A model generated the notes under the pieces. It made no database searches. It saw only the letters and a list, made by a program, of their open reading frames with translations, and had not been told where the DNA came from. A program made the position numbers and the translations under genes. Shown here in pieces: positions 1 through 64,000 of a stretch of DNA of 64,000 nt. Origin of the DNA: a virus; IMG/VR virus record IMGVR_UViG_3300025010_000048, positions 1 to 64,000 of that record; one strand, 5' to 3'. Position 1 is the first letter of the stretch. Every line of letters starts with the position of its first letter.

Positions 1-58
1 GATATGCCTGATATGGTTAAAAACTTTCCGGTAAGTTTTTAACCATATCAGGCATATC
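1..58. repeat. Near-perfect palindrome at window start
   Basis: Bases 1-26 are the exact reverse complement of bases 33-58, with a 6-base spacer that contains CCGG. The right arm is coding sequence of the neighbouring minus-strand gene, so the left arm looks like an inverted copy of that coding sequence. This is what a fold-back assembly or amplification artefact at a contig end produces. A genuine hairpin telomere is the less likely alternative. Confidence 0.85.
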
Positions 59-502
59 TTTTTTATCGAAAAGTGGCTTGCTATTAACTACAAAATCGCC
101 GACATTAGGCTTGTTGGGGTTGTCTATGCCAGTTATGATTTCCCCGGCAGCCATGGATGATCTGTCAATCCATTTTTTCGTAGCATCGAGGGATGGACCG
201 GGAATACCTCCCGGCAACACCCCTCCTAGTTTGCTGTCAAGAGATTTGTATAAACCTTTTGGTTGTTCTGGTGCTTTAAATTTTGGCATAAGAGGTACAT
301 CATCGTAATTCAAAATATTATCTGCTTGACTCGGATCGCTGGTAATCTGCGGAATTTTCAGCGTCGTGTTAGTAGGAATATTTTGGTATATTTCGTTATA
401 CTTGTTTTGCAGTGCCTCATTAACTAGGGCATTGAAACCCCTATAACCTGAACCATCAACCCCACCACCAGAAGGAACCCATCTACCGTTAACTACTGGC
501 AT
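17..502 (-). CDS. Hypothetical virion-module protein, C-terminus doubtful
   Basis: A 161-residue ORF directly downstream of the ejection-type protein gene in the late operon. The sequence is Gly/Pro/Asn-rich with no motif I recognise, and its position suggests a minor virion protein. The last residues are encoded inside the 58-base palindrome. The true protein probably continues beyond the window, and the stop codon near base 17 may be an artefact of the inverted copy. Confidence 0.6.
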   Translation of the reverse strand: MPVVNGRWVPSGGGVDGSGYRGFNALVNEALQNKYNEIYQNIPTNTTLKIPQITSDPSQADNILNYDDVPLMPKFKAPEQPKGLYKSLDSKLGGVLPGGIPGPSLDATKKWIDRSSMAAGEIITGIDNPNKPNVGDFVVNSKPLFDKKDMPDMVKNLPESF

Positions 503-514
503 CTTATCACCGCC

Positions 515-1486
515 CTAAAAACCATAATTGTTGTATACACTCCACACAGTACCCAAGTCTACGCCTGACTCAGAGGCATCTGCAATATTTTCCTGTAGGA
601 ACTGCTCTTTGTTTGGCGACATTAACAGTTGAGAAATAAAATCTTGCGTAACTTGCCTATTCTGCATCTGATATTGTTGGTAAGGACTAAACCCACCAGG
701 ATTATTTTGTGCCGACAACAACGAATTAGCCGTTGGATATTGGTACGGGAACATAGCCTGTTCCTTACTCCAACCAAACCTCTCTAGCGCAAGTCTGTTG
801 TTGAAAGCATCCTGCTCCCGTTTATACGCGTCCTGCTCCTGCTTGTACGCCATATCTTCCTGATCTGCACTATACTTCCGCAAAGTATCAGCTAACGCCT
901 CCTGCCAATTCCGGAACCCCTGTGTATCCTGCTGCATCAACCTAGTCGCTTCGGCAGCAACCTTCAGATTGCGATCTTCCTTCTGTTCGTCAATCTTACC
1001 TAAAGCACCCCGGTACTTGCTGTAAACATCATCCGTTCCCTCATTGTAGTTCCTGAGTAAAATCTTCATGTTGACCGCATTATCTCTGTCTAACCTCTCA
1101 AAAGATGGCTTAAAATTATCCTTAATCGCATCAGTTCGGTAATTAGCCAGTCCTACCCCTGGGCCTTGTCCCATGCCACCTAATCCACTAGCCAGCGACC
1201 GCTTGATTGCAGAATTAGTCTGGTTGGTCTGACTTGACTGTAGATTAGACATTGCATCGGAATATGAGTTTTTAAGCTTAGTCCTGCTGTCTCCGTAGTT
1301 ACTCTTGAGTCTGCCAAGTGCCGTATCCCTGCCCTGGTATGCTTGTCTGCGTAGACCACTTAAATCAGGATTTGCTACCTGCTGATTAGCGATATACTGC
1401 CAATCGTTATATTGTTTCGGCTTATAGCTAGACAGAGCATTTTGAAGAAAGTTCTGATTTTCTTTATTTGGGTCGTAATAAGCCAT
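515..1486 (-). CDS. Probable podovirus internal/ejection-type virion protein
   Basis: 323 residues, strongly hydrophilic, rich in Gln, Asn, Tyr and Ala, and predicted mostly helical. A heptad-like stretch around residues 195-235 repeats the QEQDAYKREQDAF pattern. Such proteins near the end of a podovirus structural operon are typically internal core or ejection proteins released with the DNA. I see no catalytic motif. The assignment rests on composition and gene position. It starts at ATG behind a GGTGGTGA-type site. Confidence 0.5.
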   Translation of the reverse strand: MAYYDPNKENQNFLQNALSSYKPKQYNDWQYIANQQVANPDLSGLRRQAYQGRDTALGRLKSNYGDSRTKLKNSYSDAMSNLQSSQTNQTNSAIKRSLASGLGGMGQGPGVGLANYRTDAIKDNFKPSFERLDRDNAVNMKILLRNYNEGTDDVYSKYRGALGKIDEQKEDRNLKVAAEATRLMQQDTQGFRNWQEALADTLRKYSADQEDMAYKQEQDAYKREQDAFNNRLALERFGWSKEQAMFPYQYPTANSLLSAQNNPGGFSPYQQYQMQNRQVTQDFISQLLMSPNKEQFLQENIADASESGVDLGTVWSVYNNYGF

Positions 1487-1498
1487 AAAGTCACCACC

Positions 1499-1813
1499 TT
1501 ATAATGTGTCAACAATTCTTAAATCTCCCTGCGTAACGGTAGTAAACTCACTACCTCCATAATCAATGTTAACCTCTATACTGTAATCTCCTGGGACGCT
1601 CGTATCTTCTGCGGTAAGTATGTAGTGACACGTCCCGGCGACAGCACTATCTATAACGCAAGTACGTTCTAATTTGGTGTAAGTGTAACCACCTGCAAGT
1701 ATTACCTTAACTGTCGCCCCGGTTAGATTTAGCGCAACATCATCTTGGTCGGTCAAGGTAAATGACAACTGATTACCAACATCATTTTTCTTAATATGTT
1801 TTGAGACAGCCAT
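1499..1813 (-). CDS. Small beta-rich baseplate/fibre Ig-like domain protein
   Basis: 104 residues. The pattern F-x-L-T-D-x-D near residue 20, followed by LTGATVKV, then alternating beta strands, resembles the N-terminal Ig-like domain of BppU-type receptor-binding or baseplate proteins. It probably attaches fibres to the virion or decorates it. Its stop overlaps the start of the next upstream gene by one base, showing translational coupling. No catalytic residues are expected. Confidence 0.5.
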   Translation of the reverse strand: MAVSKHIKKNDVGNQLSFTLTDQDDVALNLTGATVKVILAGGYTYTKLERTCVIDSAVAGTCHYILTAEDTSVPGDYSIEVNIDYGGSEFTTVTQGDLRIVDTL

Positions 1814-2244
1814 TACGATCCACCACCTAATTTCAAGGTATAACTTATATTATCTGTTGCCTTTAAATTAAACGATAACACCTTAACCGCTTTGAGAATA
1901 TATTCCAATTTGACCACATTAACAATTAGTATCGGCGGTAAGGCGGTTATAGTAATAGTCGCAGTTACCGCACTAACTACATTGTTAGGTATAACTGGTA
2001 TGGGCATGTCTTGTGTTGCGTTGGCGACTACTGCTATAACAATATTAGGCATATCGGGGTTAGGCATACTTGCCGTAGTCTGTGCTGTTACCGCATAGAT
2101 AATGTTATCCGGTACAGCAGGTATAGGCATACTGACTTGCACATCAGCAACTAATGCCGTTATTGTATGATCTATCTGTATATCCAGAGTAGGCATTTCT
2201 GCTGTAATCTCAGCAACTGGGGACAATATTGTAACGTCAGCCAT
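1813..2244 (-). CDS. Repeat-containing hypothetical virion protein
   Basis: 143 residues. The middle holds three related units of roughly 28-30 residues, each containing a D/S-MP-x-P-x-x-P-N/D segment followed by a Val/Ala-rich beta strand ending near AVTA or AVVA. The product is likely a repetitive beta structure such as a small fibre or decoration protein. Homology is not recognised; function is inferred from its place between fibre genes. Confidence 0.5.
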   Translation of the reverse strand: MADVTILSPVAEITAEMPTLDIQIDHTITALVADVQVSMPIPAVPDNIIYAVTAQTTASMPNPDMPNIVIAVVANATQDMPIPVIPNNVVSAVTATITITALPPILIVNVVKLEYILKAVKVLSFNLKATDNISYTLKLGGGS

Positions 2245-2266
2245 CTAAACACCCCACCTTCTGAGA

Positions 2267-2701
2267 TTACGAAACGGTTATTTTAAATATTCCATCTGCG
2301 CTCCATTGAATTAGAAATGTACCTGCTGAACTAGACTCATCTGCTCCGAAATCAACGTAACCTAGCAACGGACTTGTCGAAGCAACACCAGTATCCACAT
2401 AAATAACTGCATATCGAGCGGTAATGGTGGCGGTTGTCCAACTTGTATCAGCGGCATCGAGTTTTATTATGTTTGTTCCGGTATCATAGGCTATTGTTTT
2501 ACTTGCTAAAGTAGCACCGCCAGCAGAATAACCAACGCCAGTTACTTCGTTAGTCACATCATCTTTATAATCATGCGTATCTTGATTGGGCGTATAAGTT
2601 GATGTGCATAGCATTACCTTTACGGTGTCTGTATCGAAATCAATTTCCTTGTTAAGCGCCTTAAGTAAGGCCTGACCAAACCATTTAGCTGAAACTGCCA
2701 T
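2267..2701 (-). CDS. Phage structural protein of unknown role
   Basis: 144 residues. It starts with a helical MAVSAKWFGQALLKAL segment. The middle contains KVMLCTSTYTPNQDTHDYKD and GVGYSAGG, a pattern I recognise from small conserved phage virion proteins of unknown function that lie next to tail-fibre genes. The rest is beta-rich with many Thr and Ser. An AGGAGG site precedes the ATG. Confidence 0.55.
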   Translation of the reverse strand: MAVSAKWFGQALLKALNKEIDFDTDTVKVMLCTSTYTPNQDTHDYKDDVTNEVTGVGYSAGGATLASKTIAYDTGTNIIKLDAADTSWTTATITARYAVIYVDTGVASTSPLLGYVDFGADESSSAGTFLIQWSADGIFKITVS

Positions 2702-2722
2702 ATTAGTTCTACCTCCTTAAGT

Positions 2723-4234
2723 TTATTCTGGTGCTGGCATTATTCCAGCGGCAATCAATAATGTTTCAAGGTTAGCAATATAAGCATTCATGTCTGTTTG
2801 GTACTGCGTTATTGCGGCGAAGTTCTGATTATACTGTTTCATCGTCTTAGTTACTGCCCCGGTATAACTGCTAACCTGCCGGAAATTATCGTTTGTAGCA
2901 TCTGCCGCCTGCTTAGTGTCGGTATGGGATGCACGTTTAAATGTTAGGGTTTTTAGTTCTTTCGTTATTAGTGCAGGAACATTAGGGTTATCTCCGCCGG
3001 GGTCTGGTTCGGCATTTTTAATAAACTTAGCACTTACAACATCGCTCCATAACCCTGTTATCAAGTTATATGCCGCTACTTTCATGCTTGCGGAAACAGA
3101 CAACGTAAAAGGTATGATATATGCCGTACTATCAGTTGTAGGAGTGGTTCCATCAGTCGTATAATACGCAACACAGTCAGTATCCACATTGCCTATAGTT
3201 ACAGTTACGCTACCACTAAATGTTTCACCGCTAGGAGTTGTGGTTGGTGTATCTAGGTAAAACGCAGGGTAAGTATTTCCTTCATCTATTTTCCATTTTT
3301 CAGCAAAATCCCAGCTTAAAAATGTTGCCTGTGCTTTCATTTCTATTGTGGTTTTGGGAATACCCTTGTCTATATCAGATTGGCCGGAAGTTTCGGAATC
3401 GTAGTATGAATTAGTTATCTGGTATTCCGTGCTTGACCACTCGTAACTCTCGATGACACCTATTAAACCACCCATAGAACCGTAAACCGTAATACCTTGC
3501 GAAATTAAACCAATTGAGTAGCAATTTATTGCACTAAATTCTCCACTGGCTGATGCGCCATAATAACCTATAAGACCGCCAAAATTACATGTTGTGAATT
3601 CGTTTGTAGTTACACTAACAACACTACCTCTTGCAAAACAATCTAGTAGATAGCCAAAATCTATGTCACCTATCAAACCTCCTGCATTTCCATACATTAC
3701 CTGAACATTACCATAGGCATAGCACTCTGTGGCATTAATACCTGACAAAACTTGACCTATTAGACCACCAACATAGTTACCTGAATAAATATCTGCGATT
3801 CCATTTATATTTATCCCGGAAGAACATTTATCTATGGTTGGATTACCAAATACCTGCCCTATTAGACCACCAAGGGTATTTGTTCCGGTGATTTGGCCAC
3901 TTAATGCTTTACAATTAATTATCTCGCTGCTACTACCCGAAACCTGAGCGCAAAGCGCACCAATTGCATTAGTTCCTGTAATACTAACATTAGTTAGTCT
4001 TACGTTTTTTATCGTTGCATTACTTACGGAACCAAATAAACCCAAAAAGGAAGTTTCATTTTGACTTAAGTTGTCTATGATAAACTTGTTACCGTCATAC
4101 TGACCATCAAAAGAATCAATGGGAACCCAATTAGCATAGCCACTCAAATCAATATCGGCCATCTGGATATATTCACCAGACAGATTATTCCGAACATTAT
4201 CAAGGTCTTCTGCTGTCAAAATTTCTATTGCCAT
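2723..4234 (-). CDS. Tail fibre/adhesin with GLUG-type repeats
   Basis: 503 residues. Residues about 60-290 hold repeated hydrophobic units with the pattern G-G-L-I-G-x-V spaced about 25-35 residues apart, typical of GLUG-motif beta-solenoid adhesins. Residues about 340-400 match a chitobiase/hexosaminidase C-terminal-like sandwich (YYTTDGTTPT). The last 80 residues are helical. It is probably the host-binding fibre or tailspike. No hydrolase catalytic residues are evident. Confidence 0.65.
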   Translation of the reverse strand: MAIEILTAEDLDNVRNNLSGEYIQMADIDLSGYANWVPIDSFDGQYDGNKFIIDNLSQNETSFLGLFGSVSNATIKNVRLTNVSITGTNAIGALCAQVSGSSSEIINCKALSGQITGTNTLGGLIGQVFGNPTIDKCSSGININGIADIYSGNYVGGLIGQVLSGINATECYAYGNVQVMYGNAGGLIGDIDFGYLLDCFARGSVVSVTTNEFTTCNFGGLIGYYGASASGEFSAINCYSIGLISQGITVYGSMGGLIGVIESYEWSSTEYQITNSYYDSETSGQSDIDKGIPKTTIEMKAQATFLSWDFAEKWKIDEGNTYPAFYLDTPTTTPSGETFSGSVTVTIGNVDTDCVAYYTTDGTTPTTDSTAYIIPFTLSVSASMKVAAYNLITGLWSDVVSAKFIKNAEPDPGGDNPNVPALITKELKTLTFKRASHTDTKQAADATNDNFRQVSSYTGAVTKTMKQYNQNFAAITQYQTDMNAYIANLETLLIAAGIMPAPE

Positions 4235-4242
4235 ACTCTCAC

Positions 4243-5727
4243 CTACTTCAAAGCCTTCGGTATAACCGTAAGCGTAGCACTCTGCAACTCGTCAACTTTA
4301 TTAGTAGACTCCAACCTAACTGAGATATTTTTACCTCTGGCATTTATCCTTATTTTCTGTGTAGACAAAACACCTTCTTCAAAACTAACCGTACCTTGCG
4401 AAACTTCTGCTTCACCATCAACTGAGGTATAAACTGCTATGTCAATGTCATTTGCCGGATCAGCGGTAAGGTGCAGGGTTTTAGTATTCATAACCCTACC
4501 CTGTGAGTTTAAAGGTCCTACCGTTAGTGATGTAGTAATATCTACTTCATCATCGACTACTACAGTATCATCCATGACGAGTATCTTACCTTCTTTAGTC
4601 CCTAGATGAATCTTACCGTCATAAATGCCTGCGCTAAGGATATGACCGGAAAACTCATAAATATACCACTCTCTTTCTGCCGGGTCATAGACGTAGCAAT
4701 TCGTGGTTTCCTTGTCTGTGTCGCCTACTAGAATGTTCCTCAGCGCAAACAGCCAAAACTTATTGTCCAGAGAATAAACTCTTGGTATTAAACCCGCTTC
4801 CGCAAATTCATCTTCCAGCAAATCATCAATCGGTTGGCTAATAGGTTCCACAACCGAACCAGTATAGCGATAAACCTTACGGTCATTTCCTAACCACATA
4901 GGCATATCAGACACTAATGCGGCAGGACAGAAATCACCGTTTTCATATGCACCTACACGAGAACCTTGATGAACCTCGAAATCGTCCTCATTGTTACCGT
5001 AAATGTGCCATGTTGACGCCCCGGTTATGCAGAATAGCGACGAACCTAACGGTAATCCTGCCATCAGAGACGTTCCATCACTCATAGGTACGTTATATTC
5101 TTCTGGCCATTCGGTAATATCTCGGTCAACTATCTGCTGCTCTCCGTCAGGTACTTCTGGGTCAACAGGTTCATACTGATAGCCGTTGAATTGTGTTTTG
5201 TACGCCGGAGCCCAGTTCGGTCCAGGTATTGTCCAGAGATAGTCCTTCCATGTTGCGGTAAATAAACAACCAGGCATTGCCGTAGCACCACCGCGTAAAT
5301 CGCTGGCACTAGCAGTTTCAATACTATAGTCCAGAACTTTTGCTCCGAACGATAAAATTAAGTGATCTCTCCAGACGTTGCCGTACCCATAGCCAGATAT
5401 GCTGCTCGCCAACAATGCCCAAGGGTTTAATTCATCCGTTCTGTGGTGCAACTCACTTCCTGATTGTATGATTAATCGTTCTGTAAGTTGTGCCTGCTTA
5501 CATGAGTGTATGCTATAAATTGGTGCGGTTACGCTGGGAGGATCGCTTATCTCAACCAAACCAGGACGAGTAAACAACGCTCCGTTTTTTGTGTAGAAGT
5601 TTTTGCCGATAGATGGTTGCTTGACGTTTCTTGTGTGACTTTTATTTATACCGCCGAAACCTTTGATGTCGATAGGTTTTTTGTTATTGCCGCTATTACC
5701 CCTCTTGGGTATCTGTGCTACTACCAT
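4243..5727 (-). CDS. Short-tail nozzle/stabilisation beta-propeller protein
   Basis: 494 residues. The N-terminus has a basic, Gly-rich segment with the phrase GFGGINKSHTRN and a later NFYTKNGALFTRPGL. Tandem four-strand units with W and G follow, for example VWRDHLILSFGAK and MPMWLGNDRKVYRY. This layout matches the packaged-DNA stabilisation or nozzle proteins of short-tailed phages (P22 gp10-like family). It overlaps the connector gene start by 7 bases, suggesting coupled translation. Confidence 0.6.
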   Translation of the reverse strand: MVVAQIPKRGNSGNNKKPIDIKGFGGINKSHTRNVKQPSIGKNFYTKNGALFTRPGLVEISDPPSVTAPIYSIHSCKQAQLTERLIIQSGSELHHRTDELNPWALLASSISGYGYGNVWRDHLILSFGAKVLDYSIETASASDLRGGATAMPGCLFTATWKDYLWTIPGPNWAPAYKTQFNGYQYEPVDPEVPDGEQQIVDRDITEWPEEYNVPMSDGTSLMAGLPLGSSLFCITGASTWHIYGNNEDDFEVHQGSRVGAYENGDFCPAALVSDMPMWLGNDRKVYRYTGSVVEPISQPIDDLLEDEFAEAGLIPRVYSLDNKFWLFALRNILVGDTDKETTNCYVYDPAEREWYIYEFSGHILSAGIYDGKIHLGTKEGKILVMDDTVVVDDEVDITTSLTVGPLNSQGRVMNTKTLHLTADPANDIDIAVYTSVDGEAEVSQGTVSFEEGVLSTQKIRINARGKNISVRLESTNKVDELQSATLTVIPKALK

Positions 5728-6563
5728 GCCATTTGCACCTGAAACGATTTACTATCAATTTCCATTTCATTGACCAGTTTATTGATAGAATTCTGAAATT
5801 CAAGCATCCATCTCGAAGCATCGGCATCGTCAGAATCGTCATTACTCCTAAATCTTGAAGCAATAAACTTAGCTATGGCATATTGGCAAGCATCGGGCAA
5901 TGATATGTTCTCCGATATGCTAGAAATAGTAGGATAGGCAACATATGTAAGAGCATAGTTGTCGGCATAGGTAAAGGAAATCTTCCTGTTGCGGATAAAA
6001 AAATCATCGTAAGTATCTCCAGTAGTATCCTCTGTAGGGATATTTTCAGAGTCACCGGCAAGTCCCGTATCATCGAAGGTAGTTTCTGTAGTTGTACCGA
6101 TTAAACCTGTTGTGGTGCCTCCGTAAGTACGATAAATATTATAACTTGCAGCATCGTCAACCGCTGTCCATGACAATGCGTTATAGTTTGTTTCTGATAA
6201 CGTGGCATTGCCGGTAGTAGATGTGACTTCGGCGCATGGGATAGTTTCCCCGGAGTCCGAAGTAACTGCCGTAATTCGGTATTTATATGTAGTTGTTCCG
6301 GTAGTTCCGGTTGGTGTTACCGTTAGTCCTGCCGGTGATCCGATAGTTTTCGATAGACTCACTAAACTAAAAAAGTCGCTCGGTAGGTTGTAAGACCTCT
6401 TTGCAACCGCTGATTTGTATTCTTTTGAATTTTCTTGCCATAACTGAGAGGGAATATTGTCTTGCAGACACTCTTTTCCCCATATAAGCAAGTTAGTGCT
6501 ATCTATGGTTTCATTTATTAATGAGTCGGCAATTGATTTGCAGTTTGTTAGTGTGAAGGACAT
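5721..6563 (-). CDS. Head-tail connector with inserted fibronectin III-like domain
   Basis: 280 residues. Residues 1-73 and about 170-280 read as one helical adaptor protein of the P22 gp4/T7 gp11 type: a helical N-terminus, YNLPSDFFSL, then YPTISS and an Ala-rich C-terminal helix bundle. Residues about 74-165 form a separate Thr-rich beta domain (YKYRITAV, then SWTAVDDAASYNIYRT) that looks like fibronectin III. The extra domain probably projects from the connector ring. Confidence 0.65.
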   Translation of the reverse strand: MSFTLTNCKSIADSLINETIDSTNLLIWGKECLQDNIPSQLWQENSKEYKSAVAKRSYNLPSDFFSLVSLSKTIGSPAGLTVTPTGTTGTTTYKYRITAVTSDSGETIPCAEVTSTTGNATLSETNYNALSWTAVDDAASYNIYRTYGGTTTGLIGTTTETTFDDTGLAGDSENIPTEDTTGDTYDDFFIRNRKISFTYADNYALTYVAYPTISSISENISLPDACQYAIAKFIASRFRSNDDSDDADASRWMLEFQNSINKLVNEMEIDSKSFQVQMAW

Positions 6564-6587
6564 TTTATCACCTCTTTTATGTAAAAT

Positions 6588-6606
6588 GGGAGGCTGTTAA
6601 CCTCCC
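6588..6606 (-). terminator. Intrinsic terminator-like hairpin
   Basis: GGGAGG and CCTCCC are separated by 7 bases between the 72-residue gene and the connector gene. On the minus strand the stem is followed by a T-rich stretch. It could attenuate late transcription at this boundary. Confidence 0.5.
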
Positions 6607-6616
6607 CATAGTTTAC

Positions 6617-6835
6617 TTAGGGTTCAATAGGTGGCTCCTCCCAATCAGGAGGGAAATTATCCCCTAGCCATACATTTCCTAGACTAATCAAATAGTCAAT
6701 GTCCATCTGAACGAAATTGTATATAACAGCAACTCTACCATCAATTGCTATGGGGACGGGATAAATACCTAGACCGGATGGCATAACCGCTGATTCTACA
6801 GCTTCCGTATTCGGGAAAATCGCATACTTATCCAC
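6617..6835 (-). CDS. Hypothetical small virion-module protein
   Basis: 72 residues with a Pro-rich C-terminus (PPDWEEPPIEP). It lies directly downstream of the LamG-like gene with a one-base gap, so it is cotranslated in the late operon. No family recognised. Confidence 0.5.
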   Translation of the reverse strand: MDKYAIFPNTEAVESAVMPSGLGIYPVPIAIDGRVAVIYNFVQMDIDYLISLGNVWLGDNFPPDWEEPPIEP

Positions 6836-7570
6836 TTATAACACCACCTTATATTTTTTTAAATCTTCCTTATTCCCCTCATAATTTTGTTGTACCTCAT
6901 ACTTACTTAGTTGTCTATTGTAAAATAACGATCTAAACAACCTAAACTTTGAGTAGTTAGCGTTCCACTTACCCACCCATAAGGACGTATTAGGTACTAC
7001 TACTTGCCCAACTAAAGTATCTACCGATTGTATTTTACCGTTTAAATAAGCAGAGACAGTTGTAACATTCCCGTTGTATTTCCAGGTGCAAGCGTAAATT
7101 AAATTTATACCGTAAGATAATAGCACTCTACCTGTTTTTGATGCTGTACCGTTAAATAAAGTCAGACCAAATTGGTTGTTTGCTGCTACAAAAGACCTGA
7201 CTTCACTATTAGTCCCTGCGGTATGATCAGAGCCTAAAATTCGTAAACCACCATAGCTATCTACAGCATTAAAAACTACCTCGAATGTACCCTCAATAGA
7301 GTTCAAAACCCCTATAGGTATAGTGGTAAAATCATCAGAGTTATAAAACAAATTATTGGCTTCTTGTGTAGGGTCTCCACTATCAGCTGTAACCATATTA
7401 CCGTGATCTCCGTGGTTACTTAAACCTGAAAAGTCAATTAATTTTTGACTATCCAGGTTTAAGGAGAACTGTTTAGCAGGAAAATAATCAGCATTTAACC
7501 CTGTTTTTGATACAAGTATTTGGCTACATTGCTGTATTGGGATAGGTCTGTTTAATTGAGGTTGCTTCAT
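6836..7570 (-). CDS. LamG/concanavalin-like structural protein
   Basis: 244 residues. Residues about 75-235 show the LamG-type pattern: GTFEVVFNA, RSFVAANNQFGL, an alternating strand series with NGKIQSVDTL, then LWVGKWNANYSKFRLFRSLFYNRQLSKYEV. Such domains bind glycans or other surfaces and are common in phage decoration and fibre proteins. It starts one base after the upstream gene ends. Substrate unknown. Confidence 0.6.
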   Translation of the reverse strand: MKQPQLNRPIPIQQCSQILVSKTGLNADYFPAKQFSLNLDSQKLIDFSGLSNHGDHGNMVTADSGDPTQEANNLFYNSDDFTTIPIGVLNSIEGTFEVVFNAVDSYGGLRILGSDHTAGTNSEVRSFVAANNQFGLTLFNGTASKTGRVLLSYGINLIYACTWKYNGNVTTVSAYLNGKIQSVDTLVGQVVVPNTSLWVGKWNANYSKFRLFRSLFYNRQLSKYEVQQNYEGNKEDLKKYKVVL

Positions 7571-8560
7571 TTAAAACAACTCCACATCAATATTAATCGA
7601 GGCGTCTTGTCCTGTTAGGGTATCAATCAAGACAATCATGCCCTCCGCACTGTTAACATCAATTTCTAAGACCTGATTTAACGCTTGACCAGCGGTACCA
7701 GACATAATCAACACAGTTTGAGCCTGTCCAGCGTACCAATCGTTATTACCATTTTGCAAGAACGGTACAATAACAAGGGTAGGTAAAGTCCTGTTATCAG
7801 TTAACGACATTTTTGTATGGATATAGGCTTTAGTTTTACCTGTACAATCCAAAGCAGTTATTGCGGCGGGGATGTAGGCGTTGTTATATGCAAAATTGAC
7901 TGAAGTTGATGCCTGACCTGTTCCAACAACTTGAACATTTACAACACCTGCACTGCCCCCTTCGCCGACAGTCCCCACCGCTGTAATAGCACATCCTGTA
8001 GCACGTTGCCCCTCAGTTATTCGGGCAACCAACAAAGGTGCGGTTGGTGTAGTTCCGACAAAAACCTCATAGTATGTTGCACCAGTTGCCTGGGGAATGG
8101 TTATGTCGATAGATTTATTGACGGTTGGCGTAACAGTTACTAAAGCACTAACACCAGCAGAACCATAAATATTCCCAGGTGCTACTCCAATACCGTGAGA
8201 GACAGCAGTCAAGGAACCTGCTGTTGCTGGTTGGTCTGCTGCGGTTATTGTTACAGTTGCAGCTTTGTCTGCTGCGGTTATCGCTGCCCTGTGTGCTACT
8301 GGTGCAGTTCTACTACCGGTTACTTTCACACTAGCCGGGTTAGTATTGGTAAACTTTTCGTCACCGTCAGTATCTACGGGAATAAATTTTCCAATAATAG
8401 CCGTGCCTGCAGCTAATTTAGCAGTTATTGAACCATCGGAGTTAAGTACCATTCCGATAACTTTATTATCTCCATCAACTCCGGCAATGGTAATAGGGTT
8501 TTGTTTTGCCGCACTCTCACCTACTGGATTTTTTCCTTCTACGATAGAAATTTTTTCCAC
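7571..8560 (-). CDS. Beta-rich virion protein next to the capsid gene
   Basis: 329 residues, low in charge and rich in Ala, Thr, Val and Gly. It has an Ala-rich helix-prone segment near residues 90-115 and a YEVFVGTTPTAPLLVARI Ig/fibronectin-like stretch near residue 165. Its position after the major capsid gene, behind a terminator, suggests a head decoration or whisker protein. The name is not certain. Confidence 0.5.
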   Translation of the reverse strand: MEKISIVEGKNPVGESAAKQNPITIAGVDGDNKVIGMVLNSDGSITAKLAAGTAIIGKFIPVDTDGDEKFTNTNPASVKVTGSRTAPVAHRAAITAADKAATVTITAADQPATAGSLTAVSHGIGVAPGNIYGSAGVSALVTVTPTVNKSIDITIPQATGATYYEVFVGTTPTAPLLVARITEGQRATGCAITAVGTVGEGGSAGVVNVQVVGTGQASTSVNFAYNNAYIPAAITALDCTGKTKAYIHTKMSLTDNRTLPTLVIVPFLQNGNNDWYAGQAQTVLIMSGTAGQALNQVLEIDVNSAEGMIVLIDTLTGQDASINIDVELF

Positions 8561-8578
8561 CCCCTACATAAACAGAAA

Positions 8579-8601
8579 GGGCAGGGCGATAAACCCTGCC
8601 C
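8579..8601 (-). terminator. Terminator after the major capsid gene
   Basis: GGGCAGGG and CCCTGCCC are separated by 7 bases, and the stem is followed on the minus strand by a T-rich tract. It lies 15 bases after the reconstructed capsid stop codon. It probably limits readthrough and raises relative capsid expression. Confidence 0.75.
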
Positions 8602-8615
8602 TAATATTCATTAAT

Positions 8616-9977
8616 CTAGCTAGGATTACAGCCATAGATAAAGCTGAAATCATCCCAACCATAAGAGAAACGTGCAATTGTCGCATACTTAGCAATTTCA
8701 GTGTCGAAGTCCTCAGTTGCCTTAAATCCAGGTTGCCTTCTCCAATACCAATTTAAGAATTGCTTCATTCTCTCGCTATCACACATGCCATATGTTAACT
8801 GTATGTTTCCATGCAGAGCAGACTATATCATCCCTTTCGGGGACGGCGCTTATGGACATTATTGTTTCCTCAGTCCTAGTCGTTGAACCTTCACCCGCCC
8901 TCGTCTCTATTGACTACATCGGGTGCTTGGCTGCTGATTTCCCATTGTTTCATCCACTAACTTTTCAAGCCATCACATTCACCGTTACCAGTCGTGTTGT
9001 GGCATAGTGGTTTTAGGGGGTTCCAGCAATTCACCGTCTTTGCAATTATATCTGTGAACATTTTTTCATAATCTTTTTCATGTCCATTGACCTTACTTCT
9101 ATGACAGTCATCGCAAAGCGAAATTAAGTTATTTTTGTCAAATATTTTAGATGGATCTTCTTTTACTGTTATTATATGAAAAAGATTGTCAACGGACTAA
9201 TTAGATTACTAATTGGTATCACATATATAATGGGTCCTAGTGTTTGAACCAAGCGTTAGCGTCTGTCAACCAAGGCCATTCAACTACATTGAACACGCCT
9301 TTCCAGACGTTTACGCCGTGGTCGGTTGTCCCAGGCTTTTCCTCAGTATCGGCAATAACCCTTGCAGGTTCAAATAATTCAGTCGGCACGATCAGAGTAT
9401 CCGGCATAACCAAGAATGGATTACCCTTATCGTCCTCCCAACGACGCATATTGTTTCTAACGGTAGTCACGTTAGCGGCAGTCAGCGCATATGTGCCGAA
9501 GTTTGAAGTTACGGCAGAACTTCCAGGTGCTTTCGGGTGCGATGCAGAACAAAGAGCAACCCCATCTGGACCGGCATAAGATGCGTTAAAAGCGTTATTA
9601 AACGGTATAGCAGCATGATACTGAATAGTTCTATATTCAACCATACGGAGATTACGGACACGCTTTTTAATCTCGCCGTATTGTTCGTCCTCAACTAACT
9701 CGCGCTCAATCTGTGTACCTTTAGAATATTTACGGTGAATATAGTTAGAAGTGAAACCTTTCCTAAAGTCCTCATAAGAAACTTTATTCCCTGTTGCTCC
9801 CCATTCTTCCATTAACCCTAAGTCACCGATGCCCTGATTAGTTTCCTGCGCTTTTGTGGAGTTTTCCACGTTATACATCAGACCAAGGAAGTCCTTTTCT
9901 TTCTTACCGGCCAAGTCAAATATCTTCCTTAGACCAGGTTCAAGTTGCTCTGCCCAATTGTCAGAAATTAACGGCAT
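8616..9977 (-). CDS. Major capsid protein, split by a group I intron
   Basis: Exon 1 runs from 9977 to about 9239 and exon 2 from about 8788 to 8616. Joined in frame they give about 303 residues. Exon 1 contains MPLISDNWAEQLEPGLRKIF, HPKAPGSSA and ends WLTDANAWFKH. Exon 2 supplies the expected end: RMKQFLNWYWRRQP, then FDTEIAKYA and RFSYGWDDFSFIYG. Without splicing the ORF stops at 9237, losing the final 57 residues, so splicing is essential for a normal capsid. The exact splice bases are a frame-consistent proposal. Confidence 0.85.
8789..9238 (-). mobile_element. Group I intron in the capsid gene
   Basis: About 450 bases. On the minus strand the core is recognisable. It has AATTGCTGGAACCCCC (P3/P4 side), AATGGGAAATCAGCAGCC (P6/P7 side), GGTTCAACGACTAG, and GATATAGTCTGCTCTGCATG, which is nearly identical to the end of the phage T4 td intron core. 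The proposed 5' exon ends in T and the intron ends in G, as group I splicing requires. It most resembles subgroup IA phage introns. Confidence 0.85.
8957..9196 (-). pseudogene. Remnant HNH homing endonuclease in the intron
   Basis: An 80-codon open stretch without a start, directly after an in-frame stop. It encodes the second half of an HNH domain: FHIITVKEDPSKIFDKNN, then LISLCDDCHRSKVNGH. The first half (the first His region) is missing, so the enzyme is almost certainly dead. The intron therefore probably cannot home on its own now, though it could still splice. Confidence 0.75.
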
Positions 9978-9996
9978 TTGTTTTCCTCCTCAAAAC

Positions 9997-10030
9997 AAAA
10001 AGACCCAGGCTAAAATTGCCTAAGTCTTTT
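9997..10030 (-). terminator. Terminator/attenuator upstream of the capsid gene
   Basis: An AAAAAGAC-type arm with AGGC pairs with GCCTAAGTCTTTT across a short loop, and T-rich sequence follows on the minus strand. It lies between the decoration gene stop and the capsid start, so it would act as a partial terminator or RNA-processing site. Confidence 0.6.
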
Positions 10031-10064
10031 GTCATTTAATTTTTATTTTAATTTGCGGTTATTG

Positions 10065-10763
10065 CTATGCATTATAGATGTGCTTGCGGATAACAACATC
10101 CATCATTAAATCGGCAGGGTAAATATTTACTACCAACAATGGACCTGCTTCGTTGGCGATAGTAGCGTTTGCATCAATGGTATTTTCATCTTTCAGGTCA
10201 ACACCAAAACTGCCAATATTAATAACGTCACCGGAACCTCCAGCACCAAGCAGAATATACTTACTCGCGGTTGTCGGAGCAGTCGGAAATGGTTCTTCAA
10301 CGGTCAGTGTGTCGCTTGAACCCGTGTAATCCTTTACTGTGCGAATACTTCCTGCTGCCGGACCTTCGTAAATATACAGCAATGCACCATTCCAATCATC
10401 ATCAGATGATGTACTTAATGCAGTGTCAACCAAAGTAGTAGTTGTCCCGCCAGTTGCTGTAGCGTCCCTATGGTCAGCAAAAGAGCAGCGATAGACAATA
10501 AATGGATTATCATATACCCTACCGTAAGTTGTTGTCGCTGCCGGATTGTCTGCTGCTGCAATAGTCTCAGCCATTACGCCAAGTACATTAGTCGCGTTTG
10601 CTGCCGCTTTAGCAACCCTATTGGCAGTCAATACAACCATGTCGCCTGCGCTAAAAGCAACGCCGGGAGTTAATTCATAATCGACTGCGTTATCTACAGT
10701 CCCGCCAAGTTTGTTATATTTAGGTTCAAACCCATTTGTAGTTCTAGATGCAGTTAAAGCCAT
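10065..10763 (-). CDS. Capsid decoration/head stabilisation-type protein
   Basis: 232 residues. The N-terminus FEPKYNKLGG and VAFSAGDMVVLTANRVAKA resembles small trimeric head-decoration domains. Later beta strands include LLYIYEGPAAGSIRTVKDYTG and a C-terminal VVNIYPADLMMDVV. It lies between scaffold and capsid genes, the usual place for such proteins. The name rests on context and fold pattern. Confidence 0.6.
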   Translation of the reverse strand: MALTASRTTNGFEPKYNKLGGTVDNAVDYELTPGVAFSAGDMVVLTANRVAKAAANATNVLGVMAETIAAADNPAATTTYGRVYDNPFIVYRCSFADHRDATATGGTTTTLVDTALSTSSDDDWNGALLYIYEGPAAGSIRTVKDYTGSSDTLTVEEPFPTAPTTASKYILLGAGGSGDVINIGSFGVDLKDENTIDANATIANEAGPLLVVNIYPADLMMDVVIRKHIYNA

Positions 10764-10772
10764 TTTCTCAAC

Positions 10773-11753
10773 CTACCTTCTTTTCTTAGATTTTTTCGTT
10801 ATACCGGAGGCAAAATCTTTTTCGGACATATCTAGCCTTGCGGCGAAATGTTTTTGCAGCGGAGTTAAATCAACCTGCTCGGATTTACTTCCTACCGGCA
10901 GGTTAGCATCTTCAACCCTAAGTTTTTGGCGACCTTTAATATTGGCAAGCGTCTTTTGTTCGGCGGCAGTTTTTACTGATTTCCTTAATTCTCCAGATGT
11001 AAACTTTTCACCGATAACAAACTTCATAGCAGTTTCAAAATCAATGGCGGCACCATTTTGACTTACCGCATCAATCTCGGCAGCGTACATAATAGCATAT
11101 GGTCTAATTTGAGGATTACTATTTAATACCGCCTGCCTTTGCCTTTCGTAGTCAGTTGACTTTCCGGTAAATTCAATCTGTTGTTTTGCGCTAATCAGTT
11201 CTTGTTCAAGTCGGGCAATTCTCTGCTCCTTCTTAATTTCTTCCGAAGCAAGTTTCTTTGCCTTTGTTTCATCAAAACCAAGTGCAGCGAAATATTCCTC
11301 TTTCTCCGTCTGCTGTTCTATCCAATAGGTTTTTGCCTCTGCCTCTACCTGCGCCTGACGTTTCTCTGCCTGCTTATCAGCTTCAATTTTTGCTCTCTCA
11401 CGGGAAAGTCTATCCGCTAATACCCGGTCAATTTCTGTCTGCATTTCTGCTTTCGTGTATGTTTTTTCTTTAACGGTAGGTTCTTTTTTTAATTCCGGTT
11501 CTTGTTCAACTTCTTCTTCCCTTAAGTCCTCGTCCCCACCGGAAAAATCGTCGCTTACCTCATCGTCAGTTGGCAACTCAACGAGTTCAACGTCCTTATC
11601 GCCGTCTTTGTCTGGAATATTTGGATCGTCAATTTCGGTATCATCAACAAAACCACCGCCAGAAAAACCACCATCCGTTACCATTAAAGCGCGATTGAAT
11701 CTGCCTAAGAATTTATCTTCTGCCGCATTAATTCCTAATAAGTCTTTAAACAT
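10773..11753 (-). CDS. Scaffold (GP20-type minor structural) protein
   Basis: 326 residues. Residues about 45-90 are highly acidic. Residues about 95-205 form a long charged coiled coil (AEMQTEIDRVLADRLSRERAKIEADKQ pattern, given here in part only as MQTEIDRVLADRLSRERA). The C-terminus is basic and ends KKSKKRR, as expected for a capsid-binding tail. It lies between portal and capsid genes. It should guide procapsid assembly. Confidence 0.75.
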   Translation of the reverse strand: MFKDLLGINAAEDKFLGRFNRALMVTDGGFSGGGFVDDTEIDDPNIPDKDGDKDVELVELPTDDEVSDDFSGGDEDLREEEVEQEPELKKEPTVKEKTYTKAEMQTEIDRVLADRLSRERAKIEADKQAEKRQAQVEAEAKTYWIEQQTEKEEYFAALGFDETKAKKLASEEIKKEQRIARLEQELISAKQQIEFTGKSTDYERQRQAVLNSNPQIRPYAIMYAAEIDAVSQNGAAIDFETAMKFVIGEKFTSGELRKSVKTAAEQKTLANIKGRQKLRVEDANLPVGSKSEQVDLTPLQKHFAARLDMSEKDFASGITKKSKKRR

Positions 11754-11873
11754 AATTTGCCTCCCGTTTTAAACCCGTCGGTTATAATATCCTTGCACAG
11801 TTTAAAGTCTTGTGCATGTTTTGGACTGTTCCTTGCGGTTTTTAACGTCTACAGCACGTTTCAGACATTTATG

Positions 11874-13874
11874 CTATACATCTTGTTGTATTAATAATTG
11901 CAGTTCTGACATCATTTGTTCTGGCGGTAGGGACATTAGGTATTCCCTAATCTCCGGAGGCAATTGAGATAAAATTTGTTCTATCTCGTTACCTTGTTGT
12001 GAAACTTCTTCCTGCTCAGGAGGTTGTTCTCCAGGAACAGAACTTCTTTTCATTGCTTCCTGCTCCATTTCCATCCGTTGCTGTTCTTCCTTCTGCTTAT
12101 TCATTCTCTCCATAATTTCGGGTATGGGAGGGAACTTGCCGTATTCCATAACATAGAAGAAAGTTTCCGGATCAATGACACTTGCTACCAATAAATCCTT
12201 AGCTATTTCCATATGATACATGCGGTCACTCGGTATTACCGATGAAACTTTACAGTAACAATCAAAGTCAGGGAAGTATTCCTCAAAATCCTTTTGGTAG
12301 GTATTGGCATCTAACATCCTGCCGTCCGGCATTATTGTTTCTCCGGTATTTAACTTTCCTACCTCATTAAAAGGCATGGTTATGCCGTTTTCTTTGTCGT
12401 AAACCTTTTTCATTTCATCAGCATTGAAGGTGTTATACTTATAACCTTCTTTGTCGTTCTTGCCATTAATCCGGTAAGTTCTTTGCTCTGTGTAAAACTT
12501 GCCGATTAGGCGGTTAGTAAATTGACCGGCATCCTCATAGGAAGAATTAATTTCCTGCTCTGCTGTCCTTAACCTTATCTTAGCTTGGGAAACTAGCTCG
12601 GCAATTGCCTTAAATGCGGTTACGCTGCCGGGAGTTCTGCCTTGACTTACATCAAAACGACCTATCATGCCCTCCATAGAGGACTGTAAACGCCCCATTT
12701 CCTGTATTAGACTGCCGGGAATAGGTTGTCCATGCTCTCGCTTAACCCCTTGAATATCGGCAACCGGGAACCACATGCCGGGGGCAGTACCACGTTCCTC
12801 AATTAACCTCTTTTGTCTAGGAGTAAGCGACCTTTCATCATACCAGGTTTGCCCAATGGCCCCGTGAATATGACCTTCAAGTATAATCTCAGCAGTCTTA
12901 TTCCTAACAATTTGCGGATTCTTAAGATAGAACGCATCGCCAAATCCCCAAACGCTATTTTCTCTTGGGTATCTCTGCCGCACAAAAAACGGAAATACCG
13001 GAGTTTCTCCGGGGTCGAAGTACATATAGTTACTGTGTCTAAGATAAACTCCTTGATGTTCTCCTGCCCATAAAATAACGTGTAAACCTATTCCCTGGTC
13101 TTGTTCTCCTGGTGCTAAAATCATCGGTTTGCCAATATACCATGTTTCAATAACGGGAACCTGTTCTTGGTTATATGAGCGACTAAAACCTTCGGTATCA
13201 AGTTGGTCAGTATCCAGCAAATCATCGTCGTGCAACCCTTGTTCTTGAACCAACTTTGCCCTATCGGGGAAGTTCTCTTGTATATACTCCATTGTGCGCC
13301 ATACGGGTTTATGGCAACGATTTCCCTCATTTATATCCTCCCGACAACGTGCATCAGGCACTAGGCATAACGGGTGCAATGCTTTCCAGCGAATATCGCC
13401 TTCCCATCTGTTCGGACCTTTGCCACCTCGCCAATTAGAGTCCCAATAGATATGCCAAATACCTGTGCCGTACAGAAAAAACCACCGAAGAAACTTAATT
13501 CTCTCGGAGGTTAGTTTGTTCTTATAGAATAAGAATTTTTTAAGGTCGGTCATAATATTAGATTTTTCTTCGTCACCCGGTTCAACGCCCTGGTCTATTA
13601 ACTCTATCTCGTTAGCAAACTCGGCTACCGTACCTTCTATTAGAGAAAAGGTAATATTCTCAACGCTGTTCGGTCTATTCTGTTGCTGTGCCTCGGTTCT
13701 TAGCGGATTACCATTCGGACCAAGTAAGTCCCAATGCCTAGAAGTATAGAGTTTATACATTTCCCGCATTTCATCGACATAAAATTGCCTTGCCGCTTTA
13801 TCATCGTCATACCAATCCATACAAATTCTAACGGCATCACTTTCTGCCTGTGAATTTCCTCTTACGTTTTCCAT
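11874..13874 (-). CDS. Portal protein
   Basis: 666 residues, a large portal with an N-terminal helical region (residues 1-60), a central beta/alpha stem region (WYIGKPMILAPGEQDQGIG, then RYPRENSVWGFGDAFYLKNP near residue 310), and a Gln/Glu/Pro-rich C-terminus around residues 590-666. It forms the dodecameric vertex through which terminase packages DNA. The gene lies upstream of scaffold with a 120-base gap that holds no ORF I can support. Confidence 0.85.
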   Translation of the reverse strand: MENVRGNSQAESDAVRICMDWYDDDKAARQFYVDEMREMYKLYTSRHWDLLGPNGNPLRTEAQQQNRPNSVENITFSLIEGTVAEFANEIELIDQGVEPGDEEKSNIMTDLKKFLFYKNKLTSERIKFLRWFFLYGTGIWHIYWDSNWRGGKGPNRWEGDIRWKALHPLCLVPDARCREDINEGNRCHKPVWRTMEYIQENFPDRAKLVQEQGLHDDDLLDTDQLDTEGFSRSYNQEQVPVIETWYIGKPMILAPGEQDQGIGLHVILWAGEHQGVYLRHSNYMYFDPGETPVFPFFVRQRYPRENSVWGFGDAFYLKNPQIVRNKTAEIILEGHIHGAIGQTWYDERSLTPRQKRLIEERGTAPGMWFPVADIQGVKREHGQPIPGSLIQEMGRLQSSMEGMIGRFDVSQGRTPGSVTAFKAIAELVSQAKIRLRTAEQEINSSYEDAGQFTNRLIGKFYTEQRTYRINGKNDKEGYKYNTFNADEMKKVYDKENGITMPFNEVGKLNTGETIMPDGRMLDANTYQKDFEEYFPDFDCYCKVSSVIPSDRMYHMEIAKDLLVASVIDPETFFYVMEYGKFPPIPEIMERMNKQKEEQQRMEMEQEAMKRSSVPGEQPPEQEEVSQQGNEIEQILSQLPPEIREYLMSLPPEQMMSELQLLIQQDV

Positions 13875-13900
13875 AGTTCACCACCTTTTAGGCATAAAAA

Positions 13901-13958
13901 ATAGAGGTAGAGTATAAGACAATGCCAATAATGACACTTTCCTACACCCTACCTCTAT
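13901..13958 (-). terminator. Long-loop terminator upstream of portal
   Basis: ATAGAGGTAG pairs with CTACCTCTAT across 38 bases, and six T residues follow on the minus strand. It separates the small-gene block from the portal gene. Confidence 0.55.
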
Positions 13959-13984
13959 CGTTCTCGATTCGAGATATTGGTTAT

Positions 13985-14422
13985 TTAGTTATCGTCTAAA
14001 TCATCACATAGTGTTGCGTAGAAGTTTTGGACTGCTTTTATTGTACGATCATTGCGCTCTGCCCGTTCTTCTGGAGTATATTGCTTCCTTGGAGGATAAG
14101 CGTCTATATGCCATTTTTGAGCATAATACCAAGCATAGAAATCATTATAACCCCATACAGTAATAGCTTTTTCGCACTCACTAAATAATCCGTTTTCTTC
14201 CCAAACATTTTCTTCCGCATAACCTGTTTCAATGTTCTTGAAGGGATAGTTACTACCCTCGTATTTAGCCTCTAAGTCTGCCTCATGCTCAGAATAGACT
14301 AAAACACTATGCCCCTCATGCTCTTTTAGGAGAGTAGGCATCATGCGGATAGTGGTTGTATCCTTGCCAATATCATAATATTTCTTGCAGTCCTCACACA
14401 CAAAAGTATATTCAGTTCCCAC
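13985..14422 (-). CDS. Zinc-ribbon-start hypothetical protein, paralogue A
   Basis: 145 residues. It begins with FVCEDCKKYYDIGKD and has LLKEHEGHSVLVYSEHE near residue 35. The gene at 20260-20703 has the same plan (CVDCKKTYYLGY then LIEHEGHDWFAWSDDH), so the two form a paralogous pair. Cys and His residues could bind one metal ion. Function unknown; the pair brackets the terminase and small-gene block. Confidence 0.6.
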   Translation of the reverse strand: MGTEYTFVCEDCKKYYDIGKDTTTIRMMPTLLKEHEGHSVLVYSEHEADLEAKYEGSNYPFKNIETGYAEENVWEENGLFSECEKAITVWGYNDFYAWYYAQKWHIDAYPPRKQYTPEERAERNDRTIKAVQNFYATLCDDLDDN

Positions 14423-14439
14423 AATAACACCGTCCTCGG

Positions 14440-14724
14440 TTATTTAGTTTCCTTCTCATACCTGTCAATCCAAGGTTTTAATTCTTTATGGAATTCTGAT
14501 GGCAATAAAAAATCATTCAGTACCAGTTCGCCAATAAATAAAATCTTATCTTCTGTACAGTTTTTATGTAGCCAATCATAGAATTTTACACGTTTTTCAT
14601 GTATTACTGCTTGCCTACGCATATATTCATCGCGTCTATCAAGACTTTTTGAAAAACTTTCCCTAAACTTATCAAAAGCATCAACAGTTAATTCTACTGT
14701 CTGTGTGTTCGAATGGTTTTGCAC
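14440..14724 (-). CDS. Hypothetical charged protein
   Basis: 94 residues, highly charged and helical, with KFRESFSKSLDRRDEYMRRQ near residue 20. No motif recognised. An ACCG-type intergenic repeat (accgtcctcggttat) precedes it and also occurs before neighbouring genes. Confidence 0.5.
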   Translation of the reverse strand: MQNHSNTQTVELTVDAFDKFRESFSKSLDRRDEYMRRQAVIHEKRVKFYDWLHKNCTEDKILFIGELVLNDFLLPSEFHKELKPWIDRYEKETK

Positions 14725-14744
14725 TATGTCACCGTCCTCGGTTA

Positions 14745-14858
14745 TTATTTCTTCTTCCCGTAACCCATACCCTTTCCCATTTCTTTCTTTTCGGACTTAG
14801 GCATCGACATACCTTTACCCATGCCCTTCATACCTTTACCGCCCTTACAACCTGCCAT
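14745..14858 (-). CDS. 37-residue Met/Gly/Lys-rich peptide
   Basis: An ATG behind a perfect AGGAGG encodes a peptide made almost only of Gly, Lys, Met and Ser, starting MAGCKGGKGMKGMGKGMSMP. It may bind nucleic acid or metal through its basic Met-rich sequence. It is too short for a domain call, but the ribosome site and operon spacing support translation. Confidence 0.55.
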   Translation of the reverse strand: MAGCKGGKGMKGMGKGMSMPKSEKKEMGKGMGYGKKK

Positions 14859-14870
14859 TGTTACCACCTC

Positions 14871-15005
14871 CTAATCTAATTTAATATCCTTAGTAGGACT
14901 TATCATAACTACCCTGCCGCCCTTTGCTTTGACGGTAAGTGTTCCCCATCCTCCAAGGTTGCGTAGTTCTAAAATGACTTTCTTTTCTGCATCAGTTAGT
15001 TGCAT
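14871..15005 (-). CDS. 44-residue hypothetical protein
   Basis: It starts MQLTDAEKKVILELRNLGG and ends in a beta hairpin-like VKAKGGRVVMISPTKD. Its start overlaps the upstream small gene, and its stop overlaps the ribosome site of the next gene. The compact arrangement supports real coding. Function unknown. Confidence 0.55.
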   Translation of the reverse strand: MQLTDAEKKVILELRNLGGWGTLTVKAKGGRVVMISPTKDIKLD

Positions 15006-15148
15006 CGTTTACCTCCATAAACCCTTTCTGCTTCTTTGCCGGAAAGGATATAACTTTCTCCTTTAACCATACTCCTATATTCAAAACTACCATTCCACTC
15101 TTGAATTTCCTCTGCCGTTGCTAATTGTATGCTTTTTATTTTAGCCAC
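14996..15148 (-). CDS. 50-residue hypothetical protein (GTG start)
   Basis: GTG behind GGAGG begins a protein starting VAKIKSIQLATAEEIQEWNG. The middle has YRSMVKGESYILSGKEAERV. It overlaps the next gene by 10 bases. No family recognised. Confidence 0.5.
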   Translation of the reverse strand: MAKIKSIQLATAEEIQEWNGSFEYRSMVKGESYILSGKEAERVYGGKRCN

Positions 15149-15172
15149 TTTTATTACCTCCGGTTATCCGTT

Positions 15173-15463
15173 TTAGTTATTGCATTCAGGCATATCACAA
15201 ATAAACATCACATGATTAATAGGTACTCTTACGGTATCGCTAAACATAAGTTCGTTAGTTGTTAAAACAACAGCATCACTAATAATATAGCAACCGTCCT
15301 TTTCCTTATATTCTCCGGTGTAGTATATTTTATATTCACCCAATAAAAACATAATTTTTATTTTTAATTTTGGATTATGACTAACAGAAATCCATTGTAT
15401 ATTATTAAGACTAAGCATTAAGTCACGTTCTCTTAATGCCTGTCTAATTGTTAATTCGCTCAT
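15173..15463 (-). CDS. Hypothetical beta-rich small protein
   Basis: 96 residues. The sequence alternates short beta strands (WISVSHNPKLKIKIMFLLGE, then VVLTTNELMF) and ends with MFICDMPECNN. No known motif. It is part of the small-gene block between portal and terminase large subunit. Confidence 0.5.
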   Translation of the reverse strand: MSELTIRQALRERDLMLSLNNIQWISVSHNPKLKIKIMFLLGEYKIYYTGEYKEKDGCYIISDAVVLTTNELMFSDTVRVPINHVMFICDMPECNN

Positions 15464-15475
15464 TTAAGGTTCTCC

Positions 15476-15799
15476 TTATCTATACTTTGTTTCCTCAACA
15501 ACAAACCTATTCCCCCGCTTCCTGCCGATAACCATTATCTTAATCAACTTATCATCCGCTAAATATCCCAATTCCTTTGGGCAGATAGATAACGGTATTG
15601 ATATAGAGTTGTCAGACTCTTCTTCTGTTTCCGGTTCTTCGGCAACGTCCGGCACTTCAATAAATTCTTCATCGTTGATAGTTTCGCTTATGTGACTGTC
15701 CTTGCCTGCCTCTTTCTTACATAGTCGGCAATGAAGGAGAAACTTACTTACGCTATCGAAATCAGTTTCCGGTTTTCCGCATACCTTACACTTTCTCAC
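15476..15799 (-). CDS. Zinc-ribbon hypothetical protein
   Basis: 107 residues. Residues 4-29 give CKVCGKP, then HCRLCKK, a CxxC...CxxC pair able to bind zinc. The middle is strongly acidic (VAEEPETEEESD) and the end is basic (RKRGNRFVVEETK). Possibly a nucleic acid or protein adaptor. It overlaps the next gene by 4 bases (ATGA-type coupling). Confidence 0.55.
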   Translation of the reverse strand: MRKCKVCGKPETDFDSVSKFLLHCRLCKKEAGKDSHISETINDEEFIEVPDVAEEPETEEESDNSISIPLSICPKELGYLADDKLIKIMVIGRKRGNRFVVEETKYR

Positions 15800-16134
15800 G
15801 AATAAAACCCCTTTTCTTCCTCTCTTGCGTTGCGTTCCTCGGCAGTTTCTACCTGTTTTACATCGTCCTCATGCGTACCTTCGGGGTATTCAAGGGGAAT
15901 GTCAACGCCCTCTAGGGATAGGACTGCTCGCATAAGTTTAAGTTGTGTATCGACAAGAGTTTTGATTGTGTCGGCATCCACTTCGGTAGGGTCATTAATA
16001 AACGATATTTTACCAACTTCATTGCTCATGTCGGTAATGTTCAAGAAAGGGAAAGTAGCTAAAGAAACAACAACTTGATGTAAAGCATCAATCTGATCGT
16101 CAAGTACCTTTTTATATTTAAGAATATCTACCAT
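15796..16134 (-). CDS. Hypothetical helical protein
   Basis: About 112 residues using the ATG at 16134, which follows a GGGAGAA site; an upstream in-frame ATG at 16152 is less well placed. Mostly helical with a Glu-rich C-terminus. No motif recognised. Confidence 0.5.
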   Translation of the reverse strand: MVDILKYKKVLDDQIDALHQVVVSLATFPFLNITDMSNEVGKISFINDPTEVDADTIKTLVDTQLKLMRAVLSLEGVDIPLEYPEGTHEDDVKQVETAEERNAREEEKGFYS

Positions 16135-16627
16135 TATAGGTTCTCCCTTCAATCAGAAAATCAACTCCATACCTAGGTACATAGTATTTTTCAAACATAT
16201 TCTTATCTTTTAACCAGATAACTTCTTCCGGTCTAGTAGGTTTTTTGTAAAAACCAACAAATTCTTCATATTCTTCTGGAGTTATACTAGAATCGTTATA
16301 TCCACACTGTATACGAGTAATTAAATAAGACCAATCATCGCAATCAATAACTGGGCCAATATTACCCGAAGTAACACGCCTAACAAATACTCTCTTTCCT
16401 AAAGATTTTTGATATTCAATTTCATCTATAACCATTTTTATGTGAGCAGGAACTAGTTCATCTACATGGTAAACCATTTTTAACTTATCAAGAGTTCTGT
16501 ACTTTCTTCCTGGTTTCCATAATGCTGTTATCATTTTTATAGCATTTTCACATCCAAGAGCAACATCCAGTACGTGAGATTGCGGCATTGATAATAAATA
16601 ATTCCTAAATTCTTGCAATGTTTTCAT
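16118..16627 (-). CDS. Hypothetical protein
   Basis: 169 residues, with YLLSMPQSHVLDVALGCENA near the N-terminus and many aromatic and charged residues later. No family recognised. It overlaps both neighbours, by 17 to 23 bases, so the group is translationally coupled. Confidence 0.5.
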   Translation of the reverse strand: MKTLQEFRNYLLSMPQSHVLDVALGCENAIKMITALWKPGRKYRTLDKLKMVYHVDELVPAHIKMVIDEIEYQKSLGKRVFVRRVTSGNIGPVIDCDDWSYLITRIQCGYNDSSITPEEYEEFVGFYKKPTRPEEVIWLKDKNMFEKYYVPRYGVDFLIEGRTYNGRYS

Positions 16628-16907
16628 TTGAGTTTTCTCCTTCTGGATTATTGAATATAATCGTACTTATATCTTGTGGATTAGACATATCTATACCAAC
16701 AAAATATTGTGATATGCGATAAATAGCATCAATTAGAGTCTGCATCTTTTTCACTTTCTCTAATGCGCTATTACAATCACCGAGGTCAATTCCTCGTACT
16801 TGCTTACCTAATGGTGCTTCTCCATTAAGTTCTCCGTCAGCACCATAAAATTTTACGACCATTGTTATTTGAGAAACCTTTTCCGCATTTTCAAATACAT
16901 GATCCAT
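16605..16907 (-). CDS. Hypothetical protein, tandem paralogue 1
   Basis: 100 residues. The segment RGIDLGDCNSALEKVKKMQT followed by IDAIYRISQYFVGIDMS aligns with GMRLSNYKNLQEKVKAIQEI and RAVYWKMQELIGIEYSS in the adjacent gene, so the two arose by tandem duplication. A beta hairpin plus two helices are likely. Function unknown. Confidence 0.55.
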   Translation of the reverse strand: MDHVFENAEKVSQITMVVKFYGADGELNGEAPLGKQVRGIDLGDCNSALEKVKKMQTLIDAIYRISQYFVGIDMSNPQDISTIIFNNPEGENSNENIARI

Positions 16908-17185
16908 TATAGGTTATCCCTTATAGAAGTATTAGATTTTTCTTCTAAACCTTCAATTTTTTGAAATGTTATTGAACTGTACTCAATCCCGATTAACTCC
17001 TGCATTTTCCAATAAACAGCCCTTGTGATTTCTTGAATTGCTTTTACTTTCTCCTGTAAATTTTTGTAATTACTTAATCTCATTCCTTTTACATATGTTT
17101 TTAATGGTACTTCTTCTCCTGTCTTATCGTCAAAGGTATAAGTAGATACCTTTGCACCTATACAAACAATACTGTCATCTTGCAT
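16907..17185 (-). CDS. Hypothetical protein, tandem paralogue 2
   Basis: 92 residues, paralogous to the gene immediately downstream and sharing one base with it. It starts MQDDSIVCIGAKVSTYTFDD. It follows the terminase gene stop by 24 bases. Function unknown; duplication suggests dosage or specialised partners. Confidence 0.55.
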   Translation of the reverse strand: MQDDSIVCIGAKVSTYTFDDKTGEEVPLKTYVKGMRLSNYKNLQEKVKAIQEITRAVYWKMQELIGIEYSSITFQKIEGLEEKSNTSIRDNL

Positions 17186-17209
17186 ATTTTAAGTCCTCCC
17201 TTTTTAATG

Positions 17210-18856
17210 TTACATTCCGTAGAATCCCGGTAATCCTTCTTGTTCCTCATCGTCCTCATCTTCTGCCCATTGTTCCATTGACTGAGCATTCAACCTTCTG
17301 CCCTTATCTTGACCAGGGAGAAAGGGAATGCTGTCGTTATTCTTAAAGGCAGTAGTCATATGAATATGTACTCCGATAGCACACATTATAATTACATCAT
17401 CATGCTGCCCACCCCTTGCCGCTTCTTTTCCGTTTGGGTGTCGGACAAAATTCATCGCTTCATCAACAAAGCGTTTCCAATAACACTCGAATACTCCTTC
17501 ACGCACAACCTTTTTAATGGCATCAACGATTAACGGACGAGTCTTAGGAGTTGTATACCATCCTAGCTTCTGCCTTGTTTGGTCGCTGCGCTTATCGTAA
17601 ACTTGCGTTCTGTATATATCATAGTAAACACGTTTAAGGTGACTGATTGTAGTTAGACCATGATTATTGCCCTCCGGTACTAGCATAGGCAGACCGTAGT
17701 ATACGGCTAGTCTGTGCATATAGTCGGCTAAAACGTCCGGTTCAACGTGTCCATGATAGACAGCATCTAACCTTAATCTATGCCGGTTAACAACGCCCAC
17801 AGCATCGAAGTCGCCATGCTCTAAACCTTCGGCAACGTCAGCAGGTATTAGATATTCCGCGCCCTTCTCAGGATGGAACCATATCTCGTATTCGCCCTTT
17901 TCTTCGGGTTGCCAATAGACTTGTACCTTTGCCGGACTTGTCCATATGAGGTTTCCACGCTCGCCGGGATAGCAGTTCTTCTGCATTTCAGCTATTCTGC
18001 CGATATTAAAAGAACATTTACCGGGCATAATAAAACGCCCATATTTCCGCGCTTCTAACTCCGCCTCATCCATAGACGCTTCAAGGCGTTTCTTTTCATT
18101 TGCTGATAAATAAGGGTTATCGTTCCATTCAACCATTATCAAGAATATTTCATCGTCACGTTTTTCAATAGGTTTCGAGTCATTAAGATAGATGTCGTTA
18201 TATACCCATGTCATACCTTGTAGCGGAGTCATTGTTCCAAATAAATCACCCTCGGTATCCATAAGGCGCATCATTATTTCCGTGTATATATCCTTGGGAC
18301 TTTCTTCGTCAAGCCACGCCCAATGCTGAGATGAACCTTGAAACTTCTCTCTGCCTTGGTCGTAGGACTTAAATCCGATAATCCCACCCCCGACAAGGCG
18401 TATAGTGTCGATAATGCCTGTACTGCGGTAGGTTATCTTTTTAATCTCCCTTAATGGCAATAATCCAGGTATTCCGGTTTCAACATCACCCAATATTTTC
18501 TTTTGAGTAACGTCCCTTTGTACCTCGAAGGATACTGAACATACCCAACCACGGGTAGGTTTTCCGCCAAAACGAGTTATCAGAGGTTCGTACTTCTCTC
18601 TTAAATCATCCGGCCAATCTATAAGATAAGGGCGTATTCTCTCACCTAATGCAAGGAATACTGCCCTAATTGCGCCAGATTCCGTTTTTCCTGTACGATT
18701 CCCACCCAGTATCCAGCTATTCCTTTTATTGGATAATAGAAACTTTTCTTGCTTATCGTAGGGCCGGATAAAACGAATATGTTCTTCTTTTTGCCGCCGT
18801 TCTAGTTCATTAATAAACCGTAACGCTTCTTTTTCCTTTGCTGTTAGTTTTGCCAT
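17210..18856 (-). CDS. terL: Terminase large subunit
   Basis: 548 residues. The ATPase domain shows Walker A GGNRTGKT at residues 51-58 and Walker B WAWLDEE at about 179-185. A C-terminal RNase H-like nuclease domain follows, with PADVAEGLEHGDFDAVGV (first acidic site) and a late His-Asp-Asp segment (GGQHDDVIIM). It cuts and pumps DNA into proheads through the portal. Here it is separated from the small subunit by several small genes, which is unusual. Confidence 0.95.
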   Translation of the reverse strand: MAKLTAKEKEALRFINELERRQKEEHIRFIRPYDKQEKFLLSNKRNSWILGGNRTGKTESGAIRAVFLALGERIRPYLIDWPDDLREKYEPLITRFGGKPTRGWVCSVSFEVQRDVTQKKILGDVETGIPGLLPLREIKKITYRSTGIIDTIRLVGGGIIGFKSYDQGREKFQGSSQHWAWLDEESPKDIYTEIMMRLMDTEGDLFGTMTPLQGMTWVYNDIYLNDSKPIEKRDDEIFLIMVEWNDNPYLSANEKKRLEASMDEAELEARKYGRFIMPGKCSFNIGRIAEMQKNCYPGERGNLIWTSPAKVQVYWQPEEKGEYEIWFHPEKGAEYLIPADVAEGLEHGDFDAVGVVNRHRLRLDAVYHGHVEPDVLADYMHRLAVYYGLPMLVPEGNNHGLTTISHLKRVYYDIYRTQVYDKRSDQTRQKLGWYTTPKTRPLIVDAIKKVVREGVFECYWKRFVDEAMNFVRHPNGKEAARGGQHDDVIIMCAIGVHIHMTTAFKNNDSIPFLPGQDKGRRLNAQSMEQWAEDEDDEEQEGLPGFYGM

Positions 18857-18871
18857 GTTGTCACCTAAACG

Positions 18872-19600
18872 CTATGCAGTAGCCAACGTACCTTCCAACT
18901 GAACCATAAACGCCGGTGGGTTAGCATTTGTGCCGTTAGTAATAGAAAACTTAACTATCTCACCTGCCGCCAATATCTTGTAGGTTGCGGATAATGCGCC
19001 TAAACTTGCCGCCGTACCGGATGCCGGAAACGCTGTTCCAGTATTGTATGTTTTGGTAACGATAGCACTTGAACCATTCTTAACCACGACAACGCAGGTA
19101 TTAGAATCGTCAATACCTGCCGGTGCGCCCTGAGATAGTACTTTAATGTCGGTTAATGTTAGTGCGTAACCAGTAGGTATTACCAGTAGTGGTCTATCTG
19201 CTATGTCTGCATCTGCTGATAAATCCTCAATTTGATAGGAGAATATTTTAGCATTAGCAGCGTTTAGTTGCGCTGCGGTTATAGTGGAACTTGCTAGTTT
19301 ATTTAACTCTGCAGCGGTTGCTGTAACCGAAGTTCCTGCAGCTGCACCTAGTTTTAAGTCTGCTACTGCCAATACATCTACGTTTTTATTGGTTCCTAAA
19401 ACGAGTGCCTTACCTGCTACCGCTGTACCGGCAACTGATGTGTCGATTAAATTAAGTTCTGCTGCCGATGCGGTTACTGCTGTACCGGATTGATATAGCA
19501 CACCTGTTGGACCTGCTACCTGTACCTCTGCACCTTCTGGACCGGCGAATAATCCTTCTTCGCCGGATGGTTTGCCGATGTGTGTATATTCTTTTGCCAT
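18872..19600 (-). CDS. Head-fibre-like virion protein
   Basis: 242 residues. Three copies of an A-x-E/Q-L-N unit occur (VTASAAELNLIDTSVAGT, VTATAAELNKL, TITAAQLNAAN), as in phage head-fibre or decoration proteins. The C-terminal half is beta-rich (VVVVKNGSSAIVTKTYNTG). It probably coats the capsid surface. Its place just upstream of terL is somewhat unusual. Confidence 0.65.
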   Translation of the reverse strand: MAKEYTHIGKPSGEEGLFAGPEGAEVQVAGPTGVLYQSGTAVTASAAELNLIDTSVAGTAVAGKALVLGTNKNVDVLAVADLKLGAAAGTSVTATAAELNKLASSTITAAQLNAANAKIFSYQIEDLSADADIADRPLLVIPTGYALTLTDIKVLSQGAPAGIDDSNTCVVVVKNGSSAIVTKTYNTGTAFPASGTAASLGALSATYKILAAGEIVKFSITNGTNANPPAFMVQLEGTLATA

Positions 19601-19613
19601 TGATTGTTCCTCC

Positions 19614-19949
19614 TTAGAATGTTAATTTATTATCCTTAAGTACCTGATATAATCCTGCTTCGAGTGCCGTTATTTGCCGATGTTCTAAATTAATTTCAAG
19701 ACTTTGATTAATTGCCTCAATTATCTCATGCAGAAAAGTTGATTCAATCTGACTTTGAGTTTTATTTTTATTTACTCGGATAGTATTGGTGTTTGGATTC
19801 ATGCTACCATAATTGCTTGTTTCGTTATCGTCAAGCATAATGACTTTGAAATCATGCCCAAGGATTTTAAGGCTATTTGGTATTTTAGGGCCAATCCATT
19901 CACATGCCAATCCTTCCGGAAATTTATGCTCAGAGCAATTCATGCACAT
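19614..19949 (-). CDS. Small zincin-like protein (HExxE variant)
   Basis: 111 residues. LHEIIEAINQSLEIN at about residues 73-87 resembles the helix of ImmA/IrrE-like or phage metalloprotease-type proteins, but the second His of HExxH is Glu. The downstream LEHRQITALEAGLYQ helix keeps the family spacing. It may be a non-catalytic relative. Cys-x-x-Cys occurs at the N-terminus (CMNCSEH). Confidence 0.6.
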   Translation of the reverse strand: MCMNCSEHKFPEGLACEWIGPKIPNSLKILGHDFKVIMLDDNETSNYGSMNPNTNTIRVNKNKTQSQIESTFLHEIIEAINQSLEINLEHRQITALEAGLYQVLKDNKLTF

Positions 19950-19976
19950 TCTTTACACCGTCCTCGGTATTTTTAT

Positions 19977-20243
19977 TTAACAGTCCCATTTATCCAGGGC
20001 TAATTTCTTCCTCGTTGGTCTGCCCTTTTCATCCTTCATAGGTCCCGGCATACCACCCATACGAGCACAGAAGGACTTTCTTCTTGCCGCTGATTTAGGT
20101 GATTTTTTAGCTTGTTCCTTAGATACGGGAGGTTTAAGATTACTGCCGGGGTTTTCTTTTTCGTAGGACTTACGACCTTTCTCTGTTAATCCTCCAGTTT
20201 TACTTTTCCCTTCTGCCCTAGTCCAAGCAGGAGTTTTAGGCAT
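19977..20243 (-). CDS. DUF6321-type conserved phage protein
   Basis: 88 residues with the diagnostic phrases PAWTRAEGKSKTGGLTEKGR and FCARMGGMPGPMKDEKGRPT. These match a small basic protein family conserved in many phages near terminase genes. Function unknown; the high Lys/Arg content suggests nucleic acid binding. Confidence 0.8.
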   Translation of the reverse strand: MPKTPAWTRAEGKSKTGGLTEKGRKSYEKENPGSNLKPPVSKEQAKKSPKSAARRKSFCARMGGMPGPMKDEKGRPTRKKLALDKWDC

Positions 20244-20259
20244 ATTGTCACCACCTGTT

Positions 20260-20703
20260 TTAGTCTATAAATTTAGGTATCAATAAACCACTTTCCGTTT
20301 CCTCTACATATATATCTATATCATTTACAACATCATCAACGGTAACAGACTTAGTTATCTTTGGACTACTATCACAACTTGTATCAGACTCCATATTGAT
20401 ATACTCGTATTCGGAGAATCCTTCGCACAATAATTCATCTTGCCTACCATATACTCCATCTACATATAGATTGCCGTTACTCTCCGAACAATGATCATCT
20501 GACCATGCAAACCAATCATGTCCTTCATGTTCAATAAGACATTTATGGAAATTTTGATTCTTAGACAAACTCTTGTTTTCACCATCTAAGGCATCGTATT
20601 CTTTAATTGTTCCTACATGATCAAGCCAACTTAAATATGAACCATATCCAAGATAATAAGTCTTTTTGCAGTCAACACAGGTGAAATTTCCACTCCTACC
20701 CAT
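20260..20703 (-). CDS. Zinc-ribbon-start hypothetical protein, paralogue B
   Basis: 147 residues, paralogue of the 13985-14422 protein (shared CVDCKKTYYLGY-type start and EHEGHDWFAWS segment). The C-terminal part is acidic. Possible single metal site from Cys and His. Function unknown. Confidence 0.6.
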   Translation of the reverse strand: MGRSGNFTCVDCKKTYYLGYGSYLSWLDHVGTIKEYDALDGENKSLSKNQNFHKCLIEHEGHDWFAWSDDHCSESNGNLYVDGVYGRQDELLCEGFSEYEYINMESDTSCDSSPKITKSVTVDDVVNDIDIYVEETESGLLIPKFID

Positions 20704-20784
20704 ACACTACACCCCTGTTCTCAGTGGTCTCGGAATTTATAGAGAAATTTTTAAAAATTTTAGGTTGCCGGAAAAATGGTTTTT

Positions 20785-21078
20785 CTAATCTGAAATGGGG
20801 ATGGGGTGGTACTGTAATTCCGCTATCCTTAACTCTATGTCATTCTTAATAATGTTCATTGCATCATCGAATCTGCCGTTAACAATAACCTCTCTGCCGA
20901 TAGATATGTTAATATCGTACCTGTCGGATGACTGGTTCTTAGATGCAGTAACCTTAATAAAGTCAGATAGGTATAGTTCATTTGTAGGTTTCTGGGAATA
21001 TAGTTCGTTGACATACTTATCAAACGACTTCTTTATTTCGGGAGATAGTTCTTTTTGCCAGTTAGATGATGTTAGCAC
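20785..21078 (-). CDS. Hypothetical protein
   Basis: 97 residues. The middle has RYDINISIGREVIVNGRFDD and a C-terminal helix NIIKNDIELRIAELQY. No motif recognised. First gene downstream of the possible packaging-site region. Confidence 0.5.
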   Translation of the reverse strand: MLTSSNWQKELSPEIKKSFDKYVNELYSQKPTNELYLSDFIKVTASKNQSSDRYDINISIGREVIVNGRFDDAMNIIKNDIELRIAELQYHPIPISD

Positions 21079-21448
21079 ATTGACACCTCCGTTCTCGGTT
21101 GATGGATAATGGATGTTTTAATATGAATGATATAGATTGTTGATAAAATTTATAAATTGGTGTGATCTGTGTTGGTACTATATATACTAATGCAACCCCA
21201 CCCCCGGTACCGATTGTCTCATAGGGGGGGTGATCGCACAGGCACAGCTACAGGGCCGGCGCACAGGCCAGCACAATGGTACAATGTAGGTTAACAACCC
21301 TAGGGTTGCGACTACTACAAATAATGGTAGATTGTCTTTTTGGGGTGGACTACTGCCGGTTTTATTATTGACAGCTTCAAGAAACCCAGTAAACACAAGG
21401 CCTACAGCGTTTTAGGTAGTTAACATAATATTTATTATCGGTACTTAG
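21079..21448. other. 370-base gene-free region, possible cos/pac site
   Basis: No convincing gene. It contains a C-tract and G-tract inverted repeat (CACCCCC near 21196 and GGGGGTG near 21231), a repeated GCACAGG, and a local rise in GC content. It is directly downstream of the terminase small subunit gene, a usual place for a packaging site. The 69-residue ORF at 21187-21396 has no ribosome site and is probably noncoding. Confidence 0.4.
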
Positions 21449-21841
21449 TTATTCTCCTAATACTTCCTTGGCTTTTCGGGCTAATTCTGCAGAAGTGAGT
21501 TCCAACTCCACAGGGCCGCCGTCTTTGCCGGTCAGCTGAAGTTGTTGTGTATCGCTCCAGCCGTGGTTTTTCATCCAAAAAATAGCTCCGGCAGGATTCT
21601 TGCCGGAAAACAAGCTAGACTCCACAAAACGCTCTACTTTTGCCTTTGCCTTTTTAAGAACGTGTGAAAACTCTTCTACTTCGGACCAATCAATCAGTCC
21701 TCGTCTATCCGTCCCAATCGCCAAAGCTAATCCTGTAATTGTTAAAGGTTCGCCCTTTTCTTCACACTCAGCAAAATAAGCATCTATTAAAGGTTGCATT
21801 TCTTCGCCGCTCTTATATTTTCTCGGTCTACCTCCTGGCAT
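21449..21841 (-). CDS. terS: Terminase small subunit
   Basis: 130 residues. The N-terminus MPGGRPRKYKSGEEMQPLID, followed by LTITGLALAIGTDRRGLIDW (a DNA-binding helix-turn-helix at residues about 33-55) and AIFWMKNHGWSDTQQLQLTG, matches the gp3/Terminase_5 family. It recognises the packaging site and delivers DNA to the large subunit. Confidence 0.85.
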   Translation of the reverse strand: MPGGRPRKYKSGEEMQPLIDAYFAECEEKGEPLTITGLALAIGTDRRGLIDWSEVEEFSHVLKKAKAKVERFVESSLFSGKNPAGAIFWMKNHGWSDTQQLQLTGKDGGPVELELTSAELARKAKEVLGE

Positions 21842-21989
21842 AACTTCACCTCATCTCAATACTTCTACAAACAAAAAAACTCAGCTCTACCCACAAAGCA
21901 GGCAAAACTCAATTCTCAATCAAATTTAACCCCTCTCACAGCCCCATACAGCCGAGATAATCATGTTGCAGGTGTTTTGTACCTGCAAG

Positions 21990-22580
21990 TTATCCCTTAG
22001 CCATATACGACCGGTTAACGTAATAATGACTACCCTTTTTAAACATCACACCGGTATTAATCAACGGATTAACTCTGTTGTAAGCATTTCGCTTAGTCTC
22101 TCCGATTTTTTCAGCTATATCATTAATTGTTAATTTCTCCTTAGTTTTCCGGTCTATTAGTGCACCGCTATGCCAATCAATTAAAGGCGCAACCGATATT
22201 AAAAAACCTATATCGTTATAACTGAGTCTGTCAGCTAATTCCATTAGTTTTTCGTTATACAGTTTAACGTATGTAGGTTTATTTGTGCTTCTTTTTTTTG
22301 GAGGGTTTTTATTCTCTCCTTTTTTATGCCAAAAACCGTAATATTCGTGTTCTATCTCCGCATCTCTAATGTGAATGTATTCAGATTGCTTGTCCGGCGC
22401 TTCTTCCCTCGTAAATATAGCTTGTGCGGTTGTAGCGTTTACACCTAACGGAAATATACCGTTTTCCGGTTTATTATGCCAGACTTCAGCTATCATTTCC
22501 CCTGTTTCCGGATCTATAACTTGTCTGCGCTTTCTGCCATAACCAAAGTCATCATCCAGTATCAAGCATCTTTTAATCAA
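21990..22580 (-). CDS. Winged-helix DNA-binding protein, RepL-like
   Basis: 196 residues. Residues about 95-196 read as a winged helix: YNEKLMELADRLSYNDIGFL, LTINDIAEKIGETKRNAYNR, then LINTGVMFKKGSHYYVN. This matches the RepL/phage regulatory wHTH type. The N-terminal part is a short beta domain (DPETGEMIAEVW). It may be a transcription or replication regulator. It lies between terS and the late activator. Confidence 0.65.
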   Translation of the reverse strand: MIKRCLILDDDFGYGRKRRQVIDPETGEMIAEVWHNKPENGIFPLGVNATTAQAIFTREEAPDKQSEYIHIRDAEIEHEYYGFWHKKGENKNPPKKRSTNKPTYVKLYNEKLMELADRLSYNDIGFLISVAPLIDWHSGALIDRKTKEKLTINDIAEKIGETKRNAYNRVNPLINTGVMFKKGSHYYVNRSYMAKG

Positions 22581-22674
22581 ACAAAAATCAACTCACTTTT
22601 TCGATATATATAATAGCAAATCACACCTTAAAACCGCAAAACCTTGATATTGCTGGGCTAAAGCCTATTTTAGT

Positions 22675-22708
22675 TGTGAACGAATCGTTCACATAGTATT
22701 TAATACTA
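22675..22708. promoter_or_regulatory. Two adjacent palindromes, possible late-operon operator
   Basis: TGTGAACGA and TCGTTCACA flank one base (22675-22693), and TAGTATT and AATACTA flank one base (22694-22708). They lie between the RinA/ArpU-like gene and the rest of the late operon, where an activator of late transcription should bind. Confidence 0.55.
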
Positions 22709-22808
22709 GATACATAAAAAATAAGCTAAATATACATAATTACAACTTCCCCATATTAATATAATACTGCATGTAGTAAATTACTACCCTATACGGTAAT
22801 TGAAAAAC

Positions 22809-23258
22809 TCACAAAGCAACACTTCCAAACAGCTGCACCGCAAACCTATGTATAGCACTTTTCCGCAAATTATAGATGCTACGTTCCGTGCTGTAGTTCA
22901 GTTTCTCCGCGATCTTCTCCTTGGTCAACTGGTCTATATACCACATTCTCAATACTTGTCCAAAAAGCTGACACTTATCCGTCCGCGATATCGCCTCCAA
23001 AGTCTCATCAATCTCCTTAAGCTGTTGCGCTGTCAATTCCCGATTCTCCTGCAACTCCACAATATTATAAAACAAAAAGCCGGTATTATCGTTTCTACTC
23101 CCTCTTACTCCGGTTTCGTCCAAAATAGCTGCTCGCATCTGCCGGGGACAAGTAGACATAGACAATCTCCGGATCTGCCTGTCCATATTTTCCACGGCCA
23201 ACTGCATGTCCACATAAAACTCTAAAACTTTCTCCGCCTGCTCAATATAATCTATCAT
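22809..23258 (-). CDS. RinA/ArpU-type late transcription activator
   Basis: 149 residues. Residues about 90-140 carry a sigma-70 region 4-like helix-turn-helix: VLRMWYIDQLTKEKIAEKLN then YSTERSIYNLRKSAIHRF. The N-terminal half is helical with LSMSTCPRQMRAAILDETG. This matches phage regulators that switch on packaging and structural genes. It heads the minus-strand late operon and has its own promoter upstream. Confidence 0.8.
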   Translation of the reverse strand: MIDYIEQAEKVLEFYVDMQLAVENMDRQIRRLSMSTCPRQMRAAILDETGVRGSRNDNTGFLFYNIVELQENRELTAQQLKEIDETLEAISRTDKCQLFGQVLRMWYIDQLTKEKIAEKLNYSTERSIYNLRKSAIHRFAVQLFGSVAL

Positions 23259-23294
23259 TTTACTCCTCCAATATTATCAGCTAAATATATCTAT

Positions 23295-23323
23295 ATTATA
23301 TATATTTTTCAGCGAAATCTCAA
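23295..23323 (-). promoter_or_regulatory. Promoter for the late activator gene
   Basis: On the minus strand TTGAGA (23323-23318) and TATAAT (23300-23295) are separated by 17 bases, about 37 bases before the ATG of the RinA/ArpU-like gene. Confidence 0.65.
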
Positions 23324-23354
23324 TAATCAGCACCGGCAAGTTAATAAGACAGTT

Positions 23355-23386
23355 AATAAACCGCTAACCATGCGGTTTATTCTTTT
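23355..23386 (+). terminator. Intrinsic terminator between divergent modules
   Basis: AATAAACCGC and GCGGTTTATT are separated by 7 bases and followed by CTTTTT. The whole 23259-23615 interval holds this hairpin, the late-activ ator promoter and an A/T-rich leader for the first early gene, but no convincing ORF. Confidence 0.65.
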
Positions 23387-23615
23387 TACCTTCACCCGCA
23401 ACAAAAAACACCCTCCACAACAGCCTCATATAGCCACACAAAACACCCTTCAAGTAGTTTTATACCTGCAATTCCTGTTTGACGTTCTGAAAGCTATTTT
23501 AAGGCATTTGTCTTGTTTCTTCTATTATATGCGGCGAAAAGTTTATACAATACGGTATTTACACCATAACGATATAGTAGTATTATATATCTATCATCAA
23601 AAAGGAGTTGATTAA

Positions 23616-23804
23616 ATGGCAGTAGGTCCAAACACAACGCAGATAACTTTTTACGTCAGCAAAGACTTAAAAGAGCGAGTCAAGCGGGCAGTCGAAAAAT
23701 TAAATAATTCCGAATTGGGTAAAGTTTCCATAGGTACGATCGGCACAATAGCCCTGGAACAATACCTCGCAAGCCTTGAAAACACTACAAAAACTCAGGG
23801 ATAA
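23616..23804 (+). CDS. Ribbon-helix-helix-like regulator
   Basis: 62 residues. A beta strand QITFYVSKDL followed by helix KERVKRAVEKLNNSE and a second helix GTIGTIALEQYLASLE fits the ribbon-helix-helix fold. It has an AAGGAG site. It is the first plus-strand gene after the divergent junction and may control early or late promoters. Confidence 0.6.
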   Translation: MAVGPNTTQITFYVSKDLKERVKRAVEKLNNSELGKVSIGTIGTIALEQYLASLENTTKTQG

Positions 23805-23834
23805 AAATTCCCTGATAATTTTTTAAATAAAGTG

Positions 23835-23863
23835 TTGACACTGTGTTTATACTGTGATAATAT
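23835..23863 (+). promoter_or_regulatory. Early promoter with repeated ACTGTG
   Basis: TTGACA and TAATAT are separated by 17 bases. ACTGTG occurs twice in the spacer, 11 bases apart, as a possible operator. The promoter drives the early gene series from 23906. Confidence 0.7.
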
Positions 23864-23905
23864 AATAATCAAGAACAGCGAGACACAAACGAAGGGGGAA
23901 ACGAA

Positions 23906-24118
23906 ATGACCAATAAAGAATTAAAACAGCAGGCATTAGACCTAAAACTGCAAATGAGTCGCCGCCGGGTGGCATGTGCTAACGGTAACGACATAATAAA
24001 GTTAATGCAATGTCACCAAGCAGGAGACTACGCACCAATGCAAGAAACCAAACTATATAATAAATACTCCGGCGAATACTGCGAATACTTGGAAATATTA
24101 AACAAACAACCTGCCTGA
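23906..24118 (+). CDS. Hypothetical early protein
   Basis: 70 residues, helical and basic, starting MTNKELKQQALDLKLQMSRR. It has a GGGGG-type site eight bases before ATG. No motif recognised. It is the first gene after the early promoter. Confidence 0.55.
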   Translation: MTNKELKQQALDLKLQMSRRRVACANGNDIIKLMQCHQAGDYAPMQETKLYNKYSGEYCEYLEILNKQPA

Positions 24119-24158
24119 CGGGCTGTAGACAGCGAAAACGGGGAAACCCGTTAGCAGG
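24110..24158 (+). promoter_or_regulatory. Early leader hairpin 1
   Basis: CCTG plus CTGACGGG pairs with CCCGTTAG plus CAGG (12 base pairs with one G-U and one bulge). The loop contains a second hairpin, GCTG-TAGA-CAGC. It overlaps the upstream stop codon and lies just before the next early gene. Confidence 0.6.
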
Positions 24159-24185
24159 ATAAACTAAATACGAGGGGGATAAAAA

Positions 24186-24401
24186 ATGATAAAAAGAATT
24201 TTTAACGGCGAAGGTTACACGATTACATTAGTAACTGACCTGGGTAATACGGAAATTCCAGGAAGAAGTATAACTGAAATAGAAGTACCGGAAGGCGCAC
24301 AATTTAACTCAGATAACTTCTATATACATGAGGACGGGTTGTGGTACGCTAAAACAGAAGATTGCTTCACCGGCGCAGATATGGAAATCTACTCCGAATA
24401 G
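24186..24401 (+). CDS. Hypothetical early protein
   Basis: 71 residues: a compact beta protein, with YTITLVTDLGNTEIPGR and IEVPEGAQFNSDNFYIHEDG. A GAGGGGG site precedes the ATG. No family recognised. Confidence 0.55.
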   Translation: MIKRIFNGEGYTITLVTDLGNTEIPGRSITEIEVPEGAQFNSDNFYIHEDGLWYAKTEDCFTGADMEIYSE

Positions 24402-24644
24402 TCGAAACCGGGGCAACCTGGTCAGCAGGAATGGCTACCTGCTCTGAGGATGACAGCCAACCAACAAGCTACCAGGCGAGGCGTTCCCTGGATGCAAGAC
24501 AGTATCACCAAGCAGCACAGCGCACCGACAGCAGCAAACTAGGCGCAACGTCCAAGTACAGGTCTTTGACAACTACACAAGTAGGCGGTTTAGGTTTTAC
24601 CTGAGGGCGCGACTTTGAGGTAAAACTTAAAAGGGGGAATTAGA
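24402..24644 (+). other. Structured intergenic leader region
   Basis: 243 bases with no supported gene; an overlapping 80-codon ORF has no ribosome site. It begins with CGAAACCGGGGCAACCTGGT and AGCAGG, resembling parts of two other early leaders. It has a GCAGG/CCTGC hairpin near 24444 and ends with GTTTTACCT (24594-24602) pairing with AGGTAAAAC (24618-24626) just before the next start codon. Confidence 0.55.
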
Positions 24645-24887
24645 ATGATGTTATTGTGGGTAAATGAAAGAGGTAAAGGCGAAGATGGAGCAGCAGGTTA
24701 TAAGGTAGACAGTATTGAAGATGCAGTAAAGAAATTTATCAAGATGTTTCCTTACGACAACATAGTTGGTTATGTTGCAGATGATAAAAGTCATGACAAA
24801 AGAACAATCTTTGTAAGTAAAAATAAGTTTAAGAGGATGGTCAGAAAAGAGTATGGCGGGGAATTTTACTGTGACATAGTTTTATAA
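24645..24887 (+). CDS. Hypothetical early protein
   Basis: 80 residues. It starts MMLLWVNERGKGEDGAAGYK and has VDSIEDAVKKFIKMFPYDNI. No motif recognised. It is preceded by a GGGGGAATTAGA site and by a TTTTACC-type leader hairpin. Confidence 0.55.
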   Translation: MMLLWVNERGKGEDGAAGYKVDSIEDAVKKFIKMFPYDNIVGYVADDKSHDKRTIFVSKNKFKRMVRKEYGGEFYCDIVL

Positions 24888-24888
24888 T

Positions 24889-24946
24889 CTAACCTCACGG
24901 TTAGATTTTACCTCTGCATCCTGCCGGGCGTGGAGGTAAAATCTAA
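24889..24946 (+). promoter_or_regulatory. Early two-hairpin leader
   Basis: CTAACC and GGTTAG form a first hairpin (24889-24904). TTAGATTTTACCTC (24901-24914) then pairs perfectly with GAGGTAAAATCTAA (24933-24946). The two stems share four bases, so they could be alternatives. The next ribosome-binding site follows immediately. Confidence 0.7.
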
Positions 24947-24961
24947 AAGGGAGGTAATGCT

Positions 24962-25369
24962 ATGTATAAAAATTTATATCTGGAAGTATCAGAAAAGACA
25001 AGAGGAATCGGCTATCACTACATCGTAACTGCAGGAGCAACAGCCAACACAGCATTTAAAACAGAGCAAGGTTATAAAAATTTCCTTGAGCGTACAGGTC
25101 TTACGCCGGAATTCCAGCAAACAGTCAATAGTCGTGAATATGGCAAAGTTGACTGCTATAAACTACATGGGAAGTATAATGAAAGATATTTCAAAAGCAT
25201 GGAAGAAATTCCGCAGGATGCAAAACAATATGTCGGACTGTCTAACGGTTCTTATGTTGACTGTTATTATGCCGACGTTGACGAGGTTAGAACCATGTTT
25301 TTACCTAACCCAAACTATAAAGAAGTTTACAAGCCAAAGGATTACCGCACTTACTCGGTTTTAAATTAG
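24962..25369 (+). CDS. Hypothetical early protein
   Basis: 135 residues with a GGGAGG site. It contains YHYIVTAGATANTAFKTEQG and a segment DCYKLHGKYNERYFKSMEE. Compact alpha/beta, no motif recognised. Downstream of the strongest leader hairpin. Confidence 0.6.
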   Translation: MYKNLYLEVSEKTRGIGYHYIVTAGATANTAFKTEQGYKNFLERTGLTPEFQQTVNSREYGKVDCYKLHGKYNERYFKSMEEIPQDAKQYVGLSNGSYVDCYYADVDEVRTMFLPNPNYKEVYKPKDYRTYSVLN

Positions 25370-25398
25370 TAAGGGTTAAGCCCTTGTCTAGCTTAAAA

Positions 25399-25435
25399 CT
25401 CCCCGGTAGCTGTAGCGAGCAGTAAAACCGGGGAG
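25399..25435 (+). promoter_or_regulatory. Early leader hairpin with GCTGTAG loop
   Basis: CTCCCCGGT pairs perfectly with ACCGGGGAG across 19 bases. The loop contains AGCTGTAGCGAGCAGTAAAA, similar to the loop of the 24110-24158 hairpin (GCTGTAGACAGCGAAAA). AGCAGG follows in both. Confidence 0.6.
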
Positions 25436-25486
25436 CAGGTAAAAATATATTCACCAATATTATAATAAATTATAGGGGGTAACACA

Positions 25487-25879
25487 ATGAGCGCATATGT
25501 AGTAGAAAAGAAAACCATTGACCGTATTGTAACATTTGCCGAAACTAAGGGCGCAGAGCATTTTTGGAGTAGGTACCCGGCAATCCATGAAGTATTTGCA
25601 GGTGATTGTAATAAATTAGGTCAAAAACTGCTAGTTATGAATAATAAGGCGGTTGATGCCAGATACAACGAAAACAACCCAATCGAATTATATAACTATA
25701 GCCATACACCAGCAAGTAAAATACAGGTTTATAAGTCCATGCAGTGTTTTTTATATCAATGTACGGAGGGAGATATACCAAAATCCAAACTATATAAGGA
25801 GTTAGAAGAATTAATTGGTGATTTAGCGGCAGACATTGTCTATAATCTGCCGGAATACGGAAAAGCACAATGGGGTTAG
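25487..25879 (+). CDS. Hypothetical early protein
   Basis: 130 residues, mostly helical, starting MSAYVVEKKTIDRIVTFAET. A GGGGG site lies before the ATG. No recognised family. Confidence 0.55.
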   Translation: MSAYVVEKKTIDRIVTFAETKGAEHFWSRYPAIHEVFAGDCNKLGQKLLVMNNKAVDARYNENNPIELYNYSHTPASKIQVYKSMQCFLYQCTEGDIPKSKLYKELEELIGDLAADIVYNLPEYGKAQWG

Positions 25880-25893
25880 AAATACAGGGGTTA

Positions 25894-25954
25894 GGGGTTA
25901 ACCATAAACCCCAGTTTTACCTGAGTTATCCGGCAGGATGGCTGAGTTAAGACT
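25894..25954 (+). promoter_or_regulatory. Early two-hairpin leader
   Basis: GGGGTT pairs with AACCCC (25894-25912), and AGTTTTA (25913-25919) pairs with TAAGACT (25948-25954) around an ATCC/GGAT inner hairpin. The loop and junction closely match the leader at 26154. Confidence 0.6.
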
Positions 25955-25974
25955 AAGTGAGGGGGGTTATTTTA

Positions 25975-26139
25975 ATGAAAATCATAATTTGTAAAGGCAC
26001 GGCAAATATACCGGCAAGGTTTTGGTGCTGGATAGTTTGCGAAGAAGAATTTACTAAGGACATAAAAAATCAAGGATTTGTAAAATCAGAATGTACTAAG
26101 TATTTATCCAGAGAGCAATTAAATTTCTTGAATGACTAG
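25975..26139 (+). CDS. Hypothetical early protein
   Basis: 54 residues starting at the ATG that follows GAGGGGGG; an in-frame upstream GTG overlaps that site and is unlikely. Contains FWCWIVCEEEF. No family recognised. Confidence 0.55.
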   Translation: MKIIICKGTANIPARFWCWIVCEEEFTKDIKNQGFVKSECTKYLSREQLNFLND

Positions 26140-26153
26140 AAGGTTAAAGGTTC

Positions 26154-26213
26154 GCGGTAATCCATAAACCGCAGTTTTACCAAAGCGTCACAAGAGGGCT
26201 TTTTTGTAAAATT
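26154..26213 (+). promoter_or_regulatory. Early two-hairpin leader
   Basis: GCGGT pairs with ACCGC around AATCCATAA. AGTTTTAC (26173-26180) then pairs with GTAAAATT (26206-26213). Compared with the 25894 leader, the first stem has changed on both sides (GGGGTT/AACCCC versus GCGGT/ACCGC), which is compensatory variation. Confidence 0.65.
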
Positions 26214-26232
26214 AAAATAAGGGGGATTCATT

Positions 26233-26559
26233 ATGATTAAATTAACAGTAAAGAAATTAAACGATTTTACCAATGTTTGTCCAGTTATTGCACGTATTGA
26301 GGTAACAGAAACTAACCAGGAAATCCCGACAACTAACATTTTCAGGCATGACAGAGAAAGTAATAATTTCATGAAAGTTGATTTATCCGGGGACAATGAC
26401 CAATATCATTATTCCTCTTATGCAGTTGAAGAAGGATTTATGTCACCCGAAGGAGCCAATGAATTCATTGAAAAAACTCTTGAAGAAATCAGGGAAGAAG
26501 TAAATAGACATAGAGGTTGTCAATGGGACGAAGAATCCGAATATATAGTGAAAATATAG
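26233..26559 (+). CDS. Hypothetical early protein
   Basis: 108 residues, acidic and alpha/beta, starting MIKLTVKKLNDFTNVCPVIA. A GGGGGATT site precedes the ATG. No motif recognised. Confidence 0.55.
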   Translation: MIKLTVKKLNDFTNVCPVIARIEVTETNQEIPTTNIFRHDRESNNFMKVDLSGDNDQYHYSSYAVEEGFMSPEGANEFIEKTLEEIREEVNRHRGCQWDEESEYIVKI

Positions 26560-26627
26560 TCTTTCGTTATCTCCTGCAGTGTCAGGGGATGCCGAAGGAT
26601 TGTAAGAAGAAGAAGGAGGGCAACACT

Positions 26628-26873
26628 ATGACAGCAGCATCCGCAAACCGCATTTTAAGGGCCATACGCAGGCAAGAAACGGCGAGAGGTGCAAACGTAC
26701 CTGAACTACAGAAATACCGTCTTAAAATGTACTACCCCGAAATAATATGCGCCAGCACGACTATCCCTGCCGGGTGCAGCAAGGATACAGTCTGGGCAAC
26801 TTCGCCGCTGGATGCCTTAAAATTCGCCGTGTCTCATTGGAAGATGGCAGAATGGGTGGAGGTGATAGTATGA
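26628..26873 (+). CDS. Hypothetical early protein
   Basis: 81 residues. ATG 26628 follows AGGAGGG and is preferred to a longer upstream reading frame. The N-terminus RILRAIRRQETARGA is basic and helical. Possible nucleic acid contact. Its stop overlaps the next ATG. Confidence 0.55.
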   Translation: MTAASANRILRAIRRQETARGANVPELQKYRLKMYYPEIICASTTIPAGCSKDTVWATSPLDALKFAVSHWKMAEWVEVIV

Positions 26874-26932
26874 AAATCAGACTTATCGGACCGAGAATAA
26901 TTTCACCTGAGCGCAGGTTATTTGTCGGCTAA
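26870..26932 (+). CDS. 20-residue ORF coupled to the upstream gene
   Basis: MKIRLIGPRIISPERRLFVG overlaps the upstream stop as ATGA, with GGAGGTGA just before it. Too short to classify, but the coupling supports translation. Confidence 0.4.
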   Translation: MKIRLIGPRIISPERRLFVG

Positions 26933-26956
26933 CTTATATTTCCATATATTTTTTGC

Positions 26957-26997
26957 TTGACAGGTGATGCACCAAGCAGTATAATAAGTGCATCACC
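26957..26997 (+). promoter_or_regulatory. Strong promoter with built-in operator
   Basis: TTGACA (26957-26962) and TATAAT (26980-26985) have 17-base spacing. The inverted repeat GGTGATGCAC/GTGCATCACC (26963-26972 and 26988-26997) spans the -10 box. This fits autoregulation by the ribbon-helix-helix protein encoded next. Confidence 0.8.
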
Positions 26998-27013
26998 CAT
27001 GCAGGAGGAAGTT

Positions 27014-27169
27014 ATGACAATACCAAAAGACAAAATACGTATCAGCATAACCTTTCCAAAAACGCTTGCCGCACAACTAAAAAAGCAGGCGGCAGAGGAA
27101 GGGAAGGGAATTTCAGAGATTGTTATTAAAAAAATCATGCCGGGAACGGCGAGGGAGGAAAAATTATGA
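27014..27169 (+). CDS. Ribbon-helix-helix regulator
   Basis: 51 residues starting at ATG 27014 behind GGAGGAA; the longer in-frame extension would include the promoter and operator. The pattern is IRISITFPKTL (strand), AAQLKKQAAEEG (helix 1), SEIVIKKIM (helix 2). It probably binds the inverted repeat that spans its promoter. Confidence 0.7.
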   Translation: MTIPKDKIRISITFPKTLAAQLKKQAAEEGKGISEIVIKKIMPGTAREEKL

Positions 27170-27339
27170 ATTTACCGCACAAAGTAGCTAACGATAAACC
27201 TGTTTTTTCCGGATGGGAAGTGTTGGCCTTCTGCAATGTCGCCGGAAATGCACCAGCGCACCGCAGTTTTGGAAAGCGCGACACGTACCACGAGGCACGG
27301 GAGTTATTTGACTCCCTGCCCGAAGTGGTGGAATTTTAA
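27166..27339 (+). CDS. 57-residue hypothetical protein
   Basis: It starts MNLPHKVANDKPVFSGWEVL and ends FDSLPEVVEF, overlapping the regulator stop by 4 bases (ATGA). GAGGGAGG precedes it. The phrase AHRSFGKRDTYHEARE suggests a helical DNA- or protein-binding end. Function unknown. Confidence 0.55.
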   Translation: MNLPHKVANDKPVFSGWEVLAFCNVAGNAPAHRSFGKRDTYHEARELFDSLPEVVEF

Positions 27340-27356
27340 TTGAGGGAGGAAAAATA

Positions 27357-27545
27357 ATGTTTAATAAAAATACAGCTTCAAAAAATTTAAAAACCGCCGC
27401 CAAGAATTGCGGCGTGAAAGGTGACTGGAAATGGGAACCTTGCAACGCCGGCAGATCGGTCGGCGATCTGCCGGCAAATATGACTGCAGCAGTCATACAT
27501 AAGAACGGCGAGCAATACAAAATTACCGCCGATGAACTTCGTTAG
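27357..27545 (+). CDS. Hypothetical protein with internal hairpin
   Basis: 62 residues with a GGGAGG site. Starts MFNKNTASKNLKTAAKNCGV. The codons at 27447-27475 form a very strong hairpin. No family recognised. Confidence 0.5.
   Translation: MFNKNTASKNLKTAAKNCGVKGDWKWEPCNAGRSVGDLPANMTAAVIHKNGEQYKITADELR
27447..27475 (+). repeat. Strong hairpin inside a coding region
   Basis: GCCGGCAGATCG pairs perfectly with CGATCTGCCGGC around 5 bases. A 12 base-pair GC-rich stem in the middle of a gene is unusual and may slow ribosomes or serve as a protein or RNA-processing site. Confidence 0.7.
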
Positions 27546-27610
27546 TTTTAACGGCTTGGGGTCAGCCGAAAAAACCCCGCCAGGAAATTAATTAGAGGAG
27601 GAATTGAGAT

Positions 27611-27808
27611 GTGTTAGATAAAATAACAAGCGTAATAGACGGAATATCCACAGTCATAACTTTTGACCCACAGGATGCCCAGCATCCAATATGGTTAGAG
27701 TACCCCTTTGAGGCTAAGCTGCAAAAATGGAGCAGCGAGGGGTGTTTGCTCCGGAACGACAATATAATTATCAACAGTTTCGACCACCTAAACTACCTGG
27801 CAGAGTAG
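27611..27808 (+). CDS. Hypothetical protein (GTG start)
   Basis: 65 residues from GTG behind GAGGAGG. Contains VITFDPQDAQHPIWLEYPFE and a helix FEAKLQKW. No motif recognised. It ends just before a terminator, closing the early unit. Confidence 0.5.
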   Translation: MLDKITSVIDGISTVITFDPQDAQHPIWLEYPFEAKLQKWSSEGCLLRNDNIIINSFDHLNYLAE

Positions 27809-27839
27809 TCCTTCGCGGTGTTCTGAATATTGGTCTTAG

Positions 27840-27863
27840 CCGCCTCCGGGCGGTTTATTTTTT
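27840..27863 (+). terminator. Intrinsic terminator ending the early unit
   Basis: CCGCC and GGCGG are separated by four bases and followed by TTTATTTTTTT. Confidence 0.8.
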
Positions 27864-27928
27864 TCCCAAAATTACCTGCAATATGGACAAACCGCCTCCG
27901 CATAAACTAAACGAACAACACAACGAAC

Positions 27929-27934
27929 GGAGGT
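27929..27934 (+). promoter_or_regulatory. Stranded ribosome-binding site of the FtsK-like gene
   Basis: GGAGGT stands 7 bases before the end of the tnpB element with no start codon nearby. On removal of the element (27941-29329) it would lie 6 bases before ATG 29330. The FtsK-like gene has no other ribosome-binding site. Confidence 0.65.
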
Positions 27935-27940
27935 ACGCCG

Positions 27941-28080
27941 TCAACTACTCCCACCTACGCTTCGCTTAGAGGTGTGAGCTTGTAACTACCCGGAAGTGCA
28001 AACGAGATAATCTCTCCTTCCTTAGAATGGTGTTACATTAGGGCAGGTTGACATCTACCCACTTATAAAGGTTATACCCC
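27941..28080 (-). ncRNA. Predicted omega RNA scaffold of TnpB
   Basis: The 130 bases after the tnpB stop are rich in stems, with TCACACCTCTAAGCGAAGCG forming part of a paired segment that ends GGTGGGAGTAGTTGA at the element boundary. TnpB omega RNAs occupy exactly this place. The guide would be the adjacent flank, starting CGGCGTACCTCCGTTCG. Position-based; folding not computed. Confidence 0.55.
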
Positions 28081-29190
28081 TATAAGTACTTCAACGATGT
28101 ACTCTATTCCTTTTCGTTGAAGATTCATTGCTCCTATACGGTCATCATTTGATTTGTATCCACAGTTACGACAGCAAAAGATGTGAGCTTTCTTATTGCG
28201 ATTACTTCTCTCTGTATGTCCACACTTGGGGCAAGTTTGAGAAGTGTACTTAGGATTAACAGCTATTACTTTTGAATTATTTAGTAATACCTTATATTCT
28301 AACATTTGTCGTAGCTGATAAAATGACCAGGAGACTGTCTCGTATCTATCTTTAACTCTAACACGTTCTGTAGCATTACGAATACCGGCAAGGTCTTCTA
28401 TTGCAAAAAGAGTATTAGCCCCATATTGATTAACGAGTGCCTTTGATACTTGATGGTTTACATCATGCATCCAACGGTTTTCTCGTTGACCAATTCTCTT
28501 CAATCTTCTGCGAGAAGAAGCTGTACCTTTTTGTTGTAGTTGTTTACGCAAGTATTTGTAATAAGAACGTTTGGCTTTAATTTTTCTACCATTAAAGAAT
28601 ATTGACTTACCTTTTGAATCATAGGTTACTGCAATAAAGTTAATACCTAAATCAACGCCAACAATACTATTGATATCATAATCTGATACCATATCAATCT
28701 CTTTAGACATTGGTATGTGTAAGAAGAACTTACCGTATTTATGCACTAACTTTGCTGTACCAAAAGTCCATGAGTTGTCAAAGTATCTTTCCATACCTTT
28801 AATATCAAATGGTACTTTAATGCGTCCATCTAATGTATTAATAGAGAATATGCCTTTCGTAAGTAGATAATCTCTATTCCATACTAAATCATATTCTGGT
28901 TTTTTAAACTGTATTTTAGTCCAATCGTGCTTATTGCTTTTAAGAGTCTTGTATCTTGCTATTACAGTTTTCATAACCGACTGGGACATTTGAGAACGCA
29001 AAGAGAAGTTGCTACGCAAATCATTGTAGGCTATTTTTTGTAACTTTGATTGAGATAACTCTTTTGTATTAAAGATTATATCAGACACAAAGTTACATCC
29101 TTTACGATAGGCATTAAGAGTTCCCTGGAGTAATATGATTTGTGCTGATGTTGGATTGATTTTGATTTTAGCAGTAACAGTTAATTGCAT
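28072..29190 (-). CDS. tnpB: TnpB RNA-guided nuclease
   Basis: About 372 residues from ATG 29190; an in-frame GTG at 29202 is an alternative. RuvC-like residues are intact: Asp in IVGVDLGINFIAVTYD, Glu in TLFAIEDLAGIRN, Asp in SNDDRIGAMNL. A four-Cys zinc finger CPKCG...CRNCG lies between the last two. It should cut DNA next to a TAM under omega RNA guidance. A promoter TTGCAC-18-TATACT lies upstream inside the element. Confidence 0.9.
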   Translation of the reverse strand: MQLTVTAKIKINPTSAQIILLQGTLNAYRKGCNFVSDIIFNTKELSQSKLQKIAYNDLRSNFSLRSQMSQSVMKTVIARYKTLKSNKHDWTKIQFKKPEYDLVWNRDYLLTKGIFSINTLDGRIKVPFDIKGMERYFDNSWTFGTAKLVHKYGKFFLHIPMSKEIDMVSDYDINSIVGVDLGINFIAVTYDSKGKSIFFNGRKIKAKRSYYKYLRKQLQQKGTASSRRRLKRIGQRENRWMHDVNHQVSKALVNQYGANTLFAIEDLAGIRNATERVRVKDRYETVSWSFYQLRQMLEYKVLLNNSKVIAVNPKYTSQTCPKCGHTERSNRNKKAHIFCCRNCGYKSNDDRIGAMNLQRKGIEYIVEVLIGV

Positions 29191-29286
29191 AGTATACACC
29201 AACTTTCACTAACTATAGAAAGTATATCATATTAGTGAAAACATGTGCAACAAGAATATTAAAGAAGAAAGGAGGGAAGGCGCATT

Positions 29287-29321
29287 CCTCCCCGACTTTA
29301 GAAGATCGGGGTATCCTGCGC
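29287..29321. repeat. Element-end imperfect palindrome
   Basis: GGCGCA and TGCGCC form an outer stem, and CCCCGA and TCGGGG an inner stem, with TTCCT and TATCC bulging between. Such structures are recognised by TnpA at element ends. As no TnpA is present, movement would need one supplied in trans. Confidence 0.65.
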
Positions 29322-29329
29322 CGACCTAG

Positions 29330-30460
29330 ATGAAGAAACAAAAAACCAACATGTTAGGCGAAGCACTGGAGGGCATAAAAACAGCATGGAGGCACCGCAA
29401 AGGCTACGAAATACCTGCCGCAATACTAGACACCCTAGACGCTCTTTACCCCCTCGATAAACCCAGACCATTACCGATCCGTAAAGGAATTCAGTGCACA
29501 GAAACCGGCTGGCACATGATATTTACACTTAGACCAGGCACATCATTTAACACCCTAAAAAATCAGCAGGAATATTTTGAGGATGCTACCGGGCTAAATG
29601 TGGAAATGAGCAAAAAAGCAAACTTTCTACACATCAACATAAACACTAACGAGATACCGAAAAAGCTACCGTACAGCTGGAATTATAGCGGCAATATAGA
29701 CCTACCAATACCTGTCGGACTTAGTAAGCAAGGATTGGAAGTGCTACCGCTTGAAGAATCTCCGCATTTACTTATTGCCGGTGTTCCTGGGTACGGAAAA
29801 TCCAACTTTTTACATGTCCTTATTACTTCCCTGCTACCAGTAGCAAGAATCAGCATTATAGACTTAAAGCGGTTGGAGTTTGCCTACTTAAAAGATTATG
29901 CGGCACTAGCTAGGACGGAGGAAGAATCTCTGTTATTAATGCAGTCAATAGAAAAGGGCATGGAACAACGTATCAGAACACTAGAGAGGGCAAAAGTAGT
30001 CAAAATTCAAGACTACAACAAGAGGGCGAAGGAACCATTGCCTTTTATCGTTGTTGTGATTGATGAATTAGCGGAAATTAGCTGTACTAAAACAATTAGA
30101 CTTATCGACAGAATAACCAGACTTGCCAGGGCGGTTGGAATTTCAGTAGTTGCGGCAACACAAAGACCGTCAACGAAGGTTCTCCCGGGAGATACCCGGG
30201 CAATGTTTCAAGCGCGACTATGCTTCCAAGTTGCCGATGAACTCAATAGTCGTATGGTGCTAGGTGAAACCTGTTCCCTTGCCGCATATCTACCAGGTAT
30301 AAAAGGCAGGGCAATTTATAAATTCGGCATGGATACCCAGGAAGTCCAGACTATGCACCTTCCGGTCAGTCAGGCCAAAAAATTGTTAAAGGGGGTGAGT
30401 ATGGATGCTTTTACCGAGTGGACCAATATCACACCGAGCGCGCGGCTATTACCGCGATAA
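29330..30460 (+). CDS. FtsK/SpoIIIE-like DNA translocase
   Basis: 376 residues. Walker A GVPGYGKS at residues 151-158, Walker B IVVVIDELAE at about 240-249, and an ATQRPS sensor segment near residue 280. The size and sequence match TcpA/FtsK-type coupling ATPases of plasmids and conjugative elements rather than chromosomal FtsK. It probably moves or segregates phage DNA. The native ribosome site has been displaced by the tnpB element. Confidence 0.8.
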   Translation: MKKQKTNMLGEALEGIKTAWRHRKGYEIPAAILDTLDALYPLDKPRPLPIRKGIQCTETGWHMIFTLRPGTSFNTLKNQQEYFEDATGLNVEMSKKANFLHININTNEIPKKLPYSWNYSGNIDLPIPVGLSKQGLEVLPLEESPHLLIAGVPGYGKSNFLHVLITSLLPVARISIIDLKRLEFAYLKDYAALARTEEESLLLMQSIEKGMEQRIRTLERAKVVKIQDYNKRAKEPLPFIVVVIDELAEISCTKTIRLIDRITRLARAVGISVVAATQRPSTKVLPGDTRAMFQARLCFQVADELNSRMVLGETCSLAAYLPGIKGRAIYKFGMDTQEVQTMHLPVSQAKKLLKGVSMDAFTEWTNITPSARLLPR

Positions 30461-31079
30461 CGAAATTGTATGGCGAGTAAGTAGTCACCGATGCCTAAAC
30501 ACAGAGCAAATACAGATATTACTATTTCCTATGACCGCATCAGGTAAGCGGAAATGTCAACAGCGACTAAAGATATTAGTCGGTCCCAAACAAAAACGCC
30601 TACAGCGTTGGAGATATGACTTAGAACAACCTTATGCTTACTACCGGGAGCGACTAGAGCAGATGCAACATACCGTATTATTAAATTGGGCGGTTATCTG
30701 GATAGAACGAAACTTAAAGTCATGGGAGGAAATTCACTCCGTTAGCTATAATCAAGGCATGGGAGTATTAATTTCCGATTGCTTTATTGCCATAAAAAAC
30801 ACTATCACAGGCCAATTCAGATTTTTATTCATCGAAATGGACATTCATCACCCGGCAAACGAATTCGACAAGGTACGGAAGTACAACAAACTATTCGAGA
30901 AACTGCCGGAACAATGGTGGGTTAAACAAACCAAGAGATTCCCTAGGACCCTGCTAGTCACCGACAACGAGCGCAAGTTAAAGAAAATTAACGAGTTGAT
31001 TGAGTCTGAAAACCGTAACGGGTTAGAATTTAAAAGTTATCTTGTTAGTAATATCAGAAAACAAACTATAGGAGGTTAA
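30405..31079 (+). CDS. Replication-relaxation family protein
   Basis: 224 residues. An N-terminal winged-helix segment (WRVSSHRCLNTEQIQILLF) is followed by an alpha/beta domain with HSVSYNQGMGVLISDCFIAI and FLFIEMDIHHPANEFDKVRKY, typical of the Replic_Relax family. Such proteins usually sit next to an FtsK/TcpA-type gene on mobile plasmids and phages, as here (56-base overlap). Confidence 0.7.
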   Translation: MLLPSGPISHRARGYYRDNEIVWRVSSHRCLNTEQIQILLFPMTASGKRKCQQRLKILVGPKQKRLQRWRYDLEQPYAYYRERLEQMQHTVLLNWAVIWIERNLKSWEEIHSVSYNQGMGVLISDCFIAIKNTITGQFRFLFIEMDIHHPANEFDKVRKYNKLFEKLPEQWWVKQTKRFPRTLLVTDNERKLKKINELIESENRNGLEFKSYLVSNIRKQTIGG

Positions 31080-31082
31080 ATC

Positions 31083-31544
31083 GTGTTAATACAGGTTCCA
31101 GCGGCAACAAAAATAGTTGGATTAATCATGGCGGGTATTATGATGATGTCAGGCTTAAATAATATTAGTGACAACAATAAGTCTGTAGTTTATAAAAATG
31201 ACGGATATTATGAAATTATAGACGAAACCAGCAAAAGTACGATCTATACCTATGTAGACATACAGGAAAATCCAAGCGAGCATACTATGGATTGGCTTGA
31301 TGGAGTTGTGGTATTCAGAAAAGACGGAGAAGTATTGAACTGGGAAGAGTCAGGAATGGGAAGGCATACAGAAGATTCTATTCCTATGTATGAATTATAT
31401 GAGAGTTTAGATGAAGAAGAAAAAGCTATTTTTGATCGTCGCATGGACAGTATGAATACAGTAGAAAAATACAAAAGTTTTCTAAAAGACATTAAAAAGC
31501 AGGCAACAAAAACCAAGATAAATGAAAGATGGTTTAATAAATAA
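31083..31544 (+). CDS. Membrane-anchored hypothetical protein
   Basis: 153 residues (GTG start). Residues about 7-25 form one hydrophobic segment (IVGLIMAGIMMMSGL), then a hydrophilic, acidic ectodomain. No catalytic motif. Follows the replication-relaxation gene by 3 bases. Confidence 0.55.
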   Translation: MLIQVPAATKIVGLIMAGIMMMSGLNNISDNNKSVVYKNDGYYEIIDETSKSTIYTYVDIQENPSEHTMDWLDGVVVFRKDGEVLNWEESGMGRHTEDSIPMYELYESLDEEEKAIFDRRMDSMNTVEKYKSFLKDIKKQATKTKINERWFNK

Positions 31545-31561
31545 GAATGTGAGGTGTTAGG

Positions 31562-31861
31562 ATGCAAATAATTTTAGCGGCAATAATTGGGTTACTCTTA
31601 TCACCGACAGTGTCATTTGCTTTATCGGAAGGACTTCGAAACACACTTTCCAATACTTTCGGTTGGGGCGGCATAGGCAACAAAATAGTAATTCTCATGG
31701 TTCTAGCTGTCGGCAGTTGGGTTGCCGAAATGGTTGCAAATGCCTGCGGAAAAGGTAATATAGCCACAATAATAAAAGTAGCGACTATTTTTACAGCAAT
31801 AATTTTAGTCATTGGGGTAGCTTTAGATTTACTAGATCATATATCAAATATTTTTATTTAA
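31562..31861 (+). CDS. Small two- to three-span membrane protein, pilin-like layout
   Basis: 99 residues: a signal-like N-terminus (MQIILAAIIGLLLSPTVSFA), then membrane segments near 45-62 and 68-90. This layout resembles VirB2/TrbC-type pilins, but no diagnostic residues prove it. Context with FtsK and replication-relaxation genes makes a transfer-element origin possible. Confidence 0.5.
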   Translation: MQIILAAIIGLLLSPTVSFALSEGLRNTLSNTFGWGGIGNKIVILMVLAVGSWVAEMVANACGKGNIATIIKVATIFTAIILVIGVALDLLDHISNIFI

Positions 31862-31874
31862 AGAAGGTGTTTAG

Positions 31875-32084
31875 ATGGTCAGTAAAATAATATTTACTAT
31901 AGTAGTTTATTGCTTACCAGAATTGCTTGCATTATCCCTACTTGGGTTAATAAGTTATGTTGTTTGTGTTGTCACCGATAGAAAAAGTATAGGTTTAATG
32001 GCTATTTTACTTACTATTTTTTGTGGCATAGACATAGCATTGACTAAGATTAGCGGATTAATTAGTAAGTTAATTGATTTCTAA
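31875..32084 (+). CDS. Small membrane protein
   Basis: 69 residues, two hydrophobic segments (IIFTIVVYCLPELLALSLLG and GLMAILLTIFCGIDIALT). Unknown role. The following 290 bases (32085-32375) hold a terminator and a promoter but no ORF. Confidence 0.55.
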   Translation: MVSKIIFTIVVYCLPELLALSLLGLISYVVCVVTDRKSIGLMAILLTIFCGIDIALTKISGLISKLIDF

Positions 32085-32297
32085 GTTAGTTGGTCAGTCA
32101 ACCTATTATTCAACTTGTCCGAATCCGAATTGCCGTATAATCCGTACTCCTTCCTCCGTCCGTCTTATATAGATTTTTGATTGTTTGTCCATTGCCTTGA
32201 TTTTATTGACGTTTCGGAATGATATTGTTCTTTTAAAGTCTCAGGGTGCGATCAATGGTACGATCTAAAAAACGAACAGGGCAGCGAATGGATTTTA

Positions 32298-32320
32298 TGA
32301 CCCGAAAGGGTTATTTTTTA
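32298..32320 (+). terminator. Intrinsic terminator
   Basis: ACCC-GAAA-GGGT stem-loop followed by TATTTTTTAT. Separates the FtsK/membrane unit from the next promoter. Confidence 0.65.
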
Positions 32321-32349
32321 TTGTATTTTTCGTATGAATATGTTAAAAT
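32321..32349 (+). promoter_or_regulatory. Promoter for the 32.4-36.7 kb unit
   Basis: TTGTAT and TAAAAT are separated by 17 bases, 27 bases before the ATG at 32376. Confidence 0.6.
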
Positions 32350-32375
32350 ATAAATATTAACACAAGGAGGGCATT

Positions 32376-32519
32376 ATGAACAAAGACACTGTAGTTATCC
32401 GCGTGACTCCTGAGTACAAGAGGAAACTTCTTATCTTGGCTGCGGAGAAACGGAAAAGCCAGAAAGAGTTGGTGCTTAAAGCTATGGAGAAAACTTATGG
32501 AATTAAGGAGGAAAACTAA
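32376..32519 (+). CDS. Ribbon-helix-helix/CopG-like protein
   Basis: 47 residues starting MNKDTVVIRVTPEYKRKLLI, then a helix-turn-helix pair with AAEKRKSQKELVLKAMEK. First gene behind a promoter, so probably an autoregulator. It overlaps the next ATG (TAATG). Confidence 0.65.
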   Translation: MNKDTVVIRVTPEYKRKLLILAAEKRKSQKELVLKAMEKTYGIKEEN

Positions 32520-32737
32520 TGAACACCATAGACGCATATGTTAAAAAAGTTGTCGGCAAGCGTGATGTAGATGCTAACAAAGAGTGGAATTTAAACAAAA
32601 ACGACGCTCTTTATGGCAGACAATATACAGTAGTTACTGTTGAATATGTTGATATGGGCGGTGCCGGTACTACTTATTTATGGTTTAAGAAAGGCGAGGA
32701 ACCGGAGATTGAATCGAGGTATACGTTTCAACATTAG
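32519..32737 (+). CDS. Hypothetical protein
   Basis: 72 residues, with GRQYTVVTVEYVDMGGAGTT and a beta-rich layout. No motif. Coupled to the upstream regulator. Confidence 0.5.
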   Translation: MNTIDAYVKKVVGKRDVDANKEWNLNKNDALYGRQYTVVTVEYVDMGGAGTTYLWFKKGEEPEIESRYTFQH

Positions 32738-32752
32738 GAAGGAGGAAAACAA

Positions 32753-33181
32753 TTGTTAAGTCTAAAACTAGCTAAACAATTAAAGGATGCAGGTCTGAAA
32801 TGGTTGCCCGAAGATGGTGACTTTTTTTCAACCGGAATAGATCAGGAATGGGATAATATCTTTGTTGTATCAGGTAGTCATAACTTAGTTCCTGAATTGG
32901 GCGGCAAGAGGTGGTTTTTTAATGGACATCTTTGTAACCGTGACGGAGGTTGTATTGCCAACTCCACCGCTTCAATGTGTATGAATATGAAGGGGATACA
33001 GTCAGATCGTTTTGAGGACGGAATAATAAATTCCGTAGAAAGATTTGTATTTGTACCGAGACTAGACCAGTTAATTTCTGAGATTGTAAAACGTGGCTAC
33101 AGGTGGTTCCCTGACATGAATTGTCTTGAGGAATCAGCAGGTAAAACTTTACTGTGGATTATTGGGAAGAAGGAAAACTAA
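32753..33181 (+). CDS. Hypothetical protein (TTG start)
   Basis: 142 residues, starting LSLKLAKQLKDAGLKWLPED behind GGAGG. Two similar halves occur: LKDAGLKWLPEDGDFF near the N-terminus and IVKRGYRWFPDMNCLEE near the end. Function unknown. Confidence 0.5.
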   Translation: MLSLKLAKQLKDAGLKWLPEDGDFFSTGIDQEWDNIFVVSGSHNLVPELGGKRWFFNGHLCNRDGGCIANSTASMCMNMKGIQSDRFEDGIINSVERFVFVPRLDQLISEIVKRGYRWFPDMNCLEESAGKTLLWIIGKKEN

Positions 33182-33636
33182 TGCGTCAAATTAAATTCAG
33201 AGGCAGAAGGGTAGATAGCGGCGAGTTTGTTTATGGTAGTTTAATATTAGCACCAAATGGTTCATATAATACTGCTTTTATTGCCATAGATGAATATACT
33301 GACAACGATTATACCTTATGTGGCAATGATGGTGAAGTTAGAATATTTTCTAAAATTTATCCCGTTATCCCTGAAACAGTAGGTCAATTCACCGGCCTTC
33401 GCGACAGCAAGAGAACCACCGAGTTTCCCGAAGGGCAGGAAATCTATGATAAAGATTTAATTTCCGATGGTTACAATAATATCGGCATAGTCGAATGGTT
33501 AGACGGAGATAACCCAGGATTTTACCTACACTGGACTAACGTAGAAACTGGCTGTTTTGACGGCATTGGGGAGTGGGGTACTGTGGTTGGCAATAAGTTT
33601 CAGCATCCCGAACTATTGGCAGGTGAAAACAATTGA
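33181..33636 (+). CDS. YopX-family protein
   Basis: 151 residues from ATG 33181. The diagnostic start MRQIKFRGRRVDSGEFVYGS, then PETVGQFTGLRDSKRTTEFP, DKDLI and the C-terminal VVGNKFQHPELL match the YopX family of phage proteins. Function unknown in general; common in early regions of Firmicute phages. Confidence 0.85.
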   Translation: MRQIKFRGRRVDSGEFVYGSLILAPNGSYNTAFIAIDEYTDNDYTLCGNDGEVRIFSKIYPVIPETVGQFTGLRDSKRTTEFPEGQEIYDKDLISDGYNNIGIVEWLDGDNPGFYLHWTNVETGCFDGIGEWGTVVGNKFQHPELLAGENN

Positions 33637-33857
33637 AATTAGAATTAACCTTATTCGAAAAATATTACATAAAAGAATTTAAGGAGGACGATAAGGAAAA
33701 TTTTCAAGGTTGGCGTTTCATCTACTTTATTAGTAAACCATTTCGATTTAGGTGGTTTACTGATTGCGGAGATTGGTTCTTATATATTCATTGCGGTAAA
33801 AGGTATTGGCGGTTTAGTAGCGCAGGATATGTAAGCAGTAAGGAGGAAAACCAATGA
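33633..33857 (+). CDS. Hypothetical aromatic-rich protein
   Basis: 74 residues from TTG overlapping the YopX stop. Very rich in Phe, Tyr and Trp (FRFRWFTDCGDWFLYIHCGK). No motif recognised. Confidence 0.5.
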   Translation: MKLELTLFEKYYIKEFKEDDKENFQGWRFIYFISKPFRFRWFTDCGDWFLYIHCGKRYWRFSSAGYVSSKEENQ

Positions 33858-33946
33858 AGTGGATTTTACTTCTCGCTATAACCGCTATTGTTTTCGCTGC
33901 CGGGATTGTGGTTGGTTTGAGGCGCGTTAGGAAGGGTAGGAAATAG
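33854..33946 (+). CDS. 30-residue single-span membrane peptide
   Basis: MKWILLLAITAIVFAAGIVV followed by a basic tail GLRRVRKGRK. ATG overlaps the upstream stop; AGGAGG precedes it. Layout of a small membrane anchor, possibly a holin- or toxin-like peptide. Confidence 0.55.
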   Translation: MKWILLLAITAIVFAAGIVVGLRRVRKGRK

Positions 33947-34087
33947 GTGAGTAAATTTATATACGATATGATCTGTATGACTGAGGGAGAAAAACTTATT
34001 CACTATTGGTGGTTATGGCTAGGAATAATTATTGTAAGTTTCGGTAGTATTTTATGGAAAGTTATCAGAGATAAGGCAGGTGAGTAA
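33947..34087 (+). CDS. 46-residue single-span membrane protein (GTG start)
   Basis: A hydrophilic start, then WWLWLGIIIVSFGSILW as the membrane segment and a charged tail. Starts one base after the upstream stop and overlaps the next start. Confidence 0.5.
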   Translation: MSKFIYDMICMTEGEKLIHYWWLWLGIIIVSFGSILWKVIRDKAGE

Positions 34088-34415
34088 AATAAGAAAAGAC
34101 TACTGCATGGACTGTGGCATAGAACTTATAGGAGACCAAGGACAGTACGCCCAATGTAAAACTTGTTATGATGCCATGATTTACTCGATAGAATCTAAGC
34201 GCGAGGAAATGGCGGCATTAGAGGCAAGCATGGAACGCAGAATGAGACTTAATGAGATACTGACTAATGTTTTTGCTATTTTCGTAACTATCGTTCTGGC
34301 GATTATATTTGCAATTGTATTAAATATACTGCCGGATAATAATATAGCTTTAGCTTTTAGTGGAGTTTTCATTATCTTGCTAATATATATAATGTTTTGG
34401 TTGGAGAGGTGTTGA
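34080..34415 (+). CDS. Zinc-ribbon membrane protein
   Basis: 111 residues (GTG). CMDCG...CKTCYD zinc ribbon at the N-terminus, a helical linker, then two membrane segments (FAIFVTIVLAIIFAIVLNIL and IALAFSGVFIILLIYIMFW). Role unknown. Confidence 0.6.
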   Translation: MSKIRKDYCMDCGIELIGDQGQYAQCKTCYDAMIYSIESKREEMAALEASMERRMRLNEILTNVFAIFVTIVLAIIFAIVLNILPDNNIALAFSGVFIILLIYIMFWLERC

Positions 34416-34419
34416 TAGT

Positions 34420-34743
34420 ATGGAGGTTGGGCAGAAGGTTTATCTTGATGGAAATGGAACAGTTGTCGGAATACTGGAATATGAGATTAAAAGTATTGGT
34501 AGGAAATATTTTTATATTTGGCGTGAAGAAAATGAGCGCACAATAAAGAAATACAACATAGAAGGTCTTAGGGAAATTAATGACTTTAGATCTTCTGACA
34601 TATATTTTGATAGACAAAAGTTATCTGATAGTATTGAATACCGTACACTAAAAGATAAATTAGGGAGAGCATTTAATTGGAGGAATATAAGTAACCTATC
34701 TCTCCAACAACTTCGGCAGATCAATGCTATTATTGAGGGGTGA
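34420..34743 (+). CDS. Hypothetical protein, tandem paralogue
   Basis: 107 residues. The C-terminal LSLQQLRQINAIIEG matches YSLSKEQLERIMDIIEG in the next gene, and both start with a KOW/SH3-like strand series. Tandem duplication likely. Function unknown. Confidence 0.55.
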   Translation: MEVGQKVYLDGNGTVVGILEYEIKSIGRKYFYIWREENERTIKKYNIEGLREINDFRSSDIYFDRQKLSDSIEYRTLKDKLGRAFNWRNISNLSLQQLRQINAIIEG

Positions 34744-34748
34744 TTAAC

Positions 34749-35078
34749 ATGCTATACGCCGACTGGTTAAAGTCGCTTAAACCGGGGGATAAGGTTTGCT
34801 ATATAAGGCGCAGGGACACAGTGTACACTATAGACTTTGTTAAAAAGGTGACTCCTTCTGGGATTGTGCGCCTAGAGAGTGGGTTATCGACAGATAAGGA
34901 AGGTTGCTATAAATCTTCTAATATGGGTTGCTCATTTAAAATACGTCAAATTACTCAGAAAATTTTAGATGAAATAGATCGTCATAAGGCAATAAATAGG
35001 TTAAAGGGATTCAACCTATATTCTCTCAGCAAAGAGCAACTAGAGAGGATAATGGATATTATTGAGGGAATGGAGTGA
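34749..35078 (+). CDS. Hypothetical protein, tandem paralogue
   Basis: 109 residues from ATG 34749 behind GAGGGGTGA; GTG 34740 is an alternative. MLYADWLKSLKPGDKVCYIR suggests a beta-barrel start. Paralogue of the upstream gene. Confidence 0.55.
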   Translation: MLYADWLKSLKPGDKVCYIRRRDTVYTIDFVKKVTPSGIVRLESGLSTDKEGCYKSSNMGCSFKIRQITQKILDEIDRHKAINRLKGFNLYSLSKEQLERIMDIIEGME

Positions 35079-35188
35079 TGGACTACGAAAAACTACTAAA
35101 CGAATGGGGAGAAAAGGTTAATGATTCTATTAACAGGGGCGGATTAACAGAGAAATATATATATGGAAAGGATATAGAAATATTATGA
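35078..35188 (+). CDS. 36-residue peptide
   Basis: ATG overlaps the previous stop (GATGG) and the stop overlaps the next ATG. Starts MDYEKLLNEWGEKVNDSINR. Compact coupling supports translation. Confidence 0.45.
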   Translation: MDYEKLLNEWGEKVNDSINRGGLTEKYIYGKDIEIL

Positions 35189-35397
35189 ATACAAAGACGC
35201 ATTATGAGGATGGATATGAATGTTTAAATGAATTATGTGAATGTGGTGGTACTATAAGATATACTTCTTGGAATAAGAATAGTGTACTTGGAGCAATAGT
35301 ACTGTTTAGACAATGTTTTTGTTTGCAATGTGGTAAAGAAATGAAAAAATTACGTGAAACTAAAATACATACAATAGATAGTAAATATGGTATATAA
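35185..35397 (+). CDS. Zinc-ribbon-like protein
   Basis: 70 residues with CLNELCECGG and CFCLQCGKEM, which can form one zinc site. No further motif. Confidence 0.5.
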   Translation: MNTKTHYEDGYECLNELCECGGTIRYTSWNKNSVLGAIVLFRQCFCLQCGKEMKKLRETKIHTIDSKYGI

Positions 35398-35473
35398 AGT
35401 AATGTTATATTAACTCATTGGTTAGACAGTGAAGGTAAGTAGCTAAAGGGATTATTATTAAGGGGGTGGAGTG

Positions 35474-35626
35474 ATGAAAACTTCGGAAGTAGTACCGTCT
35501 AAATGCAAAAAATGTGATGACTTTAAGTCTATCGGCGTAAGTCCATATAAGGATATTTACCGCTGTATGCATCCTGGCGGACCATGTTTTAAGGAGGTAA
35601 ACAATGAAAACAACACCAATCCGTAG
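35474..35626 (+). CDS. Cysteine-containing small protein
   Basis: 50 residues from ATG behind GGGGGTGGAG. CKKCDDFKS and YRCMHPGGPCF suggest a small metal-binding fold, of the kind common in phages (CxxC with distant Cys pair). Overlaps the next gene by 23 bases. Confidence 0.5.
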   Translation: MKTSEVVPSKCKKCDDFKSIGVSPYKDIYRCMHPGGPCFKEVNNENNTNP

Positions 35627-35954
35627 TTGCCAGTCATGCGGCAAACCATTCGCTCACGGCGATATAGTGTATTTTGTGCCGCTGGATAATAATGTAGTGT
35701 GTCTAGATTGCGCTATCCCTCACCTTAGAACGGAGAAACGCATAGTTGAGCATGGAACTGCCTTAAACAACACAATCCAATTCTACAGCATACCGGCATG
35801 GACTAAGTTTATTGCCCAGGACCATAACGGCAAATGGTGGGCTTTTGAGGAAAAACCAGAGTTGACCAACGGCAAGGAGTGGAATACTTTTGTGGGCAGG
35901 GTGGCGCAGGTTATGCCTGTGTTGTCTAGCACATTGAGGGAGGTTAACCGTTAA
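35604..35954 (+). CDS. Zinc-binding hypothetical protein
   Basis: 116 residues. CQSCGKPFAHGD...VCLDCA gives a zinc ribbon at residues 9-37. The rest is an alpha/beta domain without known motif. Confidence 0.55.
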   Translation: MKTTPIRSCQSCGKPFAHGDIVYFVPLDNNVVCLDCAIPHLRTEKRIVEHGTALNNTIQFYSIPAWTKFIAQDHNGKWWAFEEKPELTNGKEWNTFVGRVAQVMPVLSSTLREVNR

Positions 35955-36235
35955 TGGAATGTATTAAACTAAAGAACGATATAGATTTTACCGAATTAGA
36001 CAAGTTTGGGTTTATGGAAGATCCGACAAATTGCGAACCGGGCGACCACTACTATCACCTAAATAATTATTACAATCAAATTGGTGATTTTAGGATAACG
36101 GTAAACACGCACAGCAGGCGCATAGATATATTGTGCCTAGCAAGGAAAGCGGAATTATATAATATCTACAACCTTAAACCGTTATACGATTTAATTTCGG
36201 GAGGTATGGTTGTGGTGGGGGAGGTTAAGCGTTGA
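35954..36235 (+). CDS. Hypothetical protein
   Basis: 93 residues starting one base before the upstream stop ends. Contains EPGDHYYHLNNYYNQIG. No family recognised. Confidence 0.5.
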   Translation: MECIKLKNDIDFTELDKFGFMEDPTNCEPGDHYYHLNNYYNQIGDFRITVNTHSRRIDILCLARKAELYNIYNLKPLYDLISGGMVVVGEVKR

Positions 36236-36429
36236 ACGATAAATTTTGCGGTAACTGCGAACATCTTTCCCTTACTGAGCAGGAACAAAATATACTTAAA
36301 AGGAGGGGCGAGAAATATCCTGTTCTTAAACAGGTTTTCCATAACGGTAATCACCCGAACATTGTTAGACTTGCTATATGTGAACAGGGAGTGGTTAGTA
36401 AATTATGGGGGTTAGATTATGAAAACTAG
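36232..36429 (+). CDS. Hypothetical Cys-containing protein (TTG start)
   Basis: 65 residues: CGNCEHLSLTEQEQNIL at the N-terminus and LAICEQGVV near the end. TTGA overlap with the upstream stop. Similar small CxxC proteins are frequent in this unit. Confidence 0.5.
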   Translation: MNDKFCGNCEHLSLTEQEQNILKRRGEKYPVLKQVFHNGNHPNIVRLAICEQGVVSKLWGLDYEN

Positions 36430-36676
36430 GTTAATAGTTTTTATAACGGTACTTATTATTTTAGTTGGCTATGCCGGTAAACAGGTTATAGCGGGCAAAA
36501 TAAGCCCGGTTGAAGCAGAGCAAAAAGAAAGAAAGTTAACCAAAATATTGACCATAAAGCAGTTAAATTCTCTCGATTATGGCTGTTATATCTTTGAAAG
36601 CGGTTATTATAGGGGAGTTATATTAAAGTATAGTGACGGTCATGGTACTCAATACTCTATTGGTTATGGTGGTTAA
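36419..36676 (+). CDS. Secreted or membrane-anchored small protein
   Basis: 85 residues. N-terminal hydrophobic segment (LIVFITVLIILVGYAGKQVI), then a charged domain. It overlaps the convergent gene by 20 bases at its 3' end. Confidence 0.5.
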   Translation: MKTRLIVFITVLIILVGYAGKQVIAGKISPVEAEQKERKLTKILTIKQLNSLDYGCYIFESGYYRGVILKYSDGHGTQYSIGYGG

Positions 36677-37244
36677 ATAACTTTCTCCACCAAGGCAACC
36701 TCTGACGGTCCCGCATTTCTGAGATATATTTCTCAATGCGGGACGTTCTGTTTTCTATGTCGATTTCCTTCTGCCGGGTTTCTATTTGGTCAATCTTATA
36801 CCGCAACTCCTGATTATCTTGCCGGAGCAGGTTTATGGATTCGGTAAAAAATTTCTGTTGCTCAGACAATGCCGTAATAATTTTATCATCTACTTCGGCC
36901 ATAATATTCCTGGTTACATCAATAATGGGGATTGGTTGTTGTATTTGCGGTGAATATTTTTCCGGTTCGATAATTTCAACTATTCTATTTTCTCGAATAG
37001 TTAAGTTATCCACAGGTTCGCAAACTTCGTTATTTTTGTTTTCGCTAATTTCGTTTTCGTGCTTTTCGTTAACTTCGCCATTTAATACTGCTTGAATAAC
37101 CTCCGAAGTTATAAAACGCCGCTTATTCTTTTCTCGAATAATAATTATCCTACCTTCTTTTTCGCGCAGTTCTAGTGTGCGAATACTAACGCCTAGTATT
37201 TCTGCCGCTTCTTGAATGGTATATCTATCTTTCGTAGTTTTCAT
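36657..37244 (-). CDS. MerR-type HTH protein with coiled coil, partition-like
   Basis: 195 residues from ATG 37244, which follows AAGGTG; a 72-codon upstream extension is less likely. Residues about 5-60 form a MerR/excisionase HTH (YTIQEAAEILGVSIRTLELR). A linker and a coiled coil (residues about 125-180) follow, then WWRKLF at the end as in plasmid DUF3967-type proteins. It may bind the nearby repeats and act in plasmid-style segregation. Converges with the early unit. Confidence 0.6.
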   Translation of the reverse strand: MKTTKDRYTIQEAAEILGVSIRTLELREKEGRIIIIREKNKRRFITSEVIQAVLNGEVNEKHENEISENKNNEVCEPVDNLTIRENRIVEIIEPEKYSPQIQQPIPIIDVTRNIMAEVDDKIITALSEQQKFFTESINLLRQDNQELRYKIDQIETRQKEIDIENRTSRIEKYISEMRDRQRLPWWRKLFNHHNQ

Positions 37245-37438
37245 AGTCACACCTTCCGGTTTCGCAGTTTTCGCAGAATGTGATCTTAGATCGTCTAAGT
37301 AAGATTTAATCTTATTCTTTTTAAGATCATAATAATTATGATTATTATTATTATTTTCGTAGTTGTTTTTCGCTAAGATCGTTGTTTCGCTTCGCACTAT
37401 TCGTAAATAGCTTTCGTACTTATTGTAGTTTTCGCTAA
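37039..37438. repeat. Four TTTTCGYTAA repeats
   Basis: Exact or near copies occur at 37039-37048, 37063-37072, 37367-37376 and 37429-37438; related TTTTCGTAG and TTTCGCAG words lie between. Two are inside and two upstream of the MerR-type gene. They could be its binding sites or a centromere-like cluster. Confidence 0.5.
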
Positions 37439-37511
37439 CTTTCCTTAATGCCTGTCCCACTAATAACCCCTCCGCATCTAAAATTTATAACTAAAAACCA
37501 AGCGGAGAGTC

Positions 37512-37540
37512 TTGACAATCAGACCAACATTGCTTAGAAT
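37512..37540 (+). promoter_or_regulatory. Promoter for a possible small RNA
   Basis: TTGACA and TAGAAT are 17 bases apart, with no ORF following before a terminator at 37705. Confidence 0.65.
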
Positions 37541-37546
37541 AATAAA

Positions 37547-37711
37547 CAGCAAAGCAGGCAGGGGCAACACCTCCGCTTTAGGTAAAGGACACTCAATCTT
37601 TGGTCGGGGAGAGTGTCCTTCGGTCATTTAGTTAGCAATTATTTTACCATTACTTTTTGCATATTTCAACAAATTAATTAAACCCCTCCACGCTGGAAGG
37701 GGTTTTTATTT
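37547..37711 (+). ncRNA. Candidate regulatory small RNA
   Basis: About 165 bases between the promoter and a terminator, without a supported ORF. It contains AAGGACACTC/GAGTGTCCTT, a 10 base-pair hairpin. It runs toward and is bounded by the convergent minus-strand 75-residue gene. The role could be antisense or immunity-type regulation near the CI/Cro switch. Confidence 0.5.
37680..37705. terminator. Bidirectional terminator
   Basis: AAACCCCT and AGGGGTTT pair across 10 bases with T-runs in both directions. It can end both the candidate small RNA and the minus-strand gene. Confidence 0.8.
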
Positions 37712-37938
37712 TATCCGAAAGAGCAACAACCGGAACTGTCACGGAAAGCATTATAACACTCCGCACTATCTGCCAATGCCTGCTTGCCGTTATTGACCCT
37801 GTTTGCAGGTTTTAGGGCGGTTTCATTCAGTGTCTTAATGCCTTCCTCGCTTATATTTCGATTAACCGTGTAAACCTCGTTGTCTGCCACGAATTCAACA
37901 TAATCACTAAAATTTCTAAAGTCAATCTCCAAATCCAA
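37711..37938 (-). CDS. Hypothetical protein near the switch
   Basis: 75 residues, starting MDLEIDFRNFSDYVEFVADN behind GGGGGG. The C-terminus has a Cys cluster (SSGCCSFG). Unknown role, perhaps cotranscribed with the repressor. Confidence 0.5.
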   Translation of the reverse strand: MDLEIDFRNFSDYVEFVADNEVYTVNRNISEEGIKTLNETALKPANRVNNGKQALADSAECYNAFRDSSGCCSFG

Positions 37939-38044
37939 CCCCCCTTTTCTTTTGCGAACACTTGTTTTATGTCATATATATAATATACGAAATATTGTCC
38001 GGAATTTCAAGGACATTTTTACCTAAATTTCCGACAAAATATAA

Positions 38045-38425
38045 TTACAGATTTCTCGCTTTTGTAATAGTATTGAGCAGTTCGGCCACAATCTCAGGTG
38101 GTATACGTTCCTCGTATGCTTTCTTGGCTAACATCATCCAAGGTAAGGATGCTTCATCTAACAGCATTTGCCGCAATTCTTCTGTCATGGCATCGTTAAC
38201 CTCTTTTACGTCAAAGTATGTTCTGATTGATTCCTTGTGGAAATACAAAGGACTTATGTTTAATGCTTTAGCTAACTTTTCAATAGTTTCAATACCGGGA
38301 TTTTTACGCTCACCCCTTTCAATTTGACCAATGGTATTTAGGGCCACTTTAGCTATTTCAGCTAATTTTTCCATCGAGTACCCACGCCTCATTCTTAGAT
38401 TGTGCAACTTATCCTTCAATTCCAT
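38045..38425 (-). CDS. CI-like XRE repressor
   Basis: 126 residues. XRE-type HTH at residues about 8-62: LHNLRMRRGYSMEKLAEIAK, then LNTIGQIERGERKNPGIETI and EKLAKALNISPLYF. A short C-terminal helical domain follows with no peptidase motif. Divergent from the Cro-like gene at 38621 across an operator region; probable lysogeny repressor. Confidence 0.8.
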   Translation of the reverse strand: MELKDKLHNLRMRRGYSMEKLAEIAKVALNTIGQIERGERKNPGIETIEKLAKALNISPLYFHKESIRTYFDVKEVNDAMTEELRQMLLDEASLPWMMLAKKAYEERIPPEIVAELLNTITKARNL

Positions 38426-38457
38426 CTCATTTCCCCCATTCCCTTATCTAGTATGCC

Positions 38458-38541
38458 AGTATATATTTTATTTCAATTATCCACAATTAAGTATATAAAC
38501 TACCCAAAACGGTTGACATTATACCTTTCAAGGTATATACT
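38458..38541. promoter_or_regulatory. Divergent switch promoters and operator
   Basis: Plus strand: TTGACA (38513-38518) and TATACT (38536-38541), 17 bases apart. Minus strand: TTGTGG (38486-38481) and TATACT (38463-38458), 17 bases apart. The perfect inverted repeat TATACCTT-TC-AAGGTATA (38520-38537) fills the plus promoter spacer and part of its -10 box. Confidence 0.75.
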
Positions 38542-38620
38542 TACTCTATTGGACGAGCAATATTTTTTATCCACCTCCTACCTTTAAGAGTAGGATTTAA
38601 CCGAAAAGGAGGTTTAACCC

Positions 38621-38860
38621 TTGAATCTAAAGTTGGTCGGGCAGAACATTTGCCGACTGAGAAAACAACAGGGTATTTTACAACAGACACTATCTGAGCT
38701 AACCGGGTTAACTCAATCTAATATATCAAATATCGAAAACGGTAATACGGGTGACATTTACCTGGGAACCTTAGTAAAAATTGCCGTTGCCCTTAATTGC
38801 AGAGTATCGGATTTGACTTGGGAATCTAGTCATCAATCAAATGTGCCAGAAACAGTATAA
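38621..38860 (+). CDS. Cro-like XRE regulator (TTG start)
   Basis: 79 residues. HTH pattern LVGQNICRLRKQQGILQQTL, then LTGLTQSNISNIENGNTGDI and KIAVALNCRVSDLTW. TTG follows AGGAGGTTTAACCC. The classic divergent partner of the CI-like gene. Confidence 0.8.
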   Translation: MNLKLVGQNICRLRKQQGILQQTLSELTGLTQSNISNIENGNTGDIYLGTLVKIAVALNCRVSDLTWESSHQSNVPETV

Positions 38861-38945
38861 CACACTTTTGTTTTTAAATGTGCAATTATGGGCATTTTTA
38901 TAAAAGTTTTTTGAATGACTCAATATTGATTGAGCAATAAAAAAA

Positions 38946-38962
38946 CCGGGATGGATGCCCGG
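38946..38962 (-). terminator. Terminator of the RHH gene
   Basis: CCGGG and CCCGG flank 7 bases; the minus strand then reads seven T residues. Confidence 0.7.
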
Positions 38963-38977
38963 TTGCCGGTTAACTAA

Positions 38978-39145
38978 CTACTGCAATATTCTCCTAGCCT
39001 TACTAATATTAACATCAATATGCTTTTTAATAGCTTCCTCTAGTTCTTCGGTAACAGTTTTATTGTTTGCAGCCGCAATCATTCTTAGTTTTTGCATCAA
39101 TTCAGCATCTAAATTCAAACTGGTTTTTGCTTTTTCGGCCATCAT
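38978..39145 (-). CDS. Ribbon-helix-helix (Arc-like) protein
   Basis: 55 residues starting MMAEKAKTSLNLDAELMQKL, then NNKTVTEELEEAIKKHI. The TSLNLDAEL strand and two helices fit the fold. It reads away from the plus promoter at 39209 and may control it. Confidence 0.7.
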   Translation of the reverse strand: MMAEKAKTSLNLDAELMQKLRMIAAANNKTVTEELEEAIKKHIDVNISKARRILQ

Positions 39146-39208
39146 ATCACGTCCCTACAAAATTATTTTTATATTTTCATTTTTCCATTATAACTTCAAA
39201 AAAAGATA

Positions 39209-39237
39209 TTGACAAGGTGAGGATATACCATTATACT
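39209..39237 (+). promoter_or_regulatory. Promoter of the Com/AbrB leader
   Basis: TTGACA and TATACT, 17 bases apart. The transcript begins with three tiny ORFs, then the Com-like gene. Confidence 0.75.
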
Positions 39238-39309
39238 ACATATAGGGATTGGCAATGATTGCACATTAAAGAAACATACATACAAACTACCAAACAGGAG
39301 GCACGCCAA

Positions 39310-39333
39310 ATGGTCAAATGTCGAAGCGACTGA
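39310..39333 (+). CDS. 7-residue leader ORF 1
   Basis: AGGAGG, 8-base spacing, then ATG and a stop after seven codons: MVKCRSD. It is nearly identical in product, but not in codons, to the next tiny ORF. Confidence 0.55.
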   Translation: MVKCRSD

Positions 39334-39373
39334 AACCTACCGGTTGGTTAAAAAAATAACCGGAGGTGAGAAA

Positions 39374-39397
39374 GTGATTAAGTGTAGGAGTGATTGA
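39374..39397 (+). CDS. 7-residue leader ORF 2
   Basis: GGAGGTGA, then GTG and seven codons: (M)IKCRSD. Five of six shared codons after position two are the same amino acid; four use a different synonymous codon. A CCGGTT/AACCGG hairpin (39341-39364) overlaps its ribosome site. Confidence 0.55.
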   Translation: MIKCRSD

Positions 39398-39447
39398 AAA
39401 ACTAAAGACCATACACAAACCAAATATCAAAAAGGGAGGAAGATAGC

Positions 39448-39495
39448 ATGGTAGTACGGAGCACATATATTACAATAACTAAATTGAGAGGTTGA
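39448..39495 (+). CDS. 15-residue leader ORF 3
   Basis: GGGAGG, 8-base spacing, ATG, then MVVRSTYITITKLRG. It ends 5 bases before the Com-like start, so termination could couple to it. Confidence 0.4.
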   Translation: MVVRSTYITITKLRG

Positions 39496-39500
39496 CGCCT

Positions 39501-39671
39501 ATGCGACATAAGGAAGCACGTTGCAGTAAATGTAAGAAACTTCTTGGGCGGTACAGCATAGCGCAGGACTTAGAGATTCAATGTCCTCGCTGCAAGACTT
39601 TAAATATAATTAACGATTATCTACAACTAAATAATTTAAACCCAGAGAGCCTTAGAGTCCCAGCGGTTTAA
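39501..39671 (+). CDS. Com-like zinc-finger protein
   Basis: 56 residues: CSKCKKLLGRYSIAQDLEIQ then CPRCKTLN, the CxxC...CxxC ribbon of phage Mu Com, an RNA-binding translational activator. The tail NPESLRVPAV is also typical of the family. No mom-like gene follows; the next gene is AbrB-like. RNA binding is inferred from family. Confidence 0.7.
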   Translation: MRHKEARCSKCKKLLGRYSIAQDLEIQCPRCKTLNIINDYLQLNNLNPESLRVPAV

Positions 39672-39693
39672 TATTTCGAGAGAACCTAGAGTT

Positions 39694-39727
39694 CCAGTGA
39701 AGTATTAATACTACTGGGATTCTTTTT
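39694..39727 (+). terminator. Hairpin/terminator after the Com-like gene
   Basis: CCAGT and ACTGG enclose the 12-base palindrome AGTATTAATACT; GATTCTTTTTG follows. A near direct repeat (TAGAGTCCCAG, TAGAGTTCCAG) precedes it. Confidence 0.55.
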
Positions 39728-39742
39728 GTTTATTTTTAGGAG

Positions 39743-39988
39743 GTGAAAAAAATTAGCGGCTCTATAAGAAAAATAGACTCAACAGGTCGTGTCGTTATGC
39801 CGGTTGATTTTAGAGAGCAACTTGGTTGGAAACTTGGCGACGAGGTTGAAATTAACATACTGGGTAACGAAATATTAGTCAAGGCATATCGGCCAGGGTG
39901 TTACATGTGCGGTTCACAGACCGACTTAAGGCCGTACAGGGGATTTCAGATGTGCCAGAATTGCCGGGGTGAGATAGGGGCATTGTAG
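39743..39988 (+). CDS. AbrB/SpoVT-type regulator with zinc tail
   Basis: 81 residues (GTG behind AGGAGGTG). Residues 1-50 are an AbrB swapped-hairpin domain: GSIRKIDSTGRVVMPVDFRE, LGWKLGDEVEINIL. The C-terminus CYMCG...CQNCRGEIG binds zinc. AbrB controls transition-state and sporulation genes in Firmicutes; here it could control phage or host genes. Confidence 0.8.
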   Translation: MKKISGSIRKIDSTGRVVMPVDFREQLGWKLGDEVEINILGNEILVKAYRPGCYMCGSQTDLRPYRGFQMCQNCRGEIGAL

Positions 39989-40020
39989 GACTTATTTTAT
40001 AGAAAAGGAGGACGAGCAGG

Positions 40021-40263
40021 ATGGAGTTTAAGGAGTGGGATAGGGTTGTTATCGAAAGTATTCCTCCATCACTAAAAGGCAACAAAGGAACCATTGCAAG
40101 TTCAAAAATTGATATGTTTATGGGTAGTATATTTTATGCCGTTAAATTAGATGATTATGTAGATTATGCACACGATTGCAATGGTTTGTGTGAAAATGGT
40201 TATGGTTATTGGATACATAATAAATATTTAACCATTATCACCAACAAAGAGGAAACGGCATGA
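40021..40263 (+). CDS. Hypothetical SH3/KOW-like protein
   Basis: 80 residues: WDRVVIESIPPSLKGNKGTI resembles a KOW/SH3 turn. GGAGG precedes the ATG. No firm family. Confidence 0.5.
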   Translation: MEFKEWDRVVIESIPPSLKGNKGTIASSKIDMFMGSIFYAVKLDDYVDYAHDCNGLCENGYGYWIHNKYLTIITNKEETA

Positions 40264-40520
40264 ATAGCAACGACTACACAGAACTAGCTAAATACACGGC
40301 ATCATGGGCAAACTCAATTCGATTGGGTAATGCTGAGATTGTTGCCGAAACATTGGAAAGGGTATCGGTGCGCTGTATGGAGTTTGCGAGTGTGCCGGAC
40401 GAGTGGGAAAGATGCGCTGCGAAAAATGCGGAGCAGAAAAAGTCGAAGTTGACTTTACCGGCACCGAAATGGAAGTGGTTGGCGGATTTCTTTTCGAGAG
40501 GGAAACAACCGACAGTGTGA
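40260..40520 (+). CDS. Hypothetical helical protein
   Basis: 86 residues: DYTELAKYTASWANSIRLGN and AETLERVSVRCMEFASVPDE. It overlaps a zinc-ribbon ORF in another frame over its last third; one or both may be translated. Confidence 0.5.
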   Translation: MNSNDYTELAKYTASWANSIRLGNAEIVAETLERVSVRCMEFASVPDEWERCAAKNAEQKKSKLTLPAPKWKWLADFFSRGKQPTV

Positions 40521-40585
40521 TGGTCTGTCCTAACCAGGAGTGTTTTGAGAGGGTTGAGAGAGAACCGGATTTTATACCATTTTGA
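40412..40585 (+). CDS. Zinc-ribbon protein overlapping in another frame
   Basis: 57 residues from ATG (GTG 40403 also possible). MRCEKCGAEK then MVCPNQECFERVE has a plausible CxxC...CxxxxC pattern, supporting coding despite the 109-base overlap. Confidence 0.5.
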   Translation: MRCEKCGAEKVEVDFTGTEMEVVGGFLFERETTDSVMVCPNQECFERVEREPDFIPF

Positions 40586-40596
40586 GGTGATAGAAT

Positions 40597-40806
40597 ATGT
40601 GGATAGGTAAAAGCAAATGCTGTCTTAGGTGTATTAATTACAAGGCATATTTTAAATTTCCACTTGCAATTATAAAATCATGCGGAAGCAAAGTATCTTG
40701 CATCAGATACGGAGATTGCGATAAGTGTCTTGACTTTAGGTGTGATTGTTTTAAACCAGAATCTCAAACAGATTCAAGTCATAGTCTAGACACAATACCA
40801 TTTTAG
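40597..40806 (+). CDS. Cysteine-rich small protein
   Basis: 69 residues with ten Cys (CCLRCINYK, CIRYGDCDKCLDFRCDCF). Probably binds metal. Ends SHSLDTIPF, similar to the end of the upstream zinc-ribbon ORF (EPDFIPF). Unknown role. Confidence 0.5.
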   Translation: MWIGKSKCCLRCINYKAYFKFPLAIIKSCGSKVSCIRYGDCDKCLDFRCDCFKPESQTDSSHSLDTIPF

Positions 40807-40817
40807 CAGGAATAGCC

Positions 40818-41027
40818 ATGAAAATAACCATAACAGACATACCGGACATGGATGATATTAACATTGAGGATGCCGGAAAATTCATCCTTATAACTTCTGA
40901 ATCAAAAGGATTGCGTCTTGACGGAAATCCTAATTTAGAATTCCTGTCTTTTGCCAGTAAAAGACTAAACTATGAGGTAGACAGAAAGTTGTTTACAGAA
41001 GATAGTCGAAACAAAAAGGAGGATTAA
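40818..41027 (+). CDS. Hypothetical acidic protein
   Basis: 69 residues: MKITITDIPDMDDINIEDAG. No motif. Precedes the HD hydrolase. Confidence 0.5.
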   Translation: MKITITDIPDMDDINIEDAGKFILITSESKGLRLDGNPNLEFLSFASKRLNYEVDRKLFTEDSRNKKED

Positions 41028-41029
41028 CT

Positions 41030-41629
41030 ACGAACGAGAAAATTCAGGCCAACATCGAAAGATTTAAGCAGGCAGTAAAGTTTATCGACCGTCCCGGCAT
41101 AGACAAGTTATCCGCACACTTAGAGTTAAACGGTTTCTTCTGCGCCCCGTGTAGCGGTCAGCACCATTGCAATTGGCCGGGTGGGTTATTAGAACATAGT
41201 TTAAATGTTATGGATACCGCTATCGGTTTACATGCAGCATTTAGGGCGTACAATCTTAGCCTGCAAAGTATCGCGTTTGCCGCACTACACCATGACGTAG
41301 GCAAAATCGGTACTCACGGAAAACCGTACTACATTGACAATGTTTCCGAAAAAACGGGCAAGACCAGCGAAGCAAAACCATATAAGCATAACAATATGGT
41401 TGAATGTGACCACAGCATTATGAGTCTACACATACTAAGCAGGTTCGTACCAATGACCGAGGACGAGCGACAGGCGATAGTATATCACAATATGCTATAT
41501 ATCCCTAGCGGCAGGGACGTAAATGGCAAGGAACACCCATTAACCATGATTGTCCATTTTGCTGATTTGTGGTGTAGCCGGGTGACTGATAAGGGCGTTG
41601 TGCCGGTTAGTAGCGAGGTGATGTTTTAA
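41030..41629 (+). CDS. HD-domain phosphohydrolase with apparent ACG start
   Basis: About 199 residues. The HD metal residues are present: LLEHSLNVMD, ALHHDVGKIG, CDHSIMSLH and a late HFADLW. It may hydrolyse nucleotides or nucleic acid ends. The reading frame has a stop upstream and no ATG, GTG or TTG before residues that belong to the domain; AGGAGG is followed 7 bases later by ACG at 41030. A later internal start (ATG 41210) would lose the first His. Confidence 0.75.
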   Translation, partial: TNEKIQANIERFKQAVKFIDRPGIDKLSAHLELNGFFCAPCSGQHHCNWPGGLLEHSLNVMDTAIGLHAAFRAYNLSLQSIAFAALHHDVGKIGTHGKPYYIDNVSEKTGKTSEAKPYKHNNMVECDHSIMSLHILSRFVPMTEDERQAIVYHNMLYIPSGRDVNGKEHPLTMIVHFADLWCSRVTDKGVVPVSSEVMF

Positions 41630-41820
41630 TGGAAAAACTAAGACAGTGCATGTATCAAGGTAATAAATACGAATTTCATAGATGGTTTCAAGAGGGTAGT
41701 TCGTCTGAAGATGGCGTTGATTTAGGAGCCTTACTTGAAGATGAAAACGGGAACATAATAAAGGTTTGGAGGGTTACAGATATTCAATTCATTAAGGATT
41801 AGCGAGGTGATGTTTTAATG
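41611..41820 (+). repeat. 21-base direct repeat flanking one small gene
   Basis: TAGCGAGGTGATGTTTTAAT plus G occurs at 41611-41631 and again at 41800-41820. It carries a ribosome site and an ATG. The second copy now opens only a four-codon ORF. The intervening small gene may have been inserted by duplication or recombination. Confidence 0.7.
41629..41802 (+). CDS. Hypothetical small protein
   Basis: 57 residues: MEKLRQCMYQGNKYEFHRWF then GVDLGALLEDENGNIIKVWR. Lies exactly between the two copies of the 21-base repeat, overlapping the HD stop (TAATG). Confidence 0.55.
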   Translation: MEKLRQCMYQGNKYEFHRWFQEGSSSEDGVDLGALLEDENGNIIKVWRVTDIQFIKD

Positions 41821-41836
41821 ATAGTGGGGTAAGCGT

Positions 41837-42136
41837 ATGGGCAAATATGCTGAACTAAACGAGTATCAGTGGGCATTGGTTATCTTATCTGGTAACGCAA
41901 AACCTTACATGAAAGCAGAAAAATTGCTAAAATTATGCGTTACTACCAAAGATTTAAAATTTAAGCGGTTACTCAAAAAATCTATCACCGCTTATCAGAA
42001 ATATGTTCCTCGCGGACAAGTAAGAGAAGTAAAACCTAAGACACATAGGGAGTCATGCGGTTTTATTATATTTAACGACAATAAACTAAAAGAATATATT
42101 GGACTAAGAAGGGAGAACTTAATTTATGGCAATTAA
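41837..42136 (+). CDS. Hypothetical protein
   Basis: 99 residues: helical N-terminus (ALVILSGNAKPYMKAEKLLK), basic C-terminus. No motif. Overlaps the RDF-like gene by 11 bases. Confidence 0.5.
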   Translation: MGKYAELNEYQWALVILSGNAKPYMKAEKLLKLCVTTKDLKFKRLLKKSITAYQKYVPRGQVREVKPKTHRESCGFIIFNDNKLKEYIGLRRENLIYGN

Positions 42137-43142
42137 GGGCATATCAGAACGCCGCCGCCTTCCCCGACAGGGCAAAATTAAAATAGGCGAAAAGGTACAG
42201 AAGGAAAACCGGAACGGCAAAATGGTCGAGTATCCGGTAGCACTTGACCATTTCAAAGTACCCGAAGAAGTGGCAAAAATTTATGGACAAGACCCAAAGG
42301 AAATAGACATTATTTTCCCGGTTAACGACTTAGAGCAGATTTTCCCTCAATACATGAAAAAGTACGGCAAGGTCGGACTACATTGTAAGGGTGACGGAGA
42401 AACCGGAACGGCAATGATTGACGGCGAAATGGTGGAACGAGCTTGTGACCCTGACGATCCTTGGTGTAAAGGTTGCCAACCAAAGGGAACGCTTAGCTAT
42501 ATCGTGCCGAAGGTAAGCAGCATGAGGGTATATCAGACTACTACGGGCGGTTGGAATAGCATCGTAAATATCAATAGTAGTCTTGATATGATTCGCGGCA
42601 TGACAGGCGGTAAAATCGCTTTTATCCCGCTAAAACTAAAAATTGAACCGCACGAGGGAACCATTATTACCGATGGCAAACAGTTTAAGAAAACCGTCTT
42701 TGTCTTGCAGGTAGATATTGAAGGGACTATGACAGACTTTATTGCCAGGCATCAGCGCAAAGCGTTACCGCCATCCGAACAGTTTTTACAGATTCAAGCG
42801 GCAGGGCAAGAATTTATGGACCTGCTTGATAGGGCAAAAGAGCAACAAGTCAGAGAAGAACAGACAGAATTAATAGAGCATGAGGATAATGACTCAGAGG
42901 AGCAGTTAGAGAATATTCATCCTATCTATGCTGCCGGACTAAATAAAGGATTGACTAACGAAGAAATTACCGTTTTGATTTGGGTTGCCTCTAAGGGTAC
43001 GACAAACTCCACAGAGAAGGCAAACGACAAGGCGGTTGATATGATAGTTAAGTCTATTAATGACAATAGTCTAGAGGGACTGCAGGGCATTGTGGCGGAA
43101 CGTCAGGCAGGTTACGACGAGTGGTTATCGTCAGCAAGTTGA
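42126..43142 (+). CDS. Recombination directionality factor-like protein
   Basis: 338 residues. The recognisable core: YGQDPKEIDIIFPVND, FPQYMKKYGKVGLHCKGDGE, CDPDDPWCKGCQPKGTLSYI, TGGWNSIVNINSSLDMIRGM and FIPLKLKIEP matches the gp3-like RDF-like family of phages. The C-terminus has an extra acidic helical part. In some phages these bind serine integrases; no integrase is present here, so a replication role is also possible. Confidence 0.75.
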   Translation: MAIKGISERRRLPRQGKIKIGEKVQKENRNGKMVEYPVALDHFKVPEEVAKIYGQDPKEIDIIFPVNDLEQIFPQYMKKYGKVGLHCKGDGETGTAMIDGEMVERACDPDDPWCKGCQPKGTLSYIVPKVSSMRVYQTTTGGWNSIVNINSSLDMIRGMTGGKIAFIPLKLKIEPHEGTIITDGKQFKKTVFVLQVDIEGTMTDFIARHQRKALPPSEQFLQIQAAGQEFMDLLDRAKEQQVREEQTELIEHEDNDSEEQLENIHPIYAAGLNKGLTNEEITVLIWVASKGTTNSTEKANDKAVDMIVKSINDNSLEGLQGIVAERQAGYDEWLSSAS

Positions 43143-43243
43143 ATTTTACCGCAACACCGGAGGACATCGCCATACTAGACAAAACAATCTCCGATGTTGC
43201 CAGGATATGCGCGGAGTTGGATAAATGGTATAGGGAGGTTTAG
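43139..43243 (+). CDS. 34-residue helical peptide (TTG start)
   Basis: TTGA overlap with the upstream stop. MNFTATPEDIAILDKTISDV then ARICAELDKWYREV. Operon position supports translation. Confidence 0.45.
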   Translation: MNFTATPEDIAILDKTISDVARICAELDKWYREV

Positions 43244-43247
43244 GTTA

Positions 43248-43559
43248 GTGAGCATTGCATGTGATTGCAGTAATAATGATGGCGATTATCCTGAGTTTTC
43301 TAAGGAAACATTTCCAAATGCAAGGAAGCAATATATTTGTTATGAGTGCAGAGAGAGAATTAAACCGGGAAAAAAATACCATAACGTAACTGGCAAATGG
43401 GACGGAGTTATGGACACTTACCGAACTTGCATGGCATGTTATTACATCCGTAAACATTATTGTCCTAGTGGTTATGTTTTTGGTGAACTTAGACACAATC
43501 TTAACGAGTGTTTAGGGTTTGACTATACCGAAGTGCCGGACGAGGAGGACGATGATTAA
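43248..43559 (+). CDS. Zinc-binding hypothetical protein
   Basis: 103 residues from GTG behind GGGAGG. ICYECRERIKPGKKY and CMACYYIRKHYC form two Cys pairs. The acidic C-terminus ends EEDDD. No family name. Confidence 0.55.
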   Translation: MSIACDCSNNDGDYPEFSKETFPNARKQYICYECRERIKPGKKYHNVTGKWDGVMDTYRTCMACYYIRKHYCPSGYVFGELRHNLNECLGFDYTEVPDEEDDD

Positions 43560-43778
43560 ATGTCAGCAGTACAGTTAATTGTCAATAACGGCAAACTGAA
43601 ACTCCTAGGCGGTGATGATGCCATGATGCGAGTTATTGAGAACTTCTCACCCATTGAGAGAGCGTTTCGGTTGGTTTTCGAGGACTTATACAGCTATCCC
43701 GATGGCACGAGATTAGACGTACATGGGAGTGTGCGGGGAGAACATATCTTATGGGGCAGGGTGGAGGTAGCAAGTTGA
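43560..43778 (+). CDS. Hypothetical protein
   Basis: 72 residues, following immediately. RVIENFSPIERAFRLVFEDL suggests a helix. Coupled to the next gene by TTGA. Confidence 0.5.
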   Translation: MSAVQLIVNNGKLKLLGGDDAMMRVIENFSPIERAFRLVFEDLYSYPDGTRLDVHGSVRGEHILWGRVEVAS

Positions 43779-44104
43779 ATAATGATTTCATTTGTATAAA
43801 TTGTGGTAAATGTTGTGGTCCTGTGCCCATATCAAATACCGATTGGGATAAAATTATATTAACAGTAGGTGAAATGTCAAAACGGGAAATAGACAGACTA
43901 ATCAGTCAACCAAGCTGCGCGATACATGCACATAAACCGCTAATTTGTAGACTACAGGGAACTCATAAGGGATTACATTGCCCGAATATGCCGGGGGGTG
44001 ATACTGGCGGCGATACTGAATTCTTCAAAGAGTTTGGTGAGCATGGCGAAAATTTCAAAGGACTGCTAACCGAGGTTATTAGTTGGAACGATATTTTACC
44101 CTAA
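43775..44104 (+). CDS. YkgJ-type CxxCxxCC protein, copy A
   Basis: 109 residues (TTG). FICINCGKCCGPVPISNTDW carries the Fe-S/zinc-type Cys cluster; SCAIHAHKPLICRLQGTHKG and HCPNMPGGD complete the family plan. Compared with copy B at 49166 a segment of about 20 residues before SCAIH is missing. Function unknown; family members may coordinate a metal cluster. Confidence 0.75.
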   Translation: MNNDFICINCGKCCGPVPISNTDWDKIILTVGEMSKREIDRLISQPSCAIHAHKPLICRLQGTHKGLHCPNMPGGDTGGDTEFFKEFGEHGENFKGLLTEVISWNDILP

Positions 44105-44118
44105 TTGGAGGCGAAAAC

Positions 44119-44403
44119 ATGCAGGTAGAAATAGGAAATTCAGGTTACAGAATTATAACAGACCCGCGCAATTTTATCTTGCAAGAGAAACGCATTTGCG
44201 GAGAAAAATCAAAAACTCCCGGTGCAGTTATGTGGGACGATATTGGTTATTATTCCTCTCTTGGTGGTGTGATAAATGGATGCCTGTCTCATGGCCTTAA
44301 ATTGGCCGATTTGGAGAGCGTACAGGCACTTAAAAATCATTTAGATACTTTAGGTACCGAAATCCTAAAAAGCCTCCAGAAACACTATGAGGGGGTTGAG
44401 TAG
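44119..44403 (+). CDS. Hypothetical phage early protein
   Basis: 94 residues from ATG 44119 behind GGAGG. SGYRIITDPRNFILQEKRIC resembles a common small phage protein type (DUF5405-like). Unknown role. Confidence 0.55.
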   Translation: MQVEIGNSGYRIITDPRNFILQEKRICGEKSKTPGAVMWDDIGYYSSLGGVINGCLSHGLKLADLESVQALKNHLDTLGTEILKSLQKHYEGVE

Positions 44404-44958
44404 ATGACTTGCAAGCAAATAATAGAGGGCGGCAATGTAGTTGGTTTTGTTTGTGACGTTGCCGGTAATCATGTTGAGGATAAGAAATTGAATTTACTTG
44501 ATATGGACTTAAAGGTTATTGGTGAACCTAAACGTGCTTGGGATGCTGGGGACTGCGGTCAATGGGAAATACCTGTCGAATGTCCTAAGTGTGGTAAGGG
44601 TGCGGTTACACTTGAAGGTTACATGTTTGCCCATGAACAGAATTCTATAAGTTGTGATCATTGCAAATACAAGCTAGATCAGCAACAATTGGACAGGCAG
44701 AATGAAATTGAATCCATCAAGGAATTGCTTAATAGATGGAATAAGGCAGAATATGAAATTTTTAAAGAAAAAATCACCGATCAGCGAGCAGAAGAATTTA
44801 TTATCAATGTAAATAAGTTTTGTAGATGGATGCACAGACAGGGATACGTTTTCTGTTTTCAAGATAGTATTTTTAGGGCGTTTGCTCTATTGATTGATGA
44901 GCAGGAGAAAATATCTAAAGAAATAGGGGAACACATTAAGAAGGTGCTTAGGAGGTAG
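44404..44958 (+). CDS. Zinc-ribbon hypothetical protein
   Basis: 184 residues. CPKCGKGAVTLEGY...CDHCKYK is a zinc ribbon at residues about 60-88. A long helical C-terminus follows. Possibly nucleic-acid binding. Confidence 0.5.
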   Translation: MTCKQIIEGGNVVGFVCDVAGNHVEDKKLNLLDMDLKVIGEPKRAWDAGDCGQWEIPVECPKCGKGAVTLEGYMFAHEQNSISCDHCKYKLDQQQLDRQNEIESIKELLNRWNKAEYEIFKEKITDQRAEEFIINVNKFCRWMHRQGYVFCFQDSIFRAFALLIDEQEKISKEIGEHIKKVLRR

Positions 44959-44962
44959 TTAA

Positions 44963-45343
44963 GTGAGATATTTACATGCTGACTTAGAGGTTTGCAAGAA
45001 GGTAATAGATGGAAAATGGCATACCGATAGTGAAGGTGTAAGCGTATTTTCCGACATGGATTTTATGGGAGAAGTTACTATTTGTGACTGTTACCATCTA
45101 TGTACTGCTAATTTTATTGCCGAGTCTCGCGAAGGTTGGCCAGAAGCAATTAACCGAGCAATTGCGGCAGAGTCAGAGGTTGAGGGATTGCAAGAGTTAA
45201 TATCTGGATTAGAATTTTGCGTTTATAATGGCGGTCAGGCTAACAACGGTTATCAAGAAAGTTATGAATGTCCTTATTGTCATGGTTCTAAACAGGATGG
45301 GCACTTTGAGGACTGTAAAATTAGTCAAATTATAAAGAGGTGA
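44963..45343 (+). CDS. Hypothetical zinc-binding protein (GTG start)
   Basis: 126 residues. The C-terminal CPYCHGSKQDGHFEDC gives a metal site. The N-terminal part has DCYHLCTANFIAES. No family recognised. Confidence 0.5.
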   Translation: MRYLHADLEVCKKVIDGKWHTDSEGVSVFSDMDFMGEVTICDCYHLCTANFIAESREGWPEAINRAIAAESEVEGLQELISGLEFCVYNGGQANNGYQESYECPYCHGSKQDGHFEDCKISQIIKR

Positions 45344-45380
45344 TCGGTTAACAAATTATATTGTGAAGGGTAGGAATAGT

Positions 45381-45533
45381 ATGTCGGATGCCGAGAGAAA
45401 AAGCCTACTAAAGAAAATTAAGTCAGCCAGAAACAGGATGCACGAAACGGCTATGAAGTATGGTATTGGTTCAACTAGGACATTGGAAGTGTCGCAGGAG
45501 TTGGATTTGTTGATTAATCGGTGGTACAAATAA
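45381..45533 (+). CDS. Spo0E-like aspartyl-phosphatase family peptide
   Basis: 50 residues: KSLLKKIKSARNRMHETAMK, then LEVSQELDLLINRWYK. This is the two-helix Spo0E pattern with the SQxLDxLI signature. Spo0E-type proteins remove the phosphate from Spo0A and block entry into sporulation. A phage copy could delay host sporulation. Activity is inferred from the signature. Confidence 0.75.
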   Translation: MSDAERKSLLKKIKSARNRMHETAMKYGIGSTRTLEVSQELDLLINRWYK

Positions 45534-45555
45534 CAAATTTAAGGAGGTACTATCA

Positions 45556-45705
45556 ATGTACAAATACAGAATAAATAAAGATGCGCTTGCCGTGAGGGAC
45601 TAGAAGGGCAGAATTCTATTCTACAGGTCAGAGCAGGAAATGCTTAAGATTATCAATGAAACTTTTGGCCTTAACCGGAAGGTTACTGCTTTGATAGTTG
45701 ACTAG
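45556..45705 (+). pseudogene. Small gene interrupted by an amber codon
   Basis: AAGGAGG precedes an ATG. The frame runs MYKYRINKDALAVRD, TAG at 45601-45603, then 33 more codons (GRILFYRSEQEMLKIINETF). The second half is well formed, so the frame looks intact except for one stop. A nonsense mutation is simplest; suppression of TAG cannot be excluded. Confidence 0.55.
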
Positions 45706-45725
45706 GGTAATTGGAGGGGTAGGGT

Positions 45726-46226
45726 ATGGCTAAAAACTTTATTAATCTCACGAACGGTATAGAAAAAATACCTACACTTGATGAATACTCCTTTATCCGC
45801 ATACAATCGACTGCCTGCGAACAGAAAAGATGGGACTTCATATTACAGGACTTAGATAATAATTTCTTAATGTGCGCTGCGCTTAATTATGAGTGTTTAA
45901 TCTTTGATGCCGGAGCAAATAAGTCAGTTCCAAGGGCAGTATATCAGGGAGTCGAATGGATAAAATTTGTATTAAATAAGTATTGGCTAAATAAAGACAC
46001 CATTCCAATAGTTAGAGGTCATAATTGTTATGGATATTTCAATCAAGCATATAATCAGTTGAGTAATAGTACTAAGAAAAAACTAGACTATTTCAAAAAA
46101 TTCCTTTGCACAGATTCAATAAATATTCATTGCATAACATGGCCAACAAGGCATGATGGAAAAGCTGACTTCTACAAGGAGGTTCTCATTGATAATACCT
46201 ACATGAGAAATAAGTTTAATAGTTGA
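45726..46226 (+). CDS. Hypothetical protein
   Basis: 166 residues: helix-rich, with QSTACEQKRWDFILQDLDNN and an aromatic C-terminus. A GGAGGGG site precedes ATG. No family recognised. Confidence 0.55.
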   Translation: MAKNFINLTNGIEKIPTLDEYSFIRIQSTACEQKRWDFILQDLDNNFLMCAALNYECLIFDAGANKSVPRAVYQGVEWIKFVLNKYWLNKDTIPIVRGHNCYGYFNQAYNQLSNSTKKKLDYFKKFLCTDSINIHCITWPTRHDGKADFYKEVLIDNTYMRNKFNS

Positions 46227-46250
46227 CTAGGAGGTAGATCATGGACATAA

Positions 46251-46280
46251 AGAGAACCCCGTTTATTGCCGGGGTTCTCT
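46251..46280 (-). terminator. Convergent terminator hairpin
   Basis: AGAGAACCCC pairs perfectly with GGGGTTCTCT across 10 bases. It overlaps the end of the RHH gene, so it can end both converging transcripts. Confidence 0.65.
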
Positions 46281-46436
46281 GGGAGCAGGAATGTTGGCGA
46301 GGGCGTATTTGAGAAGATGCCGAATTGCTTCTGCTGTCGGTGGTGTTTTGTCGAATGACTTTCTAAATTCCTCAATCTCGTCAAGAAGTTTTTGACTAAT
46401 AGCAAAGTTAAACCTTTTATCGTTTTTGTCTGACAT
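46263..46436 (-). CDS. Ribbon-helix-helix-type repressor
   Basis: 57 residues: RFNFAISQKLLDEIEEFRKS and TPPTAEAIRHLLKYAL. It reads divergently from the GIY-YIG gene and their promoters overlap, so it probably represses both. Confidence 0.65.
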   Translation of the reverse strand: MSDKNDKRFNFAISQKLLDEIEEFRKSFDKTPPTAEAIRHLLKYALANIPAPREPRQ

Positions 46437-46468
46437 GATATCACCTCATAAATGTGTCGTTTGTGTAA

Positions 46469-46514
46469 ATTATACATGGAAATAGTTGAAAAATCAATTA
46501 TAAAATGTTATAAT
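46469..46514. promoter_or_regulatory. Overlapping divergent promoters
   Basis: Minus: TTGATT (46497-46492), 17 bases, TATAAT (46474-46469). Plus: TTGAAA (46486-46491), 17 bases, TATAAT (46509-46514). The -35 boxes abut. TGTGTGAGTGACACA downstream and TGTGTCGTTTGTGT upstream may be repressor sites. Confidence 0.75.
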
Positions 46515-46551
46515 ATATGTGTGAGTGACACAATGTTTAGGAGGTAGGACG

Positions 46552-47127
46552 ATGGTATTTAAGAGCATAAATAACCATGATTTAATAAAAGAAATTACCG
46601 ACAAACCAAGGTCTTTATTTTTCAATAATTTTTTAATGCAATATCAAAGTGATATAGAATCGTTTGTACCGTACAGAAATGGTGGATATATTTTTAGTCA
46701 TAGCGAAATTAAAACCATAATTGCCGGACTGAGAAATTTCTTAGAGCAAGTTTCTGATGAAGAAATTAAATCTCATAACTTAGAAATAAGTAACCCCACA
46801 AGAGACAATAGTAAACCTAAGTCTATAAAGAAAAGCACAAAACCGGGATATATTTATTTCATTGCTTCCGGAAATGGTATGTATAAAATAGGGCGAACAA
46901 AGAACCTTGAAAACCGTTTAGCCGATTACAGGAGATTGCCTATTGAGACTGAAATACTACATTCAATTAGAGTAATAAATATGGAAAAGGCAGAAAAATT
47001 TTTCTTAAATATGTTTGCAGAGTATAACATAAAGGGCGAATGGTTTAGGTTGGACAATAATAGAGATTTGCAAAGAATTATTAATGGAGAATACCCTCCA
47101 GAAATTATTAAATTATTGGAGGCATAA
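46552..47127 (+). CDS. GIY-YIG (T5orf172/MUG113-type) nuclease-like protein
   Basis: 191 residues. Residues about 105-185: KPGYIYFIASGNGMYKIGRT, LENRLADYRRLP, then FFLNMFAEYNIKGEWFRLD, the T5orf172 layout of the GIY-YIG fold with Tyr pair, Arg and Glu present. The N-terminal 100 residues are helical. Could be a homing-type or DNA-processing nuclease. Confidence 0.7.
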   Translation: MVFKSINNHDLIKEITDKPRSLFFNNFLMQYQSDIESFVPYRNGGYIFSHSEIKTIIAGLRNFLEQVSDEEIKSHNLEISNPTRDNSKPKSIKKSTKPGYIYFIASGNGMYKIGRTKNLENRLADYRRLPIETEILHSIRVINMEKAEKFFLNMFAEYNIKGEWFRLDNNRDLQRIINGEYPPEIIKLLEA

Positions 47128-47128
47128 A

Positions 47129-47911
47129 ATGTCTGATCGCATAATCAAAATCCATAAGCGAGAAAACCCTTATGTGCAGATTGATAAGAGTATTCTGAAT
47201 AACGAAAAGTTATCATGGAGGGCAAAGGGGTTACTTGTATACCTGCTTAGTTTGCCTAATGATTGGAAGGTTTATCTTGACGAAGTAACTAAACATTCAA
47301 CAGATAAGATAACATCTACAAGATCAGCTTTTTCCGAATTAAAAGATGCAGGTTACGTTAAAAAAGTTTCCACGAGAGATGATAAGGGACACATAACCGG
47401 ATGGGAAACCATTGTGTATGAAACCCCCAACATAGAAACAGAAAGTCCAGATAGTGGGGAGTCCACATTGTCTGAAAATCCAGATGTGGGGAAACCACAT
47501 TGTGGGGAAACCGACACTACTAATAATAATTATACTAATAATGAAAAACCTAATAACATTAAAACCATTGCTGATAAAAAATCATCATCAGCACACAAAC
47601 AGGTTATTGACCATTATCACAATAAGTTTATTTCTGTTTTTGGTAAAAAACCGTTTATTGATGGTGGCAAGGATGGGAATTTAGTTAAGAATTTGCTAGG
47701 CAACTGTTCATTAGAAGAACTGCTTGACCTACTAGATAAGTTTTTCGATTCAAATGACCCATATGTTATTAACTCAGGTTATACTTTGGGAGTTTTTAAA
47801 ACACAGATCAATAAACTTAAAACGGTAGGGGTTGAGCGAAATAAGGATCAACAACTCACCACCGAAGAAAAAGCAAAAAGAGATTTATACAGTAAACTCT
47901 ATGCTAACTAG
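47129..47911 (+). CDS. O-like replication initiator
   Basis: 260 residues. N-terminal winged helix: YVQIDKSILNNEKLSWRAKG, LTYLLSLPNDWK-like turn, FSELKDAGYVKKVSTRDDKG. A low-complexity linker (residues about 105-150) encodes the iterons. A DnaD-like C-terminal domain follows. Directly upstream of the DnaC-like loader, as in lambda O-P arrangements. Confidence 0.75.
   Translation: MSDRIIKIHKRENPYVQIDKSILNNEKLSWRAKGLLVYLLSLPNDWKVYLDEVTKHSTDKITSTRSAFSELKDAGYVKKVSTRDDKGHITGWETIVYETPNIETESPDSGESTLSENPDVGKPHCGETDTTNNNYTNNEKPNNIKTIADKKSSSAHKQVIDHYHNKFISVFGKKPFIDGGKDGNLVKNLLGNCSLEELLDLLDKFFDSNDPYVINSGYTLGVFKTQINKLKTVGVERNKDQQLTTEEKAKRDLYSKLYAN
47438..47580 (+). other. Predicted replication origin inside the initiator gene
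   Basis: A 16-base period repeat starts at 47454: GTGGGGAGTCCACATT, GTCTGAAAATCCAGAT (degenerate), GTGGGGAAACCACATT, GTGGGGAAACCGACAC. A weaker copy begins at 47438. Each strong copy has a TGTGG/CCACA-type dyad. The following 60 bases are extremely A/T-rich. This is the lambda-type origin layout. Confidence 0.75.
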
Positions 47912-47922
47912 GTGATTAATAT

Positions 47923-48618
47923 ATGTGCGAAATTTGCGGAGATAGGGGCATAGTCCAGATAGAAGGTACTACCTTCAAAGTTTGCGACTGCATGATAAAG
48001 CGAAAAATAATCAACAAATTCAAAGACAGCAAACTAAGCAAGCAAATGTTGTCAAGTAGATTCGATAACTTTAATTATGACTACTACAAAGATAACCTTG
48101 CCGAAATTAAGAAAGCAGTAAAATTAGCACAAGACTTCTCCGATGCGGTTGTAAATGGACAGGCAGCAGATGGATTAATACTGACCGGCAGGGCAGGACA
48201 CGGCAAAACATACTTAGCCTGCTGTATAGCAAACGTACTTATTCGCAAGAACATAGCAACACTATTTACCGTAGTACCGGACCTGTTAGACCAAATTAAG
48301 AGTACATACAACAAAGGCGAGGGCCAGGACTACAGCGAGAAAGACTTATTAGATACTGCCAGAGAAGTACAAGTATTAATTCTTGATGACTTGGGGGCGC
48401 ATCAGTATACCGAGTGGGCCCAAGGAAAGTTATTCACTATCTTAAATCACAGAATAAACTTTAACCTGCCGACGGTCATAACAACTAACCTTAGTTTAGA
48501 GGAAATGGACAAGTTTATCGGGGAACGCGCTGCAAGTAGAATTATTCAACTCTGTCAACCGATTAAGGTTGAAGCTGATATGGATATTAGGATGCAGAAA
48601 AGATTATCTAAGGCATAA
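47923..48618 (+). CDS. DnaC/DnaI-like helicase loader
   Basis: 231 residues. A zinc site (C2, C5, C21, C23), then AAA+ ATPase: Walker A GRAGHGKT at residues 89-96, Walker B VLILDDLGA, and a TVITTNLS sensor. It loads the host replicative helicase at the origin marked by the upstream initiator. Confidence 0.85.
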   Translation: MCEICGDRGIVQIEGTTFKVCDCMIKRKIINKFKDSKLSKQMLSSRFDNFNYDYYKDNLAEIKKAVKLAQDFSDAVVNGQAADGLILTGRAGHGKTYLACCIANVLIRKNIATLFTVVPDLLDQIKSTYNKGEGQDYSEKDLLDTAREVQVLILDDLGAHQYTEWAQGKLFTILNHRINFNLPTVITTNLSLEEMDKFIGERAASRIIQLCQPIKVEADMDIRMQKRLSKA

Positions 48619-48673
48619 CCACGTCCCGGCCAACCGAAAACAGTAGAAATATTCTGAATATAGGAGGATTGTT

Positions 48674-48766
48674 ATGTTGGAAATAGGTCCGAATTTGTTG
48701 GATTTAATTAAGTCTATAGCTGAATTTGCTGCACTTGTAGTGATTTGCTGGATTATTTTTAAGTAG
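48674..48766 (+). CDS. 30-residue membrane peptide
   Basis: AGGAGG then MLEIGPNLLDLIKSIAEFAA LVVICWIIFK (shown in two parts). One hydrophobic helix. Unknown role. Confidence 0.45.
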   Translation: MLEIGPNLLDLIKSIAEFAALVVICWIIFK

Positions 48767-48776
48767 GAGGATACAA

Positions 48777-49169
48777 ATGGAACCAGTAGTTAAATACCAT
48801 TGTCCGGTATGTGATAAGGAATACGACACACCGGAAGAAGCGGAAAAGTGTTTTGTGCCTTTATATGAGAAGTTTAAGAACGGCGATATAATCAGCGGCG
48901 GTTACAATAGTGTTTATGTCGTTAAAGATGCCGAGGAAAGAAATGCCGCTGCCGCAACAGTCAGAGAGGTATTTGAATACTGTATAGCAACTGATTCGCT
49001 CAGGAGGAAAAGAGAAAGGTGTGTCTTGGTCGGCGGTTTTTGGTGTGGTGCCAAGAGATACCCTCTTGAAGAAGCTAAAAAGTTAGTCAGTGACTTACGC
49101 CGCCGGTTGAAAAATGCGGAGAAGTTTTTGGAAATGGTGAAGGAAATGTATGAGGAGGATAAAGTATGA
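48777..49169 (+). CDS. Zinc-finger-start hypothetical protein
   Basis: 130 residues. YHCPVCDKEYDTPEEAEKC at the N-terminus, then an alpha/beta domain. Coupled to the YkgJ-type gene by a 4-base overlap. Confidence 0.55.
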   Translation: MEPVVKYHCPVCDKEYDTPEEAEKCFVPLYEKFKNGDIISGGYNSVYVVKDAEERNAAAATVREVFEYCIATDSLRRKRERCVLVGGFWCGAKRYPLEEAKKLVSDLRRRLKNAEKFLEMVKEMYEEDKV

Positions 49170-49573
49170 GCGAATTTATCTGCATGAACTGCGGAAAATG
49201 TTGTGGTCCTGTGCCTGTCTCAAATACGGACTGGGACAAGATAGTAACAGCAGTAGGAAATATGAACTTTGCCAACATTGAACATCTTGTTAAGCAGAAA
49301 AGGGAAAGCATGACCTGTATTTTACGCGACACTTTTTATAATAAATGTGCAATACATGAGCATAGACCGCTAATTTGTCGCTTACAGGGAACTCAGGAAG
49401 GATTGCCTTGCCCGAATATGCCGAGATACGCCAAGGGTGATAATGGCAGGGTTGCCGTGAATCGTGACTTTGGCGAGAATGGCGAGTATTTCAAGGGAAT
49501 TTTGAGTGACAGTATTGGTTGGAAAGAAATTCTGGAAGTTGTTAGGGAGAGGAAGGAGGTAAACAATGCGTAG
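49166..49573 (+). CDS. YkgJ-type CxxCxxCC protein, copy B
   Basis: 135 residues. FICMNCGKCCGPVPVSNTDW, ILRDTFYNKCAIHEHRPLIC and LPCPNMPRYA. The full-length version of the family, with one extra conserved Cys region compared with copy A at 43775. Function unknown. Confidence 0.75.
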   Translation: MSEFICMNCGKCCGPVPVSNTDWDKIVTAVGNMNFANIEHLVKQKRESMTCILRDTFYNKCAIHEHRPLICRLQGTQEGLPCPNMPRYAKGDNGRVAVNRDFGENGEYFKGILSDSIGWKEILEVVRERKEVNNA

Positions 49574-49973
49574 ACCAACAGTATACCTTTCCGGTAAAAT
49601 GGCCGGTTTGAGTAAAGAAGAAATGAACGACTGGAGAGAGAAAGCGGCGGGAGACTTAGTTGAGGCAGGTTTTTGTATACTTAATCCGGTAAATACCGAC
49701 TTCGGAAGCAATGTAACCGATAGGGAAATCATTGACAGTAACGACTATCAGATTGGACACAGTGACATTATCCTTGCTGAGTTAGACTATGAGCAAATTT
49801 CCATCGGTACAATTTGCGAGATTGTGGAGGCGAGAAGGCAAGGTAAACCCGTAATAACATGGGGTACTGCCTATAACATCATCAATCATCCGCATATTCG
49901 GGGCAGGATTACTAGACACTTTGAGTTTTTGGTCAATGCCGTTCAGTACATTATCGAAAACTATTACTTGTAG
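49566..49973 (+). CDS. DUF4406/deoxyribosyltransferase-like protein
   Basis: 135 residues: TVYLSGKMAGLSKEEMNDWR, LVEAGFCILNPV, DIILAELDYEQISIGTICEI. The Rossmann-like fold of nucleoside 2-deoxyribosyltransferase relatives, common in phages. Probably acts on nucleotides; substrate unknown. Overlaps upstream gene by 8 bases. Confidence 0.75.
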   Translation: MRRPTVYLSGKMAGLSKEEMNDWREKAAGDLVEAGFCILNPVNTDFGSNVTDREIIDSNDYQIGHSDIILAELDYEQISIGTICEIVEARRQGKPVITWGTAYNIINHPHIRGRITRHFEFLVNAVQYIIENYYL

Positions 49974-49984
49974 GAGGTTATGTA

Positions 49985-50158
49985 TTGCTAGAATTATTTG
50001 ACAAAGCACTACTTTATACAACTGTATGTTTAACCTGCTTGCCGTGGATTGTCGTTATTATAATAGGCATTAGGGGCGGTAAAGTAACTGTTGAGTTTGG
50101 GAGAAATAATAAGGAGGCAACCACAAATGCCAAAACAGAAACGCCACAAACAACCTAA
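49985..50158 (+). CDS. Small membrane protein (TTG start)
   Basis: 57 residues from TTG behind GGAGG. Hydrophobic segment TTVCLTCLPWIVVIIIGI, then a Thr/Asn-rich tail. Overlaps the next gene by 32 bases in another frame. Confidence 0.5.
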   Translation: MLELFDKALLYTTVCLTCLPWIVVIIIGIRGGKVTVEFGRNNKEATTNAKTETPQTT

Positions 50159-50318
50159 GCTGAAAATCATAGTTGACCTGCCCAATGACGGCAACCGGAA
50201 ATGGTACGACGAGAAGTATCGGAATATGTTCCGGGATCGCAGGGGAGTTTTGCTGCACGACTATAGGGACGGAATGTCGCCGGGGTATTGCGTGGCAGCG
50301 GTGGAGGTATTTAATTGA
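50127..50318 (+). CDS. Hypothetical basic protein
   Basis: 63 residues from ATG behind AAGGAGG. MPKQKRHKQPKLKIIVDLPN is strongly basic. Coupled to the methyltransferase by TTGA. Confidence 0.5.
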   Translation: MPKQKRHKQPKLKIIVDLPNDGNRKWYDEKYRNMFRDRRGVLLHDYRDGMSPGYCVAAVEVFN

Positions 50319-52225
50319 TTAACGAATTAATAATGGGATCGCTATTTGACGGAGTTGCAATGCTCCCTTTTGCAGCAGAACTTAACGGAATTAGAGCAGT
50401 GTGGGCCAGTGAGATAGAAAAGTTCCCGATAGCGGTAAGTAAACACCATTTCCCTGACATGAAGCACTTGGGAGATATTTGTGGCATAGGATTATGTACT
50501 TACATTACACATTTTAGCGGAACTAAGTGTAATTTTTATATAAACACAGCTAAAGACATTCTGGTTAAACCAGTAGATATAATCACATTTTCAAGCCCTT
50601 GTCAAGATTTGTCAGTCGCCGGTAAAAGGGCAGGTTTGGCGGGAGAGCGTTCTGGTTTGTTTTCTGAGGCGGTAAGAATCATAAAAGAAATGAGGTTTGT
50701 CACAGATGAAATGTACCCAAAATACGCAATCTGGGAGAACGTACCAGGAGCATTTAGCTCAAACAAAGGACAAGATTTTAGAACCGTGCTTGAAGAAATC
50801 ACAGCGTCCGAAATTCCAATGCCTAAGTCTGGAAAATGGGCAAACGCCGGAATGGTCAGAGGGGATGGGTATAGTGTTGCTTGGCGAGTCTGTGATGCGC
50901 AATACTGGGGAGTCGCCCAGCGTCGTAAGAGAATCTTCCTTGTCTGCGATTTTAGAGGACAACGTGCCGGAGAAATACTTTTTGAGTGCGAAAGCGTGTC
51001 AGGGGATTTTGCGGAGAGCGGAGAAGCGAGGCAAGAAGTTGCCGGGAGTGCTGGAAATGGCATTGAGACAACAATCAGGATATTTGACATTGGAGATAGA
51101 CGCAGAGTCGCAGACGAGTCAGTAGGCGTAACACCTACACTGACAATGAAAATGGGTACGGGTGGAAATAATGTCCCCGTAATTTTAAAGCGAGATACAA
51201 TAGCCTTTAACGGCAGACAAGACCCTGTTTATGGACAAGTTACCGGGGCGCTTGATACCGATCGAGCGACACAGTGCATTGCATACCCTGAACCTGCAAA
51301 CGCTCTTCTCGCAAAAGGTAATCTGTCATATCGTGCTGATGTAGATAATTTAGTTTGTGCTGTAGATATCCGCAACCTTTACGAAACTGAGGAATTAAGT
51401 GAAACGCTGCAATCCAAGCAAACAGGTGGTTACTCACTTAACTATCAAAATCCTGTCAGGGTTCCGATTGGAGGAATTAATTATGGCAATGCCGACAAAA
51501 CCAACGCCAGAGAAATATTGTTCGCACTGTGGCGAGAAATTGGAACGGAAGCGTTTTGCAAATGGGCGGTTAGAGTCGTTGAATACTTTCAACAAAAGGG
51601 AATACTGCAACCAGAAATGTATGGCGAAGGGGTTCGAGAGCAAACCGAAACCGAGATCGGAAAACTGGGAAACGAATCATTCCAGATCGAGAAAAATTGT
51701 TCCACCGGGTCCTTGCGAAATATGCGGAAAACCGAATGCTTTAGATGTACACCACAAAGACGAGGATTGGACAAACAACGAACCAGAGAATCTTCAAAGG
51801 ATTTGTCGGAGTTGTCACAACTTAAAGCACAGGCAGAGAAAGCGTTGCGCCATTTGTGGGGAAGTAGCAAAGGGTTATGGATTATGTACAAAGCACTTAC
51901 AGAGATACAAGAAGCACGGAGATCCGATGATAGAAAGGATAAATCCGAGGAAGAAATGCAAAGTATGCGGAGAACCTGCTCACTCGAAAGAGCTTTGTGG
52001 GATGCACTATATGAGAGCGAAAAGAGCAGGGAGCCTGTAAGATATGCGGTGAGACGACTCCTACCCCTGGAATGCGAGCGACTGCAATCGATGCCGGACG
52101 GTTGGACAGATATCCCCGATGCATCCGATACAGCACGATACAAAGCAATCGGAAATTCGCTTGTGATGAATATAGCTGATTGGATATTTAGTCAGATAGT
52201 AAAGGCAGAGAAAGGAGAACTCTAA
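50315..52225 (+). CDS. C5-cytosine DNA methyltransferase
   Basis: 636 residues (TTG). Motifs: GSLFDGVAMLPFAAE (I), TFSSPCQDLSVAGKR with catalytic Cys96 (IV), WENVPGAF near residue 140 (VI), QRRKRIFLVCDF at about 202 (VIII), and a C-terminal RLLPLECERLQSMPDGWTDI and YKAIGNSLVMNI (IX-X). The target-recognition part is long. It probably protects phage DNA from host restriction. Two other ORFs overlap it in the +1 frame. Confidence 0.9.
   Translation: MINELIMGSLFDGVAMLPFAAELNGIRAVWASEIEKFPIAVSKHHFPDMKHLGDICGIGLCTYITHFSGTKCNFYINTAKDILVKPVDIITFSSPCQDLSVAGKRAGLAGERSGLFSEAVRIIKEMRFVTDEMYPKYAIWENVPGAFSSNKGQDFRTVLEEITASEIPMPKSGKWANAGMVRGDGYSVAWRVCDAQYWGVAQRRKRIFLVCDFRGQRAGEILFECESVSGDFAESGEARQEVAGSAGNGIETTIRIFDIGDRRRVADESVGVTPTLTMKMGTGGNNVPVILKRDTIAFNGRQDPVYGQVTGALDTDRATQCIAYPEPANALLAKGNLSYRADVDNLVCAVDIRNLYETEELSETLQSKQTGGYSLNYQNPVRVPIGGINYGNADKTNAREILFALWREIGTEAFCKWAVRVVEYFQQKGILQPEMYGEGVREQTETEIGKLGNESFQIEKNCSTGSLRNMRKTECFRCTPQRRGLDKQRTRESSKDLSELSQLKAQAEKALRHLWGSSKGLWIMYKALTEIQEARRSDDRKDKSEEEMQSMRRTCSLERALWDALYESEKSREPVRYAVRRLLPLECERLQSMPDGWTDIPDASDTARYKAIGNSLVMNIADWIFSQIVKAEKGEL
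50895..51125 (+). CDS. Conserved ORF overlapping the methyltransferase in frame +1
   Basis: 76 codons from ATG. SSLSAILEDNVPEKYFLSAK and ACQGILRRAEKRGKKLP form a recognisable conserved segment that I know from phage methyltransferase regions. The methyltransferase frame across the same bases (GEILFECESVSGDFAESGEA) also looks natural. It may be a separate protein, a frameshift product, or a relic of a different recognition domain. Confidence 0.5.
   Translation: MRNTGESPSVVRESSLSAILEDNVPEKYFLSAKACQGILRRAEKRGKKLPGVLEMALRQQSGYLTLEIDAESQTSQ
51483..52040 (+). CDS. HNH endonuclease overlapping the methyltransferase in frame +1
   Basis: 185 codons from ATG behind GGAGG. The product has KYCSHCGEKLERKRF, the HNH core LDVHHKDEDWTNNEPENLQR then ICRSCHNLKHRQ, and a further zinc pair CKVCGEPAH. 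All catalytic elements are intact. It is coded entirely inside the methyltransferase gene in another frame; the methyltransferase frame also keeps family sequence here (TNAREILFALWREIGTEAF). Confidence 0.75.
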   Translation: MAMPTKPTPEKYCSHCGEKLERKRFANGRLESLNTFNKREYCNQKCMAKGFESKPKPRSENWETNHSRSRKIVPPGPCEICGKPNALDVHHKDEDWTNNEPENLQRICRSCHNLKHRQRKRCAICGEVAKGYGLCTKHLQRYKKHGDPMIERINPRKKCKVCGEPAHSKELCGMHYMRAKRAGSL

Positions 52226-52551
52226 TGAAAAACAAAACCACAAAACTACTCCTAACTTTAGGGGTACCGCCGGAAACATCCGGTTATTTATACGCAAGAG
52301 AAGCAATCTTACTAACCCTAAATACCCCGAACTCCTCATACCGTTGGTGCGAAACCTACGACAAGGTAGCGGAAAAATTCAGCACCACCGGCAAGAGAGT
52401 TGAAAGATGTATCCGTCATACACTCAAGAAAACGCAGGAAAGCGGAACTGTAGAATATGTTGAAATGTTTTATAAGAACACAACTAAACCACCTATTGTA
52501 AGTCGCTTTTTAGCTACAGTTGCCGAGTATCTAAAAATGCAGGATAGTTAG
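52225..52551 (+). CDS. Spo0A C-terminal-domain-like DNA-binding protein
   Basis: 108 residues. LTLGVPPETSGYLYAREAIL, then YDKVAEKFSTTGKRVERCIR HTLKK and KPPIVSRFLATVAEYLKM follow the order of the Spo0A effector domain (LREAI, TTPSRVERAIRHAIE, KPTNSEFIA). No receiver domain. It could bind 0A boxes and block or mimic Spo0A, or regulate phage genes. The recognition-helix match is the main evidence. Confidence 0.75.
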   Translation: MKNKTTKLLLTLGVPPETSGYLYAREAILLTLNTPNSSYRWCETYDKVAEKFSTTGKRVERCIRHTLKKTQESGTVEYVEMFYKNTTKPPIVSRFLATVAEYLKMQDS

Positions 52552-52660
52552 TCAGTTAGAATCGGAAATAACAGCAAAATTAGCCTTGTACAGGCGACTA
52601 AATATTGCAGGAATAGTTTCGTACCTGCTGTCGTGAATGGGGCGTAGAAGGGGGTTTAAA

Positions 52661-53053
52661 ATGCCACCATTGAAAAGGGTTTTATTGAAAGAAGAACTGG
52701 AATACATGAAGCAATGGGGAGGTAAAGCATCACTCTCCAATATTGGAGTAAATTTACTAATGTCCGAGCAACAACTAGGCGCATATATGAAAAAACACGG
52801 CATACCGAGGGCTAATAAGGGTGCTAGACACCTTGCCGCGCCTGATAAATACGAAGGACCAACATCTTATGTGCAGAGAGGAAAGGACAATAGATTCGTG
52901 AATCTTTTTTCTAGGCAGAGAATCGAAGGAAATATTAGACCGCCAGATAAACCCTGGAGCATGGAAGAAAGTTTCGCTAATCCGATAGTATGTGTGAGCG
53001 CAACCGCAGGCGTTATGATTTGGCGAAATAGTGGCAAGGGTGAGTGTCTATGA
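52661..53053 (+). CDS. HTH-containing hypothetical protein
   Basis: 130 residues from ATG 52661. LEYMKQWGGKASLSNIGVNL and MSEQQLGAYMKKHGIPRANK form an HTH pattern. The C-terminus has no known domain. Confidence 0.55.
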   Translation: MPPLKRVLLKEELEYMKQWGGKASLSNIGVNLLMSEQQLGAYMKKHGIPRANKGARHLAAPDKYEGPTSYVQRGKDNRFVNLFSRQRIEGNIRPPDKPWSMEESFANPIVCVSATAGVMIWRNSGKGECL

Positions 53054-53232
53054 TTAGGGTTAACGACACAGTAAAACCTCTCCGTGGTCGCAATAAGGAC
53101 AAGGAGGGCGAGGTAAGGTCGGTATATAAAAGCGGAAAATGTTATATTTACTTCGGTAAAAGTAACTATAATTCTTATTTTCCGAGAAATTTGGAGGTGG
53201 TAACAGGTGGGGAGAGGCGGGGCGAGGATTAA
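53050..53232 (+). CDS. KOW-like small protein
   Basis: 60 residues. MIRVNDTVKPLRGRNKDKEG EVRSVY resembles a KOW motif (shown in two parts). ATG overlaps the upstream stop (CTATGA). May bind RNA or ribosome partners. Confidence 0.55.
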   Translation: MIRVNDTVKPLRGRNKDKEGEVRSVYKSGKCYIYFGKSNYNSYFPRNLEVVTGGERRGED

Positions 53233-53524
53233 GAAGTTAGAGCGCGATAACAAAATATTACTTAAGATAGTTTCTGAACATGCTGTTTCCATTTCTGATA
53301 TTTCTCGCAGATTAGATGGTTATGCTGTGCTGTTTAAAACACTAATAAACGATATGACAACAGCAGGAAATAACGGGAAAACACTTCAATCAGACATTGC
53401 ATTTCTGAATAAGAAGTTGGACGAAATTGAATGTTCCGTTGCCGCATTGAGAGCAGAGCAGGATCATGCGAGGCGTGGATTGTGGAGAAGGTTTTGCGCT
53501 AGGGTTAGGTTGTTTTTCGTGTGA
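53207..53524 (+). CDS. Coiled-coil hypothetical protein
   Basis: 105 residues (GTG). A central helix (LDGYAVLFKTLINDMTTAGN) and a second coiled-coil (LNKKLDEIECSVAALRAEQD), basic C-terminus. Unknown role. Overlaps the upstream gene by 26 bases. Confidence 0.5.
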   Translation: MGRGGARIKKLERDNKILLKIVSEHAVSISDISRRLDGYAVLFKTLINDMTTAGNNGKTLQSDIAFLNKKLDEIECSVAALRAEQDHARRGLWRRFCARVRLFFV

Positions 53525-53567
53525 TGGATTACCTTTTTAGGTATAATATGTATAGTTGGAGGTAAAA

Positions 53568-54242
53568 TTGAGATACATTGTTAGTGTATCAACAGGCAAA
53601 GATTCTACTTGTTTAGCACTATACGCCATAGCAAAATATGGGCGCAAAGATTTAGTTTTTGTAAGTGCTGATACTGGTTGCGAATTTCCGGAAACATACG
53701 AATACCTATATTATCTCGAAAGAAGATTAAATATAAAAATAAACCGCGTCAAAAGCGATAAGTGGGATTATTTTTCCTATTGCCGCCACAGAAGCAAGTT
53801 TCCCGACATAAGAAATAGGTTTTGCACTTCCGACCTAAAGCAAGCACCATTAGCAAAATGGATAACTCATGCAGGTATTGACCGCTATAACGACATTATG
53901 TTAACAGGTGAGCGCAGGGAAGAAAGCGCAAAAAGATCGCAATATAAAGAGATTTACTATAACCCTAAACTCAGGATTGCCGGTTGTCGCCCATTGCTAA
54001 AACTAACTACCAAAGACGTATTTACGGCAATTAGACAGGGTGGACTTGTACCGAATCCAATATATAAACACTTTACCCGCCTCGGTTGTTATGGATGCGT
54101 ATTCAATACCGTTGACGAGTGGGTGCAGTTAAGCAAGTATTACCCTGATTTGTTTAATAAGATTGCAGATTTGGAAAATGAGATTAATTATACTGTCCGG
54201 CAAGGAGAAACATTGAGACAGTTAGTTAATCGGAAAATTTAA
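53568..54242 (+). CDS. PAPS reductase/ATP-PPase family protein
   Basis: 224 residues from TTG behind GGAGG. ATP-binding loop VSTGKDST at residues 6-14, then FVSADTGCEFPETYEYL, CTSDLKQAPLAKW, and RLGCYGCVFNTVDEW. Phage members of this family are probably enzymes of thiol or nucleotide modification; the substrate here is unknown. Next to ThyA-like and dCMP deaminase genes. Confidence 0.8.
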   Translation: MRYIVSVSTGKDSTCLALYAIAKYGRKDLVFVSADTGCEFPETYEYLYYLERRLNIKINRVKSDKWDYFSYCRHRSKFPDIRNRFCTSDLKQAPLAKWITHAGIDRYNDIMLTGERREESAKRSQYKEIYYNPKLRIAGCRPLLKLTTKDVFTAIRQGGLVPNPIYKHFTRLGCYGCVFNTVDEWVQLSKYYPDLFNKIADLENEINYTVRQGETLRQLVNRKI

Positions 54243-54257
54243 TGGGAGGAAAATAAT

Positions 54258-54968
54258 TTGCTAAAACCTACAATTATAAATTGTTTCGACATACCGGAAG
54301 TTTGGTATAGGTCGCTATCTGAGTTATATCATACTCATAGCGGCGGCGATAACCGGGAATACCTTGTGCAGCATGGTAGTTTTGAAAATCAGCATAAACG
54401 AAGGGAATTGGATTATTTTATGGCGGTTATCACTAACCCAGGCAATAGACCGTTAACTCCGATTATACCGGAAGGTTTGAGCGTAGCACCTCCGACAGAT
54501 ATGGAGAAAATTGAGAAGTATTTCGCCGAATACATCTATGGTTCAGAGGTTGCTGAGAATGAGGATTACACTTATGGAGAGCGCATACGAATTAGCTTAC
54601 AGAATGTCATAGAGATTCTAAAAAGAACTCCTGACACCAATCAGGCCATAATTGAAATAGGTCAACCTTTAGATATTTACCTGACAGATCCACCTTGCTT
54701 AAGGATGATTGATTGCCGCATCAAAGACGGTATGTTGCACTTCATAATCTACTTTAGGTCATGGGACATATTTGCCGCACTTCCTGAGAATTTAGGTGGG
54801 TTGCAGTTACTTAAAGAGTATATGGCGACAGAGATTGGTTATGAGGATGGAGGCATGATAATTTCCTCTAAGGGAGCACACGTTTACGATTATGTATGGG
54901 AGCAGGTTAAGCAGTTAGTTAGATATAAGGATACCGAAGTAATACAGGAGGTAGATTTAATTGAATAG
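54258..54968 (+). CDS. Thymidylate synthase-like protein (archaeal/phage type)
   Basis: 236 residues. Catalytic Cys at about residue 147 (DPPCLRMID), YFRSWDIFAALPENLGG with Arg167, Asp170 and Asn178. The Asn is the residue that selects dUMP rather than dCMP in classical enzymes. It may make dTMP or a modified deoxyuridylate. No glycosylation or hypermodification genes follow. Confidence in the fold is good, in substrate moderate. Confidence 0.75.
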   Translation: MLKPTIINCFDIPEVWYRSLSELYHTHSGGDNREYLVQHGSFENQHKRRELDYFMAVITNPGNRPLTPIIPEGLSVAPPTDMEKIEKYFAEYIYGSEVAENEDYTYGERIRISLQNVIEILKRTPDTNQAIIEIGQPLDIYLTDPPCLRMIDCRIKDGMLHFIIYFRSWDIFAALPENLGGLQLLKEYMATEIGYEDGGMIISSKGAHVYDYVWEQVKQLVRYKDTEVIQEVDLIE

Positions 54969-55431
54969 TTTGCAAAGATATATAAAAATACTAAAATTTA
55001 CCGCTAGTCAGTCGAAATGCAAACGCCGCAAGATCGGTGCTCTTGCAATACTAAATAAAGGATATATCTACAAATATAATAGTATTCAAAAGGGCGATTA
55101 TGGTATCTGTGATGAATGTCCAAGGATAGGACAGGAACACGGAAACTGGTCAGGTAACCAAGAATGCCCGGCGATACACGCAGAAGAAGCGGTTATCTTG
55201 AACGCGGCGCGTGGAGGCTATTCTCTGGAGGGTGAGACGTTACTCGTTACTGATAAGCCCTGCAACCGATGTTCTAGGTTAATAGTCGGAGCAGGATTTA
55301 AAAAGGTTATTTATTTAAGCGATATCGGAAGTAATAATGGCATAGACTACCTCCGCAAATGTGGCGTTGAAGTTGAGCAGTACCAAGATGCCGTTATTAT
55401 AGAAAATCCAGATGAAGGGGTGCTGGAATAA
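54961..55431 (+). CDS. dCMP deaminase-like protein
   Basis: 156 residues (TTG). HAEE at residues 73-76 and PCNRC at 100-104 form the catalytic zinc site of the CDA fold. Two further Cys-rich segments (CDECPRIG) match ComEB/dCMP deaminases. It supplies dUMP for the ThyA-like enzyme. 8-base overlap with it. Confidence 0.85.
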   Translation: MNSLQRYIKILKFTASQSKCKRRKIGALAILNKGYIYKYNSIQKGDYGICDECPRIGQEHGNWSGNQECPAIHAEEAVILNAARGGYSLEGETLLVTDKPCNRCSRLIVGAGFKKVIYLSDIGSNNGIDYLRKCGVEVEQYQDAVIIENPDEGVLE

Positions 55432-55829
55432 TGAATATCCATGAAATCAGAGAGTTAGGCAAAAATTTCTGCCAAACAGTTGGTTCAGCACACTACAGGG
55501 AGAACAGTATTGACCCTATAGAGTACGCCATAGCTAACAATATGATTGAGGATTTTTGCCTGATAAACATTATTAAGTATGCCAGCAGGTTTAAGCATAT
55601 CCGTAACCTTGACGATTTGAAGAAAGTTTCCGATTACTCACATATCCTGTGTGGGGTGGAGTTAGAGAAAAAGAATAAAGTTTATCCCGTACTTATACAG
55701 CAGAAACAAAGCAATCACCTGAAAAATTCTGATATTTGCGGTGATTGTAAAAAGGAAGGTAATTGCGACGAACCATGCGAGAAGTTGTATAAGTCTAATA
55801 TTCCAAATAGACCGGAGGTAACTGACTGA
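55431..55829 (+). CDS. DUF3310-type phage protein
   Basis: 132 residues. IDPIEYAIANNMIEDFCLIN and IIKYASRFKHIRNLDDLKKV match DUF3310 (nucleotide kinase-like small phage protein). A Cys-rich C-terminal extension is present (CGDCKKEGNCDEPCEKL). Probably in nucleotide metabolism. Confidence 0.75.
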   Translation: MNIHEIRELGKNFCQTVGSAHYRENSIDPIEYAIANNMIEDFCLINIIKYASRFKHIRNLDDLKKVSDYSHILCGVELEKKNKVYPVLIQQKQSNHLKNSDICGDCKKEGNCDEPCEKLYKSNIPNRPEVTD

Positions 55830-55984
55830 TGAAAAAATCCTGCTTAACCTGCAAGCACGGTAAATTTAAGCAGGTTAATGTGTTAGACTATTGGGAGTGT
55901 TCCGAGTATTCTATTTTTTATGCCGGGCAGTGCCGGGCGGGAAACTTTGGATTGTGGGAGGCAAAAGAAGATGCCGATATATAA
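55829..55984 (+). CDS. Small Cys-containing protein
   Basis: 51 residues: SCLTCKHGKFKQ...WECSEYSIFYAGQCRAGN. One metal site likely. Coupled with the upstream stop; overlaps the next gene by 14 bases. Confidence 0.55.
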   Translation: MKKSCLTCKHGKFKQVNVLDYWECSEYSIFYAGQCRAGNFGLWEAKEDADI

Positions 55985-56276
55985 CGATGGCGACACCAAG
56001 GTTTGTATTTTTGGCAAGGGTGATATTTCAGTATGTACCCTTAAATACAATGGAGGTTATTTTAATACGGTGCTTGGTTTAGTGCAGGACACGCAAAGCA
56101 ACCCTATCGGAACCGAAAACAAGCATCATATTGGACTGAGTGCAGACGAAATGGAAACACATGTAATGATGTATTTCGATAATGTGGCATCGGTAGACTT
56201 TGTTATCAGTAGACTTCAGGTTATTCGTGCAGATTTGGTTAGGATGCAGGAGGGTAAAGATAATGGAAATGAATAA
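55971..56276 (+). CDS. Hypothetical protein
   Basis: 101 residues: MPIYNDGDTKVCIFGKGDIS, later GLSADEMETHVMMYFDNVAS. No motif recognised. Overlaps upstream and downstream genes. Confidence 0.55.
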   Translation: MPIYNDGDTKVCIFGKGDISVCTLKYNGGYFNTVLGLVQDTQSNPIGTENKHHIGLSADEMETHVMMYFDNVASVDFVISRLQVIRADLVRMQEGKDNGNE

Positions 56277-56616
56277 GTATCAAGAGTTAGCGGCAAGGAC
56301 TGATACCGTAATAAATACTGATAGATTAATCAAATATGGCCAATTGCTTAATGCCGCCATAGGTATGGTTGGTGAAGCGTGTGAGTTCTTAGAGGTTGTT
56401 AAGAAAATAGTTTATCATGGCCATAACTTGGATAATGTGACAAAAGATAAACTTGTCAAGGAGATTGGCGACACAAAATGGTATTGTGCCAAAGCAGCTA
56501 GACTGTTGGGCGTTCCGTTAAGTTATGTTGCCGCTATTAATATCGAAAAACTTAAAAATCGTTACCCAGATGGATTTAGTGAGGACAAAAGCATTAACCG
56601 AGATATGGACAAATGA
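56263..56616 (+). CDS. MazG-like nucleotide pyrophosphohydrolase
   Basis: 117 residues. NAAIGMVGEACEFLEVVKKI and KLVKEIGDTKWYCAKAARLL carry the EExxE/D-type residues of the MazG-like all-alpha family. It hydrolyses NTPs or dNTP analogues, perhaps cleaning modified nucleotides or lowering ppGpp. Confidence 0.8.
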   Translation: MEMNKYQELAARTDTVINTDRLIKYGQLLNAAIGMVGEACEFLEVVKKIVYHGHNLDNVTKDKLVKEIGDTKWYCAKAARLLGVPLSYVAAINIEKLKNRYPDGFSEDKSINRDMDK

Positions 56617-56789
56617 TCCAAGTTTGGACATGCAAATGCGGTCAGAAAAATCAAGCCAACGTATTCTCACCGGGAGCAACGACAATAAAATGCTCCCGGT
56701 GCTACACCGATTATATTTTAACGGTAAAGACTACCATTATTGAAGTGTTTGGAGGTAGGGATTTTGAAAATAAACACGATAGTACCTAG
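56613..56789 (+). CDS. Zinc-ribbon small protein
   Basis: 58 residues: WTCKCGQKNQANVFSPGATT then CSRCYTDYI. Zinc ribbon. Overlaps the nrdG start by 26 bases in another frame. Confidence 0.5.
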   Translation: MIQVWTCKCGQKNQANVFSPGATTIKCSRCYTDYILTVKTTIIEVFGGRDFENKHDST

Positions 56790-57249
56790 TAGCACAGTGG
56801 ACGGTCCAAATTTTAGACTCGTAATTTTCGTTCAAGGATGCGCTCACGGTTGCGAAGGTTGCCATAATCCGCAAACTCACGATAGAAACGCCGGGTACTG
56901 CATTAGTCCGAAAGCGTTGGCAGGCATCATATTAGGGCATTTACAGGACGATCCTTTACTCACAGGTATTACATGGTCTGGCGGCGAACCATTCGACCAA
57001 ATCGAAGAGTTGAACGCAGTTAACGAGTTAATTATCCGGGAGCGTCCCGATGTGAGCATTATGCTGTATACGGGATACGTTATGACACCTGAGAAGTTGC
57101 GGAAACTTAGGCATATTGAGTATGTGGTGGATGGACCGTTTATTTTGGCGCAGCGGGACATTGGGTTGAAATTTCGGGGCAGCGCAAATCAGCAGGTTTG
57201 GCAGAAGGTTAACGGGGAGTACGAAAATATTACGGAGTTGTGGAGGTAG
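56764..57249 (+). CDS. nrdG: Anaerobic ribonucleotide reductase activase
   Basis: 161 residues (TTG behind GGAGG). Radical-SAM CAHGCEGC at residues 26-33, then GITWSGGEPFDQIEELNAV. It generates the glycyl radical on NrdD. No nrdD gene lies in the window, so it would act on host NrdD or on one outside. Fits an anaerobic host. Confidence 0.9.
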   Translation: MKINTIVPSSTVDGPNFRLVIFVQGCAHGCEGCHNPQTHDRNAGYCISPKALAGIILGHLQDDPLLTGITWSGGEPFDQIEELNAVNELIIRERPDVSIMLYTGYVMTPEKLRKLRHIEYVVDGPFILAQRDIGLKFRGSANQQVWQKVNGEYENITELWR

Positions 57250-57254
57250 AGAAA

Positions 57255-57635
57255 ATGAGCGTTGATGTAAATACAGTAACGGGAATTTTGGATGAAGTTA
57301 GTAAGAGGTTGAGCGAACCTGCCAAACATACCTACAGCGTTTTGGTTAAGCAGGCGGTTGCTGATGGGGCAGGAGATTTAGTATTATGCTCTCTGTGTGT
57401 TGCCGGAATAGGTTTTGCACTTTATTTTATTCCAAAATTAATGAAAGTTTGCGCTGACAATGATAGTAAAGGCAATGAAGGTATAGCTGCATCTAGCGCG
57501 TTCGTAATACTTATGCTTGGTATTTGGGCTGTTTATTCTGTTTTATTCTTACCCTTTGACCTTATTGATGGAATAAAACACATCATCAACCCAGAATATT
57601 ATGCAATAATGGATATTATGTCAAAGATTAAGTAG
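57255..57635 (+). CDS. Multi-span membrane protein
   Basis: 126 residues from ATG 57255. Hydrophobic segments LVLCSLCVAGIGFALYFIP, SSAFVILMLGIWAVYSVLFL. Amphipathic N-terminus. Similar proteins occur in early regions of Firmicute phages; a holin or channel role is unproven. Confidence 0.55.
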   Translation: MSVDVNTVTGILDEVSKRLSEPAKHTYSVLVKQAVADGAGDLVLCSLCVAGIGFALYFIPKLMKVCADNDSKGNEGIAASSAFVILMLGIWAVYSVLFLPFDLIDGIKHIINPEYYAIMDIMSKIK

Positions 57636-57651
57636 GTTTGGAGTTGATTTT

Positions 57652-57987
57652 ATGGCAAATATAGGCGGCGGCAAATCATACAAGAAAGTCCTCAATGCCG
57701 AGCAACAGGTCAAAGCGGAACACTTTATGCGTTGCCTGCTCACCAATGACCGCAAGGCAAAACAGGCAGGTTTAACCGTCAACATAAACGAATTCCTAAA
57801 CAACTATGCCTGCGAATACGGCAATAGTGGCAGTTTATCCGAGCATTTTAAATTATCAGACTACCGTAAACGGATGATTCTTACCTTATGCAATAGCGGA
57901 AAGTCACCTCGCTCAATAGCTGATGACTTTGGTATGAATGTCGATAGAATTTATAAGTATCTCAAAAAATGCGGTGCTTGTCGGTGA
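57652..57987 (+). CDS. HTH protein
   Basis: 111 residues. The C-terminal IADDFGMNVDRIYKYLKKCG is an HTH. The N-terminus is basic with a Gly-Gly-Gly start (ANIGGGKSYKKVLNAEQQVK). Probably a small DNA-binding regulator. Confidence 0.6.
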   Translation: MANIGGGKSYKKVLNAEQQVKAEHFMRCLLTNDRKAKQAGLTVNINEFLNNYACEYGNSGSLSEHFKLSDYRKRMILTLCNSGKSPRSIADDFGMNVDRIYKYLKKCGACR

Positions 57988-58014
57988 GCAAGAGAAAGAA
58001 AAGAAAAACTCCCC

Positions 58015-58182
58015 ATGTCGGGTGGTGCTTATCTGAGTACCATCCCGGCAAGTTGGGGTAAGGTAAAAGAAAAGAATTGCCTGAGCAAGAACGGTAAATT
58101 TAAACCTTGCCGCCATTTTGAAGTGAATATGGATCATCCGAAGTGGGCGAGGTGTGGGTTTGTGGATATTGGTGGGTGCTAG
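58015..58182 (+). CDS. Possible Cys-containing small protein
   Basis: 55 codons: CLSKNGKFKPCRHFEVNMDH, WARCGFVDIGGC. Four Cys suggest a fold, but no ribosome site precedes the ATG. A 25-codon GTG ORF (57984-58061) overlaps in another frame. One of the two may be the real product. Confidence 0.35.
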   Translation: MSGGAYLSTIPASWGKVKEKNCLSKNGKFKPCRHFEVNMDHPKWARCGFVDIGGC

Positions 58183-58197
58183 GGGGTTGGTTGTGAA

Positions 58198-58455
58198 ATG
58201 AGAAAACATGAACCCAAGAAATGCGTAAAATGCGGAGAAGCATATATTCCTACGAGTGGTCCGCAAAAATTTTGTACCAAATGTTTACCTCCTGCCTGCG
58301 AGGGATGTAAAAGAATTAAATTAGCGGTACAGGAAGAAAGAAATAGGATAATCGAAATACTTCTCGCAAATAAGGTTTGTATGCACGATTTAGAATATGG
58401 TAATTGTCCTAAAGTTTCCTGTGAAGGTTGTTGGCAGGAGTACCTTGATGAGTAG
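58198..58455 (+). CDS. Zinc-finger hypothetical protein
   Basis: 85 residues. Cys pairs: CVKCGEAY, FCTKCLPPACEGC and later C pairs (CPKVSCEGCW). Strong zinc-binding pattern. Followed by a 48-residue ORF overlapping its stop. Confidence 0.55.
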   Translation: MRKHEPKKCVKCGEAYIPTSGPQKFCTKCLPPACEGCKRIKLAVQEERNRIIEILLANKVCMHDLEYGNCPKVSCEGCWQEYLDE

Positions 58456-58594
58456 TCAAGAAAACGGACAGGTGCCGGTTAAGCTAACCGCTTCTGATAT
58501 TATTGATTATGTCGAAAGGAACTGCTTTTTATATAAAGGTCAGTGGTGGTTAGATAGAAAAACCTATGGTCATTTGGAGGAATGTGAAAATTGA
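58448..58594 (+). CDS. Hypothetical protein
   Basis: 48 residues from ATG overlapping the previous stop (GATGAGTAG). Contains FLYKGQWWLDRKTYGHLEEC. Coupled to RuvC-like gene by TTGA. Confidence 0.5.
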   Translation: MSSQENGQVPVKLTASDIIDYVERNCFLYKGQWWLDRKTYGHLEECEN

Positions 58595-59130
58595 AGGTAG
58601 TTGGCATAGACGCTAGTTTGACGAGTACCGGAATAGGATCGATGATTTATGGAGAGCTAGATAATTGCCTTGTTACTAGCTTAGTTAAGAGCAATAGGAC
58701 AGGAGTTTACCGCTTAATTGAGATAAGGGAAAGAGTTTTTAAGGCGGTTGTCGGTGCCGACTTAGTTTTAATTGAGGGATACTCTTATGCTTCCCCTAAT
58801 CAAGCGCATCAAGTGGGAGAGTTGGGCGGTGTTCTTCGGGTTATGTTTGCCGAATGTAACTTGAAAGTTTTGGAGGTTGCGCCTAAACAACTAAAGAAAT
58901 TCGCAACTGGAAATGGCAGCTCAAGTAAAGAGCAAATAGCCGTTGCCGCATACAAGAAATGGGGTATAGAGTGCCGTACAAACGATGAAACGGACGCTGC
59001 GGTACTTGTGCATATCGGACTAGCTTATATGGGTAATACAGACAGCTTAACGGCATATCAGCAGGAAGTTATTGACGCTCTGCATGGCAAGTCGGAGGTC
59101 AAGGTAAAGCGGAAGAAGAAAGAAAAATGA
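58591..59130 (+). CDS. RuvC-like Holliday junction resolvase
   Basis: 179 residues (TTG). RuvC-type residues: Asp7 in GIDASLTSTG, Glu62 in LVLIEGYSYAS, and Asp132-Glu-x-Asp135 in NDETDAAVLV. The tail is strongly basic. It should resolve branched recombination or replication DNA before packaging. Confidence 0.85.
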   Translation: MKVVGIDASLTSTGIGSMIYGELDNCLVTSLVKSNRTGVYRLIEIRERVFKAVVGADLVLIEGYSYASPNQAHQVGELGGVLRVMFAECNLKVLEVAPKQLKKFATGNGSSSKEQIAVAAYKKWGIECRTNDETDAAVLVHIGLAYMGNTDSLTAYQQEVIDALHGKSEVKVKRKKKEK

Positions 59131-59318
59131 GACTAACGGCAGACCAAGAAAACCAACTAACCAGTGAATTTATCGCGTTCTGCGAGACTCACCGGGATAA
59201 GTTGGCAGGGATGAAAGATAACTCTGACCGCATGAATTTTATGATGTTGAAACTGAGGCATATTCCGCAATATTTGATGTTGAGGAAAGTTAGACCCTAT
59301 TTGGTTAAGGGGGATTAA
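59127..59318 (+). CDS. Hypothetical protein
   Basis: 63 residues: helical, with ENQLTSEFIAFCETHRDKLA. Overlaps RuvC-like stop (ATGA). No family recognised. Confidence 0.5.
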   Translation: MRLTADQENQLTSEFIAFCETHRDKLAGMKDNSDRMNFMMLKLRHIPQYLMLRKVRPYLVKGD

Positions 59319-59320
59319 AT

Positions 59321-59641
59321 TTGTATCCGTATTGGATTATACATGGTGTTATTTTTATATCTCAATTGCCTCCAGAAATACAGGAAACTCTTAAAATACT
59401 TGTTGATAATATGCGTGAACAAGAAGAATTATGTAAAAGATTTAGTATTATAGATAATTTATGTGAATATGATACGTCCATATACCTTTATGAAGAAAAC
59501 CTACCCTTATGGCGAAGGACTGAATATCAAGAGAATACACGCAAACTTAAATCAGCCGTAAAATTTAGGCGTGATAGACATACGACAAGGGCAAATTTGT
59601 GGTCTGGGGAAAGGAAAAGGCAATGCTTAGAGACACAATAG
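59321..59641 (+). CDS. Hypothetical protein (TTG start)
   Basis: 106 residues: hydrophobic start (YWIIHGVIFISQLPPE), basic end. Overlaps the next ORF by 19 bases. Confidence 0.45.
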   Translation: MYPYWIIHGVIFISQLPPEIQETLKILVDNMREQEELCKRFSIIDNLCEYDTSIYLYEENLPLWRRTEYQENTRKLKSAVKFRRDRHTTRANLWSGERKRQCLETQ

Positions 59642-59787
59642 GTCCAAATCCACTAAGAATATGCGACACTAATCCCCTAGACTACAAAACAGTCAACGGT
59701 AAATGGGTGCTGATACCGGGATGGTGGAGAGAAATAAAAGATCCTCCGAAGTTTGTTGAAACTAAGGCAAAGGGAAAGAAAGGGTGA
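59623..59787 (+). CDS. Hypothetical protein
   Basis: 54 residues: MLRDTIGPNPLRICDTNPLD, WVLIPGWWREIKDPPKF. AAAGG site. No family recognised. Confidence 0.5.
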   Translation: MLRDTIGPNPLRICDTNPLDYKTVNGKWVLIPGWWREIKDPPKFVETKAKGKKG

Positions 59788-59791
59788 TGTA

Positions 59792-59980
59792 ATGAGTTAT
59801 GTCGGAACTCCAAGGATATGTGAACGGTGCATGAACAGCCATGTTGACGGTGGCAAGGCAAGAGAGATAACCTGCCTTGATGGAAATTCAATCTACTTTA
59901 AGCAGGACGTATCAATGTTGAGAATGGCATCCTGTTTGGTGCCGAAACAGAAGGGTAAGAAGTACGCTACTAGACGATAG
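59792..59980 (+). CDS. Small Cys-containing protein
   Basis: 62 residues: RICERCMNSHVDGGKAREIT C, SMLRMASCLVPKQ (shown in parts). Metal site possible. Last plus gene of the long early/middle unit. Confidence 0.5.
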   Translation: MSYVGTPRICERCMNSHVDGGKAREITCLDGNSIYFKQDVSMLRMASCLVPKQKGKKYATRR

Positions 59981-59986
59981 AACATG

Positions 59987-60013
59987 CCGGGGTTATTGCC
60001 CCGGTTATTTTTA
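59987..60013 (+). terminator. Terminator of the plus-strand middle unit
   Basis: CCGGGG and CCCCGG around six bases, followed by TTATTTTT. Confidence 0.8.
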
Positions 60014-60023
60014 TGCAACAAAA

Positions 60024-60053
60024 AACGATACAGACCGTGGACGCTGTACCGTT
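60024..60053 (-). terminator. Terminator of the minus-strand accessory unit
   Basis: AACG-A-TACAG pairs with CTGTA-C-CGTT across 10 bases; six T residues follow on the minus strand. Confidence 0.7.
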
Positions 60054-60075
60054 TAGTGGGGTAGTATACTTTGGA

Positions 60076-60363
60076 TTATTTTAGTGCCAGTAAGATAATC
60101 CGCGATAATGTTATATTCGACGTGCGGTAGGGATTGTCCTGCTTACGGTAGGACGGGGTGTGGTTTGATAGCCTTAATACTTTCCATAACTTTCTTGTGC
60201 AATTTTTTATATCAGGACAATCATTGTCAAATTTATCAACGTCAGGCCAAATAAAGATATATCCGTTTTCATGTAATGTTAAGTCATATTGCTTAAAACC
60301 ACACAACTCTCTCAGTCTATCCTTCTGTTTATCGGTAAGTTGTGCAAGGTCGGATGGTTTCAA
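60076..60363 (-). CDS. Hypothetical protein (TTG start)
   Basis: 95 residues: LAQLTDKQKDRLRELCGFKQ, later IFIWPDVDKFDNDCPDIK. GGAGATGG lies upstream. Last gene of the minus accessory unit. No family recognised. Confidence 0.5.
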   Translation of the reverse strand: MKPSDLAQLTDKQKDRLRELCGFKQYDLTLHENGYIFIWPDVDKFDNDCPDIKNCTRKLWKVLRLSNHTPSYRKQDNPYRTSNITLSRIILLALK

Positions 60364-60372
60364 GTCGTTGTT

Positions 60373-60531
60373 TCAATATTCCATCTCCTTCTCATATTCC
60401 TCCAGGTTAACTTCCCCATCCTCGTCAACTAGCCGACAATCTAGTAATGGCTTGAAGTTTTCTCTGTCGGATATGGTGCAACGGTTGGAGAGGAAACTAT
60501 TTCGGTAGAATGGACATGCGGTGCATTTCAT
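60373..60531 (-). CDS. Small Cys-containing protein
   Basis: 52 residues: MKCTACPFYRNSFLSNRCTI and LLDCRLVDED. Behind AGGAGG. Four Cys suggest one metal site. Confidence 0.55.
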   Translation of the reverse strand: MKCTACPFYRNSFLSNRCTISDRENFKPLLDCRLVDEDGEVNLEEYEKEMEY

Positions 60532-60659
60532 TGGTTAATCCTCCTGTAAAAATCAGCACACCAAACATAATTATCCTCGTTTTCTACACTTCTATGATCA
60601 TAGAGATTACCAACAAAGTCCTTAATTCTTCCTTCGCTTGTATATCCCTTAGACTTCAT
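60528..60659 (-). CDS. Possible small protein with uncertain start
   Basis: 43 codons from the first ATG (GYTSEGRIKDFVGNLYDHRS). A perfect AGGAGG lies about 38 bases upstream in a place where no ATG, GTG or TTG fits the frame, so the start is unclear or the gene is damaged. Confidence 0.35.
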   Translation of the reverse strand: MKSKGYTSEGRIKDFVGNLYDHRSVENEDNYVWCADFYRRINQ

Positions 60660-60706
60660 TTCTTTAATATGATTATTTCTTTCTTCCTCAGAGTCAGTGT
60701 CCTCCT

Positions 60707-60910
60707 TTACTGAACGGCATATTTAAGCATTAACAGAGCAATTCCATAATTAATTAACGCACCTGCCGGAACTCCGCAACCCCAAGCAATAGCCATATTT
60801 TTAAAAAAACTTCTTTCATAAGAAAGTCTGGATAAAATTAATACGGGAGTTAGACCGCCAAAAAACATTCCGGTCAAGAAAGTTATACCGTTGATTGTGT
60901 CTATGGTCAA
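60707..60910 (-). CDS. Small membrane protein
   Basis: 67 residues: two hydrophobic segments (GITFLTGMFFGGLTPVLILS and AGALINYGIALLMLKYA). Follows a 136-residue gene by one base. Confidence 0.5.
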   Translation of the reverse strand: MTIDTINGITFLTGMFFGGLTPVLILSRLSYERSFFKNMAIAWGCGVPAGALINYGIALLMLKYAVQ

Positions 60911-61321
60911 TTACTTTTCCTCCTTCTCTATTTCTTTGATGTCAAAAACAATCCCTTCGCACCACGGTTGTCCATCCTCAAAAACATCAAATGTGGCATG
61001 GGGAATAGATGTTTCGTAAGTCCAAAAATATTTTCCTTTATTGCAAATAACTTTAATGGACCTAGTTTTCTTTTTAGCTATTAGGGAATATTTACATTCA
61101 CACTCGCAATCTTCAAATAGACCGTCCTTATTAAGTAAAATTTCCCCTCCATTATAGCAACCAACTTCATCATAAATAAAACCTCTCAGTTCTGCATGAT
61201 CGTCTGAATAGCCGAAAATAACAACAAAACCAAGTTCTTTAGCCTGCAATTCTTCTTCTTTAGTAATCTCTTTTCCCATTTCTCTTCCATTTAGTATTGC
61301 CGCAAATTCAAATATGTTCAA
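60911..61321 (-). CDS. Hypothetical protein
   Basis: 136 residues. FEDCECECKYSLIAKKKTRS contains a Cys cluster. Otherwise beta-rich. No family recognised. Confidence 0.5.
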   Translation of the reverse strand: MNIFEFAAILNGREMGKEITKEEELQAKELGFVVIFGYSDDHAELRGFIYDEVGCYNGGEILLNKDGLFEDCECECKYSLIAKKKTRSIKVICNKGKYFWTYETSIPHATFDVFEDGQPWCEGIVFDIKEIEKEEK

Positions 61322-61322
61322 T

Positions 61323-61832
61323 TTACTTTTCCTCCTTCTTTTTCTTGGGTTTAGTAACTATCAACCCAATTAACTGATCTTTATTTATACTGCCCACGTA
61401 ATTTAATTTACCCACATTGACTGCCCGCTTACACCACTCAAAACCTTGGCAAGTAAAGCAAAATTGGCTTATTGATTCTTCTCCCTCAGGCAATCTTAAA
61501 TCAAGTTCCTTCACCGAAACGCAGTCCCAAAGTTCTAAAAACTTCTTAACCCGTTCAACTAGCCTGATATAATGGTTGTCACGATAAATATAAGTACCTA
61601 TGCCCCACTTGCCAGACATTTCACTCTGTTGTCCATTATTAAATTTTATTTTATCGTTATGCCAATTATAAATCTCCTTAGTTGTGCAACATTCTAAATC
61701 AGGGGTAAAATCGTGCGGATCGTCAGGTAAAGCAAGTCCGTATCCGACATATATTGCCCTATCTTCTAAATAAGGTAATATCTCTGCAAGAAAATCATAA
61801 TGTAGTGCTAACGTTAAATACTCTCTCCTCAA
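61323..61832 (-). CDS. Hypothetical protein
   Basis: 169 residues: LALHYDFLAEILPYLEDRAI, later FCFTCQGFEWCKRAVNVG. No family recognised. Coupled to the RHH gene by a 4-base overlap. Confidence 0.5.
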   Translation of the reverse strand: MRREYLTLALHYDFLAEILPYLEDRAIYVGYGLALPDDPHDFTPDLECCTTKEIYNWHNDKIKFNNGQQSEMSGKWGIGTYIYRDNHYIRLVERVKKFLELWDCVSVKELDLRLPEGEESISQFCFTCQGFEWCKRAVNVGKLNYVGSINKDQLIGLIVTKPKKKKEEK

Positions 61833-61969
61833 TTGGCTTCCTCCTTCTTCAATAATTCCTCAATAGCCTTCTGAACAAGTCTAGTCTGAGGTATCATCGT
61901 TTTATCCGAGAGTTTCTTTAATCTCTCAATAACTTCCTCGTCAATGGTATATGTTACGGATTTTTTCAT
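61829..61969 (-). CDS. Ribbon-helix-helix regulator of the accessory unit
   Basis: 46 residues: SVTYTIDEEVIERLKKLSDK then TRLVQKAIEELLKKEE. First gene of the minus unit; likely autorepressor. Confidence 0.7.
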   Translation of the reverse strand: MKKSVTYTIDEEVIERLKKLSDKTMIPQTRLVQKAIEELLKKEEAN

Positions 61970-61986
61970 ATCGCACCTCCTAGAAT

Positions 61987-62053
61987 ATTATACAATAGTT
62001 ATATTGCTAAGTAAATACTTTTTATACCGCAAACGGTAAATTTATACCGCAAA
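61987..62053 (-). promoter_or_regulatory. Promoter and direct-repeat operator
   Basis: TTTACT (62015-62010), 17 bases, TATAAT (61992-61987) on the minus strand. TTTATACCGCAAA occurs at 62021-62033 and 62041-62053, 20 bases apart, that is two helical turns. It fits binding of RHH dimers. Confidence 0.7.
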
Positions 62054-62070
62054 ATAAAGGACAAAAAAAT

Positions 62071-62089
62071 AAGACCTTCGGGAGGTCTT
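62071..62089 (-). terminator. Terminator facing the accessory unit
   Basis: AAGACCT and AGGTCTT around five bases, with seven T residues on the minus strand. It would stop any leftward transcript from the structured RNA tract. Confidence 0.6.
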
Positions 62090-62186
62090 GGAATAATTAT
62101 TGAGTACACTACTAGAAGTTTCCTGTCGGGCAATGACTACCGACCGGGTAAATCGCTAATGTGTTAAAAAGATTGAAGTAAGGAGG

Positions 62187-62273
62187 ATGTCACCTGCCTC
62201 TCATGTTAGATTTGTTGGAGTTATTATATTATTCGCCATCGTGGGTTGTTTTTCCTGCTTGATGGTAGTATAA
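62187..62273 (+). CDS. Possible 28-residue hydrophobic peptide
   Basis: ATG directly after AGGAGG, with no spacing, then SPASHVRFVGVIILFAIVGC and FSCLMVV. It is membrane-like and overlaps the first hairpin of the RNA tract. The lack of spacer argues against efficient translation. Confidence 0.3.
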   Translation: MSPASHVRFVGVIILFAIVGCFSCLMVV

Positions 62274-62276
62274 TAT
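62226..62276 (+). ncRNA. Structured RNA hairpin A
   Basis: ATATTAT (62226-62232) with CCATC (62236-62240) pairs with GATGG (62261-62265) and ATAATAT (62270-62276). It lies just before tRNA-like structure 1. Confidence 0.6.
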
Positions 62277-62279
62277 GAG

Positions 62280-62406
62280 TAAGCGGTGACAGAGTGGTAT
62301 CGTTAAAACCGTGGGGTACGGTGAGAAATCTGTGGGCGTGGGCTTTTGTTGTCCCGGTTCGGAAGGGCGCAGATGGAATTGCAAGGTTCGAGTCCTTGTC
62401 CGCTTA
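62280..62406 (+). ncRNA. tRNA-like structure 1
   Basis: Ends TAAGCGG and CCGCTTA pair over seven bases. A D-arm-like hairpin GAC-AGAGTGGTATC-GTT (62288-62304) follows the 5' strand. A T-arm CAAGG-TTCGAGT-CCTTG (62382-62398) precedes the 3' strand. The 77 bases between hold an ACCGT/ACGGT hairpin and an ATCTG/CAGAT arm. At 127 bases it is too long for a normal tRNA, and it has no clear anticodon loop. Confidence 0.6.
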
Positions 62407-62409
62407 TTA

Positions 62410-62464
62410 ATGCCACTATCACTACATCCCTTGGTTTATATCAAGGACTAGGTGATTAGGGCAT
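62410..62464 (+). ncRNA. Structured RNA hairpin B
   Basis: ATGCC/GGCAT, CTATCAC/GTGATTAG and CTTGG/CAAGG build a long stem of about 17 pairs with small internal loops. Confidence 0.65.
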
Positions 62465-62469
62465 TTAAA

Positions 62470-62516
62470 ATCCGACATTACTGCAACATGAATCAATTCA
62501 TGGTTTTGTGTCGGAT
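62470..62516 (+). ncRNA. Structured RNA hairpin C
   Basis: ATCCGACA pairs perfectly with TGTCGGAT, and CATGAAT with ATTCATG inside it. Confidence 0.65.
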
Positions 62517-62520
62517 AGAA

Positions 62521-62661
62521 GGTAGATTGGGTGGAGGCGCAAAGAGTGACGCTATATCTAAGACCTGGAAGTGAGTCCGTTTCGATTCGGACATAGAGCA
62601 TGGTTGCTAGTGCCAGGCATTTGTAGGGTTTAATTCCTTACCCACTCAAAGCATATCTACC
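62521..62661 (+). ncRNA. tRNA-like structure 2 with outer stem
   Basis: GGTAGAT (62521-62527) pairs with ATCTACC (62655-62661). Inside, TGGGTGG (62528-62534) pairs with CCACTCA (62642-62648). A D-arm-like GCG...CGC follows, then CCTGG/CCAGG enclosing two hairpins (GTCCG/CGGAC and AGCA/TGCT). A T-arm TAGGG-TTTAATT-CCTTA (62624-62640) comes before the 3' strand. There is no anticodon arm. Confidence 0.6.
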
Positions 62662-62744
62662 AATTGTCCAAGAGACGCAATGCAGGGCGTTGAGGATTAA
62701 CGGCAGTAATCGTTACTTCTGCGCGTGAGGTGTGACCTGTCGGG

Positions 62745-62777
62745 CAAAACTCTCTCTAACCGGGGGAGTTTTGTTTT
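62745..62777 (+). terminator. Terminator of the structured RNA tract
   Basis: CAAAACTC and GAGTTTTG pair across 13 bases and are followed by TTTTACC. Upstream, 62662-62744 contains further small hairpins. Confidence 0.6.
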
Positions 62778-62801
62778 ACCGTATAAAGGAGATAATGGCG
62801 T

Positions 62802-63170
62802 ATGAAAATAAGAATAAATAAGCAAAATAAAGACGCATATATTAAAACATTAACTGATAGTTTGGTTAGATTTATAGATTTCTGTAATAAATCTAACGAT
62901 GATAAATATGTTCCATATAGAGATATTGCAGAAGATGTTTTAGTTAACTATAATAAAATATCATTAAACGTATTGCAATTTTGCTTTGACGTAAAAAATA
63001 TAGACTGCATTGTATATCCTAGCAATATGCTTCGCGTTATGTATGCTTTTAGGGATTATGTCTATAACGGAAAAGAATTGCTATCTATATATGAGCAGCA
63101 GGAAAAATCTAAAAAATATCACCATTTTGATTTTAGTGTAAAAAAACCTAAGACATTGACCAATATTTAA
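62802..63170 (+). CDS. Hypothetical protein downstream of the RNA tract
   Basis: 122 residues, very A/T-rich codons, Asn- and Lys-rich, with SLVRFIDFCNKSNDDKYVPY. Its codon use is more A/T-rich than that of its neighbours, suggesting separate acquisition. AAGGAG precedes it. Could be the protein partner of the RNAs, but nothing in the sequence proves this. Confidence 0.5.
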   Translation: MKIRINKQNKDAYIKTLTDSLVRFIDFCNKSNDDKYVPYRDIAEDVLVNYNKISLNVLQFCFDVKNIDCIVYPSNMLRVMYAFRDYVYNGKELLSIYEQQEKSKKYHHFDFSVKKPKTLTNI

Positions 63171-63191
63171 ACATAAAAACCCCGGCAACCA

Positions 63192-63229
63192 TCCGGAAAT
63201 TCCGGACAGTTAACCAGGACTGCTTTTTT
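63192..63229 (+). terminator. Palindrome and terminator
   Basis: TCCGGAA-A-TTCCGGA (63192-63206), then CAGT-8-ACTG followed by CTTTTTT. Ends the 62802 gene. The phrase ATAAAAACCCCGGCAACC occurs here and again near 63284. Confidence 0.6.
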
Positions 63230-63290
63230 ATTTCCGCAATTTTGGTACCGACATTCATGTCGAGAACAATAGTTCGTAAAATAAAATAAA

Positions 63291-63332
63291 AACCCCGGCA
63301 ACCTGTAAGGAATACTCACAAGTTCCGGGGTT
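63291..63332 (-). terminator. Terminator of the small membrane gene
   Basis: AACCCCGG pairs with CCGGGGTT; T-run on the minus strand. The 63230-63290 gap has no ORF. Confidence 0.75.
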
Positions 63333-63348
63333 GAAGTTAATTCGCGTA

Positions 63349-63564
63349 TTATAGTTTTTCCGTTTTGTCAGTATCCTTATTCATTTCTGAGCCAACCAAG
63401 AATCTACCGCCAGCAGCTAGACCTATGCTTGTGCCGAAAATGAATATCAACTCTCTTATGCTGTCTAATGGTTTACCTGCTAGACAGGTGTATAGGTATG
63501 TAGCCAAACAAACAGCCATACATGCCGCAAAAAACCAGTCCATTTTAGTGAATTCTTTTTTCAT
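63349..63564 (-). CDS. Holin-like small membrane protein
   Basis: 71 residues from ATG behind GGAGG. Two hydrophobic segments (WFFAACMAVCLATYLYTCLA and LIFIFGTSIGLAAGGRFLV), charged C-terminus. The size and layout suit a phage holin, but identity is not proven. Confidence 0.55.
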   Translation of the reverse strand: MKKEFTKMDWFFAACMAVCLATYLYTCLAGKPLDSIRELIFIFGTSIGLAAGGRFLVGSEMNKDTDKTEKL

Positions 63565-63575
63565 TGTCGTACCTC

Positions 63576-63896
63576 CTATTTTATTAGGCAAATAATTAAC
63601 TGCCCCAAATGTAGACTTTGGTCAATCCATAAATCCTTCGTTAGTGCAAATGTTTTATCTTCTTTTCTAGTCTTCCATCTGTCAATGAAGAAGTGACCTA
63701 TTAGCAACATAGCAACCTTCCATCATGCGAATAAGCTAAAATAAATAAGTCCGGCAGATATTACGCCGGACCACATAAACGCATGAGAGAAAAGCAGGTA
63801 GTCAAATTTACCCTTCATGTTAGCCAGAAATTCACCCTGCAGCGGAAAGTCTGCTATGAAATGTAGGGCGATTAGAAAGAATAATGTTGTTATCAT
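63576..63896 (-). pseudogene. DUF3307-type membrane protein gene interrupted by TGA
   Basis: MITTLFFLIALHFIADFPLQ and SHAFMWSGVISAGLIYFSLF match the start of DUF3307 proteins. TGA at 63723-63725 follows. The frame then continues WKVAMLLIGHFFIDRWKTRK and DQSLHLGQLIICLIK, the expected second half, to a TAG. One nonsense change is the simplest reading. Confidence 0.65.
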
Positions 63897-63897
63897 C

Positions 63898-64000
63898 TTA
63901 AGCCCTCACTTTCAATTCAAAAGCCATGACGATTCCATAAGCGATCTCGTTGGCCAACTTATTGAGAAATACGGAATCTTTCAGCTTTTCCGCATCCTTC
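63898..64000 (-). CDS. Partial hypothetical gene at window edge
   Basis: Only the last 33 codons are visible (VFLNKLANEIAYGIVMAFEL). It continues beyond the window. Ends just before the DUF3307-type gene, with which it is coupled. Confidence 0.45.
   Translation of the reverse strand, partial: KDAEKLKDSVFLNKLANEIAYGIVMAFELKVRA

What the first reader, a model, noticed from the sequence alone, without database searches (positions are those of the whole stretch)
39209..39740. Twin 7-codon ORFs MVKCRSD / MIKCRSD upstream of a Com-like gene
One promoter is followed by three tiny ORFs with good ribosome sites, then a Com-like RNA-binding protein. The first two ORFs encode nearly the same peptide but use different synonymous codons for Lys, Arg, Ser and Asp. 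That points to selection on the peptide, not on the RNA. A hairpin between them covers the second ribosome site. This may be a translation-controlled leader acting on Com and AbrB expression.
Basis: partly seen in the sequence, partly recalled or inferred. Interest (0 to 1): 0.75.

Follow-up and report, generated by a model that had tools for sequence, protein, structure and literature searches.

The report
Phage leader ORFs and Com RNA switch
A phage operon starts with two nearly identical seven-codon genes and a hairpin that hides the second one's ribosome site, and further down it carries two exact copies of the RNA sequence known to be bound by phage Mu's Com protein, laid over a terminator-like hairpin just before the next gene, which suggests that the Com-like protein switches that gene.

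Summary
MVKCRSD (39310-39333) and MIKCRSD (39374-39397) have strong ribosome sites, and all five differences within the KCRSD-stop codons are synonymous. A -14.4 kcal/mol hairpin hides the second ribosome site and starts two bases after the first stop codon. The peptide is an orphan: no relative was found in IMG/VR or in 398 genomes of one Bacillota-like group. The only related phage covering the locus has the segment replaced. The hairpin gates only ORF2 in the folding model, so leader control of Com is unproven.

A stronger result lies in the same interval. The published Mu Com binding consensus GAGNNCC(N)2-3GAGNNCC occurs exactly twice in the 72,330-base phage genome, at 39645-39661 and 39680-39695, at the com 3' end and in the com-abrB gap. 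The second copy forms the 5' arm of a terminator-like hairpin. The site recurs at com 3' ends in 20 of 48 non-redundant Com loci (111 times the density elsewhere). A site-plus-hairpin RNA model marks Com-bearing genomes and also precedes unlinked metabolic genes. Best reading: a translated leader feeds a Com-controlled attenuator before abrB. The Com half is well supported by sequence; the twin-peptide function is open.

The parts
39209..39237 (+). promoter-like site TTGACA-17-TATACT for the leader/com/abrB unit
   Evidence: 11 of 12 matches; the same hexamers and spacing occur at 38513 before a cro-like gene
39187..39215 (-). divergent promoter-like site TTGTCA-17-TATAAT whose -35 overlaps the + strand promoter
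   Evidence: 11 of 12 matches
38978..39145 (-). 55-aa ribbon-helix-helix-like protein, divergent partner
   Evidence: RH3_dom E 7e-4, below Pfam cut-off; no relative found in IMG/VR
39310..39333 (+). mini-ORF1 MVKCRSD, ATG start, SD AGGAGG 39296-39301
39335..39367 (+). hairpin that pairs SD2 (CCGGAGGT) with sequence just after the ORF1 stop, -14.4 kcal/mol
39374..39397 (+). mini-ORF2 MIKCRSD, GTG start, SD GGAGGTGA 39362-39369
39448..39495 (+). mini-ORF3 MVVRSTYITITKLRG, SD GGGAGGA 39434-39440; stop 5 nt before com ATG
   Evidence: read directly; SD3 0.93 unpaired
39501..39671 (+). com-like gene, 56 aa, two CxxC pairs
   Evidence: PF10122 35.5 bits, cut-off 22.9; PHROG 6417 translational regulator E 9.5e-12
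39645..39661 (+). Com site 1 GAGAGCCTTAGAGTCCC, inside the com 3' end
   Evidence: exact match to the SELEX consensus of PMC6483171; one of only two in the 72,330-nt genome
39680..39695 (+). Com site 2 GAGAACCTAGAGTTCC, between com and abrB
   Evidence: top hit of model R1 over 73,330 searched bases, 25.2 bits, E 8e-5
39688..39723 (+). terminator-like hairpin AGAGTTCCAGT...ACTGGGATTCT followed by TTTTGTTTATTTTT; its 5' arm is the second half of Com site 2, and Com site 1 can pair with the same 3' arm
   Evidence: -15.3 kcal/mol alone; -31.0 with the site 1 arm
39743..39988 (+). AbrB/MazE-type DNA-binding protein with C-terminal Cys pairs (start GTG 39743 or AUU 39752)
   Evidence: PF04014 43.7 bits; nearest relatives in Bacillota phages and plasmids

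Best explanation
One promoter makes an mRNA with a translated leader, com and abrB. In the leader, a ribosome finishing MVKCRSD sits on the 5' arm of the hairpin and so opens the ribosome site of MIKCRSD (anatomy shown, coupling inferred). Translation then continues with ORF3, which ends at the com start (inferred coupling). The Com-like zinc-ribbon protein binds the two GAGNNCC(N)2-3GAGNNCC sites at the com 3' end (sites shown, binding inferred from the Mu Com consensus). Because the second site is also the 5' arm of a terminator-like hairpin, bound Com would stop that hairpin forming and let transcription or translation pass into abrB (inferred). Most likely the mini-ORFs act in cis, setting ribosome traffic and mRNA supply for com, while Com is the switch for abrB.
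For: Twin ORFs, ribosome sites and synonymous differences. SD2 hidden, rarely so in shuffles. Com family. SELEX consensus from PMC6483171 occurs only twice in the whole genome, both at this spot, + strand. Same motif at com 3' ends in 20 of 48 non-redundant loci, 1.15 per kb against 0.010 elsewhere, backwards control 0. Site plus hairpin conserved with pairing changes (column pair 18:42 GC 11, AU 8, GU 2). Model built without the window finds 39680-39731 first. In 398 genomes, E<1e-4 hits in 12 of 20 Com-bearing and 1 of 378 other genomes; counting only hits away from com (not in the training set) 4 of 20 against 1 of 378. No + strand promoter-like site between com and abrB. PMC6483171 reports that Com binds its motif weakly inside a duplex, so binding and hairpin should exclude each other.
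Against: No expression data. The folded leader hairpin controls ORF2 only; com and ORF3 access does not respond to it. RNA binding by this protein is untested; the consensus comes from Mu Com, and identity to annotated Com proteins is only about 50% over some 35-39 residues. Whether Com would open or stabilise the hairpin is not known. The three genomes with most unlinked elements look like close relatives, so the enrichment P values overstate independence. Related phage G008 does without this segment.
Confidence: 0.5

Rival explanations
1. Com acts as in Mu, on translation only: it binds the sites and opens structure over the abrB start region; the hairpin with U run is a mere 3' end of a com transcript and abrB is read from a promoter not recognised here.
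For: In Mu, Com activates mom translation from a site next to the mom start (PMC6483171). The abrB start is weak or unusual (GTG inside the SD, or AUU), and mom starts with GUG. Mostly proteobacterial Com loci keep the site inside com, 63-109 nt before its stop.
Against: The abrB ribosome site is not in the site-bearing hairpin; its predicted access (0.38) hardly changes when the com 3' end is freed (0.39). The Bacillota-type elements end in a U run, which a translation-only switch does not need.
Confidence: 0.25
2. MVKCRSD/MIKCRSD are made for a job in trans: a small heptapeptide, expressed twice for dose, that binds a host or phage protein.
For: Coding constraint: five of five differences in KCRSD-stop are synonymous; two copies with strong ribosome sites; the microcin C precursor shows that a 7-codon gene can make a product (own knowledge).
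Against: No relative of the peptide found; no peptide-modification or export gene was recognised among the proteins scanned here, though not all phage genes were scanned.
Confidence: 0.15
3. The mini-ORFs are ribosome-loading decoys: strong SDs near the 5' end that protect the AU-rich leader mRNA from decay; the peptide sequence is irrelevant and the twin is an old duplication.
For: Precedents: the six-codon mini-ORF of the LEE4 leader and the minigenes of axe-txe (PMC8708949). Leader SDs are stronger than the com SD (AGAGG).
Against: Does not explain why, with 8 of 24 bases changed, all differences in the KCRSD codons are synonymous.
Confidence: 0.15
4. Common antisense RNA target: the two copies are alike because one antisense RNA pairs with both through G-U wobble (four of five changes are transitions).
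For: Antisense of ORF1 would pair with 22 of 24 bases of ORF2.
Against: No other place in the 72,330-nt genome pairs with both better than the reversed-sequence control (19 of 24 against control 19); the minus-strand promoter reads away from the ORFs.
Confidence: 0.05
5. Non-functional remnants of N-termini of a Cys-rich or Com-like small protein, truncated and duplicated.
For: One unrelated 206-kb viral contig has a Cys-rich ORF beginning MIKCRSDEKPCC (L225); Com proteins have similar [KR]CxxC starts.
Against: That ORF has no relatives in PHROGs or the phage records, so a chance match is likely; both copies stop at the same residue and keep strong SDs.
Confidence: 0.1

Closest known systems
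Bacteriophage Mu com-mom
   Same: Com-type zinc ribbon; binding consensus GAGNNCC(N)2-3GAGNNCC next to the following gene; following gene has a weak start (PMC6483171)
   Different: Next gene is an AbrB-type regulator, not a DNA-modification gene; the two genes do not overlap; the site overlaps a terminator-like hairpin with U run; three mini-ORFs precede com
Translational attenuators of cat and erm genes (own knowledge)
   Same: Short leader ORF whose stop or stall point lies at a hairpin hiding the next ribosome site
   Different: The gated ORF here is a second copy of the leader peptide, not the output gene; no inducer known
B. subtilis rtpLP-rtpA (anti-TRAP) leader (own knowledge; anti-TRAP as a small zinc protein in PMC11255114)
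   Same: Leader peptide ORF ending next to the start of a small zinc-binding regulator gene
   Different: Peptide here has no run of a sensing codon; anti-TRAP and Com are different zinc proteins
Mini-ORF leaders of LEE4 and axe-txe (PMC8708949); tandem leader ORFs of mgtCBR (PMC3641672)
   Same: Short cis-acting ORFs in a leader, with a strong SD in LEE4
   Different: Not twin peptides; in LEE4 the hexapeptide itself is reported not to matter

Membership tests
Com (Zn_ribbon_Com, PF10122) | Match above the Pfam gathering score | tested here: met
   35.5 bits against 22.9
Com (Zn_ribbon_Com, PF10122) | Two CxxC pairs of the zinc ribbon | tested here: met
   RCSKCKK...QCPRCKT in 39501-39671
Com (Zn_ribbon_Com, PF10122) | Cognate bipartite RNA site at the com 3' end | tested here: met
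   39645-39661 and 39680-39695, the only two in the genome
Com (Zn_ribbon_Com, PF10122) | Binds RNA and activates expression of the next gene | not testable with these tools
   needs EMSA and reporter assays
Mu com-mom operon | Downstream DNA-modification gene overlapping com | tested here: not met
   next gene is PF04014 AbrB/MazE-type, starting 71 nt after the com stop
Translational attenuator (cat/erm type) | Leader ORF with own ribosome site | tested here: met
   ORF1, AGGAGG, ATG
Translational attenuator (cat/erm type) | Hairpin hiding the ribosome site of the next ORF, reachable by the leader ribosome | tested here: met
   unpaired probability 0.003; ribosome at ORF1 stop raises SD2 access to 0.50
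Translational attenuator (cat/erm type) | The gated ORF is the regulated output gene | tested here: not met
   gated ORF is mini-ORF2; com access unaffected in the model
Translational attenuator (cat/erm type) | Ligand- or starvation-dependent stalling | not testable with these tools
   needs toeprinting
Intrinsic terminator | Stable hairpin followed by a U run | tested here: met
   39688-39723, -15.3 kcal/mol, then TTTTGTTTATTTTT; the consensus scanner, which allows loops of 3-8 only, did not list it
Known Rfam RNA families | Match above gathering score | tested here: not met
   no Rfam match at the com-abrB element in the window or in 11 element-bearing loci

The most novel reading that the evidence does not exclude
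Com-type zinc ribbons outside Mu are general RNA-binding antiterminators: in a Bacillota-like group of bacteria and their phages they act on a conserved element, the bipartite GAGNNCC site fused to an intrinsic terminator, found after com and before unlinked operons such as a cobalamin adenosyltransferase/methylmalonyl-CoA mutase operon. The window phage carries such a switch in front of an AbrB regulator, driven by a twin-heptapeptide leader.
Probability: 0.4. Interest if true: 0.82.

Novelty: new variant of a known kind. Interest (0 to 1): 0.6.

Why it matters
Com is known mainly from one phage gene pair. If the element is what it looks like, Com proteins form a family of RNA-directed switches with a readable site, present on bacterial chromosomes and in phages, and their target genes can be listed from sequence. 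The twin mini-ORFs would be a rare case in which the code itself shows constraint on a seven-residue leader peptide inside a single genome.

Tried and rejected
Relatives of the peptide: the IMG/VR scan of SD + xKCRSD + stop gave one match (L002) which, read by codons, stops after MGKCR (the degenerate serine letters allow TGA), so it is no relative. The scan without the stop gave two: one reads MIKCSCD in L224, the other is a Cys-rich ORF without known relatives. 398 genomes gave none. Relatives by neighbours: AbrB, the ribbon-helix-helix protein and the repressor gave only G008 or nothing. Near-identical contigs of the same phage do not include the locus. Antisense partner for both copies: none above control. 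No tRNA and, apart from a group I intron elsewhere, no Rfam family. DNA similarity to named phages: short chance-level pieces only. Whole-leader folding is not more stable than shuffles (z 0.01); only the local hairpin stands out. Bare motif counts across genomes are noisy: GAGAGCC(N)2-3GAGNNCC has hits in 141 of 398 genomes, so the site-plus-hairpin model was used instead. No mini-ORF pair like the twin was seen upstream of the other com genes examined.

Full report
Setting. The window is part of a 72,330-base IMG/VR phage record whose ends overlap, with a P22-type terminase and portal. Its AbrB protein has its closest named relatives in Bacillota phages and plasmids, so the host is probably a member of Bacillota; this is inference. 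Late genes lie on the minus strand, early genes on the plus strand.

Observation. Both seven-codon ORFs exist as described. They differ at 8 of 24 bases. Within the codons for K, C, R, S, D and stop there are five differences and all are synonymous; the start codon (ATG/GTG) and V/I are the rest. A simulation of five random changes gives a chance of 7.5e-5 to 9e-4 that all keep the peptide. The test was formed after the pattern was seen and rests on one pair, so it is suggestive rather than final. No other SD-preceded mini-ORF pair in the window shares five residues. The hairpin 39335-39367 hides SD2 almost completely, which 0.6% of spacer shuffles match.

What the leader can do. The hairpin starts two bases after the ORF1 stop, so a terminating ribosome covers its 5' arm. 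Constraining those bases to be unpaired raises mean SD2 access from 0.25 to 0.50. Occupying ORF2 changes neither ORF3 nor com access in the model. ORF3 ends five bases before the com ATG and contains the com SD, so local coupling there is plausible but untested. Thus ORF1-to-ORF2 gating is well founded in anatomy, and a chain to com is not.

Conservation. No comparable mini-ORF was found in IMG/VR or in 398 genomes. One related phage, G008 (IMGVR_UViG_3300025011_000038), keeps the neighbouring repressor and cro region (37429-38838, 80% identity) and the end of abrB (39873-40031, 81%). It has a different sequence in between, so the leader, com and the abrB 5' part form a replaceable cassette. 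Records very near the window's own genome may be left out of the scans.

Com. The 56-residue protein passes the Com gathering score and matches PHROG 6417, translational regulator. The Mu Com SELEX consensus is NGAGNNCC(N)2-3GAGNNCCNN (PMC6483171). In the full phage genome, both strands, it occurs exactly twice: 39645-39661 and 39680-39695, both on the coding strand, at the com 3' end and between com and abrB.

This is not a peculiarity of one phage. Among 48 non-redundant com loci, 20 have the motif within 250 bases before to 150 after the com stop, at 1.15 per kb against 0.010 per kb elsewhere in the same loci; the motif written backwards is never found. In the mostly proteobacterial set it lies inside com. 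In the group of genomes around G015 (the record titled Halothermothrix sp.) it lies mostly 18-92 bases after com, and in most of these its second half is the 5' arm of a hairpin followed by a U run. The hairpin keeps pairing through changes on both sides at several positions. The window has the same layout: AGAGTTCCAGT of site 2 pairs with ACTGGGATTCT, then TTTTGTTTATTTTT. Site 1 carries a near copy of that arm and can pair with the same partner.

A covariance model from 21 such elements, without the window, ranks 39680-39731 first in the phage (25.2 bits, E 8e-5). In 398 genomes of the group it finds E<1e-4 matches in 12 of 20 genomes with a Com gene and in 1 of 378 without. Most of the former are com-adjacent and were used in the model. 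Counting only places away from com, 4 of 20 against 1 of 378 (Fisher P 2e-5), but three of the four genomes look closely related. These unlinked elements precede a cobalamin adenosyltransferase/methylmalonyl-CoA mutase operon (L282, L284), a thiolase (L286), a CapA-like gene (L283) and a C_GCAxxG_C_C-like gene (L281) (gene names are my reading of the translations). No Rfam family covers the element, and the literature search gave no description of it (only open-access papers are held).

Mechanism. Com is reported to bind its motif poorly inside a duplex (PMC6483171), so Com binding and the terminator-like hairpin should exclude each other. With no plus-strand promoter-like site between com and abrB, Com-dependent read-through into abrB is the simplest reading. 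A Mu-like effect on abrB translation is the main rival; the abrB start is odd (GTG inside the SD, or AUU with correct spacing). Shown: sequence sites, their rarity, their conservation, the overlap with the hairpin. Inferred: binding, direction of effect, role of the leader ORFs.

Verdict. The twin ORFs are real and look coding, but are an orphan with unproven function. The larger result is a Com site plus terminator element in the same interval. It fits the known Com-mom case in its parts and differs in target gene and in the overlap with a terminator, hence a new variant of a known kind.

Noticed in passing
window 8799-9132, minus strand: Group I intron (Rfam RF00028, 61.8 bits, E 3e-13) among late genes.
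   Followed up: no
window 28075-29205, minus strand: TnpB/Cas12f1-like OrfB protein (PF07282, PF01385) between late and early regions.
   Followed up: no
G006 (IMGVR_UViG_3300024999_000162) against window 47858-59316: Early region matches in the opposite orientation relative to the late region when compared with the window: a rearrangement, an invertible segment or an assembly fault.
   Followed up: no
window 1-60: Long inverted repeat GATATGCCTGATATGGTTAAAAACTT...AAGTTTTTAACCATATCAGGCATATC at the record start.
   Followed up: no
L211 2229-2389 (G008): abrB remnant: the conserved C-terminal part remains with an in-frame stop and without its N-terminal half.
   Followed up: partly
L226, L227, L229: Two com genes in tandem, each followed by its own GAGAGCC..GAGCCCC hairpin element.
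   Followed up: partly
L282, L284: Com-site/terminator element upstream of a cobalamin adenosyltransferase and methylmalonyl-CoA mutase operon in two genomes.
   Followed up: partly
L287 1367-1424 of the reverse strand: Several GAG..CC boxes before an integrase gene in G172, a genome in which no Com gene was found.
   Followed up: no
L225 9745-9940, minus strand: Cys-rich small ORF beginning MIKCRSDEKPCCDYCKYC in a 206-kb viral contig; no relatives found.
   Followed up: partly
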